Shown here piece by piece: positions 1 to 64,000 of a DNA stretch of 64,000 nt (the first letter of the stretch is position 1; each line of letters starts with the position of its first letter). A program made the position numbers and the translations under genes. The DNA is from a virus. The stretch is from positions 62,001 to 126,000 of IMG/VR virus record IMGVR_UViG_3300029319_000003; one strand, 5' to 3'. A model generated the notes under the pieces. It searched no databases. It had not been told where the DNA came from and worked only from the letters and a program-made list of their open reading frames with translations.

Positions 1-88
1 TCTCTTCTTTAATTTTTTTAACGGATTCATCCGTGGCATTCCGCAGATATGCCAATATCTTCCAGTTGAGTTTATCCTCATTATTCAT
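1..88 (-). CDS. hypothetical protein, incomplete at window edge
   Basis: The first 29 codons of a minus-strand gene are visible. It starts at the ATG at 88-86 and runs off the left edge without a stop. The visible product begins MNNEDKLNWKILAYLRN and is lysine- and glutamate-rich towards the edge; I do not recognise it. A GGAGGG ribosome binding site lies eight bases before the start. That site sits in the loop of a small hairpin, described separately. It is the last gene of the accessory group that follows the two lipoprotein genes. The strong ribosome binding site and open frame support a real gene, but too little is visible for a function. Confidence 0.6.
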   Translation of the reverse strand, partial: MNNEDKLNWKILAYLRNATDESVKKIKEE

Positions 89-107
89 TGTAGTTTCCCT
101 CCTACAA
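88..107 (-). promoter_or_regulatory. hairpin presenting the ribosome binding site in its loop
   Basis: On the coding strand TTGTAG (107-102) pairs perfectly with CTACAA (93-88), leaving the 8-base loop GAGGGAAA that holds the ribosome binding site. The 3' arm ends on the A of the start codon. The same layout occurs before the holin-like gene at 27941. It may tune translation, but the stem is short and AU-rich. Confidence 0.35.
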
Positions 108-123
108 AACCTATTCTACAATT

Positions 124-354
124 TTACAGCGCCAGCCATCCTGCGATCCCGAGTATGGATATACCCCCTAATAATGCGGTAATCGCAGTGAACATAAATA
201 GTTTTTCTGACAGTGAAAGCCTCGGTTTAAAATCTTTTTTCAACATTTCGCGAACTAAAGCATCAAACTCTTCATCAGTACCTTCATGAATTGCACTGGC
301 AACTCTTTTCTCATCCATAATCTTTTGAAGTTCAATGATGTTGTTCTCTTCCAT
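124..354 (-). CDS. small C-terminal-anchor membrane protein
   Basis: This 76-residue protein has a charged N-terminal two thirds, rich in Glu and Lys and probably helical. It ends in one hydrophobic segment (about residues 53-76, FMFTAITALLGGISILGIAG), so it is probably a tail-anchored inner-membrane protein. The start is supported by a GGGAG site, part of which lies in the last codons of the upstream lipoprotein gene. The start codon follows that gene's stop by three bases, so the two are probably co-translated. No family is recognised. An (A)ACTATTTA motif like the candidate late promoter lies inside this gene near 195 and could serve the next gene, but may be chance. Confidence 0.65.
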   Translation of the reverse strand: MEENNIIELQKIMDEKRVASAIHEGTDEEFDALVREMLKKDFKPRLSLSEKLFMFTAITALLGGISILGIAGWLAL

Positions 355-357
355 GTT

Positions 358-1389
358 TTAGGCTCCCGTATCCCCTGTGTCTGCGGAGTCGTCGTCATCT
401 CCATCTTCGACGGGCTCATAATGATATGCAATCTCCACCAAGACATTGGCACCGGGAATTACCGTAAACTCCACGGAGTTGGTGGCTGGATCGAATACCC
501 AATCCCAGTTCAGCACGCCGTTGTGAAATACCCGAATTGTGTCTTCATGAGAGGGGATGTGTGTAAGATCCCAGTACTCATGAGGCTCAACGGAGTTTGA
601 CGCATCGGTTACACCGGGTGCCCAATCTTCGTCGCAAATGTCAACAATGACACCTCCAAAGTAATTTGTAGCCTCGATGTATCGGTCACCAATATTAATT
701 ATGCTTGGCGGGGAGGCACACACGGAGTCTGCCTGCTCTACGTTCACCACGCTGGCAACAAACGCAGACCCACCACGAAGAGCGCCAAACCAGTTGGTGA
801 AGTCTACCACATCGATCATGTAGTCATCGCTTTGCTCCTCTTCATCAGAAACAAAGACAACCAACAGCGCAGCGTCGGGACGCAACCAAGTGCTAGCATA
901 AGAGTTGTTTTGAATATACTCATATACTGCATCGAACCCTTCTTCACGATGACCAGTGCCCATTGCATTGTACATATCAATGGCGTCAGCAATATCATCG
1001 CCGGGTACCAGCGGGAACTGTGATTCGCCAAGAGCCGCAACGGGGTCGTTGCTCATCATGGCGAGCCGCCAGCCTGATTCTGGCAAGGCATTCATCATCG
1101 CCTCGATGCCCAACAACAAATCAGGCTCGTATTGATACATTGATCCAGATGTGTCGATTACCCATAAAATATCGACGCCATCTACACTTGCTGGCTGGAC
1201 AAAGTGATCCACCCAAATTTCACCATAATCAGTCTCGCCGGGGATCTCGACATATTCAGTCTCACCCGGTACTTCTACATAAACTGTTTCGGTTTCAGCA
1301 TACCTTGCTGTAATTGCATAATCAGAACAGCCTACGACACTCCCTGCAAGCAGGAGCATCGCGACTGCAAGCCTCGCGAATTTGCCCAT
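358..1389 (-). CDS. von Willebrand factor A domain lipoprotein
   Basis: This 343-residue protein has an N-terminal lipoprotein signal: a hydrophobic stretch at residues 8-20, then Cys21 in a SVVGC lipobox. A short acidic repeat follows (VEVPGETEYVEIPGET, about residues 38-53). A von Willebrand A domain then carries an intact metal-site motif DTSGS at residues 79-83. The C terminus is extremely acidic (DDDDSADTGDTGA), a style common in secreted proteins of Myxococcota-like bacteria. VWA domains bind proteins through a divalent metal. As a lipoprotein it should be anchored in the host envelope, not in the virion. A GGAGGAAG site six bases ahead fixes the start. The partner and purpose are unknown; host surface alteration or superinfection exclusion are guesses. 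Confidence 0.85.
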   Translation of the reverse strand: MGKFARLAVAMLLLAGSVVGCSDYAITARYAETETVYVEVPGETEYVEIPGETDYGEIWVDHFVQPASVDGVDILWVIDTSGSMYQYEPDLLLGIEAMMNALPESGWRLAMMSNDPVAALGESQFPLVPGDDIADAIDMYNAMGTGHREEGFDAVYEYIQNNSYASTWLRPDAALLVVFVSDEEEQSDDYMIDVVDFTNWFGALRGGSAFVASVVNVEQADSVCASPPSIINIGDRYIEATNYFGGVIVDICDEDWAPGVTDASNSVEPHEYWDLTHIPSHEDTIRVFHNGVLNWDWVFDPATNSVEFTVIPGANVLVEIAYHYEPVEDGDDDDSADTGDTGA

Positions 1390-1479
1390 TCCATAACTTC
1401 CTCCAGAGACATTGCCCTTGCCTCATTTGTAACTATGAGGAAAAAACACAAATCTCTTAGGAAGTATGAAATAAATATT

Positions 1480-2088
1480 TTATTCGGCTTCGTCTTTTGC
1501 GAGCAGTTCGTCCACCCAGCCTTCAACAAGTTCCTGACTCCACCCGTGGACTCCAGCATGAATGACCATTTCTCGGTCAATAGCAAGAATTGTCGGATAG
1601 CCTGATACTGGGTAACCATCTTCTGCCGAGTAGTCAACAACACTGGAATCGCCCTGCAAAACTGGAGATACGCTGGGGATTCCATAAATGACCGCCCAAT
1701 CTTGCACATCGTGCAGTTCAACTGAACCGCCGGCATGGTCTTGAAGTAAGACCGTAATCCACACCACGCCATCTTCGTTATACTTTGTGACGTGTGAGGC
1801 GACCTGTGATGCCGCCGCTTGGCACGGTCCACACCATACCACCGAAAAGTCTAAAATAATAATTTTTCCGTAGTAGTCGTCATACAAGGACACCATTTCA
1901 TCTGCCTGATCTTTAAAAGAAAAATCACAAGCATGATCTCCAATCTTGCCGCCGCAATCATCCCATGTTATAGGGTTCGGCTCTTCATCTACAACTTCGG
2001 TGTCAACCACCAACTCCGCACCATTTTTACATCCACTGGTACAACCTGCGGTCAACAATGCCATCATTAATATAAGAAAGTTTTTCAT
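1480..2088 (-). CDS. thioredoxin-fold (TlpA/ResA-like) lipoprotein
   Basis: The product has 202 residues. The signal peptide (MKNFLILMMALLTAGC) ends in a lipobox with Cys16. A second Cys20 and a CGGKIGDHAC segment (Cys45, Cys54) follow. The thioredoxin motif WCGPC lies at residues 85-89 with a typical preceding strand (IIILDFSVV), and a cis-Pro region GYPT lies near the C terminus. TlpA/ResA-family proteins reduce or exchange disulphides in the periplasm. I place the start at the ATG at 2088, because GGAGGG lies seven bases ahead; an in-frame TTG at 2103 overlaps that site. It follows a strong terminator and sits with the VWA lipoprotein gene, so the pair probably forms a separately expressed accessory unit. 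Substrate unknown. Confidence 0.87.
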   Translation of the reverse strand: MKNFLILMMALLTAGCTSGCKNGAELVVDTEVVDEEPNPITWDDCGGKIGDHACDFSFKDQADEMVSLYDDYYGKIIILDFSVVWCGPCQAAASQVASHVTKYNEDGVVWITVLLQDHAGGSVELHDVQDWAVIYGIPSVSPVLQGDSSVVDYSAEDGYPVSGYPTILAIDREMVIHAGVHGWSQELVEGWVDELLAKDEAE

Positions 2089-2126
2089 GTTCTTTCCCTC
2101 CAAAAGTAATTATCAGGCTATTAAAT

Positions 2127-2156
2127 AAAAAACCGGAGATGTAAAAACATCTCCGG
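2127..2156 (-). terminator. intrinsic terminator of the gp26-like unit
   Basis: A perfect 10-bp stem (CCGGAGATGT/ACATCTCCGG, 2133-2142 and 2147-2156) with a 4-base loop is followed on the coding strand by six T and an AT-rich stretch. It lies between the end of the tail genes (2190) and the thioredoxin-fold lipoprotein gene (2088), separating morphogenesis from the accessory group. The sequence just beyond, TTATTTAATAG, resembles the candidate late promoter and could restart transcription. Confidence 0.85.
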
Positions 2157-2189
2157 TCGAATCCAAGGTTGCCGTCGCTTATCTGGAAG

Positions 2190-2474
2190 TTATGGTTTGG
2201 GCAAACCGCTCGGCATACTTGGCTTACTTGGCTTCGATGGGGAGGACCGGTTTCCGCGACCCTTGTTCATTGCATCTTCTTCTGTCTTAAGTTGTTTTGT
2301 CAATCTCTCAACAAACCACCTTCTTAAACCGACTGGAAGACTGTATGCTTCTGTGAAACTCCACCCACCGTAATATTTCATATAGAAAAACTGTTCGTAA
2401 ACATTTTCTATGTACTTAGGACTTAGGCCAAAAAAAGTCCGTCGTAAACGGCACCTCCATCTCCACCTCCGCAT
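2190..2474 (-). CDS. frameshift extension of the gp26-like gene, or separate small tail assembly protein
   Basis: This open frame overlaps the end of the gp26-like gene and is offset by +1. Its conserved-looking part begins at residues that read SPKYIENVYEQFFYMKYYGG and continues through AYSLPVGLRRWFVERLTKQL, then a basic Ser/Pro/Lys tail. The only upstream start codon (ATG at 2474) would add an implausible Arg/Trp-rich leader. The next ATG, at MKYYGG, lacks a ribosome binding site and would cut the conserved segment. Entry by a +1 shift at the T7 run 2430-2436 therefore fits best and gives about 79 added residues. By place (after the tail tube) it resembles tail assembly chaperone extensions. 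An indel error in the T7 run is the main alternative. Confidence 0.6.
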   Translation of the reverse strand: MRRWRWRCRLRRTFFGLSPKYIENVYEQFFYMKYYGGWSFTEAYSLPVGLRRWFVERLTKQLKTEEDAMNKGRGNRSSPSKPSKPSMPSGLPKP

Positions 2475-3315
2475 CGCAGTGTACGCAAGCGAAGTTCTGC
2501 TTAAGATCTACGTTAGGCATGAGCGCTTGGTACAGCGTCCGCAGATAACGGGAGTCTGAAGCAGGAAGGTTATCGACGGCTTTGTTGATTGTGCTAGCAT
2601 CTGTGTGTCCCTCAACGGAGACAATCATTCGTCGCAACTGAATAGACAAAGTTGCTTCTGGCATCTTTGACTTCTTCCGCTGCTTAACTGAGTTTTGGAT
2701 TGCTTGCTCGTCTGCACCGGTCATGGCACGAACCTCAAGCGACCAACCAGACTTTGGAAGCGTAATGACATAATTATTTGTTGTGTCGTTAATGCTTACC
2801 CTCTCTAGAATGTCTGGATCCTCGCACACATCCAAATCCAAAGCCGCTTGGATTGGCGCGTCATTCAAGTCGAATGTATACTGCGACTTTTCACCACATG
2901 AAGGGCACTGGACCCCGGTTGTATAATCGGCACCGTAGGCATCGATTCTGGCAGCAACCAAAAGCGCGTTCTTATCGCCAACCAGCATGTCACCCGGTGT
3001 TACCCGACGGTCACAAATAATACTGGAAAGCATACGCTCAATCGCGATACCATTCTTAAGCAAAGAACGAGAAGTTAGAATATCTTCTTCCTTTGCTGTC
3101 ATATGGCGAATTTCCAAAGTGGTTTGTCCTGCGAGCGGATGCTCGGCAGGGTATAGCAAACCCCTTGATGGTAATTCCACATGTTCTGTTGGAGTTACAA
3201 ATGTAAGTCCACCACCACCATCTCCACCGCCACCGGGTGGCTTGCGAGCGGTAAGGGGTGGATCTGAATCGGGGCGTTGCGTACCGCCCATGCGATCCTG
3301 ATTTCTTCTACCCAT
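2416..3315 (-). CDS. T4 gp26-like baseplate hub / tail assembly protein
   Basis: This 299-residue protein resembles the T4_baseplate family (T4 gp26). A disordered Gly/Pro-rich N terminus (residues 1-38) precedes the family start LPSRGLLYPAEHPL and MTAKEEDILTSRSLL. Two Cys pairs, C137-P-S-C140 and C277-V-H-C280, look like a zinc site formed by distant halves, as in this family. In T4 gp26 helps assemble the baseplate hub. Here the gene directly follows the tube gene, where many tailed phages place their tail assembly chaperones, and it ends in an apparent +1 shift. The AGGTG site and ATG at 3315 are clear. No candidate-promoter motif is seen just ahead, so it is probably read through from the tube gene. 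Confidence 0.8.
   Translation of the reverse strand: MGRRNQDRMGGTQRPDSDPPLTARKPPGGGGDGGGGLTFVTPTEHVELPSRGLLYPAEHPLAGQTTLEIRHMTAKEEDILTSRSLLKNGIAIERMLSSIICDRRVTPGDMLVGDKNALLVAARIDAYGADYTTGVQCPSCGEKSQYTFDLNDAPIQAALDLDVCEDPDILERVSINDTTNNYVITLPKSGWSLEVRAMTGADEQAIQNSVKQRKKSKMPEATLSIQLRRMIVSVEGHTDASTINKAVDNLPASDSRYLRTLYQALMPNVDLKQNFACVHCDAEVEMEVPFTTDFFWPKS
2430..2436 (-). other. candidate +1 frameshift site (T7 run)
   Basis: The coding strand reads GAC TTT TTT TGG CCT AAG TCC TAA in the gp26-like frame. A Phe tRNA on the second TTT can slip forward one base and re-pair perfectly, giving GGC CTA AGT and entering the downstream frame. The TGG codon in the A site and the stop 12 bases on favour a pause. 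A second possible slip point is TCC TAA itself. Loss of one T by polymerase slippage would have the same result. Confidence 0.5.
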
Positions 3316-3393
3316 TAATCACCTCTTTTCTGTTGACAGGTATTTGTCTCTTTAACAATATATCACCATTGTATTGGTATGTTAAACTTTTTT

Positions 3394-3951
3394 TTAGGAT
3401 GAACTGCCCGGTGTGAAGAATGCATTGGTTCCCTGCGTACCGGGTCGGTTAGTCTCAAGGTAAGCCCAATCATAACGGAGTTCGATTTCCACGTCGGTCA
3501 TCTCATCACCATCGTAATCAAGTTCACCATACTTAACATCCTTAATCCATGCGTTCCAAAGCGTCCATGTTTCCACGGCTTCACCGTTTCCATCAATCTG
3601 TTGGATTTGAATTTGTCCAAGAGCGGTCGTAGCCTTTGCCTTAGACATGGTGTCCAGTGCGTCTGCGCTAAGAGCGGGAGAGTAGCCGGAACTGCGGATA
3701 ATTTGAGTTACAGTTGCGGCGGCATCGGGATCAACTGGGTCTGCCAGAGTCAAAGAAATTGTATTCCACTCAACTCTACCGGGATACCAGTAGGTGTGGT
3801 TAATATATTTATGTGATGTTTCAGATACCGTGTATGAAGGCTTTGCCACCTTCTTAAGTGTCCATGAAGGAATATGATCGTTAACCAAGATCCAGCGGTA
3901 CTGTCTCTTTGGATCTTTCATGCCTTCAGCAGCGTCAGACCAGAATGCCAT
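3394..3951 (-). CDS. tail tube protein (T4 gp19-like)
   Basis: This 185-residue protein matches the contractile-tail inner tube family. The N terminus has PSWTLKKVAKPSYTVSETSHKY followed by WNTISLTLADPVDPDAA, and the C-terminal half has WTLWNAWIKDVKYGELDYDG, the pattern of gp19/Hcp-type beta barrels. It is slightly longer than T4 gp19 (163 residues), with a disordered C terminus. It should polymerise into hexameric rings inside the sheath and conduct DNA. It lies directly after the sheath gene, the usual order. A variant of the candidate late promoter (CTACTTA) lies 39 bases ahead of the ATG, consistent with its own high expression. Confidence 0.92.
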   Translation of the reverse strand: MAFWSDAAEGMKDPKRQYRWILVNDHIPSWTLKKVAKPSYTVSETSHKYINHTYWYPGRVEWNTISLTLADPVDPDAAATVTQIIRSSGYSPALSADALDTMSKAKATTALGQIQIQQIDGNGEAVETWTLWNAWIKDVKYGELDYDGDEMTDVEIELRYDWAYLETNRPGTQGTNAFFTPGSSS

Positions 3952-3989
3952 TGTTTGTGTTCTCCCTTACAAGCGTTTCGCTATATCAT

Positions 3990-3996
3990 TAAGTAG
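3990..3996 (-). promoter_or_regulatory. candidate late promoter, variant, before tail tube gene
   Basis: The coding strand reads CACTACTTA, one base from the CACTATTTA seen before other late genes. It lies 39 bases before the ATG at 3951, in a 78-base gap after the sheath gene. Confidence 0.4.
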
Positions 3997-4029
3997 TGAG
4001 GCGCAATACTTTACGCCCCCATATTTTTA

Positions 4030-7000
4030 TTAATCGTCAAATGACGCTCCACTATCCGTAATCACGAAGTCAATCGCAATAAACTCAATTGCACGGGCAG
4101 GCTTCAGAAGAATCTTAGCGTACATAATGTTTCTATCAATCAACTCTGGTGTAGTAGTGGTTTCGTCAAGGATGACTCGGAACTCAGTAAGACCGAACCG
4201 AGACTGGACACTTGCCAAGAATGGCTTCACCCGAGAGGTGAATCGTGACCATGTAGTCTGGACGTTCTGGTCGAAGAGGACCGTTGCAGCCATACGAGAT
4301 ACCTGCTTCTTGATGAAAATCATCAAGCGACGTACATTGATGCGGTCGAGAGCAGACTGTGTGACCTGAAGGGTCTTCTGTCCGAACACTACAATGCCTT
4401 CTGCTGGGAACTGTGCGATGGGGTTAATATTTGCCTCATACAGCAGATCCCGTTCCTTAGAGTTCAAGCGGTGTCGCACGTTCAAGACGGGGATACCGGC
4501 AGCACCTTCTGTCAGACCACCACGGGTGAATCCAGCAGGGGCGAACCAAACTTCAGTCTTGCGCTGCGAACTTGACATAGTACCGAGAGCCACGATTGAA
4601 GGTGGAGCCCACAGAAGTGAGTTCTGATCTTGGTCGCGAATCTGGACCCAAGGGAAGTAAGCACAACCGTAACTTGAATTCAAGCCGCGATCTTGTAGGC
4701 TACTCACCGCCGAGGACACACTTGGCAAACGGTTGGCTTCGGAATCTGTGCCTTCTGTTGAAGGAACATAGTCATTCTGAAGGTCGATAATTGCAAGAGC
4801 ATCAGCGCGGTTCTCGCATGCATTAATCATGTGCTCCGTCAAGCCGGGGTTTGTGATACCGGGCATTGCCATCAAGTTGCACTCGACAACTTCAGGGTCT
4901 GCAACGGAATCCACAGCACGCTTGATTGAGTTGTAAGCATAGTGCGTAAGGCTGCTCTGACCGCTCAGTCCAGTATTGCGGAATGGCTCTTGCTCCATAA
5001 TGTCAAGTCCATCGCAACCACCCCAGACTGGCATTGTGAACCGGTCGAAGCCGGATGACAACACTTGGTTGTAAGTTCCACTCACAGCGGTTAATGAGTG
5101 TCCACCCGAGCGGTTTCCATTTGCCCATGAGGCATGTGTTGTGGAGCCGGCGACCAGTCGCACATCGTCAAGAGAGAAGAACTCTCCATACTCTGTTTGA
5201 TTTTCTGTAACTGTCCATGCGCCTGTTCCAACCTCATTGGTGGTTGACCAAGGACGCCCAAGGTCTTCGTAACTCACATCGTGGCGAGCAGAGCCTGTCT
5301 TGGAAGTCATAAGACCCCAATAAGCATCCTTTGGATTGGAAACATCGCCCTGACTGGAACTCACGCGCAACTGATACTTCGGGAAGTGAAGGTCGATATG
5401 TGCGCCGGGAATATTTCCAGCCCAAATGTCGCCCTGACGAGCCTTCCATGTGGCTGTGTCGGCAGAGGCGCTAATAAGCACGTCTGTCGCGGAACCTCTT
5501 GCCGTACCCGTAGCGATACCCCAGTAGTATGAGTATTCATCGCCATATGCGAACGGCTGGGTAACCTGACTGCTTGTGCCGACGGTGTGAATATCACCAG
5601 AGGCGGCAGCGACGGCAGCAGGGGTTGAAGTCAGTGAGGTTGGATCGCCAACTGTGGCGCTCTTCCAGCGAGCCTTTCCATAGTATCCGAAAGGAAGGAG
5701 AGATGGATCGGTAACACCGGTATCCACATCTTCGTTCATTTCCATACGGAAGAATCGAGACTGGTTGTTGAAGCGACCATAAGTCTTGAATCGACCCTCT
5801 GAGTAATCCCAAGTAGAGTACATATCGCCAACCTTGCGAGCAACATAGTTCTCGGAGTTGGGGTTGAGGTTACAACTTGAGAAACGCTCAACGATCCGTG
5901 GAGCATTGTCCTTGTCGTTGGCACGACGCACAACAATACTGAAGGAGCCGTAAGGTTCAAACTCATTTGTTGATGCCTTAATGTCTTCGATAGAAATCTT
6001 AAGGTTTTGCTGTTCCCACTCGCCACTGTAAAGTCCGTGGAACTTCATCAACTTAGTGACAGGATACTCACCGTCGGAATCAGGAACGAACAGCGAACCT
6101 GAGCCAAGGTGTTGCGAGACAACCCAACCACTCTGGGCTGGACGTGCGCTAACACGGTTGTCAGACTGATCTGCACCAGAGGATGCCATTTGCTTCAGTG
6201 GCACCAGAGCCGCCATTTGTGAACCGGCAGCAGTGGTAGCAGACAAACTATGTCCAAGATACTGATCAAAAGTCTCTCCGAGCCAGAATGTCTTTACTTG
6301 CGCCGAATTCGTAATTGTATCGTTGCACAGCGTTGGGTTCGTGTTGAGAACCTTTCGGGCATACTTCTTAGATGCCGGTGCCATGTTGAAAGAAATTGTA
6401 TCTTGCACAACATCGGACTTGTTACGAACACGCAACTTAAATTCATAATCTGAACCATCGGATTGAATCCACATTCCTGCTCCGTCGCGGGCAACACCAG
6501 CCAAGTCGTTTCCGACCAGTGTCAGAGCGCCCTCGTCAGCGTAAATAACTGCGGCAAGGTGGGCATCGCCCAAGTCTTGAGCAGAGCCAGATGCGGCAAC
6601 AGGACCAGTAGCAAGACCATCAGAGGAAAAGTCCACGACAGTCATGCTGTTAATATCTTCACTAATACTGCTCGCTACGCCAGCAGCGCCGGGAATGAAC
6701 TTGTTGGTAACCGTGACTACAGCGTCAGCAGCAGAGGCACCAAGCATGTAAGCCGAAGAGTCACTGGCGGCAGCAGAGCCACTTACGATTTGCTTTGCAA
6801 TGTGTGTTGCAAGCGCAGCGTTGGTGGCGGCAGAAGCGTCAGCCTCAAACCATACCCAAGTGTTGTCAGGGGTAGCAGCATTAACTGAGAAATCTTGATA
6901 TGAAGTGGAGATGGCAGCACCGCCGAAAGCAGGAGTGCCACGGGCTGTGAATCCCTTGAACTCCATCTTGAATGCCTTCGATCCTTTAATTTCTACCTTT

Positions 7001-7929
7001 CCGCTAGCGTCAAGTTGACCGGCTGTTGAACTGCTCTTCTGGTAAATAACAACATAACCCGAGGATGGGCTCATGGTGCCAATAGCGTCAGCCACATCGT
7101 GAGCAGCAGAGCCACCTGTTCCACCGGTGAGCGAGTTTCCAAGACCGTTTGTGGTGTGTACAAAAGTAGTACCGACGACAGCGCCAAAGTGACTAGCAGA
7201 TGCATTAATGTCGGTAACAATGTTAGCCGCGCTCCAAGCACCTGCTCGGAGGTTGATTGTGTCTTCACCGGCACTGCAAGAAAGAATCAAGTTTCCGTCG
7301 CCGCCGTATGTTCCACCGGCTTCATAGATTACACCCCAAGCGTTCATGGATGTTCCTTCGCGGAACTTGATAGTATCGGAAGAGCCGTCTGCCTTGTATG
7401 AAATTTCAGAGTCAACAGCACCATTTGCTGTGCCGTGATCTAACAGTCGGGCGTATGTGCCGCCCATCGTCAAAGATGCAGTTGCGTTTGTAACGCCGGC
7501 AAAATCAGCGACAAACAGACCATATGCAGCAGCGTTTGCATTTACATTGGTTCCAAGCGTACCAGAAACCTTCCAACCAGCACGGGTTGCAGAGGCACTA
7601 TAATCATCATGATCAGCGCCAAGCAGCCTCACATATGTAAGCGGTCCAGAGTTGCGGAGGTATGCTTGTGCAGCATATGCACCGTATGTTGGACCGAGGC
7701 GGTTGCCTTCTCGCCAAACATCGCCACCCTTTCCACCGGGAACGGGCATTCCGAATGTCTCAACGAATTCAGAAAATGAATCGACCTTCGTAGGGACTAA
7801 ACCGGGTCCGCGCTCTGCGCGACCGATAACCACCGGACCCATTTCTGCTGGGGCTTTCGGTAGTTGTGAGTTATCAATCTCATTCAGGAAAATTCCCGGT
7901 GATACAAACTTAAACTTTTTAACTGACAT
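4030..7929 (-). CDS. tail sheath protein, about twice the T4 length (T4 gp18-like)
   Basis: The 1299-residue product has recognisable sheath ends. The N terminus reads FVSPGIFLNEIDNSQLP and GPVVIGRAERGPGLVP, then WREGNRLGPTYGAYAAQAYL and a Pro-Leu-Thr-Tyr-Val-Arg strand near residue 95. The conserved C-terminal domain (about 1150-1299) has QVTQSALDRINVRRLMIFIK and ends AIEFIAIDFVITDSGASFDD. T4 gp18 has 659 residues. The extra length lies mainly between about 105 and 560 and about 740-960, and is rich in Ala, Gly, Ser and Thr with beta-type repeats, so it probably forms domains on the outside of the sheath. The sheath contracts to drive the tube through the host envelope. AAGGAG precedes the ATG. 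Confidence 0.93.
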   Translation of the reverse strand: MSVKKFKFVSPGIFLNEIDNSQLPKAPAEMGPVVIGRAERGPGLVPTKVDSFSEFVETFGMPVPGGKGGDVWREGNRLGPTYGAYAAQAYLRNSGPLTYVRLLGADHDDYSASATRAGWKVSGTLGTNVNANAAAYGLFVADFAGVTNATASLTMGGTYARLLDHGTANGAVDSEISYKADGSSDTIKFREGTSMNAWGVIYEAGGTYGGDGNLILSCSAGEDTINLRAGAWSAANIVTDINASASHFGAVVGTTFVHTTNGLGNSLTGGTGGSAAHDVADAIGTMSPSSGYVVIYQKSSSTAGQLDASGKVEIKGSKAFKMEFKGFTARGTPAFGGAAISTSYQDFSVNAATPDNTWVWFEADASAATNAALATHIAKQIVSGSAAASDSSAYMLGASAADAVVTVTNKFIPGAAGVASSISEDINSMTVVDFSSDGLATGPVAASGSAQDLGDAHLAAVIYADEGALTLVGNDLAGVARDGAGMWIQSDGSDYEFKLRVRNKSDVVQDTISFNMAPASKKYARKVLNTNPTLCNDTITNSAQVKTFWLGETFDQYLGHSLSATTAAGSQMAALVPLKQMASSGADQSDNRVSARPAQSGWVVSQHLGSGSLFVPDSDGEYPVTKLMKFHGLYSGEWEQQNLKISIEDIKASTNEFEPYGSFSIVVRRANDKDNAPRIVERFSSCNLNPNSENYVARKVGDMYSTWDYSEGRFKTYGRFNNQSRFFRMEMNEDVDTGVTDPSLLPFGYYGKARWKSATVGDPTSLTSTPAAVAAASGDIHTVGTSSQVTQPFAYGDEYSYYWGIATGTARGSATDVLISASADTATWKARQGDIWAGNIPGAHIDLHFPKYQLRVSSSQGDVSNPKDAYWGLMTSKTGSARHDVSYEDLGRPWSTTNEVGTGAWTVTENQTEYGEFFSLDDVRLVAGSTTHASWANGNRSGGHSLTAVSGTYNQVLSSGFDRFTMPVWGGCDGLDIMEQEPFRNTGLSGQSSLTHYAYNSIKRAVDSVADPEVVECNLMAMPGITNPGLTEHMINACENRADALAIIDLQNDYVPSTEGTDSEANRLPSVSSAVSSLQDRGLNSSYGCAYFPWVQIRDQDQNSLLWAPPSIVALGTMSSSQRKTEVWFAPAGFTRGGLTEGAAGIPVLNVRHRLNSKERDLLYEANINPIAQFPAEGIVVFGQKTLQVTQSALDRINVRRLMIFIKKQVSRMAATVLFDQNVQTTWSRFTSRVKPFLASVQSRFGLTEFRVILDETTTTPELIDRNIMYAKILLKPARAIEFIAIDFVITDSGASFDD

Positions 7930-7997
7930 GCTTTTTCTCCTTGGAACCGTTTGGCACTTCTAGGACTACTATTCTAATCCCGTGGTTTTTACTCTAT

Positions 7998-8004
7998 TAA
8001 ATAG
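7998..8004 (-). promoter_or_regulatory. candidate late promoter before the sheath gene
   Basis: The coding strand reads GCACTATTTAATAG, 68 bases before the sheath ATG, in a 124-base gap between the tail completion gene and the sheath. CTATTTA with a preceding A recurs ahead of seven genes that have a free upstream gap (10706, 13868, 14852, 18072, 20246, 36096 and here). It may be the -10 element for a phage late sigma factor, as TATAAATA is in T4. No -35 element is seen. Confidence 0.5.
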
Positions 8005-8053
8005 TGCGGAGTTTGTCGAAAGACCATTTCGATTTCTAGAATTTACCCACTAC

Positions 8054-8875
8054 TTAATCGATTTCATCTGGAAACCAGATGGACTCTCTTGGAAACTTAA
8101 ACTCTACTGCACTCTCTCGTTTCGTAATGAAAGGTTTTTCGCGATTTGGACCCTCTCCGATCAAATGACCAAGAACTTTTATTTCAATTTGAGTTTGAAA
8201 CTTTCTCTCATCTTCACCCATGTCCGCGACGTTGTTGTCTCCCGAGAAGTCATCGCCAATAAAAGCCTCAAATTTGTGCTCTTCGTGGCTGAGTGTGAAA
8301 TAATTAACAGCGCCGGTCTTCGTCATGAATGGCTGGGTGATCTCATTCATTTGCTGCACATACTCTGTCCAAACAGAGATCGTATACGTCACATCAACAT
8401 ACACGGGCATGGGAATTGAAATCGTTTCGTACACCACTTTTTCGTTCTGCGGGCTGAGTTTAAAATTGATTTTGCCATGCCGCTTTTTCGATGTGGCGTT
8501 GGCGAAATTCTTTGTCTTGTCTTGCTGGATTCTTCTTGAGATGACAATGGAACCACCCTTGTAATCATTAATCTCCGAGATGTGTGCCCAAGCCGGTCCT
8601 TTGCGACCGGGATCTTTAACAGCACCTGTTCGTTCAACAGTAATGATAGGCAAAATAAGAGATCCATTCTTGTCTCGGAGGCGGCTATCTTTTTTAACTT
8701 GATGAACGCGCTCGCCGGCAACAAAAATAACAGGCACCTTCTTCCAGCCTTCGTTTGTGGTGGTGTGGATGTTTAGGGTGTCGTTAACCCAGTTGAACAT
8801 GCTGCGATCAATGTTCTCCATTGAACAGGGAGACACTTCAATCTTTTCTTTATATTTGTTATCCGGTATAGGCAT
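8054..8875 (-). CDS. tail completion / sheath terminator protein (T4 gp3- or gp15-like, tentative)
   Basis: I place the start at the ATG at 8875 (MPIPDNKYKEKIEVSPCSME), because GAGGGAG lies seven bases ahead; a longer frame to 8941 has no such signal. The product has 273 residues. Recognisable segments are FNWVNDTLNIHTTTNEGWKK, VPVIFVAGERVHQVKKD, LPIITVERTGAVKDPGRKGP and VVYETISIPMPVYVDVTYTI. This looks like a conserved neck/tail-terminator family of large T4-like marine phages. It overlaps the preceding neck gene and precedes the sheath gene, which supports a role capping the tail tube and sheath at the head end. The exact T4 equivalent is uncertain. Confidence 0.65.
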   Translation of the reverse strand: MPIPDNKYKEKIEVSPCSMENIDRSMFNWVNDTLNIHTTTNEGWKKVPVIFVAGERVHQVKKDSRLRDKNGSLILPIITVERTGAVKDPGRKGPAWAHISEINDYKGGSIVISRRIQQDKTKNFANATSKKRHGKINFKLSPQNEKVVYETISIPMPVYVDVTYTISVWTEYVQQMNEITQPFMTKTGAVNYFTLSHEEHKFEAFIGDDFSGDNNVADMGEDERKFQTQIEIKVLGHLIGEGPNREKPFITKRESAVEFKFPRESIWFPDEID

Positions 8876-9353
8876 TAAACACTCCCTCTCTAGCCTTACG
8901 GCACGTTGCGGTGATTTGGAACTTGTGAGGATCCTGACCAAACAAATATCTCGGCTGTCCTAAATCTGCGATTTCATAAAACTCGCCATCGTACTGCAAG
9001 AAGTCGCCTTCGCGAATAAATAAATTTTGATCTTCGGTCAGTCGGCGCTTGTGAAAATGTACAGTGATGTTACTAATCTTATCAACACCATAATTCGTAT
9101 AAGAAGTCGTTGTCTCGTTCTTTTCAACCAAGCAATGAATTCTCACCGGAGGCAAGAATGTTTTTTCAATCGCCTCGCCATACAAATCGTGAAACTCGGA
9201 CCTTTCAAGGTCAATAGGGTAATATAAAACTGTCTGACCGATGACGCGCTCGATCAACTCATCATTAACTTGCTTAACAAGATTTCTTTCTTTTTCCCCT
9301 GCAAATAACGGTGGTGGAGGGGCTTCTGGCTGGGACCATTCGTTGTCTGCCAT
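8859..9353 (-). CDS. neck / head completion protein (T4 gp14-like, tentative)
   Basis: This 164-residue protein has an N-terminal Pro-rich leader and then KERNLVKQVNDELIERVIGQ, LYYPIDLERSEFHDLYGEAI, VHFHKRRLTEDQNLFIREGD and a C-terminal GQPRYLFGQDPHKFQI. I recognise the pattern as a conserved virion protein lying between the adaptor and tail completion genes in large marine myophages, consistent with a head-closure or neck ring. It has no membrane segment or signal. AAGGAGGG lies before the ATG. It starts 14 bases after the stop of the 437-aa neck gene, and its end overlaps the next start by 17 bases. The gp14 equivalence rests mainly on position. Confidence 0.6.
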   Translation of the reverse strand: MADNEWSQPEAPPPPLFAGEKERNLVKQVNDELIERVIGQTVLYYPIDLERSEFHDLYGEAIEKTFLPPVRIHCLVEKNETTTSYTNYGVDKISNITVHFHKRRLTEDQNLFIREGDFLQYDGEFYEIADLGQPRYLFGQDPHKFQITATCRKAREGVFNAYTG

Positions 9354-9366
9354 GTCTTAGCCCTCC

Positions 9367-10680
9367 TTATCCTGTGAAAATCGGCAATGGGTTTTGCGTC
9401 TGCAATCGAGATGATTGCTCCGCAAAGTCTGCGTCACCTTCAATTAGTTTTCCGTATGTCAATTCATCAAGCACGGTAATCAATTCTTCTCTAAGAGAAT
9501 TTTGCTCGTCTTTACCTGCGGTAATTAAGTCTCCACCATTCATCGACAAGTCGTTGCCGGGAATAGGAATCGAAGAAAATTTGCTACGCACCAAGCCAAG
9601 CATCTCCTTAGACAATGCGAGTGCGAATCGACGGATCCACTGCTTTCCAATAGAGTTAATCTTATCAAATGGCAAGTTTTGCATTGGCATCGTGTTCATG
9701 TTATTAATGCCGTCGATACCCTTGAAAGGCTTCGTTTCTTGCCAGTTATCTCCCGAGGTTGGAACTGTGAATTCAACCCAAAACTTTGCGGGCGAGCCGC
9801 CGGCTGTGGGCGTTGGGAAAAGCCTCAACTGATTGTCACGCAACTCGTAAGAATAGTGTGAAGTGCGAGTATAAATCGCATCTTCATATGCAGTTGCTTG
9901 CAACTTGTTGTGCCACACTGGGATCATTTCAAATGTCGATGCATCTGAATATTGCCCATAGTCAGCCAAGTTACCGATAACAGAAAGCCCGCCATAATAT
10001 GCATAGAAGTTCCACATGGCGCGGGAAGTTTTGTAATACACTTTATTAACAAGAATCTTCTGATCTCCAACAGCCCCCGCAAAATCTAAAGAAGCAGTGT
10101 TGGCGGCTGAAGATGAAATCAGTGATTGAAGATCGTAGTCTTGTTGTCCGTCTACCATATCAAAAGATGCAGAGTATGTACGGATATGCCCACCCACGGC
10201 AACTTCGCCTGAAGTGCCTTCTGCGATGCGGCGACCGTATGCGAAGTCAAAAATTGGATATTTTAGACCCAAATGCAGATTCTTATCAACCGAACCATCA
10301 TTAAATGATCCGGTAATCATCCCATTGGAATCAAAACTTCCCGTTGTGGAACCAAGAAGGTTCGACAAAGTATTCTTCGACTGGTGTACATTTAAAATAT
10401 ATGAGTACTCCAATATCGCCTCTTCATATGCCGCATAAATATTATATTCGGTCAACTCAATGTCCAAAACATCGCCGCCTAATTTCTTGTATACATAAGC
10501 AACCTGATCGATGCTGCCTGTTTTATACATTCCAATTTGTTCTGCTGACCAAATATCTGTGTCAACATAAACCCCAAACGGAAGAGGGTTATCTGATGAA
10601 TTTACGTTGCCAATAGTACCCGTGATCGGCAAGATCACAGTACTTGCAGTTTGGCTCGGAGTGAGGGTTGGTTTCGCCAT
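9367..10680 (-). CDS. head-tail connector / neck protein (T4 gp13-like, tentative)
   Basis: This 437-residue protein has an N-terminal segment DVLDIELTEYNIYAAYEEAI typical of connector (adaptor) proteins that bind below the portal. It also has WNFYAYYGG in the middle and WIRRFALALSKEMLGLVRSK near the C terminus. The latter helix-rich stretch is usual in this family, where the protein lines the neck. It is longer than T4 gp13 (309 residues). It directly follows the capsid gene and its terminator, and has its own candidate promoter 26 bases ahead. The role in completing the head before tail joining is inferred from family and place. Confidence 0.7.
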   Translation of the reverse strand: MAKPTLTPSQTASTVILPITGTIGNVNSSDNPLPFGVYVDTDIWSAEQIGMYKTGSIDQVAYVYKKLGGDVLDIELTEYNIYAAYEEAILEYSYILNVHQSKNTLSNLLGSTTGSFDSNGMITGSFNDGSVDKNLHLGLKYPIFDFAYGRRIAEGTSGEVAVGGHIRTYSASFDMVDGQQDYDLQSLISSSAANTASLDFAGAVGDQKILVNKVYYKTSRAMWNFYAYYGGLSVIGNLADYGQYSDASTFEMIPVWHNKLQATAYEDAIYTRTSHYSYELRDNQLRLFPTPTAGGSPAKFWVEFTVPTSGDNWQETKPFKGIDGINNMNTMPMQNLPFDKINSIGKQWIRRFALALSKEMLGLVRSKFSSIPIPGNDLSMNGGDLITAGKDEQNSLREELITVLDELTYGKLIEGDADFAEQSSRLQTQNPLPIFTG

Positions 10681-10705
10681 TTAATAATTCTCCACAATAC
10701 TGCTG

Positions 10706-10712
10706 TAAATAG
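10706..10712 (-). promoter_or_regulatory. candidate late promoter before the neck genes
   Basis: The coding strand reads CAAACTATTTACAG, 26 bases before the ATG at 10680 and 31 bases beyond the terminator that follows the capsid gene. A promoter is needed here if that terminator is efficient, so its place supports the motif. Confidence 0.55.
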
Positions 10713-10742
10713 TTTGCCGACCATAGAAACACCGACACAAAT

Positions 10743-10769
10743 AAAAAAACCCCGCTCGGATGAGCGGGG
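10743..10769 (-). terminator. intrinsic terminator after the major capsid gene
   Basis: The 8-bp GC-rich stem CCCCGCTC/GAGCGGGG (10750-10757 and 10762-10769) with a 4-base loop is followed on the coding strand by seven T. It lies 45 bases after the capsid gene's stop and should isolate abundant capsid mRNA from the neck and tail genes. Confidence 0.92.
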
Positions 10770-10814
10770 TTTTAGTATGTTTAACAGTATTACTACTATT
10801 AATCTTTGGGGGGA

Positions 10815-12722
10815 TTAGCCCTCAAGGTCACGGACCACGACCAGACCGTAAAGGTCAGGGCGCACCATCTTCTTCCCGTAACGGGTCATCACGCCCTTGC
10901 GGGGAGTGAAGTCGTCAGCGTTGAAGATAGTTGGAGTGACTTGCAGGGGCACATAAGGCGCGTAAACATAGCCGCTTTCCAAGAAAGAACTACCCTTACG
11001 ACCAACAAGAATCACATTTCGGGGGAAATATGGATCGACGTAAACGTCCCACTTCTTGTTGATTGAGCCAGACTGCTGTGCTCCAACAGTTCCTCGGTCG
11101 TCATCAGCGGTGATGCTTGCGCGGAAACCACTGGTGAACTCAAGGATGTTGGCAACCTCTGGTGAACACACCAAGAAGTTAGCCCCACCGCGAAGAGTCT
11201 TGCGGTGAATGTCGGCAGACACGTCGTTGATTGTCTCAACAAGAGTCTCGTACCACTCACTCACAGTACCCGTGAAGTCGGGGGGAGCAGTTGCAGAAGT
11301 AATATCTGCACCAGTCGAACGGTTCACGAAAAGACCGGGACGACGTGACCAGTAAAGTGTACCAGCAGTGGCACCCATCACCAAGTCGCGAAGGATTTCC
11401 TGATCAATCTCAAGACCGATCTGCTCGGACAGAATTGAAGTCAATTCCACCTCGGCATCAAGGTTGTGGTAGGCGTTAAGATCCTGACCCAACTCTGGGC
11501 TCCAAGAAGCCTTCAACTTCCGAGTGCGAGCGGTAATTGCGAGGGAGTCAACACGGATGTTGATTTCGCGCATAGCGTTCGAATCGGGACGGAACTGACC
11601 GCTGCCATTTCTGGACTCAAGACCCCAAGGGGCAGTACCAGCAAGAGCGCCAAGGCTACTAGAATCAGCAGCAAGACCATCGCTGATGGGGAAACGGATA
11701 GTAATTCCGCTAGTCGCAGACAATGCAGAGATATTATCACCAGCCGCATCGTAAGAGCCATCAAGGGAGCCAGATGAAACAGATACGAACTCAAGATACT
11801 TCGTACCCACAGCATCAACACCAGATGCGGTGTGAACACCTTCACCTTCAACAACGCGAGTCAAACGACGCACAAGAATACCAAACTTAGCGGCGTTCAT
11901 GACGGTTTGTCCATCGTTGCCCATTGAAACTGTCAGGGAAGACAAGTCGTTCTCGGCGCGGAGACTCCAGTCGTTACGAGCATCAAACGGTGCAGAGTCG
12001 GTGGACTGGGAGTCGATGATCTGTGCCGTAGGAATACGGTGAACAAGAGCCTTATAGCCAGCCAGACCAATAAGGTCAGCATCGTGACGGATAGCCTTCT
12101 TCATGAGATCACCAGCAGTAGTGGCTGGGATAGTCGCGAGAGGAACAGCATCAACCAGCAACTTGACTTGGGCTTCGGTAAGACCAGCCTCACCCCGAGC
12201 AGCGGAATACCCACTGTTCAAGTTGTAGAAGCCCTTATCGGCTTGATCAAGGTTGACGGTACCGGCAGTGTCAATGCCACTAAGGCGAACACCAGAAGTG
12301 ATTCCGCGAGCAACGCGATCACCATAAAGGGACCGATTATCGTCAGCCTCAATCACCTTATCTCCACTCGCCTCATCAAGATCATCTGCATGCTTGAAGT
12401 CGAGGAAGAAGATCAGTCCAGAAGGCAGGCTCATGGGCTGAACGCTAACAAGTTCATTAGCGATTAGTCCACCGAATACACGGCGAACGATTGGGAATGC
12501 AACAGCAGCAAAGCCTGAGACTTCACCGGACTGCATTGAGTTATACTCCCGCAGGAGTTCTTTGGCTTGGTTCTCTAGCAAGAGAGCCATTCCATTCTTG
12601 GCATTTTCTGCGTCAAGACCTTCCAGAAGTCCGGTTGCTTCCCACTTGTTAATGAGAGCCTGACCTTCCTTCGCAAGATCGCGAGACACGATGCCTTCAG
12701 TTAGTTTATCTAATACTGACAT
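10815..12722 (-). CDS. major capsid protein (T4 gp23-like)
   Basis: This 635-residue protein is recognisable as a T4-type HK97-fold capsid protein. The N-terminal scaffold-interacting and cleaved region includes WEATGLLEGLDAENAKNGMA and LLENQAKELLREYNS. It is followed by FPIVRRVFGGLIANELVSVQ, the classic start of the mature shell, and then MSLPSGLIFFLDFKH. Late segments include LDAEVELTSILSEQIGLEID and a C-terminal YVPLQVTPTIFNADDFTPRK. T4 gp23 has 521 residues; the extra length may be a surface insertion in the central Ser/Gly/Asp-rich part (about 300-380). AAGGAG lies eight bases before the ATG. It lies directly after the scaffold gene and before a strong terminator, as expected for the most abundant virion protein. 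Confidence 0.95.
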   Translation of the reverse strand: MSVLDKLTEGIVSRDLAKEGQALINKWEATGLLEGLDAENAKNGMALLLENQAKELLREYNSMQSGEVSGFAAVAFPIVRRVFGGLIANELVSVQPMSLPSGLIFFLDFKHADDLDEASGDKVIEADDNRSLYGDRVARGITSGVRLSGIDTAGTVNLDQADKGFYNLNSGYSAARGEAGLTEAQVKLLVDAVPLATIPATTAGDLMKKAIRHDADLIGLAGYKALVHRIPTAQIIDSQSTDSAPFDARNDWSLRAENDLSSLTVSMGNDGQTVMNAAKFGILVRRLTRVVEGEGVHTASGVDAVGTKYLEFVSVSSGSLDGSYDAAGDNISALSATSGITIRFPISDGLAADSSSLGALAGTAPWGLESRNGSGQFRPDSNAMREINIRVDSLAITARTRKLKASWSPELGQDLNAYHNLDAEVELTSILSEQIGLEIDQEILRDLVMGATAGTLYWSRRPGLFVNRSTGADITSATAPPDFTGTVSEWYETLVETINDVSADIHRKTLRGGANFLVCSPEVANILEFTSGFRASITADDDRGTVGAQQSGSINKKWDVYVDPYFPRNVILVGRKGSSFLESGYVYAPYVPLQVTPTIFNADDFTPRKGVMTRYGKKMVRPDLYGLVVVRDLEG

Positions 12723-12756
12723 TTTTTCGTTTCTCCTTTTTATTTAACGAATTAAG

Positions 12757-13821
12757 TTATTTCTTTTTTGTGATACCAGCCAACCGTTGCATACGCTCAA
12801 GTGCTGGATCGTGTCTTGTTGATTCGGTCACAACTTTACGTCGAGACATAAAAGGAACCGAAGACCTATTCCGATTTGCCGCTTCGCTCAGTGTATTTTT
12901 ACCTACAGTGTTACCACTGTTGCTAGCCACTGTGCTTCGAAGGGTTTCGAAAATTGTTTTCGCCTCTTCTACTGAACCAACTTTTGAAATAGCCTCGACA
13001 ATCTTCTTTTTCTGTCGCTCATTCAAGGAGTCACTATTTAATACCCTGTTGGTATACAGGAGTTTCGCATTAGAAAGGTTAACTTTCAACATGCGTTGCC
13101 CCATATCATCAATTGTAGCCGTCAGATCTTTGTTTTCTTGAACGAGCGTTGCACGGTCATTCGCCAACGCATTTACCTTCTCTTCAAGATCCTTAATACG
13201 ACTCATGAAATCTTTTCTTTCTTGTGCCCTTTTGTCGTCGCGTGCGGAAGCCATTGCTTGTGCTAATTGCTCCTCGTCATCTGCGACATTCGAAGTGGAA
13301 TAGCCATCGGGCACCGGCTCAACATCCACTGCTAATTCTTCTCTAATTGCATCGAGGAGCGCAGAAATGTCTGCTTCTTCCAATTCGATTTCCAATTCTG
13401 TATTTCCATCTTCTTGAAGGAGGTCACCGAGGTCTTCTTCCTCTTCTCCACCAAGTTCATCACCCATTTCATCACCGCCAAGACCTAAGTCGTCTTCGCC
13501 GCCTTCCATGTCACCGAGGGCATCTTCTTCGCCGGCTTCTTCAGCCGCATCCATTGCCACTCGCAGTTCTTCGAAATCGAGCGTTACTGGCTCCATGTCT
13601 TCTGGACAAGGACAAAGTTTTGCTCCGTCTCCATGTGCAGGGGGAACTGCGTCGAGTCCGCTCGGAACGCCCATTCCCATTTCTGGCTGCTCCAACATGA
13701 GCCCCACGGCATCTTTAATATCAGCGGAATACCGCTCGATAAGTGCCTGTTCAGCATTCTTAATTGCTGCTGACTTCAATGCTGTCGCATCGATAATTGC
13801 TTGTTCTAACATACTTGACAT
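12757..13821 (-). CDS. prohead scaffold core protein (T4 gp22-like)
   Basis: This 354-residue protein has the family start LEQAIIDATALKSAAIKNAE and the conserved C-terminal block VNLSNAKLLYTNRVLNSDSL plus KKIVEAISKVGSVEEAKTIF. Between them lie a very acidic Gly/Glu/Asp-rich region (about 90-145) and a coiled coil (about 195-250). The family forms the inner core on which the capsid assembles and is then cut by the prohead protease. The order protease, scaffold, capsid supports the call. The acidic low-complexity region resembles the Gly/Asp-rich tail of the portal in this window. A candidate promoter lies 47 bases ahead, and AGGAG precedes the ATG. Confidence 0.88.
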   Translation of the reverse strand: MSSMLEQAIIDATALKSAAIKNAEQALIERYSADIKDAVGLMLEQPEMGMGVPSGLDAVPPAHGDGAKLCPCPEDMEPVTLDFEELRVAMDAAEEAGEEDALGDMEGGEDDLGLGGDEMGDELGGEEEEDLGDLLQEDGNTELEIELEEADISALLDAIREELAVDVEPVPDGYSTSNVADDEEQLAQAMASARDDKRAQERKDFMSRIKDLEEKVNALANDRATLVQENKDLTATIDDMGQRMLKVNLSNAKLLYTNRVLNSDSLNERQKKKIVEAISKVGSVEEAKTIFETLRSTVASNSGNTVGKNTLSEAANRNRSSVPFMSRRKVVTESTRHDPALERMQRLAGITKKK

Positions 13822-13867
13822 TTATTCTCCTGCCTCATAAACCCGGTTGATGTATACAGTCTCACCA

Positions 13868-13874
13868 TAAATAG
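13868..13874 (-). promoter_or_regulatory. candidate late promoter before scaffold and capsid genes
   Basis: The coding strand reads GAGCACTATTTATGG, 47 bases before the scaffold ATG in a 102-base gap. No such motif lies directly before the capsid gene, so this site may drive scaffold and capsid together. Confidence 0.55.
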
Positions 13875-13923
13875 TGCTCTTAAGTTCAAAATTCCCTTGC
13901 ATAATTAAATTAGTGACCTAGTA

Positions 13924-14361
13924 TTAAAGTGCTGTGTCAGCAATGCCCCTATATGCGGCAATTTTACTTGAAAAATCGTCCTGAATGGGGGTTAATCCTG
14001 CGATGATCTCCACGCTAACGCCGGTGTTGCTTGCCAATAAAAATAAAGATGATACGCGCACCTCAAGATGAATGTAATCTGCCTGATTTGCTGGCAGTGT
14101 AATCCACGGCTGTTTTTGTGGACTTGTTCCAGTTGAATTCACTCCAGCAGAACTAAACCCTAATTTAACTGTGTGGCTACCGTGCAAATTTTTTACTTTA
14201 ATCCAACGGGTAACATTGTGGTTTGTCCCATCGGGCTTAAAGTCAACTTGGGTGCCGGGTGCTGAGTTTGTAACTGCAATAGTTTGAAGCCACGGAACGC
14301 CGCTGATCTGATATGAGCCGACAGAGCCAACTCCAACTTTATACTGATTTCCAAGAGCCAT
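13924..14361 (-). CDS. virion surface protein, tandem copy B (capsid decoration candidate)
   Basis: This 145-residue protein is a paralogue of the gene just upstream (14379). Both begin MALGN and share VGVGSVGSYQISG, TVKLG, PWITLP, HLEVRVSS and EIIAGLTPIQ. It is probably a small all-beta fold without cysteine, signal or membrane segment. Its place between fibre-like genes and the scaffold gene suggests a capsid decoration or head fibre-binding role, but no function is recognised from sequence. GGAG precedes the ATG, and only 17 bases separate it from the stop of copy A. Copy B has diverged most in its middle third and lost the acidic residues found there in copy A. Confidence 0.75.
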   Translation of the reverse strand: MALGNQYKVGVGSVGSYQISGVPWLQTIAVTNSAPGTQVDFKPDGTNHNVTRWIKVKNLHGSHTVKLGFSSAGVNSTGTSPQKQPWITLPANQADYIHLEVRVSSLFLLASNTGVSVEIIAGLTPIQDDFSSKIAAYRGIADTAL

Positions 14362-14378
14362 TTATATTTCTCCAACCT

Positions 14379-14813
14379 TTATGATGTAACTGAGCCTGTG
14401 CCGACGCCACGATACAAACTGATATTTTCTGTGAAGTCGTTTTGAATTGGGGTCAAGCCTGCGATAATTTCGACGTTTGGGGTGCCTGAAGCCGCCTGAA
14501 GATATATCGAGGACACGCGAACTTCAAGGTGAAGCCACTCGGTCATGCTGTGGGGGAGCGTAATCCACGGTTGCTCGCCGGCAGTTGAACCGGTGATTCC
14601 ATTAGCGTGCAGTCCAAGTTTTACTGTTTCTCCCGACCCGCCAGTGTTTCTCAATTTGATAAACCTTGTAACATAGGGATTTGTACCATCGGGTGCAAAA
14701 GTCACTTCCTTTATACTGGTGTCTGTCTCAAATGTCTGCACCCAAGGGATGCCACTAATTTGATATGAGCCGACAGAGCCGACCCCAACTTGATACCTAT
14801 TGCCGAGAGCCAT
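14379..14813 (-). CDS. virion surface protein, tandem copy A (capsid decoration candidate)
   Basis: This 144-residue protein is the upstream member of a tandem pair with 13924-14361. It begins MALGNRYQVGVGSVGSYQIS, with the shared core VEIIAGLTPIQNDFTENISL near the C terminus. The two align end to end with no large gaps, so one arose by local duplication. A candidate late promoter lies 39 bases ahead and an AGGGG site precedes the ATG. It follows an efficient-looking terminator, so the pair probably forms its own transcription unit with scaffold and capsid beyond. A head decoration role is inferred from place and size only. Confidence 0.75.
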   Translation of the reverse strand: MALGNRYQVGVGSVGSYQISGIPWVQTFETDTSIKEVTFAPDGTNPYVTRFIKLRNTGGSGETVKLGLHANGITGSTAGEQPWITLPHSMTEWLHLEVRVSSIYLQAASGTPNVEIIAGLTPIQNDFTENISLYRGVGTGSVTS

Positions 14814-14851
14814 CTATATTATCCCCTTTTAGCGCGTAAATCGAACATCAT

Positions 14852-14858
14852 TAAATAG
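14852..14858 (-). promoter_or_regulatory. candidate late promoter before the tandem surface genes
   Basis: The coding strand reads ATCACTATTTAATG, 39 bases before the ATG at 14813 and 41 bases beyond the terminator of the 702-aa fibre gene. Confidence 0.55.
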
Positions 14859-14898
14859 TGATAATATTTTAAATTGACTGTTTCTGTCCTCAATAAAT

Positions 14899-14932
14899 AA
14901 AAAAGCACCGGGTAAGTTTCCCTACCCGGTGC
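14899..14932 (-). terminator. intrinsic terminator after the 702-aa fibre gene
   Basis: A perfect 10-bp stem GCACCGGGTA/TACCCGGTGC (14905-14914 and 14923-14932) with an 8-base loop is followed on the coding strand by six T then ATTTATTG. It lies about 40 bases after the fibre gene's stop. It is also followed by T-rich sequence on the other strand, so it could act in both directions. Confidence 0.9.
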
Positions 14933-14972
14933 AAGTTTTGTTTTTAGTCTATTGTTCTATCAATCAACAATA

Positions 14973-17081
14973 CTAGGCTACTGCGATAGCAATGTACTGA
15001 TAGCGTCGGTCGCCCGCCGGTGCGTTAGACAGATCAACAGAGACAGAGTTGTCATTCGAAATCGTGATCGGAACATCAACGATTTGACCTTGGTCATCAA
15101 CAACCTGCTGAATCAGGATCTGGCTGCCCAGACTGTGAGTAACAGTCTGAGGATTCGATCCACTGCCTGCCTGCAAGCCGGCACCGCCTGATGATGGAGC
15201 AGCAGAGGAAAAGCCATCAGCAGAAACTGACAGTCCCTGAGCAACACCAGCAGCGGTGATTGACCAAGTTCCGTTACCCAACTTACCGTCGGAATCCAAC
15301 GCTAAGTACTTAGATGGGGCTTCTCCGTCGTCTCCGTCGTTAACCTTAACCATCCATCGCGTCTTTTGATCGTCGTTGGTGCCGTCGTGTTCGAACAACA
15401 TGAACCCACCATTGTAGTAGGAGCCACCTGAAACGCGGGCACGGTAGTTGATGTGGAAAGGCTTATCACCCTGACCATTGGAGTTGTGATCTGATTGCAA
15501 GACAAGACCTTGCTGACCGTCTCCCTTTGCAGTACCGGGGGCGAAAAAGACTCCACCACCAAATTTTGCTGCCCAAGCGGCGTTGGTACCAAAAGTGACG
15601 TTAGAGCCAGCCAGAGGCTTGGCAACATCAAGAGTCACAACATCACTATGCGTAACACTGGCGTTAGAAGCAGCCAGAGTTGGGGCTTCCAGTTTGTGGA
15701 ATGCAACCCTTGCGGTGGCAGTAGCGTTCGCGCTTGTACCCGCATCTGTGAGAGTCGCTGAATCAACGTGGAACAAAACACCGTTAGTACCAGCAAGTTC
15801 ATCGGCTTCCATGTTTCTGTTGTTGGGGTCGATTGACACCAGTTGAGTAGTAATCATAGGAACCTCAAGCATGTTCTCGGAAGCGTCATAAGCGAAGCCG
15901 GATTCTGCCGACAGAACCCCATCGGTGCCAGTGTAGACGATCAATCCAGCACTCAACGAATCAGCAGTAAGTGTTTGAGCACGCACGTCGAAGCCACCAA
16001 AGTCCACGTCGGCGTCCATGCCGCCGATACCACTTTTCACGATGGCAAGATCTTGACCAGCCGAAGTGGTAAGAGTACCACCGGATACGTTCAGCGTCTT
16101 ACCAGTGCCAACAGTAACGTCGGATGTTGCGATGGTTGCACCGTCGATGGTTCCACCGTCAATGTCAGCAGTTGTTGCAACCAAAGATGCGGCAGTTGTA
16201 ACACCAGCGGCTGAAACCGTCAATTTATCTGTACCGTCTTGCAACTCCACGCCAAAAATATCAGCACTCTGAGATGCATGAGCAACGACTTTCAACTGAA
16301 TTTCGCCAGCAGCATCACCAGTGATGACGGCATTTGCATTAACAGCAAGAGAGTCGTTTGCTGTCAAAGCCGTGAACGTACCAGCAGCAGGAGTTGTTGC
16401 ACCAACGACACCATTCGCACCGGAGTCATCGAGTTGGAAGACTTGCGCCTCATCAACTTTGAATGTCATCTTACCCATGTGGGCGGTGTTGGATGCGGTC
16501 TTTGATTGAAAAACAACTTCGCTCAATTCTTTGCTGCCGTCCGCGTTGAGTGCTCGGACTTCAAGTGCCTCATTAGCACCGGTTCCAAGTTTCAACGTAG
16601 CATCGGCATTGTTTTGATCATCCAAAATCGAAACATCGCCAGTGAAAGCACCCGAGGAAGCAGCCAAGGCAGCGAATGTACCATCAACAGCAGAATTGGC
16701 ACCAATAACAGCGCCGTCAATTGAACCACCGTTAATGTCGGTAGTTGTCAAAACTGAACTGCCAATTGTCATGACACCAGTGCTGTCAGCGATTGTCGCT
16801 GAAGCGGTGCCGTCGTTCGCTTTCAAAGCAGCGGCTTGGACGTTTGTTGATGTAAGAGTGGTGATTGTGGTTGAGGCAATCGTTCCACCTTGAATTTTAT
16901 CACCAGAAATCTGGTCATTGGCAAGCGTCAATGTGCCATCGGACACATTAAGAGTCTTGCCGGTTCCAACAGTAATGTCGGATGTTGCGATGGTTGCACC
17001 ATCAATATTACCCCCGTCAATATCAGGGGCGTCAATGTTCGCGCTCAATAGTTGAGCGTCTACAATAATTCTTTCAGCCAT
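14973..17081 (-). CDS. repetitive fibre-like virion protein
   Basis: This 702-residue protein is rich in Ala, Gly, Ser, Thr and Asp and lacks cysteine-rich or enzymatic motifs. It has a duplicated module of about 32 residues, at about 21-52 and 305-337, built around IDGATIATSD and TVGTGKTLNVS. Other short IDGG units suggest a beta-helical or beta-prism shaft. The C-terminal 60 residues (TVTHSLGSQILIQQVVDDQG to IAIAVA) are alignable with the C terminus of the next gene upstream (17338), so the two probably share a tip or trimerisation domain. A head or tail fibre role is likely; ligand unknown. GGAGGG precedes the ATG, and a near-match to the late promoter lies 22 bases ahead. Confidence 0.75.
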   Translation of the reverse strand: MAERIIVDAQLLSANIDAPDIDGGNIDGATIATSDITVGTGKTLNVSDGTLTLANDQISGDKIQGGTIASTTITTLTSTNVQAAALKANDGTASATIADSTGVMTIGSSVLTTTDINGGSIDGAVIGANSAVDGTFAALAASSGAFTGDVSILDDQNNADATLKLGTGANEALEVRALNADGSKELSEVVFQSKTASNTAHMGKMTFKVDEAQVFQLDDSGANGVVGATTPAAGTFTALTANDSLAVNANAVITGDAAGEIQLKVVAHASQSADIFGVELQDGTDKLTVSAAGVTTAASLVATTADIDGGTIDGATIATSDVTVGTGKTLNVSGGTLTTSAGQDLAIVKSGIGGMDADVDFGGFDVRAQTLTADSLSAGLIVYTGTDGVLSAESGFAYDASENMLEVPMITTQLVSIDPNNRNMEADELAGTNGVLFHVDSATLTDAGTSANATATARVAFHKLEAPTLAASNASVTHSDVVTLDVAKPLAGSNVTFGTNAAWAAKFGGGVFFAPGTAKGDGQQGLVLQSDHNSNGQGDKPFHINYRARVSGGSYYNGGFMLFEHDGTNDDQKTRWMVKVNDGDDGEAPSKYLALDSDGKLGNGTWSITAAGVAQGLSVSADGFSSAAPSSGGAGLQAGSGSNPQTVTHSLGSQILIQQVVDDQGQIVDVPITISNDNSVSVDLSNAPAGDRRYQYIAIAVA

Positions 17082-17102
17082 TTTTATTTCCCTCCATAAG
17101 AA

Positions 17103-17109
17103 TAAATGG
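17103..17109 (-). promoter_or_regulatory. candidate late promoter, variant, before the 702-aa fibre gene
   Basis: The coding strand reads CTACCATTTATT, one base from CTATTTA, 22 bases before the ATG at 17081 at the proximal end of a 256-base gap. Confidence 0.3.
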
Positions 17110-17211
17110 TAGTGAATACAATCTTGACTCTAAGATGCAATGTAGGTACACCACACCCATGCTTCAAGATGATTCGCCTATAACTACGCAGCACAACTTT
17201 GAAAATATCGA

Positions 17212-17289
17212 GGGCGCTTAAAAAGTTTTCTGAACCACTGTTTAAATTGAATAGGGCACAAAACCTTGTCAATATTTTTTTGAGCGCCC
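17212..17289. repeat. widely spaced inverted repeat in the 256-base gap
   Basis: GGGCGCTTAAAAA (17212-17224) and TTTTTGAGCGCCC (17277-17289) are complementary with one mismatch, which becomes a G-U pair in plus-strand RNA. They flank 52 AT-rich bases. Within them, AAGTTTT-type and AAAACCTT-type arms can extend the pairing. The gap (17082-17337) otherwise holds no gene that I can support. The structure lies just after the 235-aa fibre gene. Confidence 0.6.
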
Positions 17290-17337
17290 AAAACTATTAA
17301 AACAAGGATGCTTGGAACAATTTATTGTGTTTACTTG

Positions 17338-18045
17338 TTATACTCTAACCACATTTACAGTATATTGGTCGGTGGTTGGGACGGTAGACACATATACTGT
17401 CATTGCACTGGTTGACGTAAACTCAATTGGCACATCAATAATTGCATAAGGGCTGCTTGTCTCGCGAACAGTGACAACCAAGTCTCGACTCCCAAGATTG
17501 TGGGTTACGGTGAATGTATCTGCCACACCGTCACCTATTGTTGCAGCGTAACTTGTGCCACCGCCGGTGCCGAGGGCTGTCCAAGTGCCAGAACTATTTT
17601 TAAATTCTAAATTCCCACCATTGTCTCGGATACCATAACCAGAAGCACCAGTGGTTGATCCCCAATTGAGATATGAACTGGCATCCATCTGCAACCCGGT
17701 CAAAGAGCCGAGAGAGGTAATATTTGGCTGGGCTGCTGTCGTTAGCGTACCACCGAGAGACGTTGCGGTGATCGCATTAGTGGCAGCGTCTAATGTAATG
17801 GTGCCGCCTTCGCCGGCAAGGGTCAAACTGCCACCAACGAACTCATGCGTATCGTCGTTAGAATCACCAAAGGCGGTGGAGCCAGATTGCTTTACAACAA
17901 TTTTTTCATTGACCACAAATTTATTAGCAGTAATGTTTCCATTTACTGCCAAATCTTCACGAATCAATTTTGAGCCATCAACCTGAGTTTCAATCCCAGA
18001 TGCAATGGCTAACCCTGTGCTTCTTTTGCCTGCTGAATAAGCCAC
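17338..18045 (-). CDS. short fibre-like virion protein
   Basis: This 235-residue protein has an N-terminal sequence AYSAGKRSTGLAIASGIETQ and a middle typical of fibre shafts (GSLTLAGEGGTITLDAATNA, SLGSLTGLQMD). It ends in the same type of C-terminal domain as the 702-aa fibre (TFTVTHNLGSRDLVVTVRET, then IDVPIEFTS). The start codon is GTG, with AGGAG eight bases ahead. It lies 38 bases after a 153-aa virion gene and carries a candidate late promoter 27 bases before its start. The shared C-terminal domain suggests that the two proteins occupy equivalent sites or mix in one fibre. No receptor-binding motif is recognised. Confidence 0.72.
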   Translation of the reverse strand: MAYSAGKRSTGLAIASGIETQVDGSKLIREDLAVNGNITANKFVVNEKIVVKQSGSTAFGDSNDDTHEFVGGSLTLAGEGGTITLDAATNAITATSLGGTLTTAAQPNITSLGSLTGLQMDASSYLNWGSTTGASGYGIRDNGGNLEFKNSSGTWTALGTGGGTSYAATIGDGVADTFTVTHNLGSRDLVVTVRETSSPYAIIDVPIEFTSTSAMTVYVSTVPTTDQYTVNVVRV

Positions 18046-18071
18046 TTACAAAATCTCCTGCCGGTTATTCG

Positions 18072-18078
18072 TAAATAG
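18072..18078 (-). promoter_or_regulatory. candidate late promoter before the 235-aa fibre gene
   Basis: The coding strand reads CCAACTATTTACG, 27 bases before the GTG at 18045, within a 38-base gap. Confidence 0.5.
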
Positions 18079-18083
18079 TTGGC

Positions 18084-18545
18084 TTATCCCAATCCGTCAC
18101 CGGACTCGTAAATCACATCTTGTCCGTGACCAGAAAGTTCTGAGATAATACATACTTCAACCGTCTCACCTGACGTTGAGTCGTTTGCGGTATTTACAAT
18201 TGTAATATAAAACCTTCTGTGTGCAACATTAAAACTAATTGAAGAATTGTTTGATCGGAGGGGCACATAATTGCCACCAGCCATTGGGTTGCCATCAGCC
18301 TCGGAAAGAAAATGCACTCGCACTTCTGTGTCTCCCGGCAAAGATAAAGCAACCACTTGTGTGCTGCGTGCTGTCGAGGGGTAGGTAATTACGGGCTGCT
18401 CTTGCCCAGCGGGTGTATTTGAAGCGTTCCAGTCGTTATCGCTGGCACAGGTATATGTTTTCGTCAAGCAATACGGAACACCGGGAACAAGATGACCTCC
18501 AGCGTTTCGATACGATCCTCTGTACATAAATCGTAGATCTGGCAT
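18084..18545 (-). CDS. hypothetical virion-associated protein
   Basis: This 153-residue protein begins MPDLRFMYRGSYRNAGGHLV and is mostly polar, with a probable beta-strand pattern (STQVVALSLPGDTEVRVHFL, SISFNVAHRRFYITIVNT). It has three cysteines (CLTKTYTC and a later CII) and no signal or membrane segment. I do not recognise a family. It lies one base from the stop of the bS21-like gene (TGACATG) and just before two fibre-like genes, so a structural or fibre-accessory role is the simplest reading. The ribosome binding site GGGGAG lies in the last codons of the upstream gene, so translation of the two is probably coupled. Confidence 0.6.
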   Translation of the reverse strand: MPDLRFMYRGSYRNAGGHLVPGVPYCLTKTYTCASDNDWNASNTPAGQEQPVITYPSTARSTQVVALSLPGDTEVRVHFLSEADGNPMAGGNYVPLRSNNSSISFNVAHRRFYITIVNTANDSTSGETVEVCIISELSGHGQDVIYESGDGLG

Positions 18546-18546
18546 G

Positions 18547-18810
18547 TCATCTCCCCTTCAAGCGTCTTTGTCTTGCTCTTTCTCTCTTGCGTGCAATACG
18601 GCGTGCATCGCGCTCACGTCGGCGTTGAGCCGCTTCGCGCTTCAGCCTCTTCTTAACGGACGGCTTAACATGACGCCGAGCCGATGCGCTCTTTTCACGA
18701 ATTAGTTTATCTACTTCTTGTTTCTTTACTGTTCTAATGAAGCGCCGAATTAATCTTTCAGAATTCTCATTACGACGCGCCTTAACTTGTACAATTGCTG
18801 CTCTAGCCAC
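18547..18810 (-). CDS. ribosomal protein bS21-like protein
   Basis: This 87-residue, very basic protein has the layout of bacterial bS21. VKARRNENSERLIRRFIRTV matches the VRENEPFDVALRRFKR region of bS21. KPSVKKRLKREAAQRR matches the KPT-to-basic-tail region, and an extended Arg/Lys tail follows. It is longer than E. coli bS21 (71 residues). bS21 sits on the small subunit near the mRNA start region, and phage copies are known in other large aquatic phages, where they may bias host ribosomes. The start is GTG with AGGAG nearby. An alternative is a DNA-condensing or prohead core protein, since it lies between the protease and fibre genes and is similarly basic. Confidence 0.6.
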   Translation of the reverse strand: MARAAIVQVKARRNENSERLIRRFIRTVKKQEVDKLIREKSASARRHVKPSVKKRLKREAAQRRRERDARRIARKRERARQRRLKGR

Positions 18811-18821
18811 GGTATCTCCTG

Positions 18822-19385
18822 TTATCCATCTGCCATCCTCTTCCAGATACCTGTGTTGCCCATTAGACCAGAAATATCAATGCCGGCATCGTTTGGATCC
18901 ATGCCCGACAAAGGACCATGACCTCCACTACCGGCATCATTTCCAGCCGCATCTACTGCCCCGCCGCTTGACAGTGGGGCTGTTCCTTCAAAAATATTAA
19001 CACCGTTATAAGCATCTTTGCCGATGCTGTCTAGCATCTTTCTATGCGCTGCCTTGCTTGCTGCGGCTGCTTGCTTTGCTTTCTGCTCTTCCAGCAAACG
19101 CGCATCTGCTTCGGGATCAGACTGCTGTCCTTCATAAAATGTTCCCGGTCCTTGCATTCCAGTCATGCCACGAACCAAGTCAACGCGAGGTGTCCGATCA
19201 ATCTGCTTTGCACCGGGATGAACCAACGGACTCATTCCAACGGCAACCTCTGACACCACTCGCGTCAAAACACCGTTCTCTTCATACAAAACATCTTTAA
19301 TTTGAGTACGAATTGTTTCTACTTCTTCCTGAATACACTCTGCGACAATTGGTTTTAAAAGTTTCTTCAGTTGTTCCTTATTCAT
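18822..19385 (-). CDS. conserved head-region protein of unknown function
   Basis: This 187-residue protein starts at the ATG at 19385; an in-frame TTG at 19391 is also possible. The N terminus, NKEQLKKLLKPIVAECIQEE, is helical and amphipathic. A Gly/Met region (VGMSPLV...GMQGPGTFYEG) and an Ala/Lys-rich coil (KAKQAAAASKAAHRKML) follow, and the C terminus is Gly/Asp-rich. Similar proteins appear next to the prohead protease in large T4-like phages. It may be a minor prohead core component like T4 gp67 or gp68, but this is inferred only from place and composition. Its start overlaps the stop of the protease gene closely, so the two are probably coupled. Confidence 0.6.
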   Translation of the reverse strand: MNKEQLKKLLKPIVAECIQEEVETIRTQIKDVLYEENGVLTRVVSEVAVGMSPLVHPGAKQIDRTPRVDLVRGMTGMQGPGTFYEGQQSDPEADARLLEEQKAKQAAAASKAAHRKMLDSIGKDAYNGVNIFEGTAPLSSGGAVDAAGNDAGSGGHGPLSGMDPNDAGIDISGLMGNTGIWKRMADG

Positions 19386-19387
19386 AA

Positions 19388-19984
19388 TCAATCCACAATA
19401 TCATTAAGAAGCCGGTTAATCCTATCTGCCTTAGAAAAGATTTCCTGCTCCTTATTTTCTTTAATCATATAAGCCCCAGCCGTCGATGGCTCGGACACAA
19501 AATCAAAACAAATTAATTGAAAGTCATCTTCAACAATTGTTTTACCGTTGGCGTCTTCTCTAACAGAGCCCAGACCCCGCGATGAAATACCCAACTTCAC
19601 ACCGGAATCAACAAGTGATCTCAAAATGTTGCCAGAGGGAGTATTAAGAATCTTCACCTTGCCCATAACATTGTCGCCATCCCACCACAGCCCTGTGACC
19701 ATGTGAGAGGCGTTCTTTAAGTTAACAACAGAGTCTTCAGGGTGATCAAGTTCGCCAAGAGCGCGTGCCTCACTAATAATCTTTGCATAGTTTTTAACTT
19801 CGCGTTCAAGCACGGGGCGAGGATAAACTCGACCGTTGCCGTTAACAGCATTGCACCGCTGCATCACTCCGCTCAAATACATCCCGCCGGAGGCGACATG
19901 AGCCTTTTCATCTTCAGTCAGAAGATCTTGGCACTGCCCACCCTCGCACAATTCATAATATTCTCTTAATAATACTTTACTCAT
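19388..19984 (-). CDS. prohead core protease (T4 gp21-like)
   Basis: This 198-residue serine protease is of the phage prohead type (S77/S78-like fold). After a short pro-segment it has NGNGRVYPRPVLEREVKNYA. The catalytic His81 lies in GELDHPE and the catalytic Ser in GISSRGLGS (Ser134 or Ser135), followed by ICFDFVSEPSTAGAY with a likely supporting Asp161. The enzyme cuts the scaffold and the capsid N terminus during head maturation and then itself. It lies upstream of scaffold and capsid as in T4, although six genes intervene here. The last residues (about 172-198) are helical and may be cleaved off. Confidence 0.92.
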   Translation of the reverse strand: MSKVLLREYYELCEGGQCQDLLTEDEKAHVASGGMYLSGVMQRCNAVNGNGRVYPRPVLEREVKNYAKIISEARALGELDHPEDSVVNLKNASHMVTGLWWDGDNVMGKVKILNTPSGNILRSLVDSGVKLGISSRGLGSVREDANGKTIVEDDFQLICFDFVSEPSTAGAYMIKENKEQEIFSKADRINRLLNDIVD

Positions 19985-19988
19985 GTCC

Positions 19989-20225
19989 TTAGTCCTGAAT
20001 TGATTCCTTTTTTACCCAAATAACATTTACTGGTGATTCAAAGATCTTGGCGATCTTGTGTTCGACGTGGACAGCAACATATTCGCCACCTCCAGTCCAA
20101 GGTAGCCGTGAACCCTCAATCTCCTCCACTGACGTGAACTCGCGAGTGCAGGGGTAGTAAAAATTATAATGACCAATCTGACTGGGCTTTACTTGCGATA
20201 AAGCCCTGATTGTTACTTGAGACAT
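19989..20225 (-). CDS. hypothetical small protein
   Basis: This 78-residue soluble protein begins MSQVTIRALSQVKPSQIGHY and has a beta-rich core (GGGEYVAVHVEHKIAKIF, VNVIWVKKE). No family is recognised. It starts with GGAAAGGAAC before the ATG, and its stop lies four bases before the protease start, so it is probably translated with the protease. A candidate late promoter lies 21 bases ahead, overlapping the stop codon of the 39-aa gene. A small protein in this slot between the portal and protease genes is common in T4-like phages and may be a head assembly factor, but there is no direct evidence. Confidence 0.6.
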   Translation of the reverse strand: MSQVTIRALSQVKPSQIGHYNFYYPCTREFTSVEEIEGSRLPWTGGGEYVAVHVEHKIAKIFESPVNVIWVKKESIQD

Positions 20226-20244
20226 TTATTGTTCCTTTCCTGTC

Positions 20245-20364
20245 TTAAATAGCGGGCGCGACCCGCCCGAGTTTGCTGCCCTTGCAACAACGGCGAACTG
20301 GCTGCAAAGCCCACTTAGTTACGAAAAAATCCATAAAACTAAACATTGGAATTGTTAGTGCCAT
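20245..20364 (-). CDS. 39-residue small protein with strong ribosome binding site
   Basis: This very short gene begins at the ATG at 20364, six bases after a full AAGGAGGT, the strongest ribosome binding site in this part of the window. The product starts MALTIPMFSFMDFFVTKWAL and ends in a basic stretch with a Cys-Cys pair (RRCCKGSKLGR). It overlaps the last 26 bases of the DUF1360-like membrane protein gene. The hydrophobic N terminus and basic C terminus suggest a small membrane-associated peptide. No family is recognised. The ribosome binding site alone makes a real gene likely. Confidence 0.6.
   Translation of the reverse strand: MALTIPMFSFMDFFVTKWALQPVRRCCKGSKLGRVAPAI
20246..20252 (-). 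promoter_or_regulatory. candidate late promoter before the protease unit
   Basis: The coding strand reads CCCGCTATTTAAG, 21 bases before the ATG at 20225, with its last bases forming the stop of the 39-aa gene. The short distance would leave a very short leader, so this is a weaker case. Confidence 0.35.
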
Positions 20365-20689
20365 TTTCAACCTCCTTACTTGTGGATGAGTTAACGTATT
20401 CAACTTTAAAACCGCAGTCTCCAACAATCATGCTCAAGGCATAAGAGGTTGCAGAACTTAACCAGCCGCAAACCAAAGCGTTAACAAGTGTATAATCAAA
20501 TGTAAATAGTTCCGTCCATGCATTTATTCCAAACAAAAATAAACCACTCCAGAATCCCAAACACATGGGACAGTGAAATAGTTCTCCAAGTTTGCCCTTT
20601 GTTGGTCTAACAGAATCAAAGATTGTTCCATATACAAGAATCTGTGTCAGACCGTGGGACGCTAATACAAACCAAACCAACTCATTCAT
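20339..20689 (-). CDS. DUF1360-like membrane protein
   Basis: This 116-residue protein has two to three hydrophobic segments (about residues 4-22, 45-60 and 66-88). Between the first two lies the conserved motif FHCPMCLGFWSG (Cys40, Cys43). The motif is typical of the small membrane family DUF1360, found in bacteria and many T4-like phages, whose function is not known to me. The C terminus is Asn/Ser-rich and probably cytoplasmic. GAGGTGATGC precedes the ATG, and the upstream gene ends ten bases before. Its presence in a head gene cluster is unexplained; a role at the membrane during prohead assembly is possible but speculative. Confidence 0.7.
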   Translation of the reverse strand: MNELVWFVLASHGLTQILVYGTIFDSVRPTKGKLGELFHCPMCLGFWSGLFLFGINAWTELFTFDYTLVNALVCGWLSSATSYALSMIVGDCGFKVEYVNSSTSKEVENGTNNSNV

Positions 20690-20698
20690 GCATCACCT

Positions 20699-21247
20699 CT
20701 ATGATCGCCAGCCGTGGGTGCCGGGGTACTGACCTCTCGGATTAATACTGCCCTTGCTTGTTGCATGGGGTACTTCGCCCATCTCTGTGGAGTGCTCCTC
20801 TTCTGGCTCCAAAAGATGATCTTCAAACTGTTCTTCCCAAGCCTCTTCGGCAACGTAACTTTCTCGGAACTCTTGCATATACTTTCCAATTGTGTATACA
20901 ATAATATCTACACTGTTTTCAGCGTCGGCTGGGAAGGTTGCTTCCAGCGAGTTAAAGACGTTTCCTGCTCTGATGCTGTCCTCAAATATAACACCATTGC
21001 GATTTAGAAAATCGTACATTTCAGACTGGACACCGTAAGTGTCATCTGTTACACCGGATTTTGTCATGGTTAAAATTTTATTTTTGTCTGGCATGACAAT
21101 AACGTCAAATGATGGATGGTCTTTGATGGCGTAGTTCCCGCCCATCGTCTTTCGGATGACCATCTCCATCTGTGCTTGGGGAGTCGGCTTGACTTCAATA
21201 TCGACCTGCTCTAGAGCCTCGTCTGCAACTTTGAGTGTGATTGCCAT
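20699..21247 (-). CDS. conserved head-region protein of unknown function
   Basis: This 182-residue soluble protein begins MAITLKVADEALEQVDIEVK. It continues through a mixed alpha/beta core (FDVIVMPDKNKILTMTKSGV, SEMYDFLNRNGVIFEDSI) to a very acidic region (about 135-160) and a short basic tail. No catalytic motif is seen. It lies between two conserved proteins next to the portal gene; its ATG overlaps the stop of the 282-aa gene, and GGGAGG precedes it. Proteins of this kind recur at this site in large T4-like phages, so a head assembly role is plausible but unproven. Confidence 0.6.
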   Translation of the reverse strand: MAITLKVADEALEQVDIEVKPTPQAQMEMVIRKTMGGNYAIKDHPSFDVIVMPDKNKILTMTKSGVTDDTYGVQSEMYDFLNRNGVIFEDSIRAGNVFNSLEATFPADAENSVDIIVYTIGKYMQEFRESYVAEEAWEEQFEDHLLEPEEEHSTEMGEVPHATSKGSINPRGQYPGTHGWRS

Positions 21248-22095
21248 TATGCAACCTCCCTGACAAGTTCTTGAATCTTAAGAAGACGTTTAAGGTTCCC
21301 TTCATTGATTGGAGTAGTCTTATACTCTTCAAGAATTGCCAAAACCCTCTTTGCATTGTCAAGCATTGTAGAGTCAGACTTGATCTCTTCGATTGTTAGT
21401 GATTCAGTCACGGCATCTCGCAAACGTCCAATCTCTTCGTTGAGGTATTCGTTCAAACTGATGCCTCCATCCGAGAAGGAGAAAATATAGCGCATCAATA
21501 CTTGCTGCTGCTCTTCATGGAGCGACTGCTTGTATGTCTGATTAAACTTCTCTGTAAAAGTCTTAAACACTAAGTTATCAACGTGCTCAAGTGGCTCAAG
21601 TGGCTTTTCTTCTGGTGCAGCCGTAGACATTTTTGCAACAATCTTTTCTTCTAAAATCACACGATCCTTGACAGATGCTGTACCTCCGAAAATCTGTGCG
21701 ATTGTTGCCAAAGTCTTGTAGTCGGGCACAAAGTTAGAATATACCTCGCCGCCAAGTTCAATATTAATTCTTTTAATCAAGCGCGACTGCTCAACGAACA
21801 AGGCAGTTCGGTCCACTTTGGTGTCATGCTCTTTTCTTGTCTCCGACACCATCTTTTCTGCCACTCGGGGCTTCAACTCTTTAGTGTCGGTCAAGACGCC
21901 ATACAACTGCAACTCTGTATAAAGTTGAGTGCCCTTATGAAAATGCTCTTGTAGGATTCTCATAACTCGCGCTTGACGTGGCGTGTCTTTTGCCACAATA
22001 GTTTTGGTTAGTTCGTTGCACAACGCCTCATATAGAAATGCAGTATTTCGCTTTTTGTTGTGCTTGAACTTTTTAAGTTTCTGATTTGGTTTCAT
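21247..22095 (-). CDS. conserved portal-linked protein
   Basis: I place the start at the ATG at 22095, with GGAGAG five bases ahead, inside the end of the portal gene; an upstream TTG at 22116 has no such site. The 282-residue product begins MKPNQKLKKFKHNKKRNTAF, then LYEALCNELTKTIVAKDTPR, and is helical throughout, with charged amphipathic segments and one likely coiled coil (about 165-235). No enzyme motif is seen. The sequence pattern is familiar from large T4-like phages, where it follows the portal gene. A role in prohead initiation with the portal is inferred from this overlap only. Confidence 0.65.
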   Translation of the reverse strand: MKPNQKLKKFKHNKKRNTAFLYEALCNELTKTIVAKDTPRQARVMRILQEHFHKGTQLYTELQLYGVLTDTKELKPRVAEKMVSETRKEHDTKVDRTALFVEQSRLIKRINIELGGEVYSNFVPDYKTLATIAQIFGGTASVKDRVILEEKIVAKMSTAAPEEKPLEPLEHVDNLVFKTFTEKFNQTYKQSLHEEQQQVLMRYIFSFSDGGISLNEYLNEEIGRLRDAVTESLTIEEIKSDSTMLDNAKRVLAILEEYKTTPINEGNLKRLLKIQELVREVA

Positions 22096-24037
22096 TGCGT
22101 CTCTCCAAGCCGTCAATCAAGTTTCGTACATCTTGATCGATTTTATTAACTTCGAAAAGAAGTTCTTCTTCTTCACTAGGATAAGTAGTATCCTCGTTCT
22201 CATAAATTCCGTTTGCGAGCCCCATTAAGTCAGAAAGACCCTTATTAATGTTCCGACTGGTGGAACTCGTTATTTCTTTAGACCAGACCCCAGCCATTGA
22301 ACGTGCTCGGGCACCGGCGTCACGACGATCTACATCCACGGGCTGATACCACTTACCTTTAGACAAAGGGGTTGTTGTCATGTCATCGTCTCGCTTACCG
22401 GGCGCAGCAAGAAGTGGTCCTTCATCGCCGCCCTCATCCCCGCCGCCTTCATCGCCGCCGAGATCTCCTCCGAGGTCACCGCCAAGGTCGCCACCGCCCA
22501 TGTCGTCGCCTCCACCCATGTCGTCACCACCTTCGCCGCCTTCACCGCCTTCACCACCGGCTCCGAATCCAAATGAATTCTCAACCTCTTCAGCGACTTT
22601 TTCAAGTGCGGCTTCGACCTTCTTATCATAAAACATTTCGCGCTGTAGTCTGACAATCTCTTGATCTGACAAGCCAAAAACATTCTTCTGTACCCAGCGC
22701 TTGGAGAAGTATCCCTCGGTTGCGCCGCCAGCGATTTCAAACTTGGTCTTCCAGTGCTCCAGTTCTTGAAGTTCAGCAATCTTTGATGGGTTGTTCAAAC
22801 CCAATCCAAAATTAATAAGATCTTCGTTGCGATAGCCGAGTGTGTAAAGATGGATAATGCCAATCTTCTCCAACTCGGAGATTATCGCACGCTGCAACCT
22901 TTGGATGGTCCTTGCAAAGCGAATATCTTTTTGAGCGAGCGTTGACTTATCTTCATCGGCACCTTCACCCCTTGACAGATAAGACATAGGAACTTTAAGA
23001 GCAGCGAACAACTTATCACGCAAATACTTTACGTCATCAATATCACCGGTATAAGTTCCACCGGGCAAAGACTCGATACGAGTCCCGCCACCTGAGCCGC
23101 GAACAGGCAAGAAATAATCTTCATCAATGCTCATTGGATTGTAGCGCAAATCAACGCGACCAGTGCTCGGATCAACAACTTGATTCCGCTTCATCTGTGT
23201 CATCACTCTCTGCATATATTGCTCAACATCCTGCGGGGCGATGTTGCCAACGTCAACATAAAACACGCGGCGCTCTGGAGAGCGTACAATCCGGTACGCC
23301 ATCATTGCATCTTCAAGCAGTGTCAACTGTCGCCAAATACGTCGGGCTGGCTCCAAAACAGAAGTTCCATAGGGAGCATATTTGTCATTACCAAGAATAC
23401 GAAAATGGGCAATCTGCCAGTTTTCAAAAGTCATCCCTGCGGAGTTCCACTGGTATTGAACATAATTTGGGTTCGTCTTATCCTCGCCCTCTAATCGCTC
23501 GATCTCTTCTTGGGGCATACCGATAACACTGGTAATGCCTTGAGTCTCGTCAATGTCCAGATATAGGAAAAAATCGCCAAACTTGCACATGGCGCGGGAC
23601 CAGCCGAACAAATTGTGCTCAATGTTTAGAACCTTATAATATAAAGTGTGCAGGATGCTCTTAATCTCTTCGTTTGGACAGTCGATACGCAACAAGTCGG
23701 TTAAAGCGGTGGCTGTTGTCATTTCATCAGCATATACATCCAGCGATGATGCGATTTCAGGCGTATATTCCATCTGATCAAAATCTACATACCTTTCGGC
23801 GCGATTCTGATTCGACATAATGTTTGCTTGCAACCCCTCAAACGGATTGTACGCTGATTTTTGAAAAGTTTGACCACTAATTGACTTGAAGCGCCCCGAA
23901 TACGGGTCGAGCCGCTTTCTATTGGGCGAAATCTCAGTTTGAGTGCGATAATTCGTAATTGGTCCAGAGAATAGCCGCGTCAATCGCCTAAACAGGGCTG
24001 ATTGGTTATTTTTTGGATTCTTTTTCTGATCTGCCAT
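22073..24037 (-). CDS. portal protein (T4 gp20-like)
   Basis: This 654-residue protein has clear portal features: YVDFDQMEYTPEIASSLDVY and ADEMTTA near residue 90-110, a stem/wing region with LEDAMMAYRIVRSPERRVFY, and VPMSYLSRGEGADEDKSTLA. The dodecameric portal forms the DNA entry ring and docks terminase and neck. T4 gp20 has 524 residues. Here residues about 492-537 are an extreme Gly/Asp/Glu repeat (units such as GGDLGGD), followed by a separate C-terminal stretch after KRDDDM, probably a flexible arm into the head or core. The DNA of the repeat is itself low-complexity (22425-22560). GGGG precedes the ATG, and it lies directly after the terminase gene. Confidence 0.93.
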   Translation of the reverse strand: MADQKKNPKNNQSALFRRLTRLFSGPITNYRTQTEISPNRKRLDPYSGRFKSISGQTFQKSAYNPFEGLQANIMSNQNRAERYVDFDQMEYTPEIASSLDVYADEMTTATALTDLLRIDCPNEEIKSILHTLYYKVLNIEHNLFGWSRAMCKFGDFFLYLDIDETQGITSVIGMPQEEIERLEGEDKTNPNYVQYQWNSAGMTFENWQIAHFRILGNDKYAPYGTSVLEPARRIWRQLTLLEDAMMAYRIVRSPERRVFYVDVGNIAPQDVEQYMQRVMTQMKRNQVVDPSTGRVDLRYNPMSIDEDYFLPVRGSGGGTRIESLPGGTYTGDIDDVKYLRDKLFAALKVPMSYLSRGEGADEDKSTLAQKDIRFARTIQRLQRAIISELEKIGIIHLYTLGYRNEDLINFGLGLNNPSKIAELQELEHWKTKFEIAGGATEGYFSKRWVQKNVFGLSDQEIVRLQREMFYDKKVEAALEKVAEEVENSFGFGAGGEGGEGGEGGDDMGGGDDMGGGDLGGDLGGDLGGDEGGGDEGGDEGPLLAAPGKRDDDMTTTPLSKGKWYQPVDVDRRDAGARARSMAGVWSKEITSSTSRNINKGLSDLMGLANGIYENEDTTYPSEEEELLFEVNKIDQDVRNLIDGLERRNETKSET

Positions 24038-24043
24038 TGTTTT

Positions 24044-25621
24044 TTACCCCTTATACAGCCATTCAAATTTTTTCATCTGCTCAAGTTCCTTATTCCACTC
24101 TGGCTTGTTCTTAAAACCTTTCATGCCGGGAATTTTAGTGTCCAACTGTGTTGAAGATCTTGTCATGCCGGCAATCATAGCCCGCTTATACTCTACATCA
24201 CGCTGATTAACCACTAAAGCAGTGTCTCTGACCCAACACGCAATCGCCAAAGACATAATTAAGTCGTCATTGTAGCCGCGCATTGCCTGTGGCTTGCCAT
24301 TGTGCCAGATAAAAGTGGTTAATTCGTTTAAAAGTCTCCTTGAACGCAATGTAATTAGTTTATTGCGGATAAACTCTTCGAATTTCGCAATGATTAAAGG
24401 TCTTGTCTTGCCAGAAGTCGTAAAACCCGGTACAGAGTTAGAGACATTCTCTGCCTCATACGGATCCAAGTATTGATGACTCCCTTTTGTTGAATAATAC
24501 AGATTACTATAACCCATTTCTATGAGTTTTGTTAAGACCGAATATCCAATATTGTTATTTTCTACAACAAGCATGGCATTTCCATACTCTCGGGCTGCAT
24601 CGAACAACACTGTGGCAAAGAAGTCGGGCTCGGGCTTGCCTTGATATTCCGCTACCTGCTCAAGATCAGTAAGATCAATAATGTGAAAAACTGAGAAATC
24701 TCTTCCGTCACCACGGGCAACGTCCGCAGATAAAATATATGTATGAGTCGGGTCATATTCCTTCCAAATGTAAAAATTTCTATCAAATCCTGTCTTATGC
24801 TTGGGATCGATTATTGACTTTTCAATTACTCCAATATCTTCTGGATGAACAACTGTCTCGCCAGACATATTAAAATTGCATTCAAGTTCTTGGGCGATCT
24901 CCCGTCGAGACATGTTACGAGTTTCTTTTTCGAACCACTCCATGTCTCGATCAGGGTGCATATCCCACGGCAATGTTGTCAAATAAAAATCATTGTCTTC
25001 TTCTTGAGCGTCCGTACAAGTCTGGTGGAACCAGTTTCCCACACCGTTTGGAGTAGACAGGGCGATACATCGACCACCAGTAGACAGCGTGGGGTACAAG
25101 CCCATCCACAACTCCTCTAGACCTTCAATGTGTGCTGCCTCGTCCAGTACAAGCAAAGACAACGCCTCCGAACGACCGGCATCAGCGCTGGTTGAGGATG
25201 CTTTGATTTGGGATCCATTCGTCAACTCAAACGAGGTGCGGTTGTCAATTTCAATTTGTGCAACCTGTAGCCAATCAGGAACACCCTTCATGATTGCCTT
25301 CACCTTCTTAACCAAGTTGGCAGCGGTACTAAATTTTGTTGCCATTACCAAGATATTCTTATCTCGGTGGAATAACATCATCCAAACGACGTATCCGGCA
25401 GTAAGGGTCGAGATGCCCAACTGGCGGGCTTTCAAAATGACATTGAAGCGATAGTCGTTGAATGACTGTAGTAGGTCGTCTTGAAAGTCATAAGTCTGAA
25501 ATGGGATCAGACCTTGCATGGGGTGAGAGATCTTACAATAATTGTTTAGAAAATATGCCGGGTCTTTACCGCACCTGACAATCTCTTTTACCAGTTGTTG
25601 TTTGCTTGGAGTATAAGCCAT
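24044..25621 (-). CDS. terminase large subunit (T4 gp17-like)
   Basis: This 525-residue packaging motor has an adenine-binding N terminus and a Walker A variant KARQLGIST (64-72). The Walker B is LLVLDEAAH with Asp160 and Glu161, and the coupling motif STPNG follows at about 189-193. The C-terminal RNase H-like nuclease shows Asp300 (YILSADVARGDG), Glu354 (MLVVENNN) and Asp452/Asp453 (GYNDDLIMS). The enzyme cuts concatemeric DNA and drives it through the portal. The length is close to other T4-like terminases (T4: 610). All catalytic residues are present. It lies between a small conserved gene and the portal gene. Confidence 0.95.
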   Translation of the reverse strand: MAYTPSKQQLVKEIVRCGKDPAYFLNNYCKISHPMQGLIPFQTYDFQDDLLQSFNDYRFNVILKARQLGISTLTAGYVVWMMLFHRDKNILVMATKFSTAANLVKKVKAIMKGVPDWLQVAQIEIDNRTSFELTNGSQIKASSTSADAGRSEALSLLVLDEAAHIEGLEELWMGLYPTLSTGGRCIALSTPNGVGNWFHQTCTDAQEEDNDFYLTTLPWDMHPDRDMEWFEKETRNMSRREIAQELECNFNMSGETVVHPEDIGVIEKSIIDPKHKTGFDRNFYIWKEYDPTHTYILSADVARGDGRDFSVFHIIDLTDLEQVAEYQGKPEPDFFATVLFDAAREYGNAMLVVENNNIGYSVLTKLIEMGYSNLYYSTKGSHQYLDPYEAENVSNSVPGFTTSGKTRPLIIAKFEEFIRNKLITLRSRRLLNELTTFIWHNGKPQAMRGYNDDLIMSLAIACWVRDTALVVNQRDVEYKRAMIAGMTRSSTQLDTKIPGMKGFKNKPEWNKELEQMKKFEWLYKG

Positions 25622-25624
25622 TCA

Positions 25625-25894
25625 TCACTCCGCTGCCGGCGAGAGTGCCCCACTTTCCTCCAGTGAAACCAGCATGTCCATAATAATGTTTGCCTGCTTT
25701 GAGACATACGAAGCATACTCAGAAGCAGTAACATGGGACGGGGAGTCTCCCATGTCTTGTGCGGCTTCCAATAGTCCCATTACCGCCTTCTTTGCGGCGT
25801 CTGCCTTCTTCTGCGGACTCATGCCCATGCCGGCGTTTTCGCGGAGAAGTTCCTCTTTAATAATTTGCTTCAAGCGGTGTCTTGTAATTTCCAT
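25625..25894 (-). CDS. small conserved protein before terminase (small terminase candidate)
   Basis: The start is taken at the ATG at 25894, two bases after the stop of the upstream gene and preceded by AAGGGAG; longer in-frame starts lie inside that gene. The 89-residue product begins MEITRHRLKQIIKEELLREN and is almost wholly helical, ending in an amphipathic helix (SKQANIIMDMLVSLEESG). It has no recognised domain. Because it directly precedes the large terminase gene and is a small helical protein, it or its upstream neighbour could be the small terminase subunit. Its DNA-binding surface is not obvious, so this remains a suggestion. Confidence 0.6.
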   Translation of the reverse strand: MEITRHRLKQIIKEELLRENAGMGMSPQKKADAAKKAVMGLLEAAQDMGDSPSHVTASEYASYVSKQANIIMDMLVSLEESGALSPAAE

Positions 25895-25896
25895 GC

Positions 25897-26442
25897 CTAC
25901 TGCTCTCCCTTGCGTGTGACGTTGCTGGGCTTCTTGGCGCTGTCGCGGCTCAATGCCAGCCAATCTTTCATCGCCTTATCGAGCCGATCTTCGCTTGACT
26001 CGTTTTGATTTGCAACAACAGCATCGCCATAGTTTCCAACGTCATACATGCAATTGGCTTGAACCCATGATCGGTGGCGGTTTAGGGACTGCACCATAAC
26101 ATCAATTTCGCCAACCTTCTTAAGATTGAGCGCACTCTTTGTTACCTTCTTGTATTCTTTCTTCAAAAAGGATGCGATCTCTTCAATCATGCTTGACACC
26201 TCACCTTCGAAGTCTTTGCCGTGAACCTCTTCCAAGGGCACCTCGCTGTGGTACTTGATACATAGTTGGTCGCCATGAAGCGCAACCTTGAATCCGTCCA
26301 TAACACGACGGTCTGTAATGTCCACATCCTCTTCTCTACGCAAGCCAATCTTTACGGGCTCGCCATTCTCATCTAGCGCACCATCGTGCGTGTTGGCAAT
26401 TGCTTGAGAGATACCCCTAACAATTTCAAGTACATCAGCCAT
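25897..26442 (-). CDS. conserved protein, terminase-linked
   Basis: This 181-residue protein begins MADVLEIVRGISQAIANTHD. It contains a folded alpha/beta core (GFKVALHGDQLCIKYHSEVP), a long charged helical part (about 90-130) and the conserved stretch DVMVQSLNRHRSWVQANCMY. I recognise this stretch from proteins upstream of terminase in large T4-like phages, but not its function. The C terminus is basic and polar. AGGAG lies nine bases before the ATG. It overlaps the zinc-ribbon gene upstream by eight bases and is followed within two bases by the 89-aa gene. A virion or packaging role is inferred from place. Confidence 0.6.
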   Translation of the reverse strand: MADVLEIVRGISQAIANTHDGALDENGEPVKIGLRREEDVDITDRRVMDGFKVALHGDQLCIKYHSEVPLEEVHGKDFEGEVSSMIEEIASFLKKEYKKVTKSALNLKKVGEIDVMVQSLNRHRSWVQANCMYDVGNYGDAVVANQNESSEDRLDKAMKDWLALSRDSAKKPSNVTRKGEQ

Positions 26443-26839
26443 TTTTATTTTCTCCTAAATTGGGTCGCCACCCGCCTGACCATCTTTCTTCTCGACCATC
26501 AACATGTTGTACAAAACATTGATAGCAACAACTGAACTTCGTCATATAAACGTCATCCCGCGATTCAAAAGAATATTTTTCACAAACCGGACAAGTGCGA
26601 TTAGATTCTTTATTAAGTAGTTTCTTTGTGAGCAAAAAGCCATCTTCTGTGTTGACAGTTTCAGAGCGTTCTTGATACCGCCTATCTCGTTCACTCAAAA
26701 TTTTAATTTGCTCTAAATAGTCACCCTCTTTCGCGTCGTCCCACCCCTTTTTAGGATTGGTAACGGTGTCTTCGCCCCACTCTTCGGATATGGCTTTTTC
26801 GACACGGGCAATATAGTTTAAATCTCTTTTCTGACTCAT
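26435..26839 (-). CDS. zinc-ribbon protein
   Basis: The start is set at the ATG at 26839, which forms an ATGA overlap with the stop of the upstream gene and follows an AGGGG site. A longer frame to 26914 has no signal. The 134-residue product begins MSQKRDLNYIARVEKAISEE, is charged and helical to about residue 78, and ends in a metal-binding knuckle pair: C83-P-V-C86 and C104/C105-x-x-C108. This treble-clef or zinc-ribbon layout suggests nucleic acid or protein binding. Similar proteins occur in T4-like phages near this site, but no activity is recognised. Confidence 0.65.
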   Translation of the reverse strand: MSQKRDLNYIARVEKAISEEWGEDTVTNPKKGWDDAKEGDYLEQIKILSERDRRYQERSETVNTEDGFLLTKKLLNKESNRTCPVCEKYSFESRDDVYMTKFSCCYQCFVQHVDGREERWSGGWRPNLGENKNG

Positions 26840-27309
26840 TTCGCTGCCCCTGAAACTGCATATGTAATGCCGATAGTTGTTGCAGCACCTCCGACGAACC
26901 CAAGGACAACCCATAGCGGCGTCAAGTCTCGGCGCTTTACAATTACGTCTTCTAAATTCTGAATATGATTATCGCGAGACGACAATTGGGTTGTGTACAA
27001 GTCTCTCTCAATCTGCCAAAGACGCCGCTGTGACTCAAGTTCACTTTCCGAAATGTTCAGTCGATATTGCAGATCATTCCGCAGCAGATCGACCTCCAGT
27101 TGATGATCAAATTGAATTTTAATCATGGCATCTGGCGTCAAGAGGATACCGGCAAACGGAGCCGGGGTGCCTTGCGACAGAGACGTAACTCTCAAATCTA
27201 AGGGCACCGACGGTGTAGCACTCTCTTCTTCTGCAAACACCGGGGCTGGAAAGATAAGCCCACAGGAGACAATGCCAGCAACAATTGAATTTAAAAACTT
27301 ATTCCACAT
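26836..27309 (-). CDS. exported protein with C-terminal membrane anchor (lysis cassette candidate)
   Basis: This 157-residue protein has a signal peptide (about 1-26, ending PAPVFAEEE), a short periplasmic domain with PAPFAGILLTPDAMIKIQFD, a coiled coil (about 75-125), and a C-terminal hydrophobic segment (about 132-153). Proteins with the APF-GILL motif and a coiled coil recur in large phages next to small membrane genes. It could be part of a spanin-like lysis complex joining the two membranes, but a lipobox is absent, so a classical outer-membrane spanin is not shown. Its start overlaps the end of the upstream coiled-coil gene by 11 bases. Confidence 0.6.
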   Translation of the reverse strand: MWNKFLNSIVAGIVSCGLIFPAPVFAEEESATPSVPLDLRVTSLSQGTPAPFAGILLTPDAMIKIQFDHQLEVDLLRNDLQYRLNISESELESQRRLWQIERDLYTTQLSSRDNHIQNLEDVIVKRRDLTPLWVVLGFVGGAATTIGITYAVSGAAK

Positions 27310-27694
27310 GTGTTAGTCCGTATAGTTTAGCAAGTTCTTTTGCCATAGCATCGGGGTCTTCCCGCGCTGCCTCGGCAGCAGACAAAAGTGCCTCGCGGTT
27401 CTCGGTTGTAATTTGTTTTTCCTTGATGCCGTGCTCTTCTGCCAACCTCTTCAGTCCTTCTGCATATTCTTTCTGTACTTCCATTTGGCGCTCATGGGAA
27501 TCTTGCAAAGCCTTAATCTCTGCATCGGACTGTTCCTTTCTCGATGACATGACCTTAAGAATGCCTGCTGTGTTACGGCGTCCTGTAAAAAACCCAACCG
27601 CCAACAGCGCAACACCCACAGGTAACCACCAGTTGTGTTTAATCCAAATCCATGCTTTTTTCAAAAAAAGTTTTGTTGCTATCCAACTAACCAT
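27299..27694 (-). CDS. inner-membrane coiled-coil protein (spanin-like candidate)
   Basis: The start is the ATG at 27694 (MVSWIATKLFLKKAW), overlapping the upstream holin-like gene by eight bases. Of 131 residues, the first 40 contain an aromatic-rich N terminus and one membrane segment (about 22-37, WWLPVGVALLAVGFF). The rest is one long charged coiled coil (about 45-115). This is the topology of an inner-membrane spanin subunit (Rz type), which acts after holin and endolysin to fuse or disrupt the outer membrane. Sequence similarity to known spanins is not evident to me. The overlap with two other membrane genes supports a lysis cassette. Confidence 0.55.
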   Translation of the reverse strand: MVSWIATKLFLKKAWIWIKHNWWLPVGVALLAVGFFTGRRNTAGILKVMSSRKEQSDAEIKALQDSHERQMEVQKEYAEGLKRLAEEHGIKEKQITTENREALLSAAEAAREDPDAMAKELAKLYGLTHVE

Positions 27695-27941
27695 GACTAC
27701 CTGACTTCCAAGCAACTGCTAAATCAATCGCAGCCTGCGAGCCGATGTATACCAAAGAGATTGTTACCCAATCGCTTGATGTTAAATTTCCTGTGAAGAG
27801 GAGCGCCCACGTTGCAGTCGCCCAGACCATGAGTTTACGAGAAACAAGTCTTCCGACAATCTTGTCTGCGATGCCCTTCTTGTCAGATTCCCAAAAATCC
27901 GATTGATTAACAGTGATTTCATTTTTTTCTTCTTCAGCCAT
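27687..27941 (-). CDS. holin-like small membrane protein
   Basis: The start is the ATG at 27941 (MAEEEKNEITVNQSDFWESD), with GGAGGG nearby; a longer frame to 27959 would start inside that site. The 84-residue product has a charged, soluble N terminus and two hydrophobic segments (about 37-52 and 59-78) with a short basic C terminus. Size and topology fit a class II or III holin, which opens the inner membrane at lysis. No endolysin gene is seen in the window. It precedes two overlapping membrane genes of spanin-like build. Its ribosome binding site lies in a hairpin loop, which may delay translation. Confidence 0.55.
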   Translation of the reverse strand: MAEEEKNEITVNQSDFWESDKKGIADKIVGRLVSRKLMVWATATWALLFTGNLTSSDWVTISLVYIGSQAAIDLAVAWKSGSHG

Positions 27942-27960
27942 ATTGGTGCCCTCCACCAAT
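27942..27960 (-). promoter_or_regulatory. hairpin presenting the holin-like gene's ribosome binding site in its loop
   Basis: On the coding strand ATTGGTG (27960-27954) pairs perfectly with CACCAAT (27948-27942), leaving the 5-base loop GAGGG, which is the ribosome binding site core. The 3' arm ends one base before the ATG at 27941. It could delay or tune translation, which would suit a timed lysis gene. The same layout occurs at 88-107. Confidence 0.5.
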
Positions 27961-27971
27961 ACATAGTTCCC

Positions 27972-30900
27972 CTAATGGTTTACATGAGCGTGCCGATCCT
28001 TCTTTTCAATAGAAATTTGGTGATCCACGCAGTCCTTTAGCGAATCCAAGTGGGAAATCAAGAGCACCGTTTTGAAATATGTCTTGACAATATCCAGCAA
28101 GCGAACAAAGCCTTCCATGTTTTCTTCATCAAGCGCAGTACCCGGCTCATCCAAAATGAAAATATCTCCCTTGGGCATAGACGACACGTTTAACAGTGCC
28201 AAGCGGATTGCCATTGCGGCAATAGTCTTCTCGGCTCCAGAACCCATTTCTAGCGGTCGAGGAGCGAAGTGTGGATGCTTAATCAAGATGTTCAAGCGCT
28301 TGTCGTCGTTTTCCATAATAACTGAAAAGTCAACAATATTCGCGAGCACCTTTGCAATCTCTTCATTAACAAGTGGCAGTCGCTTCTTGATAATGTCCAA
28401 CGAAATGCCATTGCTATGCATGCACTTCATAAAGAGATCTTGCGCTGCATACTGGTTCCTCAACTCCTCCATCTCCTGACGCTTTGCTTCCAGAGATTTG
28501 ATCTGCTGCTCATAGCCGCCATGCAATTTATAAAGTTCCATGACCTTTTCTTCACATGTGTCGAGGTCACATTCCAACTCTACCAAGTCATCTTCAACAT
28601 CAGATCTCTGAGACATTAGTCTGCCGAGATTTTCGATGGACTCCCTATTCTCTTCGTACTTCTTAATACGGCTCTGATGGAATGCAATCTCACTCTCAGT
28701 TCGAACAATAGCGGTCTTTGACTTCTCAACAACAAGTTGCTTTTTTGCAATCTCTGATGTGAGAGTCGAAAGGCGATCAACCACTTGAGCATATTTTTCA
28801 AATTGCCAATCTACCTGCTGCGGATCCAACTTCTCAATCTCAGTAGAGGTATCGCCTTGCTGCTGACTGTATTCAGCGAGCAAGCCCTCGACGGCAGTCA
28901 ACTTCTTTTTTGCCGAGTATGCATCACGAATGAACTTGCAATGCGAAAACTCTTCGCCACAAGGAACCTCGTTCAACAAGCGAACCTTGCGAGTGTATAC
29001 CTCTTGATTGCGTTCCTCCAGCGCTATGTCTGCCAGAATCTTGTTCAACTCATCCTTCTTTGACTTGATGATCTCACGTCGTTCTTCCAGTGCCTCCAGA
29101 TCAAATGTTTCCAAGAAGCGATCTATCTTCTTTTGCTTTTCTCGATGTTCAACAATCTCTTGAATAGTCGTGCGAACCTTTTCTTCTAATCTGGTGTGCT
29201 GGCTCTTGGCGGCTTGCAGATTTTCGACCTCCTGATCATAATTGATAATGTCCACAGGCACCGACTCAATTTTCTCGGTAAGACCTGCAATCTTCTTTTT
29301 CAGAGCAAGAATTTGAACACGCTGGGAGTCACACTTATCTCTAAAGTCTTCTGTTTCAACTTCATTCTTTGTTAGCAGTGTTTGTGTTTCCTGCAACTGT
29401 CCGTCAAAATCAATGTCTTCCAACTTTTTAAGATGTGTCTTTGTTTCCGCGTTCAAATCTTTGGCTAGTTTAAACTTTTTATCAAAGATCTCCAAGTCCA
29501 AGAACTTCGCCAGAATTTCTTTTCGCTTCGTTGAACCCTCGGCAATGAACGCGAGCGAATCCAACTGGCTTGCCATTGAGGTAAGAAGAAAGTCGTCAAG
29601 CGTACCAAAGATTTTTCGAATAGCCTTATCGGTATCGTTTCGGCTCATACCGTTTAACGGCTCTTCTGTCGTCTGGTCGCTGACAGAAAAATTAACCGTG
29701 GTCTTCGCTTCTTCAGACTCGACACCTTTCAACTTCTTAATATATTTTTCGGCGCTGCGTTCAATTGTATATGTGTTTTCTCCAATATCAATTTCAACCT
29801 TGCCTCGACCTGACTGCTCGTTTTGATTAATAATATTGACGTTCTTGCGGTCGCGCTTCGAAGTAGAGTTGTAGATCGTCCACAGCAGACTATCAATAAT
29901 TGACGATTTGCCAGAGAAGTTCTTACCGAAGATACCAACAATCCCTGAAGTCTCTTCGAAATTAATAGTGTTGTTTTCCCCGTAATTAAACAAGTTATCA
30001 AACTCTAGCGAGCGCAAACGCCAGTTAATATTGCGCTGAACCTCTTCGTCTTCCTCTGCTATTTTATTATATGCGCGGTTGAGTTCAACTACCTGATCCA
30101 ACAAATCTGGTTCAACCTGATAGTCGCTCAAGTACTCACGAATCAACTCCTCTTGCACAACAGGGTCGCGTAGATTTTTATTAGCAAAGTCACCAGAAAC
30201 ATCAATCGACCCGCGATCACCCGCAGTGCGATTTAAAAATGTAATAGCCTCTGGCTTGAACCTCTTCTGGGCTACATCCACCGCCTTCCTAACTGCGTTC
30301 AATGGGGTGCTATGGTTTGCAACCAAGCGAATTCTTGCACCGGGCTCGACGTGTGTCTTTTTTGGAATGCGACCCTTTGCAGTCAATTCAATTGTGACAA
30401 ACGGACGGGGGTTCTTAAGGATATGGTGCTCGCAAGTAAAGTTATCTTTATCTTCAATATCCCAAATCAAAAAACCCTTATCATTAGACTCGCCGTGGTT
30501 CTGCTGTACCGTCGAGCCGCAATACCGAACTCGCCCCTCTTCATCCAAGATCTGGTTGGTCTTATGAATATCGCCCAGCATGACATAATCGTGACCCTCA
30601 AAGATTGATATGTCATGATCGCCGTGCTGCATGATAAAGCCAGTGTCAGTGGTCACGCCCGCCACGGAACCGTGGTATAGGGCGATGTTAACCCTTGAGT
30701 GGTCGCTCGGCTCAACCCAACCTTCTTCATCGAACACGCTTAATACATTGAGCGTGAAATCATCGTTCAGTTGCGTTTCACCGGAACTCTTGAGCAGATG
30801 TAGGTTGTTAAGCCCCAAGGCGTCCACAATGGGTGTCAAGGCGTCCTGACGGCTACTGTTCTTTAGGTTACCGTCGTGGTTGCCCAAGATGATATATGTC

Positions 30901-31121
30901 GGAGCGATTGCCGCCAAGCCTCTAAAGAAGTTCGAACACATTTCCACAAACTCAGGAGAGATTTGTGTTTTCGTGTGAGCAATGTCGCCACAGTGAATAA
31001 TGTAATCGACATTTTCTTCTTTTAGAATATCATACAGCCTGTCAAACACCTCTCGGTATTCATAATGATATTTTAAATTTTTAATATGCGTATCCGCAAT
31101 GTGTGCAAACTTAGTACTCAT
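27972..31121 (-). CDS. SbcD-SbcC fusion: nuclease-ATPase (T4 gp47-gp46 in one chain)
   Basis: This 1049-residue protein joins two subunits that are separate in T4 and E. coli. Residues 1-340 are a metallophosphoesterase nuclease: D10-x-H12, GD46 with H49, GNHD (80-83), H150 and GDIH186. From about 366 it is an SMC-type ATPase: Walker A GKNFSGKS (399-406), long coiled coils, signature SGAEK, Walker B ILDEPGTALD and a switch His in SHLDS. The hook apex has C721 and C728, spaced by six residues instead of the usual CxxC. The complex cuts DNA ends and hairpins and feeds recombination-dependent replication. AAGGAG precedes the ATG. Confidence 0.9.
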   Translation of the reverse strand: MSTKFAHIADTHIKNLKYHYEYREVFDRLYDILKEENVDYIIHCGDIAHTKTQISPEFVEMCSNFFRGLAAIAPTYIILGNHDGNLKNSSRQDALTPIVDALGLNNLHLLKSSGETQLNDDFTLNVLSVFDEEGWVEPSDHSRVNIALYHGSVAGVTTDTGFIMQHGDHDISIFEGHDYVMLGDIHKTNQILDEEGRVRYCGSTVQQNHGESNDKGFLIWDIEDKDNFTCEHHILKNPRPFVTIELTAKGRIPKKTHVEPGARIRLVANHSTPLNAVRKAVDVAQKRFKPEAITFLNRTAGDRGSIDVSGDFANKNLRDPVVQEELIREYLSDYQVEPDLLDQVVELNRAYNKIAEEDEEVQRNINWRLRSLEFDNLFNYGENNTINFEETSGIVGIFGKNFSGKSSIIDSLLWTIYNSTSKRDRKNVNIINQNEQSGRGKVEIDIGENTYTIERSAEKYIKKLKGVESEEAKTTVNFSVSDQTTEEPLNGMSRNDTDKAIRKIFGTLDDFLLTSMASQLDSLAFIAEGSTKRKEILAKFLDLEIFDKKFKLAKDLNAETKTHLKKLEDIDFDGQLQETQTLLTKNEVETEDFRDKCDSQRVQILALKKKIAGLTEKIESVPVDIINYDQEVENLQAAKSQHTRLEEKVRTTIQEIVEHREKQKKIDRFLETFDLEALEERREIIKSKKDELNKILADIALEERNQEVYTRKVRLLNEVPCGEEFSHCKFIRDAYSAKKKLTAVEGLLAEYSQQQGDTSTEIEKLDPQQVDWQFEKYAQVVDRLSTLTSEIAKKQLVVEKSKTAIVRTESEIAFHQSRIKKYEENRESIENLGRLMSQRSDVEDDLVELECDLDTCEEKVMELYKLHGGYEQQIKSLEAKRQEMEELRNQYAAQDLFMKCMHSNGISLDIIKKRLPLVNEEIAKVLANIVDFSVIMENDDKRLNILIKHPHFAPRPLEMGSGAEKTIAAMAIRLALLNVSSMPKGDIFILDEPGTALDEENMEGFVRLLDIVKTYFKTVLLISHLDSLKDCVDHQISIEKKDRHAHVNH

Positions 31122-31130
31122 TATTTCTCC

Positions 31131-32075
31131 TTAAATCGAAGCAATTGCTTGCGTGAGCATGTTCTCAAACGTCATCGGCACTGCTCTCGTCATTCTTTCT
31201 TTATACTGTTGCCGGGTCATTTCACCAACATCTGAATATGGTGAGATATTGACTTTGTACAACTCCACATCGTACTGAGCCAAAGATTTTATTAAACTCA
31301 TCGCTCTCTTTTCCGCATCCGCATCAAGTGCAATATAAACCGGCGTATCATATTCCACAATCTTGCGAATAAGTTTGGAATCCTCACGCAAAGAAGATCC
31401 CAACAGTGGCACTGCGTTTCCTGCTGTGATTGCATCAAACACACCTTCCACAATAGACAAGTCGCTCTCCCAGTCTACATATAATTCATTAAAAACCACG
31501 TCACGCCCCGCTGGGGGGTTAAGATATTTTCTCCAGTTACCATTATAACTCCTTGCTGTGAAATAGTTAACCTTTCCTTCCATGTTAAAAGAAGGCACAA
31601 TTATTCGATCCTCATACTGACCTGTAGGACAATATCCAATCTTCCATCTAAGAATGTCGTCCGTGCCGACGCCGCGATCAAACAAATATTTCTTTGCAGG
31701 TAGTGCTCCAAGTGAGGACTTGCGAGATGTTAGAGATACAAACTCGTCTGGCAACGACATAAACTCTTCAGGCTCTTCACGGGTCAAGCCCAGCAGCCCT
31801 TCAGCCATCCTCGATTCGAATGAGGATATATCAACGCGCCCAACCAACTTGTTCCATTCTTGCTGCTGCGAAAAGGTACCGTGTCTTCGCACCAAGCGAC
31901 GAACAGACGTACCTCGGTAATCACAAACCCAGCACTTGAACTTGTCTTTGGATATATTGACTGATAACTTCTTTTTGTGGTGCTTACACTCTGGGCAGTA
32001 GAATAGCCACTCTGTGCCGGAGTTGTATGTGTCACCAAGAAACTCTTTTAGGATGTTGAGTTTCTTTCCTTCCAT
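31131..32075 (-). CDS. DNA primase (zinc-finger and Toprim)
   Basis: This 314-residue protein has an N-terminal zinc-binding site C27-x-x-C30 and C48-x-x-C51, as in DnaG-type primases. A linker follows, then a Toprim core with the invariant Glu210 (LSIVEGVFDAI) and Asp251-x-Asp253 (YIALDADAEK). It should make RNA primers for lagging-strand synthesis. The helicase-binding C-terminal domain of DnaG is missing, so it is a short phage-type form. Its beginning overlaps the resolvase gene by 28 bases and the fusion nuclease gene follows directly, giving a compact DNA metabolism group inside late genes. The ATG at 32075 has only a weak ribosome binding site, consistent with coupled translation. Confidence 0.85.
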   Translation of the reverse strand: MEGKKLNILKEFLGDTYNSGTEWLFYCPECKHHKKKLSVNISKDKFKCWVCDYRGTSVRRLVRRHGTFSQQQEWNKLVGRVDISSFESRMAEGLLGLTREEPEEFMSLPDEFVSLTSRKSSLGALPAKKYLFDRGVGTDDILRWKIGYCPTGQYEDRIIVPSFNMEGKVNYFTARSYNGNWRKYLNPPAGRDVVFNELYVDWESDLSIVEGVFDAITAGNAVPLLGSSLREDSKLIRKIVEYDTPVYIALDADAEKRAMSLIKSLAQYDVELYKVNISPYSDVGEMTRQQYKERMTRAVPMTFENMLTQAIASI

Positions 32076-32578
32076 AAACTATAACCCGCTCTTGCAATTA
32101 CGATGCTGTCTGCCCGGTCATATGCGCCGGGTTTTGGATTTCCATATTTTGTATATTGTATCTCAAAACAACTCTCGTTGTCAAGTAAAAAATTCAAAAC
32201 TATTTCTTTTGCCTTCTGCCCGCGTGGTACTGTGATGCCACACATCTTTCTTGCAGCGGTCGCAGAAACGTGTTCTGGTTTTATACTCCATATACTATAA
32301 CACATCCACGAAACAATGCCATTCATTTTTGATAAAGTTGACAAAGTTTTTGCAGATGAGAATCCGCTTCGAAATGACTGGAGCGATTGCTCAACAAAAA
32401 TCTGTTCGATGGTAAACTTGTTTGCTACAGCCTTGAGGTTGTTTTCAACCACTTCGGCTTTTAAATAAATATCTTTATACTTCCGAGTGTCCCACGCTTC
32501 GCAAAGCAGTACGTTGCCTTGATCGTCTAATACGGTTGCGCCGGTAATGGAAGTCGATACATCCAATCCAAGTATCAT
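32048..32578 (-). CDS. RuvC-like Holliday junction resolvase
   Basis: This 176-residue protein has the RNase H-like fold of RuvC. It starts MILGLDVSTSITGATVL with Asp6, has a central acidic residue Glu63 in IFVEQSL, and C-terminal Asp154 and Asp157 in GAYDRADSIVIA. All the acidic residues needed for two-metal cleavage are present. Such enzymes resolve recombination junctions and branched DNA before packaging, a job done in T4 by the unrelated gp49. AGGAAGG lies six bases before the ATG. It is the first of three DNA metabolism genes. The active-site layout is convincing, but whether it cuts Holliday junctions or other branches is not visible. Confidence 0.82.
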   Translation of the reverse strand: MILGLDVSTSITGATVLDDQGNVLLCEAWDTRKYKDIYLKAEVVENNLKAVANKFTIEQIFVEQSLQSFRSGFSSAKTLSTLSKMNGIVSWMCYSIWSIKPEHVSATAARKMCGITVPRGQKAKEIVLNFLLDNESCFEIQYTKYGNPKPGAYDRADSIVIARAGYSLWKERNSTS

Positions 32579-32587
32579 TTAACCTTC

Positions 32588-33928
32588 CTAAAAGTCTAAC
32601 TTCAGTTTAAAAGTATACTCTCTTTCTTCGGTTTTTTTAAGGGGAGTTGCCAACTTTGCGATCCCAATCAGATTTCGATCCTTATCGTAAATACCGACTT
32701 TCGAAATCCAAGTCTGCTTTCTGAAACTACCGGACGTATCGGTGTATCGAGTTTTGACCGTGTTGGTGATCTCCAGATTATCTCTTTCGTAATAGTGGTT
32801 GGCACCAGACGATGCAGCCTCACTTTTGTCCTGACCATACTTCATGAACGTCGGGTTGTTAGAATGGTTCAATTCATTTTTTGGGGCGTGGGCAAGCATA
32901 GTAACAACTGGTACATAATTTGTACCGCTGAAATCTAATGTAAAACTCGATGATGGCACCATCGTGTCCACGTCGTGCGACGAACCGGTGGTTCCCCAGT
33001 AGACCCATGCCGGCTTGACTTCCGCTTTTGGATCTGGCCAAGCAGCACAGGAACTATAATAATCTACATGACTGGCATGTAAATCCCAACTGCCGGTCAA
33101 GCAAATAACACCCTCGTTGTACAGCACCACGCCGGCAACCTTACCATTGTTAGCCTCGACACTTCCAAACACCTGAACCAACTCGCCGTTCTGCTTGGTG
33201 TCTTGTAGTTGTCCAATCAGAGTGCCGCTGACATAAAATTTTAAATCAACCGTGCCCTTCTTAATAGAAGACCCGTAGAAAATAGATGGAACATTCACCA
33301 AAGCCATTTGCTGTTCTTCTTTGTTCCAACTCATGCCTATGCCGGAACTGTCCATTGTGTAGCCAAAGTGTGGGCTAAGTTTCTTGTAATAATTAAAAAC
33401 ATTCTTGAGCGCTCGCACTCGACGCCGAGGGAATGCTGAAGCCGTCCCACCGCATTCGGGCGTATCAGTGCCACCAAGAGAAGAAACCGCAGCGATCTGA
33501 TCAATGCCCACGCTAGCCGACAAAGGATAACTGCTCGTCATTGTTGAGCCGTATGCAAAACTTTGGAATGTCGAAGTCGAGACAGTGCTGAAAGACATGA
33601 GTGTTCCTTCCTTTGTGATGAAAGGAAAGATCATACTTTTGACGCCGCCGCCTTCTTCGATGCCGTCACCGTCTGCGTCTACTTTTGAATTCCAAGTGTG
33701 CGACGACTCGTCACGATCCACGTTGAGTTCATATAGGTTCACATGACCAGTTGGCACATGCGTGACGTTGGAGCCCGTTGTTGAGCCGTCCTTCCACACT
33801 AAGGCACCGGCTTGGGCTCTCTTGTTGTTATGATAAATGCTGCCACTATAAATGACAAACCGCTGCTGCGGATATGTCTTTATCTGATTTTGAAATAAAT
33901 CGTTATTGGTGAACTTATACAAGGGCAT
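32588..33928 (-). CDS. virion structural protein, baseplate or tail-fibre region
   Basis: This 446-residue protein begins MPLYKFTNNDLFQNQIKTYP and contains HVPTGHVNLYELNVDRD, a hydrophobic SMIFPFITKEGTLMSF block and VPSIFYGSSIKKGTVDLKFY. Its C-terminal 90 residues (from NPTFMKYGQD to YTFKLKLDF) are alignable with those of the next gene upstream (33949). The N-terminal parts also share the IKKGT and GVVLYNEGVICLTGSW-type modules, so the two are old paralogues. The family is familiar from large marine phages as a virion protein; its exact position is unknown. GGGAGG precedes the ATG. Confidence 0.65.
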   Translation of the reverse strand: MPLYKFTNNDLFQNQIKTYPQQRFVIYSGSIYHNNKRAQAGALVWKDGSTTGSNVTHVPTGHVNLYELNVDRDESSHTWNSKVDADGDGIEEGGGVKSMIFPFITKEGTLMSFSTVSTSTFQSFAYGSTMTSSYPLSASVGIDQIAAVSSLGGTDTPECGGTASAFPRRRVRALKNVFNYYKKLSPHFGYTMDSSGIGMSWNKEEQQMALVNVPSIFYGSSIKKGTVDLKFYVSGTLIGQLQDTKQNGELVQVFGSVEANNGKVAGVVLYNEGVICLTGSWDLHASHVDYYSSCAAWPDPKAEVKPAWVYWGTTGSSHDVDTMVPSSSFTLDFSGTNYVPVVTMLAHAPKNELNHSNNPTFMKYGQDKSEAASSGANHYYERDNLEITNTVKTRYTDTSGSFRKQTWISKVGIYDKDRNLIGIAKLATPLKKTEEREYTFKLKLDF

Positions 33929-33948
33929 GACACATCGCCTCCCCTCTT

Positions 33949-35112
33949 TTAATAGTCCAACCTGACGCGCAAAATCATTTCATTTGTGGGGTCTTTACGA
34001 AGCGGCTCACTTACCTTAGCGACTGCAAGCAACTCATTGTCAGAAGAGTAAAGACCGACTGTTGTAATGTATGACACCGGTGCGTCCACTGTACTTCGCT
34101 TCACGCGGATCTTGCTACCAGATAGGTATGTTGGGTTTGCACTATAGTTGAAGTCGTTATGGTTCACTCGACAGAAATACACTGTGGAGTTTAGTTCCGT
34201 TGTGTTGTTAAATGAAACCTCTTGGATTCTGGCGCGGAATTCGTTGCATGCCCCGCTAATGGACACATTACCAAACAACTCATGAATGTCTCCACAGGAC
34301 GCGCCACTGTCAAAATCACCGTCGCCCATCGTAGGAGCCGTCGCGGTCAATTTTCCATATCTGTTCGAATTATCAGCAGTGCTGGCAGGGTCATGCTTTA
34401 CAAACGCAGAGCCGGAAATAACAACAATACCAGCCTGATAATAAATCAAGCCGACTGAAGATGTGACAGTTCCGGCAGACGAAAATGCCCCGCCGGAAGC
34501 GCACTTGAGAATTCCATATTCTCCAGCGGGCGAGTTGACACGATAATCGTTTTCTGCACCATCATCGTTAATGGTAAGAATGCTGTTCATGCGCCCACTG
34601 CCGTCGTTATGATTCGCAGTACCAAGTTTGATTGAGAATGTGCCTTTCTTAATTTCGTCCTTGCCGAGTAGGCGAGCAAAACTAATAAAGAAGCACTGAT
34701 TTAATTTTGTGCCGCCGGCAATAAGGTCGCCATCTTCATCGAATGGCATGATTGACCCAGTAGAATCGTGCCCCATAAGCACTTGCGCCATTTGATTATA
34801 AATATTCTTTTTCTTGTTCTTAAATGTTGTATCTGTACCAGTTGTCCAAACGTCTGAAGAGGTGGATGAAGATGGAAAGCCAACGGTAAGATCAAAAATG
34901 TGGTTAGCAGATGAACTCAAATAAGGATAGTCATAAACTGACTGAAACATTCCATGAGGATAGTCCTTGATGTTTGTTTCGTTACCGGGGTGTGTCGCAC
35001 CAGAAATATACGTTCCTGAAATAATTGTGCCCGTAATCGGAATTGCTTCGTGGAGAAGCGAACGTGTTGAAACAACATCGTCATTCAAAAATGTTTTAAA
35101 TGTAGTAGCCAT
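33949..35112 (-). CDS. virion structural protein, paralogue of the 446-aa neighbour
   Basis: This 387-residue protein begins MATTFKTFLNDDVVSTRSLL, then HEAIPITGTIISGTYISGA. Later parts (QMAQVLMGHDSTGSIMPFDE, EIKKGTFSIKLGT, GLIYYQAGIVVISGSAF and a C-terminal TTVGLYSSDNELLAVAKVSE) mirror segments of the downstream gene at 32588. No enzyme motif is seen. It is probably a beta-rich baseplate or fibre-attachment protein. GAAGGT precedes the ATG. The stop lies 20 bases before the next gene. Confidence 0.65.
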   Translation of the reverse strand: MATTFKTFLNDDVVSTRSLLHEAIPITGTIISGTYISGATHPGNETNIKDYPHGMFQSVYDYPYLSSSANHIFDLTVGFPSSSTSSDVWTTGTDTTFKNKKKNIYNQMAQVLMGHDSTGSIMPFDEDGDLIAGGTKLNQCFFISFARLLGKDEIKKGTFSIKLGTANHNDGSGRMNSILTINDDGAENDYRVNSPAGEYGILKCASGGAFSSAGTVTSSVGLIYYQAGIVVISGSAFVKHDPASTADNSNRYGKLTATAPTMGDGDFDSGASCGDIHELFGNVSISGACNEFRARIQEVSFNNTTELNSTVYFCRVNHNDFNYSANPTYLSGSKIRVKRSTVDAPVSYITTVGLYSSDNELLAVAKVSEPLRKDPTNEMILRVRLDY

Positions 35113-35128
35113 GCTTTAAATACCTTCT

Positions 35129-36058
35129 TTATGTAATCTTCTTAATAAATCTGACCGGTACGTCGATGGTATAGCCAGTTGTTGCGCCCATGATCCGAAT
35201 GTTTGTGTCGATGTGTCTTTCTGTGTTTCCACCGCTCCCCCAAGCAACAGCAGAACTTCCAAGTTGTTCAAACAAGTAAGTGCTGGTGTTTAACTCTAAA
35301 GAGGCGCGAATCTTGAACTGCAAAAATGTACCGCGTGGTCCAGAAATGACCTGTGTCGATACATCTTGAGTTTCTGTATTCTCCATGACGTATTCCGTGT
35401 CGGTTCCCAAGGAGAAATAATAACTTGCCACATTATCATCATCAATATATGATACATTTGCGGGAGAGTTGCTGGATACGCTTACAAGGTTGCCAAATCG
35501 GTTGTCGATCTCGACAATGTACTGTGTCTCAACCAAATCAGGATCAATGGTAAATGTGGCGGGAATCTCTGTTGTATCCAGACCCTGATCAACTCGGATG
35601 TATCCACCACCGCCGGTGTTCTCACCGTTTAAGAGTCCAAGATTGTTAGTGCCCGCACCCGCGTAAATCTGTGCAGCAAGGTCTTCTGTTTCCTTGTCCA
35701 CTGAGATAAGATGCACGCCAAAAGTGGGGTGTGGTTGCACTGCGGTGCTGAATACTTTGTTCATTTCAATAACGGGTAGATAAAGAAGATTCGTGCGAGC
35801 AATTGATACCAACTTGTGCTTCATCGTTGAAGTGTTATTAGTAAATGCTTCCAATACAGGAGTCTGCATAATCTCCAAATCGTAATAGGCGCTACCGCTG
35901 GGGTGCTCCTTGTTGTAGAGGCTGTAATCGACCTCATCGTCACTCAGGGCAAACTTGGCAATTTTGAATGAGCCATCGCCCTTCGCCAGTCGCATACGCC
36001 CCGTGTCAGTTAATACAGCGTCAAGAATAATGTCGCCAGAGTTGTCTAAGAATCCCAT
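35129..36058 (-). CDS. conserved virion protein, baseplate region
   Basis: This 309-residue protein begins MGFLDNSGDIILDAVLTDTG and has LAKGDGSFKIAKFALSDDEV, a start pattern that recurs in large marine phages. The same type of N terminus (a short leader, then DVQLTQYGKLLLSQGEFEP) appears in the 367-aa protein at 42428, so both probably carry one adaptor module for the baseplate. The remainder is beta-rich without known domains. A candidate late promoter lies 38 bases ahead, and GAGAGAGGG precedes the ATG. Function beyond virion assembly is unknown. Confidence 0.65.
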   Translation of the reverse strand: MGFLDNSGDIILDAVLTDTGRMRLAKGDGSFKIAKFALSDDEVDYSLYNKEHPSGSAYYDLEIMQTPVLEAFTNNTSTMKHKLVSIARTNLLYLPVIEMNKVFSTAVQPHPTFGVHLISVDKETEDLAAQIYAGAGTNNLGLLNGENTGGGGYIRVDQGLDTTEIPATFTIDPDLVETQYIVEIDNRFGNLVSVSSNSPANVSYIDDDNVASYYFSLGTDTEYVMENTETQDVSTQVISGPRGTFLQFKIRASLELNTSTYLFEQLGSSAVAWGSGGNTERHIDTNIRIMGATTGYTIDVPVRFIKKIT

Positions 36059-36095
36059 TTAGTTGCCCTCTCTCCCAATAATTAGTCGTTTAAGA

Positions 36096-36102
36096 TAAAT
36101 AG
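36096..36102 (-). promoter_or_regulatory. candidate late promoter before the 309-aa virion gene
   Basis: The coding strand reads ATGACTATTTATC, 38 bases before the ATG at 36058, in a 57-base gap after the 889-aa gene. Confidence 0.5.
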
Positions 36103-36115
36103 TCATATTTTTCTA

Positions 36116-38785
36116 CTATTGCTGATCAATGTCAGACTTAAGATGTTTGTGATCAAATTTCACGTCGAAATCGATTTTTTTGCCGGTTGATTTTGAGGTC
36201 AAACGAATCCTAAATTTCTTCCCCCAAATCGAGTCATCGGTATTCCCAAGTTTAACACTTGTCGTACCGAGCACGCTATCCGCTTCGGCAATTCCTGAGT
36301 CTTCCCTGTTTAACAACGACTGTTGCATTGTTGGTACCAGTTGCATAAATCTTTTCATGCCTTTAGAAACATCGCGTGGAACTCGATCTGCAAGAGGGAC
36401 GATTTCAACATCGAGAAAAATCGACCCTTTATCATCCATCATTTCTACTTGATAAATAGGTGTTGGATTTGAAATGTGCCCATGATTATCAACAACTCTA
36501 AAAGTATAATAGTATTTTCTATTCGGCTCGACTTTTTCTATCCACGATGCCGCTGTAGCATTCTGTGCTGTCTCGGCAGATACATCTGATGAAACCCGAG
36601 CAATCCGCTTTCCAGCAAAGTCTGTATATGCAGATGGGTGGAAGTCGCACCGATACATTTCAAAAAATGCTGGGTGATCATCGGCTCCAAAATGAATAGG
36701 CTCGTCCGGTAACAAATCCTGCACTTTTCGCGCCTTATCCCAGAGAGCCTGATCGGTTGGCTCAATAGTGATTGGTTGAAGGTGATAGTCACCGACGTTA
36801 CCGTTCCCTGTTACAAGAATTTTATCGTTGATGCCCTTATAAGGGACAAGTTGAATATCTGGCCAAAGTGGGGGCTTGTCCATGATGCGCCCCGTGTGTT
36901 CGTGAATCGGAACCTCTACCAACTGTAAGGATGGCTCATGATAAACCTCAACTGCTACGAACTTACCATTGGTGCCAGCCTCTCCAGTTTCTAATTTAAC
37001 GTATCGGTACTTTGTGCCGACCACAAACTGATAAGCGTAAATAACATATGTATATTCTTTGTTGTATTTAACCTGCGTATCAATAAACCGCAGCACATCA
37101 ATACTATTTGAGTTTGGGAGCCAGAAGTTTTGCAGCGGCTTGCCTGTCGCTTTTTTGCCAGCGAACTTAGCAATTCTATAACACGCTGTTTCAGAATAGG
37201 CTTCCTTGCCCTCCATGACTTCTTTTAAAGAACGCGAGTGTGACTCCAAGATCTTTTTAAGTTTGCCAGCAAAGATAATCAACATAAGACTCTTGAAAAA
37301 ACTATACTGTGGGCTGTTTTTCATTTTAGACTCATTGGCGTATGAGCCAAGAAACACCCGGTCGAAACCAGTGTAGCCATCAAAAAAGTCAATAGCGTCG
37401 TCTGTCAACTTCATAGATTCTAGGTCTGCAAACTTTTCATACCACTGGGTCAAGTCAAAGGTTCTAAACTTTGTTCGCTGGAACACTGTACGAGTCGTAA
37501 CTTTCGCTGCCCCTGTGCTATCAAAGTTGATTGGCATGATTGATGTTTGAGTTGCCTCCATCATGCTCTTACGAGGCATGGTATTCTTTGTAACAGCATC
37601 AATCATATCTGCCAACATTGCACTGCTCATGCTGGTGTCCTCTAAAACTTGCGCCAACTGTGTTGTCTTGTCTGTTGAGAACTCAATATCGGTATACATT
37701 GGAAACATTTCCCGACGCTCATTGTAGTCGTTAAAAATTTTCATGTCACTGATCGGCACAGCAATGTTACTCCACTGCTTAGAAATTCGATTAATCGAAC
37801 CAGCCTTAATTGCATTGTTGTACTGACGGGCGTACATGTCAAAATACTGACCAATAGCATTGGTCTGAACATCATACTTCATGTTTTTCTTTGCTGCCAC
37901 GCTCGTCGGTGCTTCCTTTGATTCCTTTTGCTGACGCTTCATTACCTCGGTGTGCTCAGACTTGAGACTGCCGCCGAGAGTAATCAAATCATCATAAACC
38001 GGGCTGGGATCTTCGTCGTGATCCATGTCCACCAAAAACGCATACATGTTTGGAAGCGTTGGCTCTTTCACTAAGCGATTAGAAATGGTAGGCTCGTACT
38101 TATCAATAAAAAAATTATATTCTGGTATCACGCTAGCATACTGTGTACCCATCGGAGAGTTTAGGCGCTCTAATTCTTTTTTGGGATACGGAAGAGGCAT
38201 CACAAAAGCATGATCTGAATATGCCTTGTCAATCTTTACGGTCGGCTCGTACTTGACCCCACCATAAGTGCCGCCCTCAAGATAAGCATTCCACCATGAA
38301 GGCGCGAACTCACCGTTTACTTTAAACAAGTCTGTGTTTGCCTCGATCAGAACCCACTCTCGGGTGGCTCCGAAAGACGAAGATGAAGTTTTGATTGGGG
38401 CAGATTGCATCTTATTAAAGTGTAATTTAAACGGTGCCGGTCCAGTATTCTTCTTGTCCATGCTGAAATACTGTAGATTCTTTGCTGCCGCCTTCTTATC
38501 CGGTCCTTCAAACGACCAGAAATTTCCGCTCTGCCCACGAACACAGTCTGCAATATTCGGCTTCCTCTTCAGATTTTTAATATTCTTTTTTGAGAAAACC
38601 AAGTCGATGTTTGTTGTGTCAATAATAAATTTCTTTTTGCCTGCTGCGGTAGAACCGTATACAACCGGCTGTGCATATTCATCCGAATAGACAGTGGTAT
38701 TGTCGAGATACTTTGTGGGGTCCGCTGTAATGGCGTCTACCAGCGCTGAAGCCGAAGCAGGAGTTAAAATGGTGTCATCTGCCAT
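36116..38785 (-). CDS. large virion structural protein, baseplate or fibre region
   Basis: This 889-residue protein begins MADDTILTPASASALVDAIT. It has a long N-terminal charged part, a central region (about 440-560, LTQWYEKFADLESMKLTDDA, FKSLMLIIFAGKLKKILESH) and a C-terminal beta domain (about 720-830, KYYYTFRVVDNHGHISNPTP) that looks like a fibronectin type III-like fold. This domain type is common in phage appendages that contact glycans. GGGAGG precedes the ATG, and the stop of the upstream gene lies one base ahead, so the two are coupled. I do not recognise the whole protein. Confidence 0.65.
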   Translation of the reverse strand: MADDTILTPASASALVDAITADPTKYLDNTTVYSDEYAQPVVYGSTAAGKKKFIIDTTNIDLVFSKKNIKNLKRKPNIADCVRGQSGNFWSFEGPDKKAAAKNLQYFSMDKKNTGPAPFKLHFNKMQSAPIKTSSSSFGATREWVLIEANTDLFKVNGEFAPSWWNAYLEGGTYGGVKYEPTVKIDKAYSDHAFVMPLPYPKKELERLNSPMGTQYASVIPEYNFFIDKYEPTISNRLVKEPTLPNMYAFLVDMDHDEDPSPVYDDLITLGGSLKSEHTEVMKRQQKESKEAPTSVAAKKNMKYDVQTNAIGQYFDMYARQYNNAIKAGSINRISKQWSNIAVPISDMKIFNDYNERREMFPMYTDIEFSTDKTTQLAQVLEDTSMSSAMLADMIDAVTKNTMPRKSMMEATQTSIMPINFDSTGAAKVTTRTVFQRTKFRTFDLTQWYEKFADLESMKLTDDAIDFFDGYTGFDRVFLGSYANESKMKNSPQYSFFKSLMLIIFAGKLKKILESHSRSLKEVMEGKEAYSETACYRIAKFAGKKATGKPLQNFWLPNSNSIDVLRFIDTQVKYNKEYTYVIYAYQFVVGTKYRYVKLETGEAGTNGKFVAVEVYHEPSLQLVEVPIHEHTGRIMDKPPLWPDIQLVPYKGINDKILVTGNGNVGDYHLQPITIEPTDQALWDKARKVQDLLPDEPIHFGADDHPAFFEMYRCDFHPSAYTDFAGKRIARVSSDVSAETAQNATAASWIEKVEPNRKYYYTFRVVDNHGHISNPTPIYQVEMMDDKGSIFLDVEIVPLADRVPRDVSKGMKRFMQLVPTMQQSLLNREDSGIAEADSVLGTTSVKLGNTDDSIWGKKFRIRLTSKSTGKKIDFDVKFDHKHLKSDIDQQ

Positions 38786-38786
38786 A

Positions 38787-41700
38787 TTAGTAGCCTCCCA
38801 CGGTTGTCATCGTTCCTGTTCGTGGCGCAGTTGCCCCAGTGCGTGTTGTTTTGATCTGAGTGACTGAATTTGTATTTTTATACTTCTTTCCAACTTTGTT
38901 AGATGAGCGGTTGGTTTGAATCAACATATTAAAAATCTTATCCTTGCTGCCGTACTTTGTCGTTGCACTGAGTCGAGACGATTTCGGTGCTCGTCTTGTG
39001 GGAGTAATTAGAAAATACTCATTAAAAACTGGTAATTCAATTCCTGAATCTTTTACAATGCCAAGTTTTGGATTTTCATACGGCTTCTGTCGGCAGAGGA
39101 TTCCACCACCCATTGCATTTTTGTACACCTCGTTAGTAAGCGGCTTCCAAATGGGGCTCTTGATATGCACACCACTCTCGGAGATCTCCAGACCTGCCAA
39201 GTACTCAATACGATTAATCATTTGGTAGTTCATCTTAAACGATGCCGAGCCCTTGATGGAGGAGGGCGCATCTGTAGCGCCAGAGGTAAAATAAGTCCTC
39301 TTCACCGCTGAACTGGTGCCTGAGCCATCAAGCATCAAAGACTTCAACTGGTTTGGCATGCTAACCAGTGCATCGCGAATTGTGGAATGTGGCTCTTGCC
39401 CGTTAGAAATAAGAGTTGACGTAATTATCTCCTTGTCCCTTGACATAAAGTCAACAATGCTATCCGACGTACTAAGATTAAAAATATCAATCGTTCCAAC
39501 TTCTACTGGTGTACTAGAGTTTGCTGTTTTATTGTCGGACTTCATTGAAGCACCAATTCTTGTTTGCGTGCTTGCCTTTGCAAAGGGGTTTAGACTTGTG
39601 AACCCATTGCGAACAAGATTCTTTGAAAGACCAGCCAGCAAGACCGCTGGATTATTATTGGCATCCTCTGCTTGATCTACTTCACATGTAGAATTAATCT
39701 TCACATGTGGATCCACAGCAACTACTGACTGGACCTCGCTTTCGCCCGAAACATTCGGCACCTGTTCGCGAGATCTTTTAATATTGTCCGTCAGCGGTCT
39801 AATTTCTCGATCTTCAATAGACTCAAAAGTCATTCCAAGTGAGGCATATACACTACTCATATTTGATTTATATATTTGTGCTTCATCAGAAAGGGATGAA
39901 TTACTGGATGTGGCAGGCGCTGTGTTCGGGCTGTCACTAGAGTTGTGGCGCAAAATCCCAGCCTCAAAAGCAGTGTAATAAGAATCGTCATGTGCCTCGC
40001 CAGTATCGCTGGTGGCATTTGCCAACAGGTTTAAGGTGCCGGGGTTGGACAACTTAACAATCGCCGGTGACAAAAATGTAAAACTAGTGTTGCTAATTCT
40101 ATCGCCATCGGTAATCTGAGATTGAGGTGTTCTGATTGTAATATCAACATCCTCGCTGGTAAAGTATCTTGCTGTTTCCATCCCCACACGCGCCTTGTAC
40201 TGCGCCCCGCTCAGAGTTAGCAGCCCCGGCTTGGTAGATGGCTCCACCTCTTCAGAGATAGAAAGATAATCATAGCCAGTATTCTTTTCAATATTGCTGT
40301 CAAACGACTCTTCGAAAAACCTCTTTTCAACAGTAAAGCATCTGCGGGCGTGGGTGCTCTTCGTCTTAACAGAACTGGGCTTGCAGGCTCTTTTCCCAGT
40401 CTTGCCCTGCTCCGTCGTCGCTCCAGAGTCCTGCTCGGTTAACCTGCCGATCTTAGAGCATAACTGGTCTATGAGCCTCATGAGCACTGCTACGCCTTTA
40501 GGATTGCCAGTATAAGGGCTAGCCATTGTATAAAGAGCCATACGGATCTTGTCGCCCGAGGAGTGCATAACATTTGTAAGAACACTGAGTGCGTAAAGGT
40601 ATTCTGTGATCGCCTTAATCCAAGGGGCGTCCCGCATATTCTCTTCAGTGTACTTCTTGTTCATTTGATTGATAAAATTTTGTGTAAACCTGTTGGACAC
40701 CACATCAAAGTTTCCGGTGGAGTGATTCTTTTCGGATGCCATCTCGCTAACATGATCGATGTGAGGATCTGATACTTCCACCGTGTGTCGAGACATTCCT
40801 AACTTAGAACCCTCATTGTAATATTGCAACAAGTATTTTCGGCATCGCAAAAGAGTTGAGCGCAGACTCTTTAGAAAAACGACAGTGCCATCCTCAACAT
40901 CCATCTCAATCGAATACTGATAAAAGCCATCAGTGATCGCCGCCATGCCATTGTCTACGCCAGTAAACATTCTAATGTCTCTGTTCTCTACATCATCCAT
41001 TGCCAACTTTACTTCAGACACTGAACCTGAAGAACGCTTGGCTGCTTTGAATGTTCCTCTTTTTTCTCCCGAAATTGCTATCAACTGTGGCGGCGATTCA
41101 GTATCGAAAATCGGCTGACCAGTATATGGCGAGCCCAGCCTATTAAATGTTTCCAACTGTCGTACCCGGTTTCGGAATACTTTTAATGTTTTAATTTTTG
41201 AGTTTTTCATTATAGACTCACGCATGTCTGGACTAGCATTGTTTAACAACTTGCCATACATGGAGTTATCGCGAACCAACTCTCTAAAGTCTACTAAGAA
41301 AGAGAACCGAGCATTGTTGTCTAAAGATCTTGATAACATAATATCAGAAAAATGAGACACCTTCTTTTTCGGATTAACATCATGAGTGGTAAGAACCTTC
41401 ATACGATTTTTGGATGAAAACACTTCATTCTCGATTGTTGTCAAATCAATCTGAAGTCGTTCAATGTCTTCGACATTTCTAAAGTCTTGGATTTTGTCGT
41501 TTGAAACTTCATCTAATGTCAGGCGCACCGAGGTGCTTGTTTTCGAAGAACCTGACCACCATTGTCCGTTATCATCTTGATTTACTGCACCTGTCCAGAT
41601 TGCACCACTTGAATCGTAATAAACATAAGCAGTGGATACAATTTCATAATCATTAATTGCCACATCAGAGACAACCTTTCCATTCATCGCATAAAGATTT

Positions 41701-42428
41701 TCTTCATCAATTTGTAAATTGTAGTCATCTCGGAGAGCCACCATGTCGATGTATGAAACAGCAAAGTAAGCCAAGTGTGCCGGCTCCGACTGCGATACAT
41801 CAAATCGAGTGCGATAAGTAAACTCTGTTATTGAGTTGCCATCATTGTCTGTTGTGCTCAAGGTCTGCGTCAAGTTAGAGTTGTCGCCCTCTACGTCAGT
41901 CGCAACCGACAACTCAACTGCTGTGGTGTGACGTTGATAATAATCATATGCCGCTGTGGCGTCATCAATTCCAAGTTCCTGCATCAACAAAGCAATATCC
42001 TCATCATCGTCTGAGGGGTTGACACCCGTGTTTGAAAGTTGAATAGCATTGGCATTAGATGAAAGAACTGTGGTGACTGCCGGGTCATCACTCTGAATCA
42101 CCTTTAGTTTAAGATACTTTGAAAAATTCTGATCTTCAAACCATGTTGAGATCATACTGTCGTCAAGAGACTCCAGCAGTGACAACTCCAAAGTAACAAT
42201 TAGTTGATTGTTTTTCTCGGATGTGTCCTTTGCTGCATAATTGTGACCTTTGAAATTGGTCACGTTTCGCCCATAGCGATTCTTGTCATAAGCGTGCTCA
42301 CGCGGATGATCGACGTGTGGGTTTGTCTCTTTCAGCGGGGAACCCGACGACTCTAAAAGAATTTCTGTAATATAAACATCTGGGATTATCTCTCCAAGAA
42401 TGTTTTCTTGATTAATATCAGCAGCCAT
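38787..42428 (-). CDS. large virion structural protein, baseplate or fibre region
   Basis: I take the ATG at 42428 (MAADINQENILGEIIPDVYI), which shares a TAATG overlap with the stop of the 367-aa gene; a GTG two codons upstream is possible. The 1213-residue product has charged and beta-rich N-terminal parts, a helical region (about 530-650) and a conserved-looking C-terminal part (MNYQMINRIEYLAGLEISES and ILCRQKPYENPKLGIVKDSG). No catalytic motif, signal or membrane segment is seen. Its place between the giant protein and other baseplate genes suggests a structural role in the tail tip. Confidence 0.65.
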   Translation of the reverse strand: MAADINQENILGEIIPDVYITEILLESSGSPLKETNPHVDHPREHAYDKNRYGRNVTNFKGHNYAAKDTSEKNNQLIVTLELSLLESLDDSMISTWFEDQNFSKYLKLKVIQSDDPAVTTVLSSNANAIQLSNTGVNPSDDDEDIALLMQELGIDDATAAYDYYQRHTTAVELSVATDVEGDNSNLTQTLSTTDNDGNSITEFTYRTRFDVSQSEPAHLAYFAVSYIDMVALRDDYNLQIDEENLYAMNGKVVSDVAINDYEIVSTAYVYYDSSGAIWTGAVNQDDNGQWWSGSSKTSTSVRLTLDEVSNDKIQDFRNVEDIERLQIDLTTIENEVFSSKNRMKVLTTHDVNPKKKVSHFSDIMLSRSLDNNARFSFLVDFRELVRDNSMYGKLLNNASPDMRESIMKNSKIKTLKVFRNRVRQLETFNRLGSPYTGQPIFDTESPPQLIAISGEKRGTFKAAKRSSGSVSEVKLAMDDVENRDIRMFTGVDNGMAAITDGFYQYSIEMDVEDGTVVFLKSLRSTLLRCRKYLLQYYNEGSKLGMSRHTVEVSDPHIDHVSEMASEKNHSTGNFDVVSNRFTQNFINQMNKKYTEENMRDAPWIKAITEYLYALSVLTNVMHSSGDKIRMALYTMASPYTGNPKGVAVLMRLIDQLCSKIGRLTEQDSGATTEQGKTGKRACKPSSVKTKSTHARRCFTVEKRFFEESFDSNIEKNTGYDYLSISEEVEPSTKPGLLTLSGAQYKARVGMETARYFTSEDVDITIRTPQSQITDGDRISNTSFTFLSPAIVKLSNPGTLNLLANATSDTGEAHDDSYYTAFEAGILRHNSSDSPNTAPATSSNSSLSDEAQIYKSNMSSVYASLGMTFESIEDREIRPLTDNIKRSREQVPNVSGESEVQSVVAVDPHVKINSTCEVDQAEDANNNPAVLLAGLSKNLVRNGFTSLNPFAKASTQTRIGASMKSDNKTANSSTPVEVGTIDIFNLSTSDSIVDFMSRDKEIITSTLISNGQEPHSTIRDALVSMPNQLKSLMLDGSGTSSAVKRTYFTSGATDAPSSIKGSASFKMNYQMINRIEYLAGLEISESGVHIKSPIWKPLTNEVYKNAMGGGILCRQKPYENPKLGIVKDSGIELPVFNEYFLITPTRRAPKSSRLSATTKYGSKDKIFNMLIQTNRSSNKVGKKYKNTNSVTQIKTTRTGATAPRTGTMTTVGGY

Positions 42429-43531
42429 TAGCACTCATCTCCAAAGGGTCCGTCGTCTTCGCTGACAGGACTGGTGTAAGTTGAGCCACCATCCGCTGCA
42501 TTCGCGGGACCACAGCCGGGTGGACAATTAATTTCCTCGTTTGCGAACAGACTGTCACGGCGATTTTCTGGGACGTTCTCACAGAAGACCATCGGATCTA
42601 TTTCTTTGTCAACAAAGATATTGAAAAAATATTCAACATAACTGGAGTCGATAGCGGGAAACAACTCCATTGTCCCACCTTCTGGTTCATCAAGCAAGAT
42701 ATTATTTTTTATCATAGTTGGGCGCTGGATGAAGGAGAGCGGTGTCAATTTTTCTTTTGTATGCTGCTTTTCACCACTCAATCCCGGCGTGTGAATTGTG
42801 CCGGATACATCAACATCCTCTACGATAAAAACCTCAATATCATAATTCTTTTTAAGCGACACAGAGTTTATCTCATCAATCTCCAAAAGAAGATAATCAT
42901 TATCAATGTGGATATACGAACCATCTGGATATAATTCATTCGCCAAATTCAAGTCGTTTGCCGAGCCAGCATCAGATGGATTGCCCGGTTTAATTGCCTC
43001 GTCCTCACCTTCAGTATCGGGCGCGGCTTCTTGTTTTACAAGTGTTTTGAATAAAACGTCACTGGGTGTAAGCCGAGGAATTTTTAATGTTGGGTGAGCA
43101 CCAACAACATATTGTAAGGAGCCGGATAACTTGCCCTTTAAAAAGGTAACATTCCAAGCAGGCATTTTATCGGCATGCAAGTCTGTTGATCCGAGAGGAG
43201 CCGCAAGGGCATAGTGTTTTTCATGAGTTGACTGAAACTTCTCGCTTTTAAAACTTAATTTTCCTGACCGCACTTGTTCGTTCAATTCTTTAATTTCTGT
43301 CCCTCGACCGGAATAGATATACTGAGTTTTGAGGGATGGTGTGTCGTCCTCAATGCGGTCTTTAGTTTCGTTCTGCGGCTCGGTGCCGCCGCCGTATTCG
43401 TGATCATACAATATGTTGTCATCAAAAAACGCATAATATACTGGTTCAAACTCACCTTGCGACAAAAGCAATTTGCCGTATTGTGTCAGTTGAACATCAA
43501 GCACGTCTTCTTTTTTATTGAAAAACTCCAT
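42428..43531 (-). CDS. virion structural protein, baseplate adaptor candidate
   Basis: This 367-residue protein begins MEFFNKKEDVLDVQLTQYGK and continues LLLSQGEFEPVYYAFFDDNI, a start shared in type with the 309-aa protein at 35129. It has an acidic middle, NNILLDEPEGGTMELFPAID, and a C terminus with three cysteines (NCPPGCGPANAADG and the final DEC). It overlaps the giant gene by a TAATG junction, with GGAG ten bases ahead, so the two are translationally linked. It probably joins the giant protein to the baseplate, but this is inferred from linkage only. Confidence 0.65.
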   Translation of the reverse strand: MEFFNKKEDVLDVQLTQYGKLLLSQGEFEPVYYAFFDDNILYDHEYGGGTEPQNETKDRIEDDTPSLKTQYIYSGRGTEIKELNEQVRSGKLSFKSEKFQSTHEKHYALAAPLGSTDLHADKMPAWNVTFLKGKLSGSLQYVVGAHPTLKIPRLTPSDVLFKTLVKQEAAPDTEGEDEAIKPGNPSDAGSANDLNLANELYPDGSYIHIDNDYLLLEIDEINSVSLKKNYDIEVFIVEDVDVSGTIHTPGLSGEKQHTKEKLTPLSFIQRPTMIKNNILLDEPEGGTMELFPAIDSSYVEYFFNIFVDKEIDPMVFCENVPENRRDSLFANEEINCPPGCGPANAADGGSTYTSPVSEDDGPFGDEC

Positions 43532-46500
43532 TAACTGTCATCTCCAAATATTTTGCCGGGTCTGCTTGTAGAAACGGTCGCAGTAGGTGCGGAGGTTCTT
43601 GCAACCACAGAGGTGGATGTTTGAGCAGCGACCAGTGCAGATTCTGGATCGTCAATCCGACGTAATGTCGGATCAACAGACACATCTTCTGCTGGAGGCA
43701 TAAACTCAATCACTCCTTCAACATTAACCTTTTCGACCAGTGAGCAGAAATCATATGGCCAGTTGTAACTATACTCTGGGGCTTTTTTACCGACGGCAAA
43801 GTCAAACTTGAATCGATGGTCATCTGCTGAATCTGCGGTGATAGAGTAGTAATTTTGTTCTGCACGCTTCTTGACCTTAAATGTTAACCACCTGACGTTT
43901 GGAGGTAGATTCTTTCCTTCATAGAATTCAATCTTATTCATTTCATGAGAAATGACTGCCTCATCGCGTTCAGCGCGGGTGCCAATTTTTGGAGTAAGCC
44001 CTTGCCAAATATCTGATAAGTCTTTGTTGTCGAAAGTGTGATTGAACTCAAAGACGTACATAACGAATGGGAACTCTCCAGACTTCAACGGGAACCGAAC
44101 AAAATCATATTGTGGGGGAATGTTGTAAACCTTCATTCGCTTAATCATGTCAGAAACCGATGTGTCCCAAACATCCTCTTCCGAGCCATACTCACCTTGC
44201 GGGATCGCGGGCTTACCGGCTTCGACGTTTGTCTTGGTGAGGTTGAACAGTTTTTTCGATATTTTAAAGAAGTTTCGCCCTGCAACCGTCACGGTCTTTG
44301 CGCCATAGTTGCTCGGCTCGTCCACAAAGGGGATCATAACAATCGCTTCAGATATATCTTTTTCATCAGCAACTTCACCAATACGGGAGAATCCCGGTGT
44401 AAAACCACAAACATCAATCAAAGAACCAACTGGACGGGAGCCAACTTGAACAGTTGATAGGTATGCTATAGAGTCGCTTGGTAGTTCCTGAGTAAACCAT
44501 GTTGAGGAGGCAAAATATTGACCGAGGGGTGCATAATCATATGCTCGATAAACTTCTTCGCGTGGTCCGTAAATAACCACTGCATTTAAGTTACCGGCAT
44601 CATATACGGGACCATCAATGTCCAAAGAAGATAGTGTTGCATCAAAATCATCGTACCCAGAGATCGTGGTAAACATCTGGGCGGCGACTTGCTCAGTCGT
44701 CTGGGTCGAAATTGTTCTAATCCTGATTCCGGTCATACCAGTTGGGTTTGGATCATTACTGTTTGAGGTGCCGTCATCAAACCAAACATAGTAAGGATTG
44801 TTTGATTTTCCGTAAATAACAAAATATCCCTGATCAACCCCTGCGCCTCCAAGGTATGCGTTGTTGGAATAATAAGAACCAGACTCGGGGATAACCAGCG
44901 TGACTTGACGCCGACCGTCTTGCAGCGACTGTCGGTCTTTGAGTTCATAACTTTCTGCCAAAGACATAAACACCCCGTCCTTGCTTGTTGGTTTCTCTCC
45001 ATATCCCGTCCACATACCAATTCCAGCGCCAGCCTTGCCAGAAGTATTAATTTCATTCTCGGACCCAAACGCCGGGATCGCATTCCGCACACTTCCTGTT
45101 GCTTTTGTAACAAAGTTTGTATTATCTTCGTTATTAAAGTCGAGAATAGGACATTCGAATCTCGGCTGAATAACCCATGTATCAAAAGTACTTGAATTAG
45201 AATCCTGTGCGGTCTGTGGCAAGAACTCCGTCTGAGTTACATCTGACAAGTTCTCTCGGTTGGGAGTTTGAACCACATCGTATGTTACTTCGCGAAGTCG
45301 GGTTTTTCCAAGCATGTTAATAGACGATGACATTGGCATCCGAGCCTGCCAAGCAGGGGATTTTTTATAATAATTAAATACATTACCATTCGTCCCGCCT
45401 GCTGAAAGAATGTCTCCAATCGCATACATCAAACCTTCACCATTCTCGCCGTACTTTGATCGGATGAATGGCATGGCTCGCGGGACGCCTTGCTGGACAT
45501 ACAGTTTGGCTTCGGAAACAATATCTCCCACGCCGTCGGAATTAACATTAACAGAGCGGAAGAGTTCTGCCGCTTCGGGGTTTAAGTCTTCAATTTCAAC
45601 TCCTGCCAGAATCTCATCCAAAGTATATTTCTTTGTCTCTGTTGCTACGAATGAAAGTCGTGCTGTTGCTCGTCCGTAAAAATACGGAGGCGTGTATGGT
45701 GCCTGTGCAGGATCTTGAATTTTAGCCAAGTCATTGTCGCCTTCATAGAGCGCAGAAGAGGTGACCAGCATTCCAGCAGCGTGATCGTCTTGAACAGAGT
45801 CTTCACCACCACCTGTTAGTACTTCATACATACGGTGCATGTCGGGATCATCGTAAAACTCACTAGGATCAATTGTAATAACCTCGCCATTTGTTTTATA
45901 TCTAAACGGAGGACCAAAATAACGACCCTTTGTTGAGCGCGGCACACTTACCGCCAGTTCTTCATCCTGTCTAAGTTCTTCACGACCAGCAGTTCGACCC
46001 GACTCTTCACTGCCATAAGGACTGACCATCATATCAAAATTTTCTGATTTGTGCAAATTAACATCCATGTAATACACAGTACCCGAAACCATGCTTTTAA
46101 ATCTATTTTCTGGCTGTGAGGCGAATGTGACCATGCCCTTGTTTTTGAGGAAGAATTTTGGAGTCTCTGCAAGGAAGTTGTGCATAGCCAACTCGTAAAG
46201 ATTGTCTTTCTCTCCATTCCATTCAAAGTATGGATATACCCAAGGAGTTCCGCTGGCTAACTTCATATCTGTATTTGTGTTCCATAAATAACTTGGAAGG
46301 TGCGGGTAGCCCAACTCATCACCTCGATAATATGTTGGTGCTGTCATATAAATACGAGCAGAGGACCATTGGGTTGAAGAATCTTTTCGCGGCAAAAGAC
46401 TAAGATCAACAAGCGCTTCAAATGGAAGCCGCATGTCCGGTGTGCGATCAATAAGGTAGCCACAACTTTGTGAAAGCCAAATCTTTCCGTCCTGAGAATC

Positions 46501-49500
46501 GTCACTGAACGGGGGGTTGGGATCTGTACGCCGGATAGCCATCGGTTGGGCTTGACGTGTGTCATTTTTGGCAGCGGTGTTCAATCTTACAAGTTTGAAC
46601 CCTTGCATTTTTTTCCTACCCTGATACATGAACACTTCGTCGTACACGTCTTTTAGTGAATTGTCTGTCTGGCGCTCTAGGAATTGCCTATTCTCATCAT
46701 TGTTGGAGGTGTCTTCAACAACATTTCTCTGCACCTCGCCATAGAAGTTCGGCTTTGTGTACTCATCCATCAGTGCTTCCATTGGATTTAAAGCAAGATT
46801 ATCCGTACCAGTGAAAAGTGGCCAGTCTACTGCAATTCCAGCCTTAACAGTGTTGTATAAAATACCGGGTGCCATGAAGGGCTGCAAACAGGCTTGTCGA
46901 ATCTGGTCTGTCTCAAGTCCGTCGGCGGCTGTAATATTATCAAACATTGCATCAGCAAATAGTTTCCCAATTTGCACGGACCTTTGATTTGGGTAGAATC
47001 CGTTATATGGCAGCAACTTCTTAACTGCATTCACCTTGAGAGTAAATCTAGGCGACGATGCTCCATTAAGATTTTGATGATCCTGTGCGATCTTGTCCAT
47101 ATGAACAATTGTATCGGTGTGTGCATATGTATCGAAGAATTTATCATTGAACTCCAAAGAGGAGCCAACTTGCTTGGATGTGGGAGGTACGCCCATGCGG
47201 TACCACGCCACCAAGTTTGGTGTGTGCCCGTAGCGATCCCAATCATCAGCCTCATCTTCCGCGTTCATGATAAGTTCGTTTGCATTCCATGAAGTACATG
47301 TGCCAGACGAACTCACTGTTGATTCATAAGAGGAGTTCCGCTTGTATACCTCAGTCTTATTGACGACGTGGGGGTTTGTTATTACAAACGGATGACAGGT
47401 TGTGCCCTTGATTGCCGCCCTCACGCCTGATGTTTCTCCGTATTCATTCGCGGCAAGTTCGGCATCATAAAACAGTGCATTAACATTCACGGGCTTGCCG
47501 TGGTTATAGACTCTGGTAACATCAGTGGAACTCAACATACCCCGCGCAATTACAAACTCATCCATCTGACCGTAGAATGGTGCTCCTGCGCCCGGTTTTT
47601 TCGTAAGATAACTGGTGCCAATTTTAACATCACTGATGTAAGTCCATTCTGGGGATGTGGTGGTATTAGCCTTTGCAAAAGAAGAATTTCTCAACGGAGT
47701 TGCGGCGTCAGGGAAGGCTGAAATATTAGCATATCCAGAGGCTTTGGATTCATAAAAAGATACTGGTACATCATCTTCGGTGCCAGTGTTTACATGGGGC
47801 TCGTCGTCAGTCTTGTTGTTGACAGCGGGTAGATAAGTCGAATCGGAATCGTAAGCGTGAGGCTGGGCGAGTCCGTCAACATCGTTCCAAGTTGCAACTC
47901 CAAGTTTTGTATGATCAAGACCATTGTTATCTGATAAGCCAGCCGCGTTGCTACCGCCCTTAAAACTATAATATGCCGTACCTACATTGTGTGTACCCAC
48001 ATTGTCCCACAGACCCAAGTTTGCTCGCTGAAGCATTCCGTATACAGGGCTTCCATTAACCCACACGCGAATGCAGGAATTGCCAGCGTTTTCAAGAGCG
48101 AGGTCGCCATCAGTACCGGCATACTTCAAATTGCTTCCCGCGCCGCCCTTGTCGATTGCCACTGGGGGGATGTATTGAACTGCAATATGTGTCCAAATTC
48201 CCGGTTCGATGACTGTCGGATTGTTCAACTCTGGGTCGTTCCAAAACCTCACAATGTTTTTCTGATCTTCACCGGGCTGATTTGAATCACCTGTTAGCGT
48301 ACCAAGAGATTCAAAGAAACTATCAACCTGCCCTTGTGGGTTAATATCATGAGTAGCGCCATCCGCTGCTGTTAAATGATAATTTCCAACATCTGCATTA
48401 TTACAACGAGTATCAAACCAGTGAAGTTGTTTCCTTGTTTGTACTTCGGTCCCTCCAACAAATTCTGGCACTTTACCAGTGCCGCCGGCACAGTGCTCCG
48501 AACTTCGGCGCAACCACATACCTTGCCAATAGTTCGCGATAGTGGCGTTGACTGGATCATACGAGTCGCCTTCAATCTTGTCTTGATGCCGGTTTCCTTC
48601 CTGTTCATACAGGCTGCTCGCCCCGCCAAACGATTCCTCATCCGACATAGGGCTGATAACACTTGTCGCGTTGGGCATTTCGTCATCGCTATAAGAACCA
48701 GAGAAGCCGGCATAACCATATGATCCAACATACCTGTTTTGCATGTCTTCATCATCGACATTTTCTGGAAGTTTCACCCAGAATGATGTAAAGAACGGAG
48801 TTCCTTGTCTAGCAGTTTTTCCAAGGGCAGTGGTCGTAGCGTCCGTTGGACCGGGACCACCGGCTGCTTTGGTGAGTTGCCCCCACGGTGCATCAACAAA
48901 GCCCTTCGTAACCATTGAATAAGTGTCCGACGAGGTATTCACGCCAGTGCCGCCCAGTGTATATTCAGTAAAATAATTACCGCCTGTTGTCGAGAGATCA
49001 ACAGTGCTATCAAGATGTGCCCAAAGCCTGTCGTTTGTGTCATGAATTTCTGCAACAAAATCAGCAGCCGCAGTTGTTCCAAGCGCCGATGCTGAAGCAT
49101 ATGTTGATGTATGCATTTCGCCGCTATCGTCTACGTTGAACGCCAGCGCGGCATTAGGGCTGGAGTCAACACTCGTCTGCAAACTGGATGTAACAGTATT
49201 TAAAAATTCATCATTCAAATATGAATTTCTTGCAAGAGTAATAATTCCATGATTAGTTTTTGCTGCAACAAAGCCGCCATTCACAATGGCTTTATTCGGC
49301 TCGCCAGTGTAAGATGTTTCAAAAGTTGTGCCCTCGTCGTGGCTATATGTCGTAGTAAGTTTTGCTTCTGACTTTCCACTGCCAGTGATGCCGCCACCCG
49401 GCAATTCCAAGAAGTCTTTATTATCAACTCTAAAGTCGCCACCATTTATCGTAACGTAATGTGACATATGTGAGGAAATATTAAACTCAGGAACTACTGT

Positions 49501-52500
49501 ATATTTCTTGGTAGCGGAACGAATGTCTGCGTCATAATCCTCATAATCATTATACCAAGGATAGCGACCAATTGCGCCAGAAACTTTCGGAGTGTGCCAC
49601 GGCAAACCTGCTTCTTCCGCAACGTCTGACTGGCACTGGTGAATGTATTGCAGTTGTGCGCGGGGGGCAGGCTTGGTCCATACCACTTGCGTTGATCCGT
49701 TCATCAATCTTGATTTGGCAGTGGAGAAGGACGAGACGGCTTCAATAAACGACGAAGTGGGGCGCACCATTCTCATCATTCTCTCAAGACCCATGTAAGC
49801 AAGATCGCCCTTGTATTCTTTGCGGTAAACTAGTGGAAACGTCTGTTGGTCATCGGTGGTTTCTGTATTATTAATTTCAGACAACACTTGGGCTGCATAT
49901 GTGATTCCGTTATCAAAGTCGTCCATACACCAAATAGAATCAAACTGGTAGCGGTAATGGTTACTTCTTTGAATTTTGGAAGCGTTATCATTAACATGCT
50001 GGGCATTTTCAAAGCAGCCATTATAACTGCTTGCCATGTCTGCAACAACGTCTTCCCAACTCTCATAACTTGCACGATTGGAACCCATCCCAGCCCAGCC
50101 AGCCTTTATTGCCATCCAGTTCCACTGAAGGTTGTATCTTGCTGTCGCCTGCTTGCCATAAACAGCATTAACACTGCCCGTGCTGCGGATGCGGATGCCG
50201 TCTTTAAGTTGCTCGCCAAAATGGTTTCCTGTTACAGATGTACTGACTTCATTGCTGCATGAAATATCCCGCCAGAATGAACGAATAATTCCAGAGTTTC
50301 TATCGTACCCGTTTGACCCGGTGCCGGCAACCTCTGCATATTCTGTTCTACTGCGAACCTTATTTAAAGTGACGTGCCTGTGTTTTGGATAAATATATTC
50401 TGAGTATTTGAGTGATACAAAGTCGATTTGTGAATCTACAGAATCACCAGCATACAAAGAGTACAATTGATCGTACATTTGATCTGTAGAGCACTTAACC
50501 TTTCCGATTCGGTTTGTCAAGTGTGGATTTGCATAACACTCAAGATTATTACTGTAAGGGTGCTTTAATCTCGATCCAAGATCGCTGCCGTCCATATTAA
50601 GTCGATGGGTCATCGGCAAGTTCCATGCAACGCTCGGCTCAATGTAGTTTACAAACGTATCAGATCTTGAATCTCTAAATACAACTTCTCGTCCTGCGGA
50701 AGAAGTAAAGTTTCTAATTACTGGTCGATCCATGACCGAAATTGTGTTGGACTTTCTGTGAGCCCGCCAAACTGGGTTTTGACCAGACCTAACCTGCTTC
50801 CAAGAACCCCAACCCCAAGGACCATGACGGTGATTGATGAGCGCATTGGTAGATGCAGCCATGCCCAAGGCATATCCATCGTGTGCCACCATTGCACGCT
50901 CGCCATCGACAGATGGAAGCCCGGTAACAAACTGCTGATTAATATAATTCCAATTTCCATAAACGTCTGTTGTTGATGGAGTGCTGGTAGTTTTCCAATC
51001 AAACTTCGAAGACGTATATCCAACAGTATTGCTTGCAGTGTTGATTGGTTCGTAAATGATTGTATTTAAGTTAACAAAATCAACTGGAATGTATGGGTTC
51101 ACCACAGTGTCTTTGTCAGCACCGTGGGATTTGCCATATCCTTGTTTAGCAAAAAAGTAGCCGTGAGGGATAGGGATACTTGCGAAATCGCCAGCGCCGC
51201 TTGTGACCACACCAATGTCACTTGCAGTTGGGAATTGCAATTGATGATTGTACTCGGGAGAACCATAGTTGTGGGTTCTGCTCATGCCAATCGATAAGTT
51301 ATCAAACCTTGTAACATAGCCCCTTCGAAGGTGTGCTTGAGAGCCGTCGAATTTGCGGGCGGTACCAGAACCTGCAACACTGTATTTTGTCGTTTTTATA
51401 GTAGAGTGTGTGTCCGTAAAGGTCACTTCATCCAGTTCGGTGTCGGAAATTTTCCCTGTCCCGTGGTTAGCAGCCCAAATAGGTTTAATTAAAATTGAAG
51501 CAGAGACACCTGAAGGATCTACATCAAACAACGAAGCGGTGTAAAAATGCCCTGCTCTTGAGCCAGTATCTTTGTTGTTAATTGCTGCCACAAGGCTTGT
51601 TGCTCCTTCGACACCGTTGGCTCCCTTGCTCCAAATCCCACCCCCCTCTACCATTGCGGGAATCGTATCATGAGGCGTCTCCAAGGTTAGTGACTTGCCA
51701 TTCATGTTAGAGGTATAAGTGCCACCTGTTTTACCCCCCGAGTTTACAACAATAACAACAGTTGCTGCGCCGGTAACAAGATCTTCTTTATAAGAATTGT
51801 GAACCCACGAATATTGATAATCAGATCGTGGAATTTGATGCTGGACATACCAGTTGTCATATTGTGTGCTACCGCTGGGCTTATAAAGTGTTTGATTGAA
51901 ATTGCTCAAATAACCGTGCGCGTCCACTGTATGGGCAGCATTTCTATTAACCTTGTGCCAGTTACCCGCTCCAGAGGTTTCAGCGAGCATTCCACCGGGA
52001 TAACCGCCGGCAAACCACTCTTCGCGTCCTCCTCCGATAAGGGTGTGTTCTGCCTGCCACATCTTAAGGTGATTGCGAACATCCAAGTTGCGATAATTTA
52101 AATTGTTATATGGCGACAACTCTCCAGACTCAAGATCTGTTGACCCCAACCCTAGAGTATCAGGAGCGCCGGGAGCGCTGAACCGAGAAGTAATAACATG
52201 TTCACTGCGACCTCGCACTGGCAAAGTATAATCAAATACGCCGCTAACCGCTGGAGATACGGTGACTGGTACCAACTTCTCATGGAGCGAACCACTCTTG
52301 ACAAGCCAGCGGTTTTGCTCGCCTCGACCAAAGGTTTGCAGAATCTCATAATCTCTTGCATAGTTTCCAAGATTAACTGATCCTGTGGTCGATTTAATAT
52401 TTCTTAAGTTGACTGGGCGTTTCGCCGTCTCATCACGAAGGCGATTCGCAGCCGGGTAGAACACACCGTATGCCACGGCTGCATCCATGAACGCTTGAGG

Positions 52501-55500
52501 GTGAGCAATACTAGAGCCGAGCCCTGTGAAGCGCCACAGTTCGGGGCGGTCGGTTGCCCTTTGACCAATGGTAAATGGCTCGATAGCGCCTGCGGCAAGC
52601 CCTGATGCGGCGTGCATTGTATTCTTCACGCAGTTGGTCATAAACCCTGCGGCAGTGACCACATCTCGATTCCCCGCAGCGCCTGCTACGTTTTGTGTCA
52701 GCGTGACAACTCCACCGGCACTGGTTGCGACAATTTTGCCAGCATGACCGTTTGAACTGTTGACCAGTGTTATGAAATTAGTAGCAGTTGTTGTTGCACT
52801 GCCCGCCGCATCAAATTCTTGATCCGAAGCAGTGGCATCACCAGCCCCAGTATTTATTACTTTGTAAGTAACTGAAGTTCCATCTGTCGAAATCAGAGTT
52901 ATTGTTCCGTTGTTTGCCGAAGCATAATTTGTTGGATGGAATTCAAATGAAGTCGATGCTTTCGCCTCTGTTGACAACTTAACATCCACATGTCGGTGTT
53001 GGTTTCCTCCAACATGAGCATGGGTAAACGGACCCTGCATTGCAGTTTCTTTCTGAGGTCCATATGAATCGTCGTGAATGTTGGCTTTGTATTCAGTGCC
53101 TGTATTAACATCTTCATATATCGACCAAGGAGACTGGAATGAACTCTTGAACTGCCCACCGGCTCCGGTGTGTCCGGCAACTGCGTTGTCAACGACAGTC
53201 ATCGCGTCATCTTTAGGCTTCTTGTCGAGCGGGAATCGCGAAGCGAGATTATCAGTGCTCAGAGCCTCTGCATTCAACTCGTCGTAAAAATCCAACGACC
53301 CTGTTTGGATACCAGCCGGCAAACCACGAATAAAGTCATTAGAGTTTCTTTTATTTACAGGGAAGTTGGTGCCACCATGAATTGTTTGGGGTGCCTGCAC
53401 GGCGAACCTGTAAGGTCTACCAAGTCGTTGAATCGCATAAGTCGATCCTTGGTAAACAGTGTTTGTGCGACCTTTATAAAGTCGGGGATTTTTATTACCC
53501 CAATATCCATCAATATCTTTTATTTTAACTGACTGAACCGTAGTTCTGACGGCATCACTGCCCAGCCCACCAGCGAAAGCAGCAGAGATTGTTGCTGCGG
53601 ATAGGTTGTGCGTGATCGCAGTATTGCCATGAGCACCACCAGAGTCTTGCGTTAAAAGAACATCGCCAGTGCCGCCGGGATCTGATGCTGTAATCGAAAC
53701 ATCCTTTTGGGCATTAATAACTGCAATCCATCGGTCTGCGAAAGCCTCCAAACTTGCCAACCCACTCTGCCCAACAATGATATATCCAAGCCCATTCTTC
53801 GTACCATCAGCAGTGGTAACGCCACCGGTTACTTGAAATGTTGTTGATTTTCCAGATCCATCAGTTAATACAAGAGTCTCCCCGTCGTTACAGTAACTTG
53901 CAAAAGAAATTGTTGCAGTAGCCTGAGTTTCTGCACTTAATTGCCGCATGTCACGGGCGGCTTGTTCTGCCCACCACAAACTATTCTGGCTTTCTTCTCC
54001 ATCGCCAGCACCATTGCCGAAGCCATAAGGAATACTGAAACCGCTTAAATTATTGACAATTGCCGTGTTTCCGTTAACCCCCATTAGGTCTTGTGTCAAC
54101 GTGATAGAAGTGCTGGTTCCCGATGCAGTGATTGCGGCATCCGTCTGTGCGTTAATTACTGCTCTAATTCTGGTGGCGAAGTCCGAAAAACTGCTAACAC
54201 CTGATTGTCCAATAATCACATTACCACTGGCGTTCTTTGTCCCATCGGCTGTTGTCACGCCACCCGTAATTTCAAATGTGACTGAATCTCCGTCTGTATC
54301 AATCAGTGTGATTGTCTCTCCATTGTTAGCATATGAGCCGACAACCAGAACAGCAGTCGCAGCGGCGGTTGGCAATGTCGCATGACCATGCTTCCAGTCA
54401 TATCCCAACTCATGCACGCCACGGGCTGTTGCCTGCGGAGGTTCTTGTTTCATTTCAAGCGTCGGATATTTTGTCCAATACTTGTTACGTTCAAGAACGT
54501 GAGGTTCGACCATCGTCCGCATGCCTTCGGAGAAGTTAGCAGAAGCAGGAATCAATTCCTGAATCATGTAGCCCAGTGAAGCATCGAGCCACTTGTAGAA
54601 CTCAACATAACGATCTACTTTGGGAGTGTTGCCAATTGTATCAAAGAATGATTGGCGTAGTTTGCCAAGCATCTTATAGTCCATTCGATACCGATTGACT
54701 GGATCTCCGATTAAGTTGTTGAAGTCTTTGATTGTTGCGAACACATTTAAAATCTCTTCAGAGATCGTCGCATACATACTCTTTTCAACAGCAAAGAAAT
54801 GATTAATTGGTTCCGATTCTTTTGTATAATTTAAATCATCAGACTGTCCAGTTAAAATCTTAACTGTGTCTGCGGACTGTAAGTTTTCTGGCAACTGTTG
54901 ATATGCCGACAAGACATAATTTGTATCAACAACTTGCTTGGAGTCAGGATACCATTTGTCACCAACGCCGGGGTAGTCCACATCGACAACTGTGCTGATC
55001 CATCCATAGTCAGAGTAGTCTGACGACCCACTCGTAAGATCGTACACATAGAACGTAGAATCAGATAGAATGCCCGAGCCGTCATCTGGGCTGGAGCCTG
55101 TAACATTTGAGAAGTCCCAATGGAGAGCAAGCGTGTCCTTCTGAGGGACGTGAATTCCTTTACCACTTGGTGACAGACTGCTTTGAGCAAAATAAGCAGG
55201 CTTCATTGGGTTCATTCGACCAGCATTGCTGGCATCGCGGGCGTGCGCCTTAATTGTATCGTTGTCAATATAATCCAGCCAATATCTGACGCCTGACATT
55301 TTTACATCGCAACTATCAATTATTTTGACATTACTGTCCTTGTAAAGCGCTCCCATGTAAACACGCTTGTTTGCGTGAAGGAATGCTTGCGCCGGAGTTT
55401 GAGTAACGGGGGCTGAGATGGTGAACTCATTCTCCACCACGTCGAGCAACATGTTAACACCATATAGTTCAATGATGTACCCTGTTGTGCCCAACGTAGA

Positions 55501-58026
55501 GCCATCAACAAAGTCTGTTAGATCGTTACCGGGCTCTGGATACATACGAACAGCAAAGTTCCACTTGCCGCCGTCATAGACGTTCGGATACACACTAGAC
55601 GTGACACTGACGCCGAGAGCAGGAGAGTAAATTTCGAAATAAACATCACTTCCTTCAGGCTCGGTTTTATGGGCGTAAACAAAAACATTTGCAGATGGAG
55701 AAGAACTCCACTTATACGAATCAGCATTCACGCACTCATGGAAGCCGAAAAGCGACACTCGCTCAAACCCGACCTCGCTGTATTGAGGGTGGTCCCTATC
55801 CATCTTCTTTGCAAAGATTGCCTCGGCTTCCAATGTGAATGGAACATAATTATGGTTTGGAGCAGTTACAGCAGGAATACAACTTCCTGACTGGTAAACT
55901 GTACCGTCGTAGCGATCAGCATGATTGAAGTCAATGTACTTCTTGCGAACAGTCGAGTAGCGGAATGCGTTTCCTAACTCATATGTCACATTATCCGCAT
56001 AAAGATTAATCTTAATTAACTCTTCGTCCACACCAAAGCAGCGCAAGAGATTGCGGAAAGAACGAACCGTTCCCTTTGTCTTGTAAATGTGGACCATGTT
56101 GTTGTAGATGTTATGATAAATTAAATTCTTAATCTCATACAACTTGCGGTCATAAACTCGCTCTTCATCTTTTCCAAGCAACTCTTCCATCGCGGTTGCT
56201 TCAGTAAATAAGTCGGGAACATCGATACCCACAGATCGAACCAAACGATTTGCAAACGCAAGGGGGTGCTGTGGAGTGAGGCTACCACCCGAGAAAGTTG
56301 GATTTGGATCATCATCGTCTTCGCCGTCGGCAAAGTCTGCATTGAGTTTGTCGATCTCTCCATAGCCAACATTTTTAAGTTTCGTAAGTTCTTCAATTTG
56401 GACGTGCAGGTTGTCAAAGTAACTTGCCATGATCTGCGTTAGATCAAGAAGCGTATGGCGTTCTTTTTCCTCATCCATCTCGGTAATCCAAGAAGGAATC
56501 GAGTTATAAATGCCAGCATTATTGTAATGATCGTATGACGTACCCGACAAAGACATTTCAGCATAAAGTGCTTCAACGCTTGGATGGTAAGCATACATCA
56601 CCGGATCTTTTGATTCTGAGTTTTCTACAATATCAGTTCGCGAGTCGAATGCGGATCCTGTGCTTCGCATCGTCGCTGCATAATTTGTAATAGAGCCGTT
56701 AGAGACTCGACCAGAATAATCCAGAACAACAGAGTCTGTTGAACTATACCCAGAGATACCTTCATTAAACTTATAGTATACGCCGAGGTTTGAATTATAC
56801 TCATCGGAGTCATTACCGCCGGCAATATTCGTGAACCAGTTGCGTCCGATCTGCTGGTGCGTCCTTGCAGATTTCCAGAATCGCACTTCATCAAGTTGTA
56901 CGGGTGCGGCACCAACCCCAGCCATAGTCGCGCCTGCGCCTCGGGATTGTGCATTTGGACCGGTAATAAAAGAACCAATGGTCGCTTGCAAATTCTTTTC
57001 AATATCAAGCGTTCGGTCATACGAAACAGACTGGGTTTGATAAAGTTGCCCATTGACAAAAAACTTAATCGCGTCTTTTGTAAAAGTAAATGCATAGTGA
57101 TTCCAGTCTTCGCTCTTCCATGACGAAACCGAACCCGAAAGACCAGTTGATGTAGTTAGATAATCACCAATACGAGTTGCGGTAGACAACTCCACTCCCT
57201 TAGTGCTCTCACCCCCCGAATAATAACCTGTGGCGAATTTCCAATCGTCTCCCGCTGCTTTATCGCGGCACATTCCAACAGTTAACCTTACAAGGTCTGC
57301 TCCTGCCGTTTCACCGTTCCATAAGTCAAAGAGCCCAATGTAGTGCTGGTTTGTAATAGCATCCAAGTCGCTTTTCTTAAACTTCGCCCAAAACTCAACA
57401 GTGTTTCCTGTTGCACGGAATGACAAGTTTGAAACAAGATCCACTGAGCCTGAATCAAACAAGTTGGCTGCGCCTGTATATCCCTTGATGGCATGAGCAG
57501 AAGTTGAAGGACTCTTTGCGGATTCTCGATCAACAAAGTTTGTGGGATACATCTGCTTCAAAGATGCCGCGTCTGGATCTGTGTTAGGACCACCTTTAGC
57601 AAGAACATACTGAGGCTGGCTGGTTAATACAATATCACCCGTCGCATGAGAGTAGGTGGTGTCTACTGTTAAACTACCAGAGTTAAAGTGAATATAGCCT
57701 GTTTCGCGAGGATACCTATTTTCTAGAATCCACTTATCAAGGCTGGATGCTGAAACATGCCAGAGGGTCTTTTCCGTTTGCGACCCGTCATATGGATACG
57801 TTTCATAAATAAATTTAATTGAGTCTTCGTAGTATTTCTTTGCAGACCCGTAGCGTGCAAAATGTGAAGCGCTGGAGTAGTCCACCCGTGGGGTGTACTG
57901 GGTTGCCTGCTGCACATGAGCATCAATATAATCTTTAGACTCTACATCAACGGACTCAACTTCTTCTTTGTTTTCGTTAACGAGAGATTTATTTGATCCG
58001 ACTCCGAATAAATCTTTAATGCCCAT
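43531..58026 (-). CDS. giant multidomain virion protein, 4831 residues
   Basis: A single frame of 14.5 kb, almost a quarter of the window. Residues 1-130 have RVDYSSASHFARYGSAKKYY and ETYPYDGSQTEKTLWH. A concanavalin/LamG-like domain follows at about 190-410 (TVEFWAKFKK, NHYAFTFTKDAIKFFVNGQL). A conserved block lies at about 530-720 (NMVHIYKTKGTVRSFRNLLR). Repeat modules of about 110 residues, with GGVTTADGTKN and VIIGQSG, lie at about 1227-1335 and 1369-1489, with a diverged third at about 1689-1795. A second LamG-like region lies near 3020-3250 and a conserved C terminus ends at about 4780. It is probably a long tail fibre or baseplate appendage that binds host glycans. No protease, TMP-like coil or membrane segment is seen. 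AAGG precedes the ATG. Confidence 0.85.
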   Translation of the reverse strand: MGIKDLFGVGSNKSLVNENKEEVESVDVESKDYIDAHVQQATQYTPRVDYSSASHFARYGSAKKYYEDSIKFIYETYPYDGSQTEKTLWHVSASSLDKWILENRYPRETGYIHFNSGSLTVDTTYSHATGDIVLTSQPQYVLAKGGPNTDPDAASLKQMYPTNFVDRESAKSPSTSAHAIKGYTGAANLFDSGSVDLVSNLSFRATGNTVEFWAKFKKSDLDAITNQHYIGLFDLWNGETAGADLVRLTVGMCRDKAAGDDWKFATGYYSGGESTKGVELSTATRIGDYLTTSTGLSGSVSSWKSEDWNHYAFTFTKDAIKFFVNGQLYQTQSVSYDRTLDIEKNLQATIGSFITGPNAQSRGAGATMAGVGAAPVQLDEVRFWKSARTHQQIGRNWFTNIAGGNDSDEYNSNLGVYYKFNEGISGYSSTDSVVLDYSGRVSNGSITNYAATMRSTGSAFDSRTDIVENSESKDPVMYAYHPSVEALYAEMSLSGTSYDHYNNAGIYNSIPSWITEMDEEKERHTLLDLTQIMASYFDNLHVQIEELTKLKNVGYGEIDKLNADFADGEDDDDPNPTFSGGSLTPQHPLAFANRLVRSVGIDVPDLFTEATAMEELLGKDEERVYDRKLYEIKNLIYHNIYNNMVHIYKTKGTVRSFRNLLRCFGVDEELIKINLYADNVTYELGNAFRYSTVRKKYIDFNHADRYDGTVYQSGSCIPAVTAPNHNYVPFTLEAEAIFAKKMDRDHPQYSEVGFERVSLFGFHECVNADSYKWSSSPSANVFVYAHKTEPEGSDVYFEIYSPALGVSVTSSVYPNVYDGGKWNFAVRMYPEPGNDLTDFVDGSTLGTTGYIIELYGVNMLLDVVENEFTISAPVTQTPAQAFLHANKRVYMGALYKDSNVKIIDSCDVKMSGVRYWLDYIDNDTIKAHARDASNAGRMNPMKPAYFAQSSLSPSGKGIHVPQKDTLALHWDFSNVTGSSPDDGSGILSDSTFYVYDLTSGSSDYSDYGWISTVVDVDYPGVGDKWYPDSKQVVDTNYVLSAYQQLPENLQSADTVKILTGQSDDLNYTKESEPINHFFAVEKSMYATISEEILNVFATIKDFNNLIGDPVNRYRMDYKMLGKLRQSFFDTIGNTPKVDRYVEFYKWLDASLGYMIQELIPASANFSEGMRTMVEPHVLERNKYWTKYPTLEMKQEPPQATARGVHELGYDWKHGHATLPTAAATAVLVVGSYANNGETITLIDTDGDSVTFEITGGVTTADGTKNASGNVIIGQSGVSSFSDFATRIRAVINAQTDAAITASGTSTSITLTQDLMGVNGNTAIVNNLSGFSIPYGFGNGAGDGEESQNSLWWAEQAARDMRQLSAETQATATISFASYCNDGETLVLTDGSGKSTTFQVTGGVTTADGTKNGLGYIIVGQSGLASLEAFADRWIAVINAQKDVSITASDPGGTGDVLLTQDSGGAHGNTAITHNLSAATISAAFAGGLGSDAVRTTVQSVKIKDIDGYWGNKNPRLYKGRTNTVYQGSTYAIQRLGRPYRFAVQAPQTIHGGTNFPVNKRNSNDFIRGLPAGIQTGSLDFYDELNAEALSTDNLASRFPLDKKPKDDAMTVVDNAVAGHTGAGGQFKSSFQSPWSIYEDVNTGTEYKANIHDDSYGPQKETAMQGPFTHAHVGGNQHRHVDVKLSTEAKASTSFEFHPTNYASANNGTITLISTDGTSVTYKVINTGAGDATASDQEFDAAGSATTTATNFITLVNSSNGHAGKIVATSAGGVVTLTQNVAGAAGNRDVVTAAGFMTNCVKNTMHAASGLAAGAIEPFTIGQRATDRPELWRFTGLGSSIAHPQAFMDAAVAYGVFYPAANRLRDETAKRPVNLRNIKSTTGSVNLGNYARDYEILQTFGRGEQNRWLVKSGSLHEKLVPVTVSPAVSGVFDYTLPVRGRSEHVITSRFSAPGAPDTLGLGSTDLESGELSPYNNLNYRNLDVRNHLKMWQAEHTLIGGGREEWFAGGYPGGMLAETSGAGNWHKVNRNAAHTVDAHGYLSNFNQTLYKPSGSTQYDNWYVQHQIPRSDYQYSWVHNSYKEDLVTGAATVVIVVNSGGKTGGTYTSNMNGKSLTLETPHDTIPAMVEGGGIWSKGANGVEGATSLVAAINNKDTGSRAGHFYTASLFDVDPSGVSASILIKPIWAANHGTGKISDTELDEVTFTDTHSTIKTTKYSVAGSGTARKFDGSQAHLRRGYVTRFDNLSIGMSRTHNYGSPEYNHQLQFPTASDIGVVTSGAGDFASIPIPHGYFFAKQGYGKSHGADKDTVVNPYIPVDFVNLNTIIYEPINTASNTVGYTSSKFDWKTTSTPSTTDVYGNWNYINQQFVTGLPSVDGERAMVAHDGYALGMAASTNALINHRHGPWGWGSWKQVRSGQNPVWRAHRKSNTISVMDRPVIRNFTSSAGREVVFRDSRSDTFVNYIEPSVAWNLPMTHRLNMDGSDLGSRLKHPYSNNLECYANPHLTNRIGKVKCSTDQMYDQLYSLYAGDSVDSQIDFVSLKYSEYIYPKHRHVTLNKVRSRTEYAEVAGTGSNGYDRNSGIIRSFWRDISCSNEVSTSVTGNHFGEQLKDGIRIRSTGSVNAVYGKQATARYNLQWNWMAIKAGWAGMGSNRASYESWEDVVADMASSYNGCFENAQHVNDNASKIQRSNHYRYQFDSIWCMDDFDNGITYAAQVLSEINNTETTDDQQTFPLVYRKEYKGDLAYMGLERMMRMVRPTSSFIEAVSSFSTAKSRLMNGSTQVVWTKPAPRAQLQYIHQCQSDVAEEAGLPWHTPKVSGAIGRYPWYNDYEDYDADIRSATKKYTVVPEFNISSHMSHYVTINGGDFRVDNKDFLELPGGGITGSGKSEAKLTTTYSHDEGTTFETSYTGEPNKAIVNGGFVAAKTNHGIITLARNSYLNDEFLNTVTSSLQTSVDSSPNAALAFNVDDSGEMHTSTYASASALGTTAAADFVAEIHDTNDRLWAHLDSTVDLSTTGGNYFTEYTLGGTGVNTSSDTYSMVTKGFVDAPWGQLTKAAGGPGPTDATTTALGKTARQGTPFFTSFWVKLPENVDDEDMQNRYVGSYGYAGFSGSYSDDEMPNATSVISPMSDEESFGGASSLYEQEGNRHQDKIEGDSYDPVNATIANYWQGMWLRRSSEHCAGGTGKVPEFVGGTEVQTRKQLHWFDTRCNNADVGNYHLTAADGATHDINPQGQVDSFFESLGTLTGDSNQPGEDQKNIVRFWNDPELNNPTVIEPGIWTHIAVQYIPPVAIDKGGAGSNLKYAGTDGDLALENAGNSCIRVWVNGSPVYGMLQRANLGLWDNVGTHNVGTAYYSFKGGSNAAGLSDNNGLDHTKLGVATWNDVDGLAQPHAYDSDSTYLPAVNNKTDDEPHVNTGTEDDVPVSFYESKASGYANISAFPDAATPLRNSSFAKANTTTSPEWTYISDVKIGTSYLTKKPGAGAPFYGQMDEFVIARGMLSSTDVTRVYNHGKPVNVNALFYDAELAANEYGETSGVRAAIKGTTCHPFVITNPHVVNKTEVYKRNSSYESTVSSSGTCTSWNANELIMNAEDEADDWDRYGHTPNLVAWYRMGVPPTSKQVGSSLEFNDKFFDTYAHTDTIVHMDKIAQDHQNLNGASSPRFTLKVNAVKKLLPYNGFYPNQRSVQIGKLFADAMFDNITAADGLETDQIRQACLQPFMAPGILYNTVKAGIAVDWPLFTGTDNLALNPMEALMDEYTKPNFYGEVQRNVVEDTSNNDENRQFLERQTDNSLKDVYDEVFMYQGRKKMQGFKLVRLNTAAKNDTRQAQPMAIRRTDPNPPFSDDSQDGKIWLSQSCGYLIDRTPDMRLPFEALVDLSLLPRKDSSTQWSSARIYMTAPTYYRGDELGYPHLPSYLWNTNTDMKLASGTPWVYPYFEWNGEKDNLYELAMHNFLAETPKFFLKNKGMVTFASQPENRFKSMVSGTVYYMDVNLHKSENFDMMVSPYGSEESGRTAGREELRQDEELAVSVPRSTKGRYFGPPFRYKTNGEVITIDPSEFYDDPDMHRMYEVLTGGGEDSVQDDHAAGMLVTSSALYEGDNDLAKIQDPAQAPYTPPYFYGRATARLSFVATETKKYTLDEILAGVEIEDLNPEAAELFRSVNVNSDGVGDIVSEAKLYVQQGVPRAMPFIRSKYGENGEGLMYAIGDILSAGGTNGNVFNYYKKSPAWQARMPMSSSINMLGKTRLREVTYDVVQTPNRENLSDVTQTEFLPQTAQDSNSSTFDTWVIQPRFECPILDFNNEDNTNFVTKATGSVRNAIPAFGSENEINTSGKAGAGIGMWTGYGEKPTSKDGVFMSLAESYELKDRQSLQDGRRQVTLVIPESGSYYSNNAYLGGAGVDQGYFVIYGKSNNPYYVWFDDGTSNSNDPNPTGMTGIRIRTISTQTTEQVAAQMFTTISGYDDFDATLSSLDIDGPVYDAGNLNAVVIYGPREEVYRAYDYAPLGQYFASSTWFTQELPSDSIAYLSTVQVGSRPVGSLIDVCGFTPGFSRIGEVADEKDISEAIVMIPFVDEPSNYGAKTVTVAGRNFFKISKKLFNLTKTNVEAGKPAIPQGEYGSEEDVWDTSVSDMIKRMKVYNIPPQYDFVRFPLKSGEFPFVMYVFEFNHTFDNKDLSDIWQGLTPKIGTRAERDEAVISHEMNKIEFYEGKNLPPNVRWLTFKVKKRAEQNYYSITADSADDHRFKFDFAVGKKAPEYSYNWPYDFCSLVEKVNVEGVIEFMPPAEDVSVDPTLRRIDDPESALVAAQTSTSVVARTSAPTATVSTSRPGKIFGDDS

Positions 58027-58030
58027 ACGA

Positions 58031-59767
58031 CTAAACTACCTTAAACTTGAAAACTTCTGGCTGTTCTCGATACTCTCCATTTAAATAGAACATAAATTTA
58101 ATTCCATATGAATATCCAGCCTCTAAAAGCGACATGTCAAAATCAAAATAGTTTCCGTCCTTGTCATAAGATAGTTTAGTGTGGCTAGTACTGCCAGTGC
58201 CGTAATCAAGCACAGTAAATTCGTCACTCAACCTTTCTATCTTATAATAAGCATTTGGAAGTATATTGTTCTCCACAGCCTTGCTTGCTACAGTATAAAT
58301 AGTTGGCGACCAATCTTTTAATCGCGTATATAAGCGGAATCGGGCATCTTCGTTCCGTGTGTATTTTTGTTTTAAATTTGTAAGCGAAATAACATAGTTC
58401 GGGGCTACCGAAGTATCCGGTGCCGAGTGGGTGTTGACACTGATCGATTCTGTGTGGAATGTCGCTCCACCAACCTCATGCCACTTGACATAAGCAGTGG
58501 TAGCGGCATTATCCCAAATCAGGCTCGCTTTATAAATTCCAGTCTCAGGGTTGGTTGCTGTTTGTGCATCAACCTGAGTGCTAAGACCAGAGTCGGAATA
58601 CACTCGGCAAGTCACAGTGGGGTTGCCGGGAATATTGATTAGTGTACCGTCCTGATAGTTGTATAGAAAAAGAGTGTTAGCATTATCACTACGAAGGCTG
58701 CTTGATGCATAGAAATTCGAACGATCATCCGCTTTCGATGAATCCCATCTTGCTTCGATACAGGGGCGCTTAAACCAATACTCAGAACCACGTCCAGAAA
58801 ATTTCTTGGTGTAAAATGACCGTGGCTCTTCTTCGTGACTTTGTGACAGTTTAATCAGGAAGCCATAATCAGCAGCGCCGCCTATCCAATCGGAAACTTT
58901 GGAAGTAACGTCAACAAGTAAGTCTTCTGTGCCTTCTGTAAAAGTAAATGTTCCAATCTTAGAACCACCCACATGACCGCCGGCGGTCGTCCATGCTGTG
59001 TAGTCATTTGATCCTGTCAAAGTGTTTCCTGATTTAATCACCACGCCAGTGTCATCGGAGCCTGACCCGCTGACTGTGATCGTAATGTCATCACCAGAGG
59101 CTGCGGAGGCGGTCAGCGACACAACCTTGCCACTGACGGCGACATTAACAAGACTGGTAATATCACTATTTGCTTCCAGTGCAGAACTCAAAGCAGTTGC
59201 CGTGGCATCGGCGTTCGCTCCAACATTTGCTTGAACAAAGTAACCGCCAACTCCGACATGAATCGTTGCGGGCGTAGATGTATCCGTAGGGTTAGTACTA
59301 ACCGTAATACTACCGCTGGCATATTGAGATGGAGTGCTTGTGCGATTGATCCATGAGGCTGCGCCAATGTCGCCATACTCCTCCATATCAAGACCCGTGC
59401 CCTCTTCCCAAGCCTGACCAAGCGCCCACACATCCATAGTGTAATTTGTTGGCAGCGTGCCTCCATGAGTTACGTTAAAAAGTCGCAAATAATATTTTGC
59501 ATCGGCTGGAACAGTTCCTGCTGATCTATCGCTTACAATAAGCGATGAAGTGAACTGCACAAGAGTTCTTGCATATTCACGTTCAGCCTTAACAGCCTTG
59601 CCGCCGCCGCCAAAATCTGTGACCGTGGATGCTTGATCATAAATTGAAAAGACTTCTAAAGCATCGGAGGCTCCCATGTTGGAGCCCGTGCCGCGAAGCG
59701 TAAGACCGCTCTTATATGCATTTGTAATTGTCGTATCAGCAGTTGCTGCGTATCTTTTAATAGCCAC
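58031..59767 (-). CDS. appendage protein with DNRLRE-like N-terminal domain
   Basis: This 578-residue protein starts at a GTG at 59767 that overlaps the gp6 stop (TAGTG). Its N-terminal 180 residues (ATADTTITNAYKSGL and the ending GLDMEEYGDIGAASWINRTS) resemble the DNRLRE-type beta-sandwich of secreted and phage surface proteins. A central Ala/Ser/Thr repeat region (about 170-260) is like the repeat modules of the giant protein. The C terminus (about 440-578) has KQKYTRNEDARFRLYTRLKD and FKFMFYLNGEYR-type strands. It lies between gp6 and the giant gene, so it is probably an appendage or attachment protein at the baseplate edge. Confidence 0.65.
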   Translation of the reverse strand: MAIKRYAATADTTITNAYKSGLTLRGTGSNMGASDALEVFSIYDQASTVTDFGGGGKAVKAEREYARTLVQFTSSLIVSDRSAGTVPADAKYYLRLFNVTHGGTLPTNYTMDVWALGQAWEEGTGLDMEEYGDIGAASWINRTSTPSQYASGSITVSTNPTDTSTPATIHVGVGGYFVQANVGANADATATALSSALEANSDITSLVNVAVSGKVVSLTASAASGDDITITVSGSGSDDTGVVIKSGNTLTGSNDYTAWTTAGGHVGGSKIGTFTFTEGTEDLLVDVTSKVSDWIGGAADYGFLIKLSQSHEEEPRSFYTKKFSGRGSEYWFKRPCIEARWDSSKADDRSNFYASSSLRSDNANTLFLYNYQDGTLINIPGNPTVTCRVYSDSGLSTQVDAQTATNPETGIYKASLIWDNAATTAYVKWHEVGGATFHTESISVNTHSAPDTSVAPNYVISLTNLKQKYTRNEDARFRLYTRLKDWSPTIYTVASKAVENNILPNAYYKIERLSDEFTVLDYGTGSTSHTKLSYDKDGNYFDFDMSLLEAGYSYGIKFMFYLNGEYREQPEVFKFKVV

Positions 59768-61566
59768 TACGTTACCACTCCCTTGAAGTCTACTGATGGG
59801 AATTTAATTTCAAAAACAACATTTTGTGGAATCATAATATAGCGCCCATCAGCAGAGGTCTGATCATTAATATCAAATCTAATATCAGAATATGAGCCAC
59901 CGTACTTCTGAACAATCTTAACATCTGATACATCTACTACAGCATCCAAACGGTTTAATGCGGCAAACACCTCAGTAATAAACAATGGCTCACCGAAGTC
60001 GCGCTTCCTAGAAAAAAGAAGACTAAGTGCTCTTATACATGCAGTTTGCACATCATATTTTGCAACATCTATGCGCCCAACTACTTTGAAATTGACACCA
60101 AAGTTAACGATCTTTCCATCGATAATATCAACGGTATCGTTGACCATCTTGTTTTCATTCAGCCACACTTTTAAATTCTCTTTAATGGTAGCGTTGGTGG
60201 GAATAAGTTGACCAGCGGCACCCTCTGAAATCACATAAATATTTAGATTTCTTTTTAGCGAATCATGATCACGCACCACCTTGCATCTTTTAATTGCACC
60301 AAACTCTGGTGGCATATTATACACCATCGACTCGTAATCCTTTTGAGTGACGGCGCGGTTTTGGGTGGCAAACACATCCTTGATTCTCATTTTAAGTTCT
60401 GTACTAGAGGGCACCGAAACATCTCCAACAATTGGTGCCTCATTGTCAACTTCTAAAGTTTTACGAACGGCTCTGATTTGGTTTTGGTCCAGCGATGCAG
60501 CGTCTCGGAAATAAAATCTAGAGTTAGCAACTCTTGTCAGAGTATTTGTACCTGTGTTAACCATGTCGGCAGAATTCTTTCTATATGTCACGGTCAGCAC
60601 AGTATTTGATGGCGCAATACCAAACTTGTCGCTCTCAATCAACCTCGTTGGATCAAAGGAGGTATCACTAATATAATCCTTGCCGTATCGCTCTAAAACA
60701 ACACTAGCAGGATCAGCAATATAATCTTCTGATACTTTAACATCTGAACTGGCTCCAAAAGTAATAAGTGTCTGCCTTCTTTGTTTTTCAACAATAAATC
60801 GACGTGGCACATGGAACGGCTTAAGCAGTGCAGGGGCGTAATCACGATCCTCGTTGGGGTTAGTGATTGGTCGGTAAATAACGTCCTGAGACAAATAGGG
60901 CACTTCGAAGTATTCGTGACCCTCGTTGTCGATAACAGAAATAATTTCTGCCACATCCATAACTCCAAGATTAATTTGTCTAAACTTTTTATAATCTCTG
61001 ATGGTAATTCTTTTCTGACGAACCTCTCCCGATACCACCGTTCCATACGCCTTGACGGCAAAAGCAGTTGGAGTACCGGTGCCCGAATCGACACGCCCGA
61101 CTCGCACTTCGTTGTTTGGCTGATCAAAGTGTACATCTTCTGTCAAGGTAAAAGTCAAACCGCCACTTGTTCTAAATGTACTGCCCCTTTGAAGCACTGG
61201 CATATATCTCATATCAGGAGCCACGCCTGTGGTCTGAGCGGGAATCAAAATATAAAAGGTGGCTGTCCCGTATGATGATGGGACACCTCGGAACCGGTAG
61301 CCGGCTTGGCGTCCGAGTTTTAAAACATTATTGTATTCAACGGCAGTGTCAAGAAAAGTTTCATTTGCTTGATAGTCAACATAAAACGATAAAACGTCGC
61401 CAACATAAGCAACTGTATCTAGCATCAATGAGCCAAAACTTGCCTCGTTAAAGTCCTTATAGGAATCTGGATAATATCTCTTCGCATATTGAACCAGTTC
61501 GCTCTTGATAGATTCAAAATCCCGTGCGGTATATTTAATTGGGACTGTTTTCTTGTCTGTTGCCAT
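59767..61566 (-). CDS. baseplate wedge protein (T4 gp6 / baseplate J-like)
   Basis: This 599-residue protein has the gp6/J family signature: YTARDFESIKSELVQYAKRY, then PDSYKDFNEASFGSLMLDTV, AYVGDVLSFYVDYQANETFL, and late RAVTQKDYESMVYNMPPEFG, VVRDHDSLKRNLNIYVIS. In T4, gp6 forms the inner ring of the baseplate wedge and drives its opening at infection. The length is close to T4 gp6 (660). GGAGGC lies nine bases before the ATG. It directly follows the gp25 gene, the standard order for wedge genes. Confidence 0.93.
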   Translation of the reverse strand: MATDKKTVPIKYTARDFESIKSELVQYAKRYYPDSYKDFNEASFGSLMLDTVAYVGDVLSFYVDYQANETFLDTAVEYNNVLKLGRQAGYRFRGVPSSYGTATFYILIPAQTTGVAPDMRYMPVLQRGSTFRTSGGLTFTLTEDVHFDQPNNEVRVGRVDSGTGTPTAFAVKAYGTVVSGEVRQKRITIRDYKKFRQINLGVMDVAEIISVIDNEGHEYFEVPYLSQDVIYRPITNPNEDRDYAPALLKPFHVPRRFIVEKQRRQTLITFGASSDVKVSEDYIADPASVVLERYGKDYISDTSFDPTRLIESDKFGIAPSNTVLTVTYRKNSADMVNTGTNTLTRVANSRFYFRDAASLDQNQIRAVRKTLEVDNEAPIVGDVSVPSSTELKMRIKDVFATQNRAVTQKDYESMVYNMPPEFGAIKRCKVVRDHDSLKRNLNIYVISEGAAGQLIPTNATIKENLKVWLNENKMVNDTVDIIDGKIVNFGVNFKVVGRIDVAKYDVQTACIRALSLLFSRKRDFGEPLFITEVFAALNRLDAVVDVSDVKIVQKYGGSYSDIRFDINDQTSADGRYIMIPQNVVFEIKFPSVDFKGVVT

Positions 61567-61589
61567 TAGTGCTCGCCTCCAACCAATAA

Positions 61590-61991
61590 TTAGTCATTCG
61601 AAACAGATACTGCCAAAGTATCCTTATATGATATTGGCGTAATTGTGTATACTATTTTAACCTTTAAAAAGTTTGGAGCCAGACCAGCATCATATCCTTC
61701 TGTTTCAGAACTTTCAAATCCAATATCATGTAGTTCGACAAATGGCATGTATTTCTTCATTTGCCTTTTAATCGTCGCAGCAATTGTCCCGTATGTTGAT
61801 TGAATATTTGGCTCAAATAGAAACCGTCGCATACCCACACCGAATAGCGGATCCATGATCCGTTCGCCGGGATTCGTAAGAAGAATCATTTTCATGTTTT
61901 GCAAAACCATTTCAGGATATGTCTTGTTTAAAGCATGTCCATCTTGCTCATCTGTTGTGAACGGTAGTTTTGGGGATAGTCCTTTTGCCAT
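61590..61991 (-). CDS. baseplate wedge protein (T4 gp25-like)
   Basis: The start is taken at the ATG at 61991 (MAKGLSPKLPFTTDEQDGHA). It lies four bases after the upstream gene's stop, with GGAG ten bases ahead; a longer frame to 62027 lies within that gene. The 133 residues match T4 gp25 (132) in length and in the segments VLQNMKMILLTNPGERIMDP, LFGVGMRRFLFEPN and a C-terminal ANFLK-type strand (NFLKVKIVYTITP). gp25 is the conserved wedge protein that starts sheath attachment at the baseplate. It is followed by gp6 after 23 bases. Confidence 0.93.
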   Translation of the reverse strand: MAKGLSPKLPFTTDEQDGHALNKTYPEMVLQNMKMILLTNPGERIMDPLFGVGMRRFLFEPNIQSTYGTIAATIKRQMKKYMPFVELHDIGFESSETEGYDAGLAPNFLKVKIVYTITPISYKDTLAVSVSND

Positions 61992-61995
61992 ATCA

Positions 61996-64000
61996 TTAAC
62001 ACTCCGGTAAGCAGCCGCCGTCGTCACTCATTCCCTTTTCTTCAGCCTTGTTGGGCAATTCGAATCCAAGATCCATACCGCCGCCGGCGCTTGCGCTAAG
62101 ATCGAGGTTACCTAATCCTAACGCCAAATAGATCAAACCAAGTGGCGTAATTGGTGGACCGGGCATCCCCAAGAATATATTCATAGGTAGCATGCCGAAT
62201 GAAATAATTGGCACAGGAATTGCAACACCAAGCAAACATCCGAGAGAAAATAGTTTTACTGCAATAGAAATATTCGGATCCATAAACTCGACAACAAACT
62301 TAAACACAAGTAGCGGTGTCATCAACATCATCTTGAAGACGAAACCAAGCCCTAAGCCCTTCAAGCAAAGTCCAAACCCAAAGTTCAAACCAAAACACTT
62401 TGCCAACTTACTTGCAAGTTTGCCCGAGGCATTACTGAGCCCTCCAGAGCCTCCGACGCAAAGCATATTATCATCTTCATATGTGTAATCTCCACCATTC
62501 AAAAGAATCCAGAAAAGCCTATGAAGTTCATCACGGGTGTTTTCGAAACTCAACGGAACGCCATCATAATTAGACACGGCGGTGATAGTATAAAGCGTCA
62601 ACATTGACATGTATCGGTTAAGAGGGAAAGTGTATCCAAACATCACGTCAAACCACTCGTCTTCTTGAATTTGCTGATGCAAATCATAAGTTGGATGGCT
62701 TGTTTCAAAGTAACTTCCATCACTAACATCGCCAAGGAGCATAGACAAATCAAGATCTTGCTCAACAGAAACCAGTGGAACTGGGGTGATCAAGCGAACA
62801 ATTTCAGTATCTTCTAAAGTATTTGTACCCAGCGCGGATGTGTCAAGGGTCGCTTTTTGTGCGGGGAAAGTTTCATACACCGCGAACGCTGCGTTTTCTC
62901 TGGCTGCGGAATGATGCTCTTCGCTGAAAGTCTCGACCAAGGCTCCAAAATTATATGTGGCATTTTGTGCCCCGAGAGTGTTTGAAATGACAGGGAAACT
63001 CTGCGAAGACAACACAGATGAATAATCAGACGAAGGCACCAGTGTCCCACTCGGATCTGTTTCCAGTGACGAACTCACATAAGGCACCTCAACCATTTGT
63101 TGGTCGCTCATAGGAGGAATATATGTAAGACGATAACCATATTTTATTTCTGAATACAGTTCGTTTAGCCTTGCTTCCTCGCGTGGATTTTCTGCACGCT
63201 CCTCTTCAGTCCTCAAGTCGGTTTCAATAATTTGAGCCATAAACTGTGAAAAGTTTTCAGGGTTTACAACGCCGGTTGTATTTGCAAATTCTGTTGTGCT
63301 TCCCACCTCTTCGCCGTATCGTCTGGCAGTGTCCAACCACTCCTGCTTCAGACCACCCTTTTCCACAACCCTGACATATCTTTCAAGAATAAAGTTGCCG
63401 TTTGTAAGATCAAACGAAACGCCGTCTTTTGATGTGATTAGAGACTCGTTATCTAAAATGGCATCGCCTGTCTCATATTCGTCACTCGCAGAGCGCGTGC
63501 CATCGTCGTCAACATTTACACCGAGAACTTCATAATTATCAGCGGTTACCACATCATCATTCAACTCCGAGAATCGAACATCATATTGACTAGATGGAGT
63601 GTTAAATACCGGCACATAAGTACTGAGCCATTTATTCTTAACACTTGTTACATTACCAGTCGTGCCAAGCAGATCTTGAAGATCCTTTGCAACATCAGTG
63701 ACCTGCTCTTTGATCAAGTAAGGCATGGACCAGCCGGTGGGATGAGAAAATTCATTAAATTCTCCCGAAGTTATTTTGATTTGCCGCTCTGCCTCTTCTT
63801 CTTCAAAGTAACCTTCAGCGACCATGTTATGGTAAGTCAGATCAGCCTGCTCCATAAATCGAAGATAATAATTCTGGCTATACGCACGAATGTCGGTTTC
63901 CATCAACTTGGCAAACATATCTAATGATGCGGCGTCAAGAACGGCTTCCACATCAAACGTGGAAAATGCAAACACCCCTCTCAAGAAATAGTCAATAAGA
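61996..64000 (-). CDS. baseplate-region protein, N terminus beyond the window
   Basis: The frame is open to the right edge (residues LIDYFLRGVFAFSTFDVEAV near the edge), so the gene begins outside; its visible part has about 668 residues. The N-terminal visible part is acidic and helical. The centre is beta-rich. The C-terminal 110 residues contain three to four hydrophobic segments (MLMTPLLVFKFVVEFMD, AVKLFSLGCLLGVAIPVPII, GMPGPPITPLGLIYLALGLG) and a Gly-rich end with GLPEC-like cysteines. A hydrophobic C terminus in a baseplate gene is unusual and could be a membrane-penetrating tip or tail-lysin anchor. It overlaps no gene and ends four bases before gp25. I do not recognise a family. Confidence 0.65.
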   Translation of the reverse strand, partial: LIDYFLRGVFAFSTFDVEAVLDAASLDMFAKLMETDIRAYSQNYYLRFMEQADLTYHNMVAEGYFEEEEAERQIKITSGEFNEFSHPTGWSMPYLIKEQVTDVAKDLQDLLGTTGNVTSVKNKWLSTYVPVFNTPSSQYDVRFSELNDDVVTADNYEVLGVNVDDDGTRSASDEYETGDAILDNESLITSKDGVSFDLTNGNFILERYVRVVEKGGLKQEWLDTARRYGEEVGSTTEFANTTGVVNPENFSQFMAQIIETDLRTEEERAENPREEARLNELYSEIKYGYRLTYIPPMSDQQMVEVPYVSSSLETDPSGTLVPSSDYSSVLSSQSFPVISNTLGAQNATYNFGALVETFSEEHHSAARENAAFAVYETFPAQKATLDTSALGTNTLEDTEIVRLITPVPLVSVEQDLDLSMLLGDVSDGSYFETSHPTYDLHQQIQEDEWFDVMFGYTFPLNRYMSMLTLYTITAVSNYDGVPLSFENTRDELHRLFWILLNGGDYTYEDDNMLCVGGSGGLSNASGKLASKLAKCFGLNFGFGLCLKGLGLGFVFKMMLMTPLLVFKFVVEFMDPNISIAVKLFSLGCLLGVAIPVPIISFGMLPMNIFLGMPGPPITPLGLIYLALGLGNLDLSASAGGGMDLGFELPNKAEEKGMSDDGGCLPEC

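Follow-up and report, generated by a model that had tools for sequence, protein, structure and literature searches.

Frameshifting that yields the G and G-T forms of the tail assembly chaperone has been described as widely conserved in long-tailed phages "except T4" (review PMC5009743). Here we asked whether a gp26-like gene of the T4 type, carried by a virus, is read together with the frame that overlaps its end as such a pair. The window is a stretch of 64,000 nucleotides, corresponding to bases 62001 to 126000 of a 184,187-base virus record. On its minus strand the gene order is sheath, tube, G, and T, the last in the +1 frame, with the following features.

4030-7929, minus strand: sheath protein gene (PF17482, E = 2.8e-9)
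3394-3951, minus strand: gp19-type tail tube gene, directly upstream of G (phrog_4542, E = 1.3e-25)
2416-3315, minus strand: G, gp26-like, 299 aa, the zero-frame product (PF12322 T4_baseplate, E = 9.1e-13; phrog_150, E = 1.8e-15)
2454-2458, minus strand: GGAGG, Shine-Dalgarno-like, candidate stimulator, 17 to 21 nt before the T run
2439-2451, minus strand: small hairpin CCGTT/GACGG, candidate stimulator, just 5' of the shift site
2428-2436, minus strand: proposed shift site TTT TTT TGG, identical in 48 of 51 relatives and the peak of synonymous constraint
2190-2429, minus strand: T, +1-frame ORF (GLSPKYIENVYEQFF...) of 79 aa and a stop codon, which would supply the C-terminal part of a G-T fusion

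A gp26-like gene followed by an open +1 frame

The initial annotation had described a gp26-like gene that ends at a run of seven T's and a +1 frame that stays open for about 79 residues from the same run, and it had placed this pair directly after the tube gene. The sequence confirms the first description, and the phrog_4542 match at 3394-3951 confirms the second. On the minus strand, the 3' end of G reads GAC TTT TTT TGG CCT AAG TCC TAA, with the T7 run at 2430-2436 and the stop codon at 2416-2418. Omitting one T gives GAC TTT TTT (T) GGC CTA AGT CCT AAG TAC and then the open T frame, which starts with GGC (2427-2429), remains open for 79 codons, and stops at 2190-2192. The PF12322 profile match of G reaches 48.8 bits, above the curated cut-off of 24.5. 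The -1 frame of the window extends only 2 codons beyond the G stop. A classic -1 X_XXY_YYZ frameshift was considered for the window pair and rejected, because T lies in the +1 frame and a -1 slip at the T run meets TAA after TTG GCC.

The +1 junction is conserved among viral relatives

A search with G found more than 500 viral relatives, of which 80 were compared and 51 were left after near-copies had been removed. The junction site was present in all 80. Wherever a locus extended far enough past it, T stayed open in +1 for 55 codons or more; in these environmental relatives the -1 frame typically closes shortly after the junction. The site was TTT TTT TGG in 48 of the 51 nonredundant relatives, TTC TTT TGG in 2, and TTT TTT TAC in 1. 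The initial annotation had proposed to compare homologues for a frame change between the two parts at the same point; among these relatives T lay in +1 in 51/51. The second Phe codon of the site was likewise TTT in all 51 relatives, while Phe elsewhere in G is encoded by 72% TTT and 28% TTC. T evolves under purifying selection: pN/pS was 0.23 when computed in the T frame, against 1.07 and 2.23 for the two alternative frames. Under a Markov null, a 75-codon open frame has a probability of about 2% in one genome, so the weight of the evidence rests on conservation and not on length. Very different phages share the proposed skip, which marks it as a genuine signal rather than an error of sequencing.

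We propose, with a probability of about 0.9, that positions 2190-3315 of the window encode a tail assembly chaperone pair read by programmed +1 ribosomal frameshifting; we infer the ribosomal shift itself, its frequency, and the chaperone role. Homology and gene order make the chaperone role of the pair likely. The majority of ribosomes would stop at 2416 and release G (299 aa). A minority would have peptidyl-tRNA-Phe paired to UUU while a slowly decoded UGG occupies the A site; these ribosomes would slip one base forward, from UUU to UUU, skipping the last T (2430), and would read on into T, yielding a G-T fusion about 374 residues long (...DFFGLSPKYIENVYEQFF...). If the pair works like lambda gpG/gpGT, the tape measure protein would be coated by G, tube subunits would be brought in by the T part of G-T, and both G and G-T would be absent from the mature virion.

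Alternatives to a +1 ribosomal shift

T might instead be a separate small protein, made by translational coupling or by reinitiation at an ATG after the G stop, or from an upstream in-frame start. An ATG in the T frame 7 to 10 nt after the G stop, found in about 40 of the 51 relatives, could allow reinitiation, and true separate T starts occur in the distant relatives S-SCSM1 and Cygsa01 (TAATG overlap). However, the window carries ATA where relatives have this ATG, other relatives carry Ile or Ala codons, and no Shine-Dalgarno sequence precedes the post-stop ATG. L076 and the Flavobacteria-type loci L147, L160, L183, L197, and L219 contain no ATG, GTG, or TTG in the T frame up to at least 30 nt past the G stop. 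The starts in the window are as poor as the initial annotation had held: an ATG at 2474, with an Arg/Trp leader, and the ATG in FFYMKYY both lack a Shine-Dalgarno sequence. That annotation had named a start codon and ribosome binding site belonging to the second part in homologues as evidence against a frameshift, and T was found without a conserved form of either. Nor would a separate start account for a +1 frame kept so strictly, a TTT TTT TGG that hardly varies, or a synonymous constraint confined to the site and the sequence just before it, and we regard a separately started T as improbable in the window.

More improbable still is a -2 shift of the kind used by phage Mu, or slippage of the polymerase during transcription of the T7 run, either of which would make the same protein but for one Phe. 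A -2 shift on TTT TTT does land in the T frame, and a T7 run could slip during transcription, yet TTC TTT TGG, TTT CTA TGG, and CTG TTT CNN keep the arrangement without a run for -2 re-pairing or polymerase slippage. The first two of these permit UUU to UUY re-pairing at +1 and offer no clean -2 re-pairing. The initial annotation had itself raised a homopolymer indel in the assembly, under which G and T would really be one continuous frame. T7 homopolymers are error-prone, but the run and the frame break recur in isolated phages and in metagenomes assembled independently of one another, dozens in all; homologues sharing both features rule out this explanation, to which we give a probability close to nil.

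Synonymous constraint points to candidate upstream stimulators

For the favored programmed +1 shift, we looked at the flanks of the site. Synonymous constraint was strong from codon -8 to codon +4 and flat upstream of codon -8, and the conserved codons in this stretch were GAG (48/51), CCG (41/51), and GAC (38/38 of Asp codons). The Glu codon is GAG at this position versus 33% elsewhere in G (p about 4e-20, a value to be read with the relatives not being independent), and it is this codon that produces the GGAGG. Many relatives have a +1-frame stop within the constrained stretch or just upstream of it, so double coding cannot explain the constraint in those relatives. Compared with synonymous recodings, the 24-nt segment preceding the site is more stably folded by 3.8 kcal/mol, the sole such peak in the 60 codons tested. 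Covariation of the five-pair hairpin was borderline, with one pair showing a UA/CG/UG exchange and 11 to 25 of 500 shuffles scoring as high by the main measures, and RNAalifold returned no consensus structure in the 45-nt junction alignment. We consider GGAGG and the small hairpin candidate stimulators of the +1 shift. In RF2, 3 nt separate the Shine-Dalgarno-like element from the shift site; the GGAGG of the window pair is farther away.

Isolated phages and the proposed +1 site

A tblastn search against annotated phages gave 28 records, whose junctions were read base by base. A T in the +1 frame came after G in Flavobacterium phage immuto (TTT CTT TGG), Microcystis phage Mel-JY01 (TTT TTT TGG), Bacillus phage SP-15 (TTT TTT CAC), LIS04 (TTT TTT AGT), Streptococcus GXN1 (TTC TTT CGT), Streptomyces phage BRock (CTG TTT CGC), LuckySocke (CTG TTT CAG), and an uncultured jumbo phage (TTT CTA). 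All of these except the uncultured jumbo phage were seen to have G after the tube gene. Public annotation of the isolated phages omits T or gives it as a short or mis-started ORF. The layout was shared by 40 nonredundant Flavobacteria-type loci, whose +1 sites were TTT CTT TGG, TTT CTA TGG, TTT TTT TGG, and, in one case, TTT CTT TAC.

Every +1 site has UUU followed by U or C, which suggests that, after moving forward by one base, tRNA-Phe can pair again with UUU or UUC. Judged from these sequences, the essential element would be UUU then U or C (UUU-Y) and not the T7 run, because relatives with TTC TTT TGG, TTT CTA TGG, and CTG TTT CNN stay in +1. The comparative data support the earlier reading of the locus as a +1 G/GT pair, with two refinements: UUU-Y takes the place of the T7 run, and the arrangement is not universally +1. 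Some homologous loci place T in -1, others give it a start codon of its own, and T4 itself has two separate genes.

Relatives with -1 junctions and separate starts

Cyanophage-type G ends in NNT TTT TTC/A/G with a stop close behind, and its T occupies the -1 frame. All nonredundant cyanophage-type loci (38/38; L230, L238-L317) have the heptamer U UUU UUN; its third-position T before Phe codons has a frequency of 62% elsewhere and occurs in all 38 of these loci. Cyanophage gp26 and a short gp51 are linked by this invariant -1 heptamer. The gp51 of cyanophages and marine vibriophages is known to lack the first ~200 residues of T4 gp51 (Sullivan et al. 2010, PMC3037559; Fig. S3), and the gp51 start codons in public cyanophage annotation are probably wrong.

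T is also in -1 in PA5oct, in a relative (L137), and in Atu_ph07. The same frame was found in bacterial chromosome clusters (L107-L119) from Acidobacteriota, Thermodesulfobacteriota, Chloroflexota, Planctomycetota, and Armatimonadota, at U UUU UUG/A and without a nearby start codon (for example, L111, 4016-4842). Their order is sheath-like, tube-like, G, and a large ORF (L111 is again an example), and we call them contractile-injection-like; their T is DUF6760-like.

Separate starts were seen in a few loci. T has its own ATG in S-SCSM1 (L231), where it lies in the +1 frame, and its own start in a TAATG overlap in Cygsa01 (L233). In the LR756511 jumbo phage (L090), G extends past its usual end and the T ATG overlaps the stop (TAATG), an apparent separate-start version.

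On the G tree, +1 rows need 2 changes and -1 rows 4, far below shuffled labels, on a quick tree whose deep branches are uncertain. A tentative reading, to which we give slightly less than even odds, is that a single chaperone family has switched at one Phe-Phe among +1 (UUU-Y), -1 (U UUU UUN), separate starts, and gene duplication, with the +1 branch using its own upstream stimulator (GGAGG plus hairpin). If true, this switching family would be a natural comparison set for forward versus backward ribosome slipping.

Identity and predicted structure of G and T

G and T were folded separately, as two chains. The AlphaFold2 model of G had a pLDDT of 88.7, and the model of T was helical, its core predicted with confidence. 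Among G's PDB fold matches, second place by E-value went to 2ob9, the HK97 tail assembly chaperone (probability 0.63, TM 0.52 by target, E = 0.64), which also had the highest probability among the matches listed; none of these was significant, and the predicted likeness of the G fold to this chaperone is suggestive only. A PDB sequence search with the G and T profiles found no true relative.

The predicted fold of T matched Gp51 of Prochlorococcus phage P-HM1 with a probability of 0.96 (Foldseek E = 0.51). By profile comparison, T matched both the cyanophage form (E = 2.1e-6) and the form from bacterial clusters (E = 1.3e-11), and the cyanophage T profile in turn matched the C terminus of T4 gp51 (E = 6.9e-12); column-shuffled controls scored far below the real T comparisons. 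A direct profile comparison of T with T4 gp51 was not significant (E = 0.35). T is homologous to cyanophage gp51 and, transitively through it, to the C terminus of T4 gp51. The DUF6760 (PF20546) profile scored 18.2 bits on T, below the curated cut-off of 27, and gave weak matches in 18 of 28 T homologues (best E = 4.9e-5).

Genes downstream of T

Three genes separate T from a large downstream ORF, the tape measure candidate of the window phage, which had no family match in PHROGs or Pfam. These minus-strand genes (124-354, 358-1389, and 1480-2103) stand between T and ORFs of 118 aa and ~1055 aa. Two of them probably encode lipoproteins, one containing an AhpC-TSA/thioredoxin domain (PF00578, E = 2.5e-10) and the other a DTSGS (vWA-like) motif. 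In relatives, the 118-aa and ~1055-aa ORFs adjoin T directly; the three genes are an apparent insertion into the tail operon. A tape measure gene is annotated after T in several isolated phages. Elsewhere in the window, 43531-58026 (minus strand) is a single ORF of 4831 codons, unusually large for a phage gene.

Relation to T4 gp26/gp51 and to published frameshift systems

T4 gp26 and gp51 are listed as hub assembly chaperones (PMC3004832). Both belong to PF12322, and their groups are sisters on the G tree (support 91). T4 gp51 has an extra C-terminal part, whereas T4 gp26 stops at the equivalent Phe-Phe; taken with the sister groups, this suggests that in T4 a separate gene encodes each of G and GT. 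Tail assembly chaperone genes of T4-like phages have already been identified (Vladimirov, Gautam, and Davidson 2022, Virology 566:9-15), and, going by the accessible part of that paper, we claim no novelty for T4 gp26/gp51 as G/GT by duplication. The G of the window is PF12322 like T4 gp26 and gp51, and its T corresponds to the C-terminal part of gp51; the difference is that the two forms apparently come from two genes in T4 and, in the window, from one gene by a +1 shift.

The window pair resembles lambda gpG/gpGT (reviewed in PMC5009743) in having overlapping ORFs after the tube gene, a conserved slippery site near the end of the first ORF, a second ORF without a start, and proposed G/GT products. 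It differs in being +1 rather than -1, in using UUU-Y rather than a -1 heptamer, and in having a G of PF12322. It shares with cyanophage gp26/gp51 homologous G and T and a T that overlaps the end of gp26, but the cyanophage frame is -1, at U UUU UUN in 38/38 loci. Listeria phage PSA likewise uses +1 shifts in structural or tail genes (PMC5009743); its sites are CCC_UGA or CCC and lie in the genes for capsid and tail shaft, in contrast to UUU-Y in a gp26-type chaperone. A +1 chaperone has also been predicted in HSTV-2 (PMC5009743).

Significance

The G/GT idea is old. As far as the literature was searched, what is new is the +1 form with its UUU-Y site, the upstream element conserved beside it, and the occurrence of a -1 form in clusters on bacterial chromosomes; in the openly accessible literature we found no description of a +1 gp26-type version, of UUU-Y with an upstream element, or of the bacterial -1 version. 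T4 was long listed as the exception to the classic G/GT frameshift, and the T4-type gp26 genes examined here carry such a pair. The +1 pair occurs in many environmental, Bacteroidetes, Streptomyces, and Bacillus-type phages, with -1 at the same spot in relatives. The comparison corrects the annotation of very common phage genes, now given as "baseplate hub" plus a missing or mis-started hypothetical protein. It also leads us to expect that the contractile-injection-like clusters of bacteria encode a chaperone made by frameshifting. The matched natural +1 and -1 sites allow forward slipping to be tested against backward slipping.
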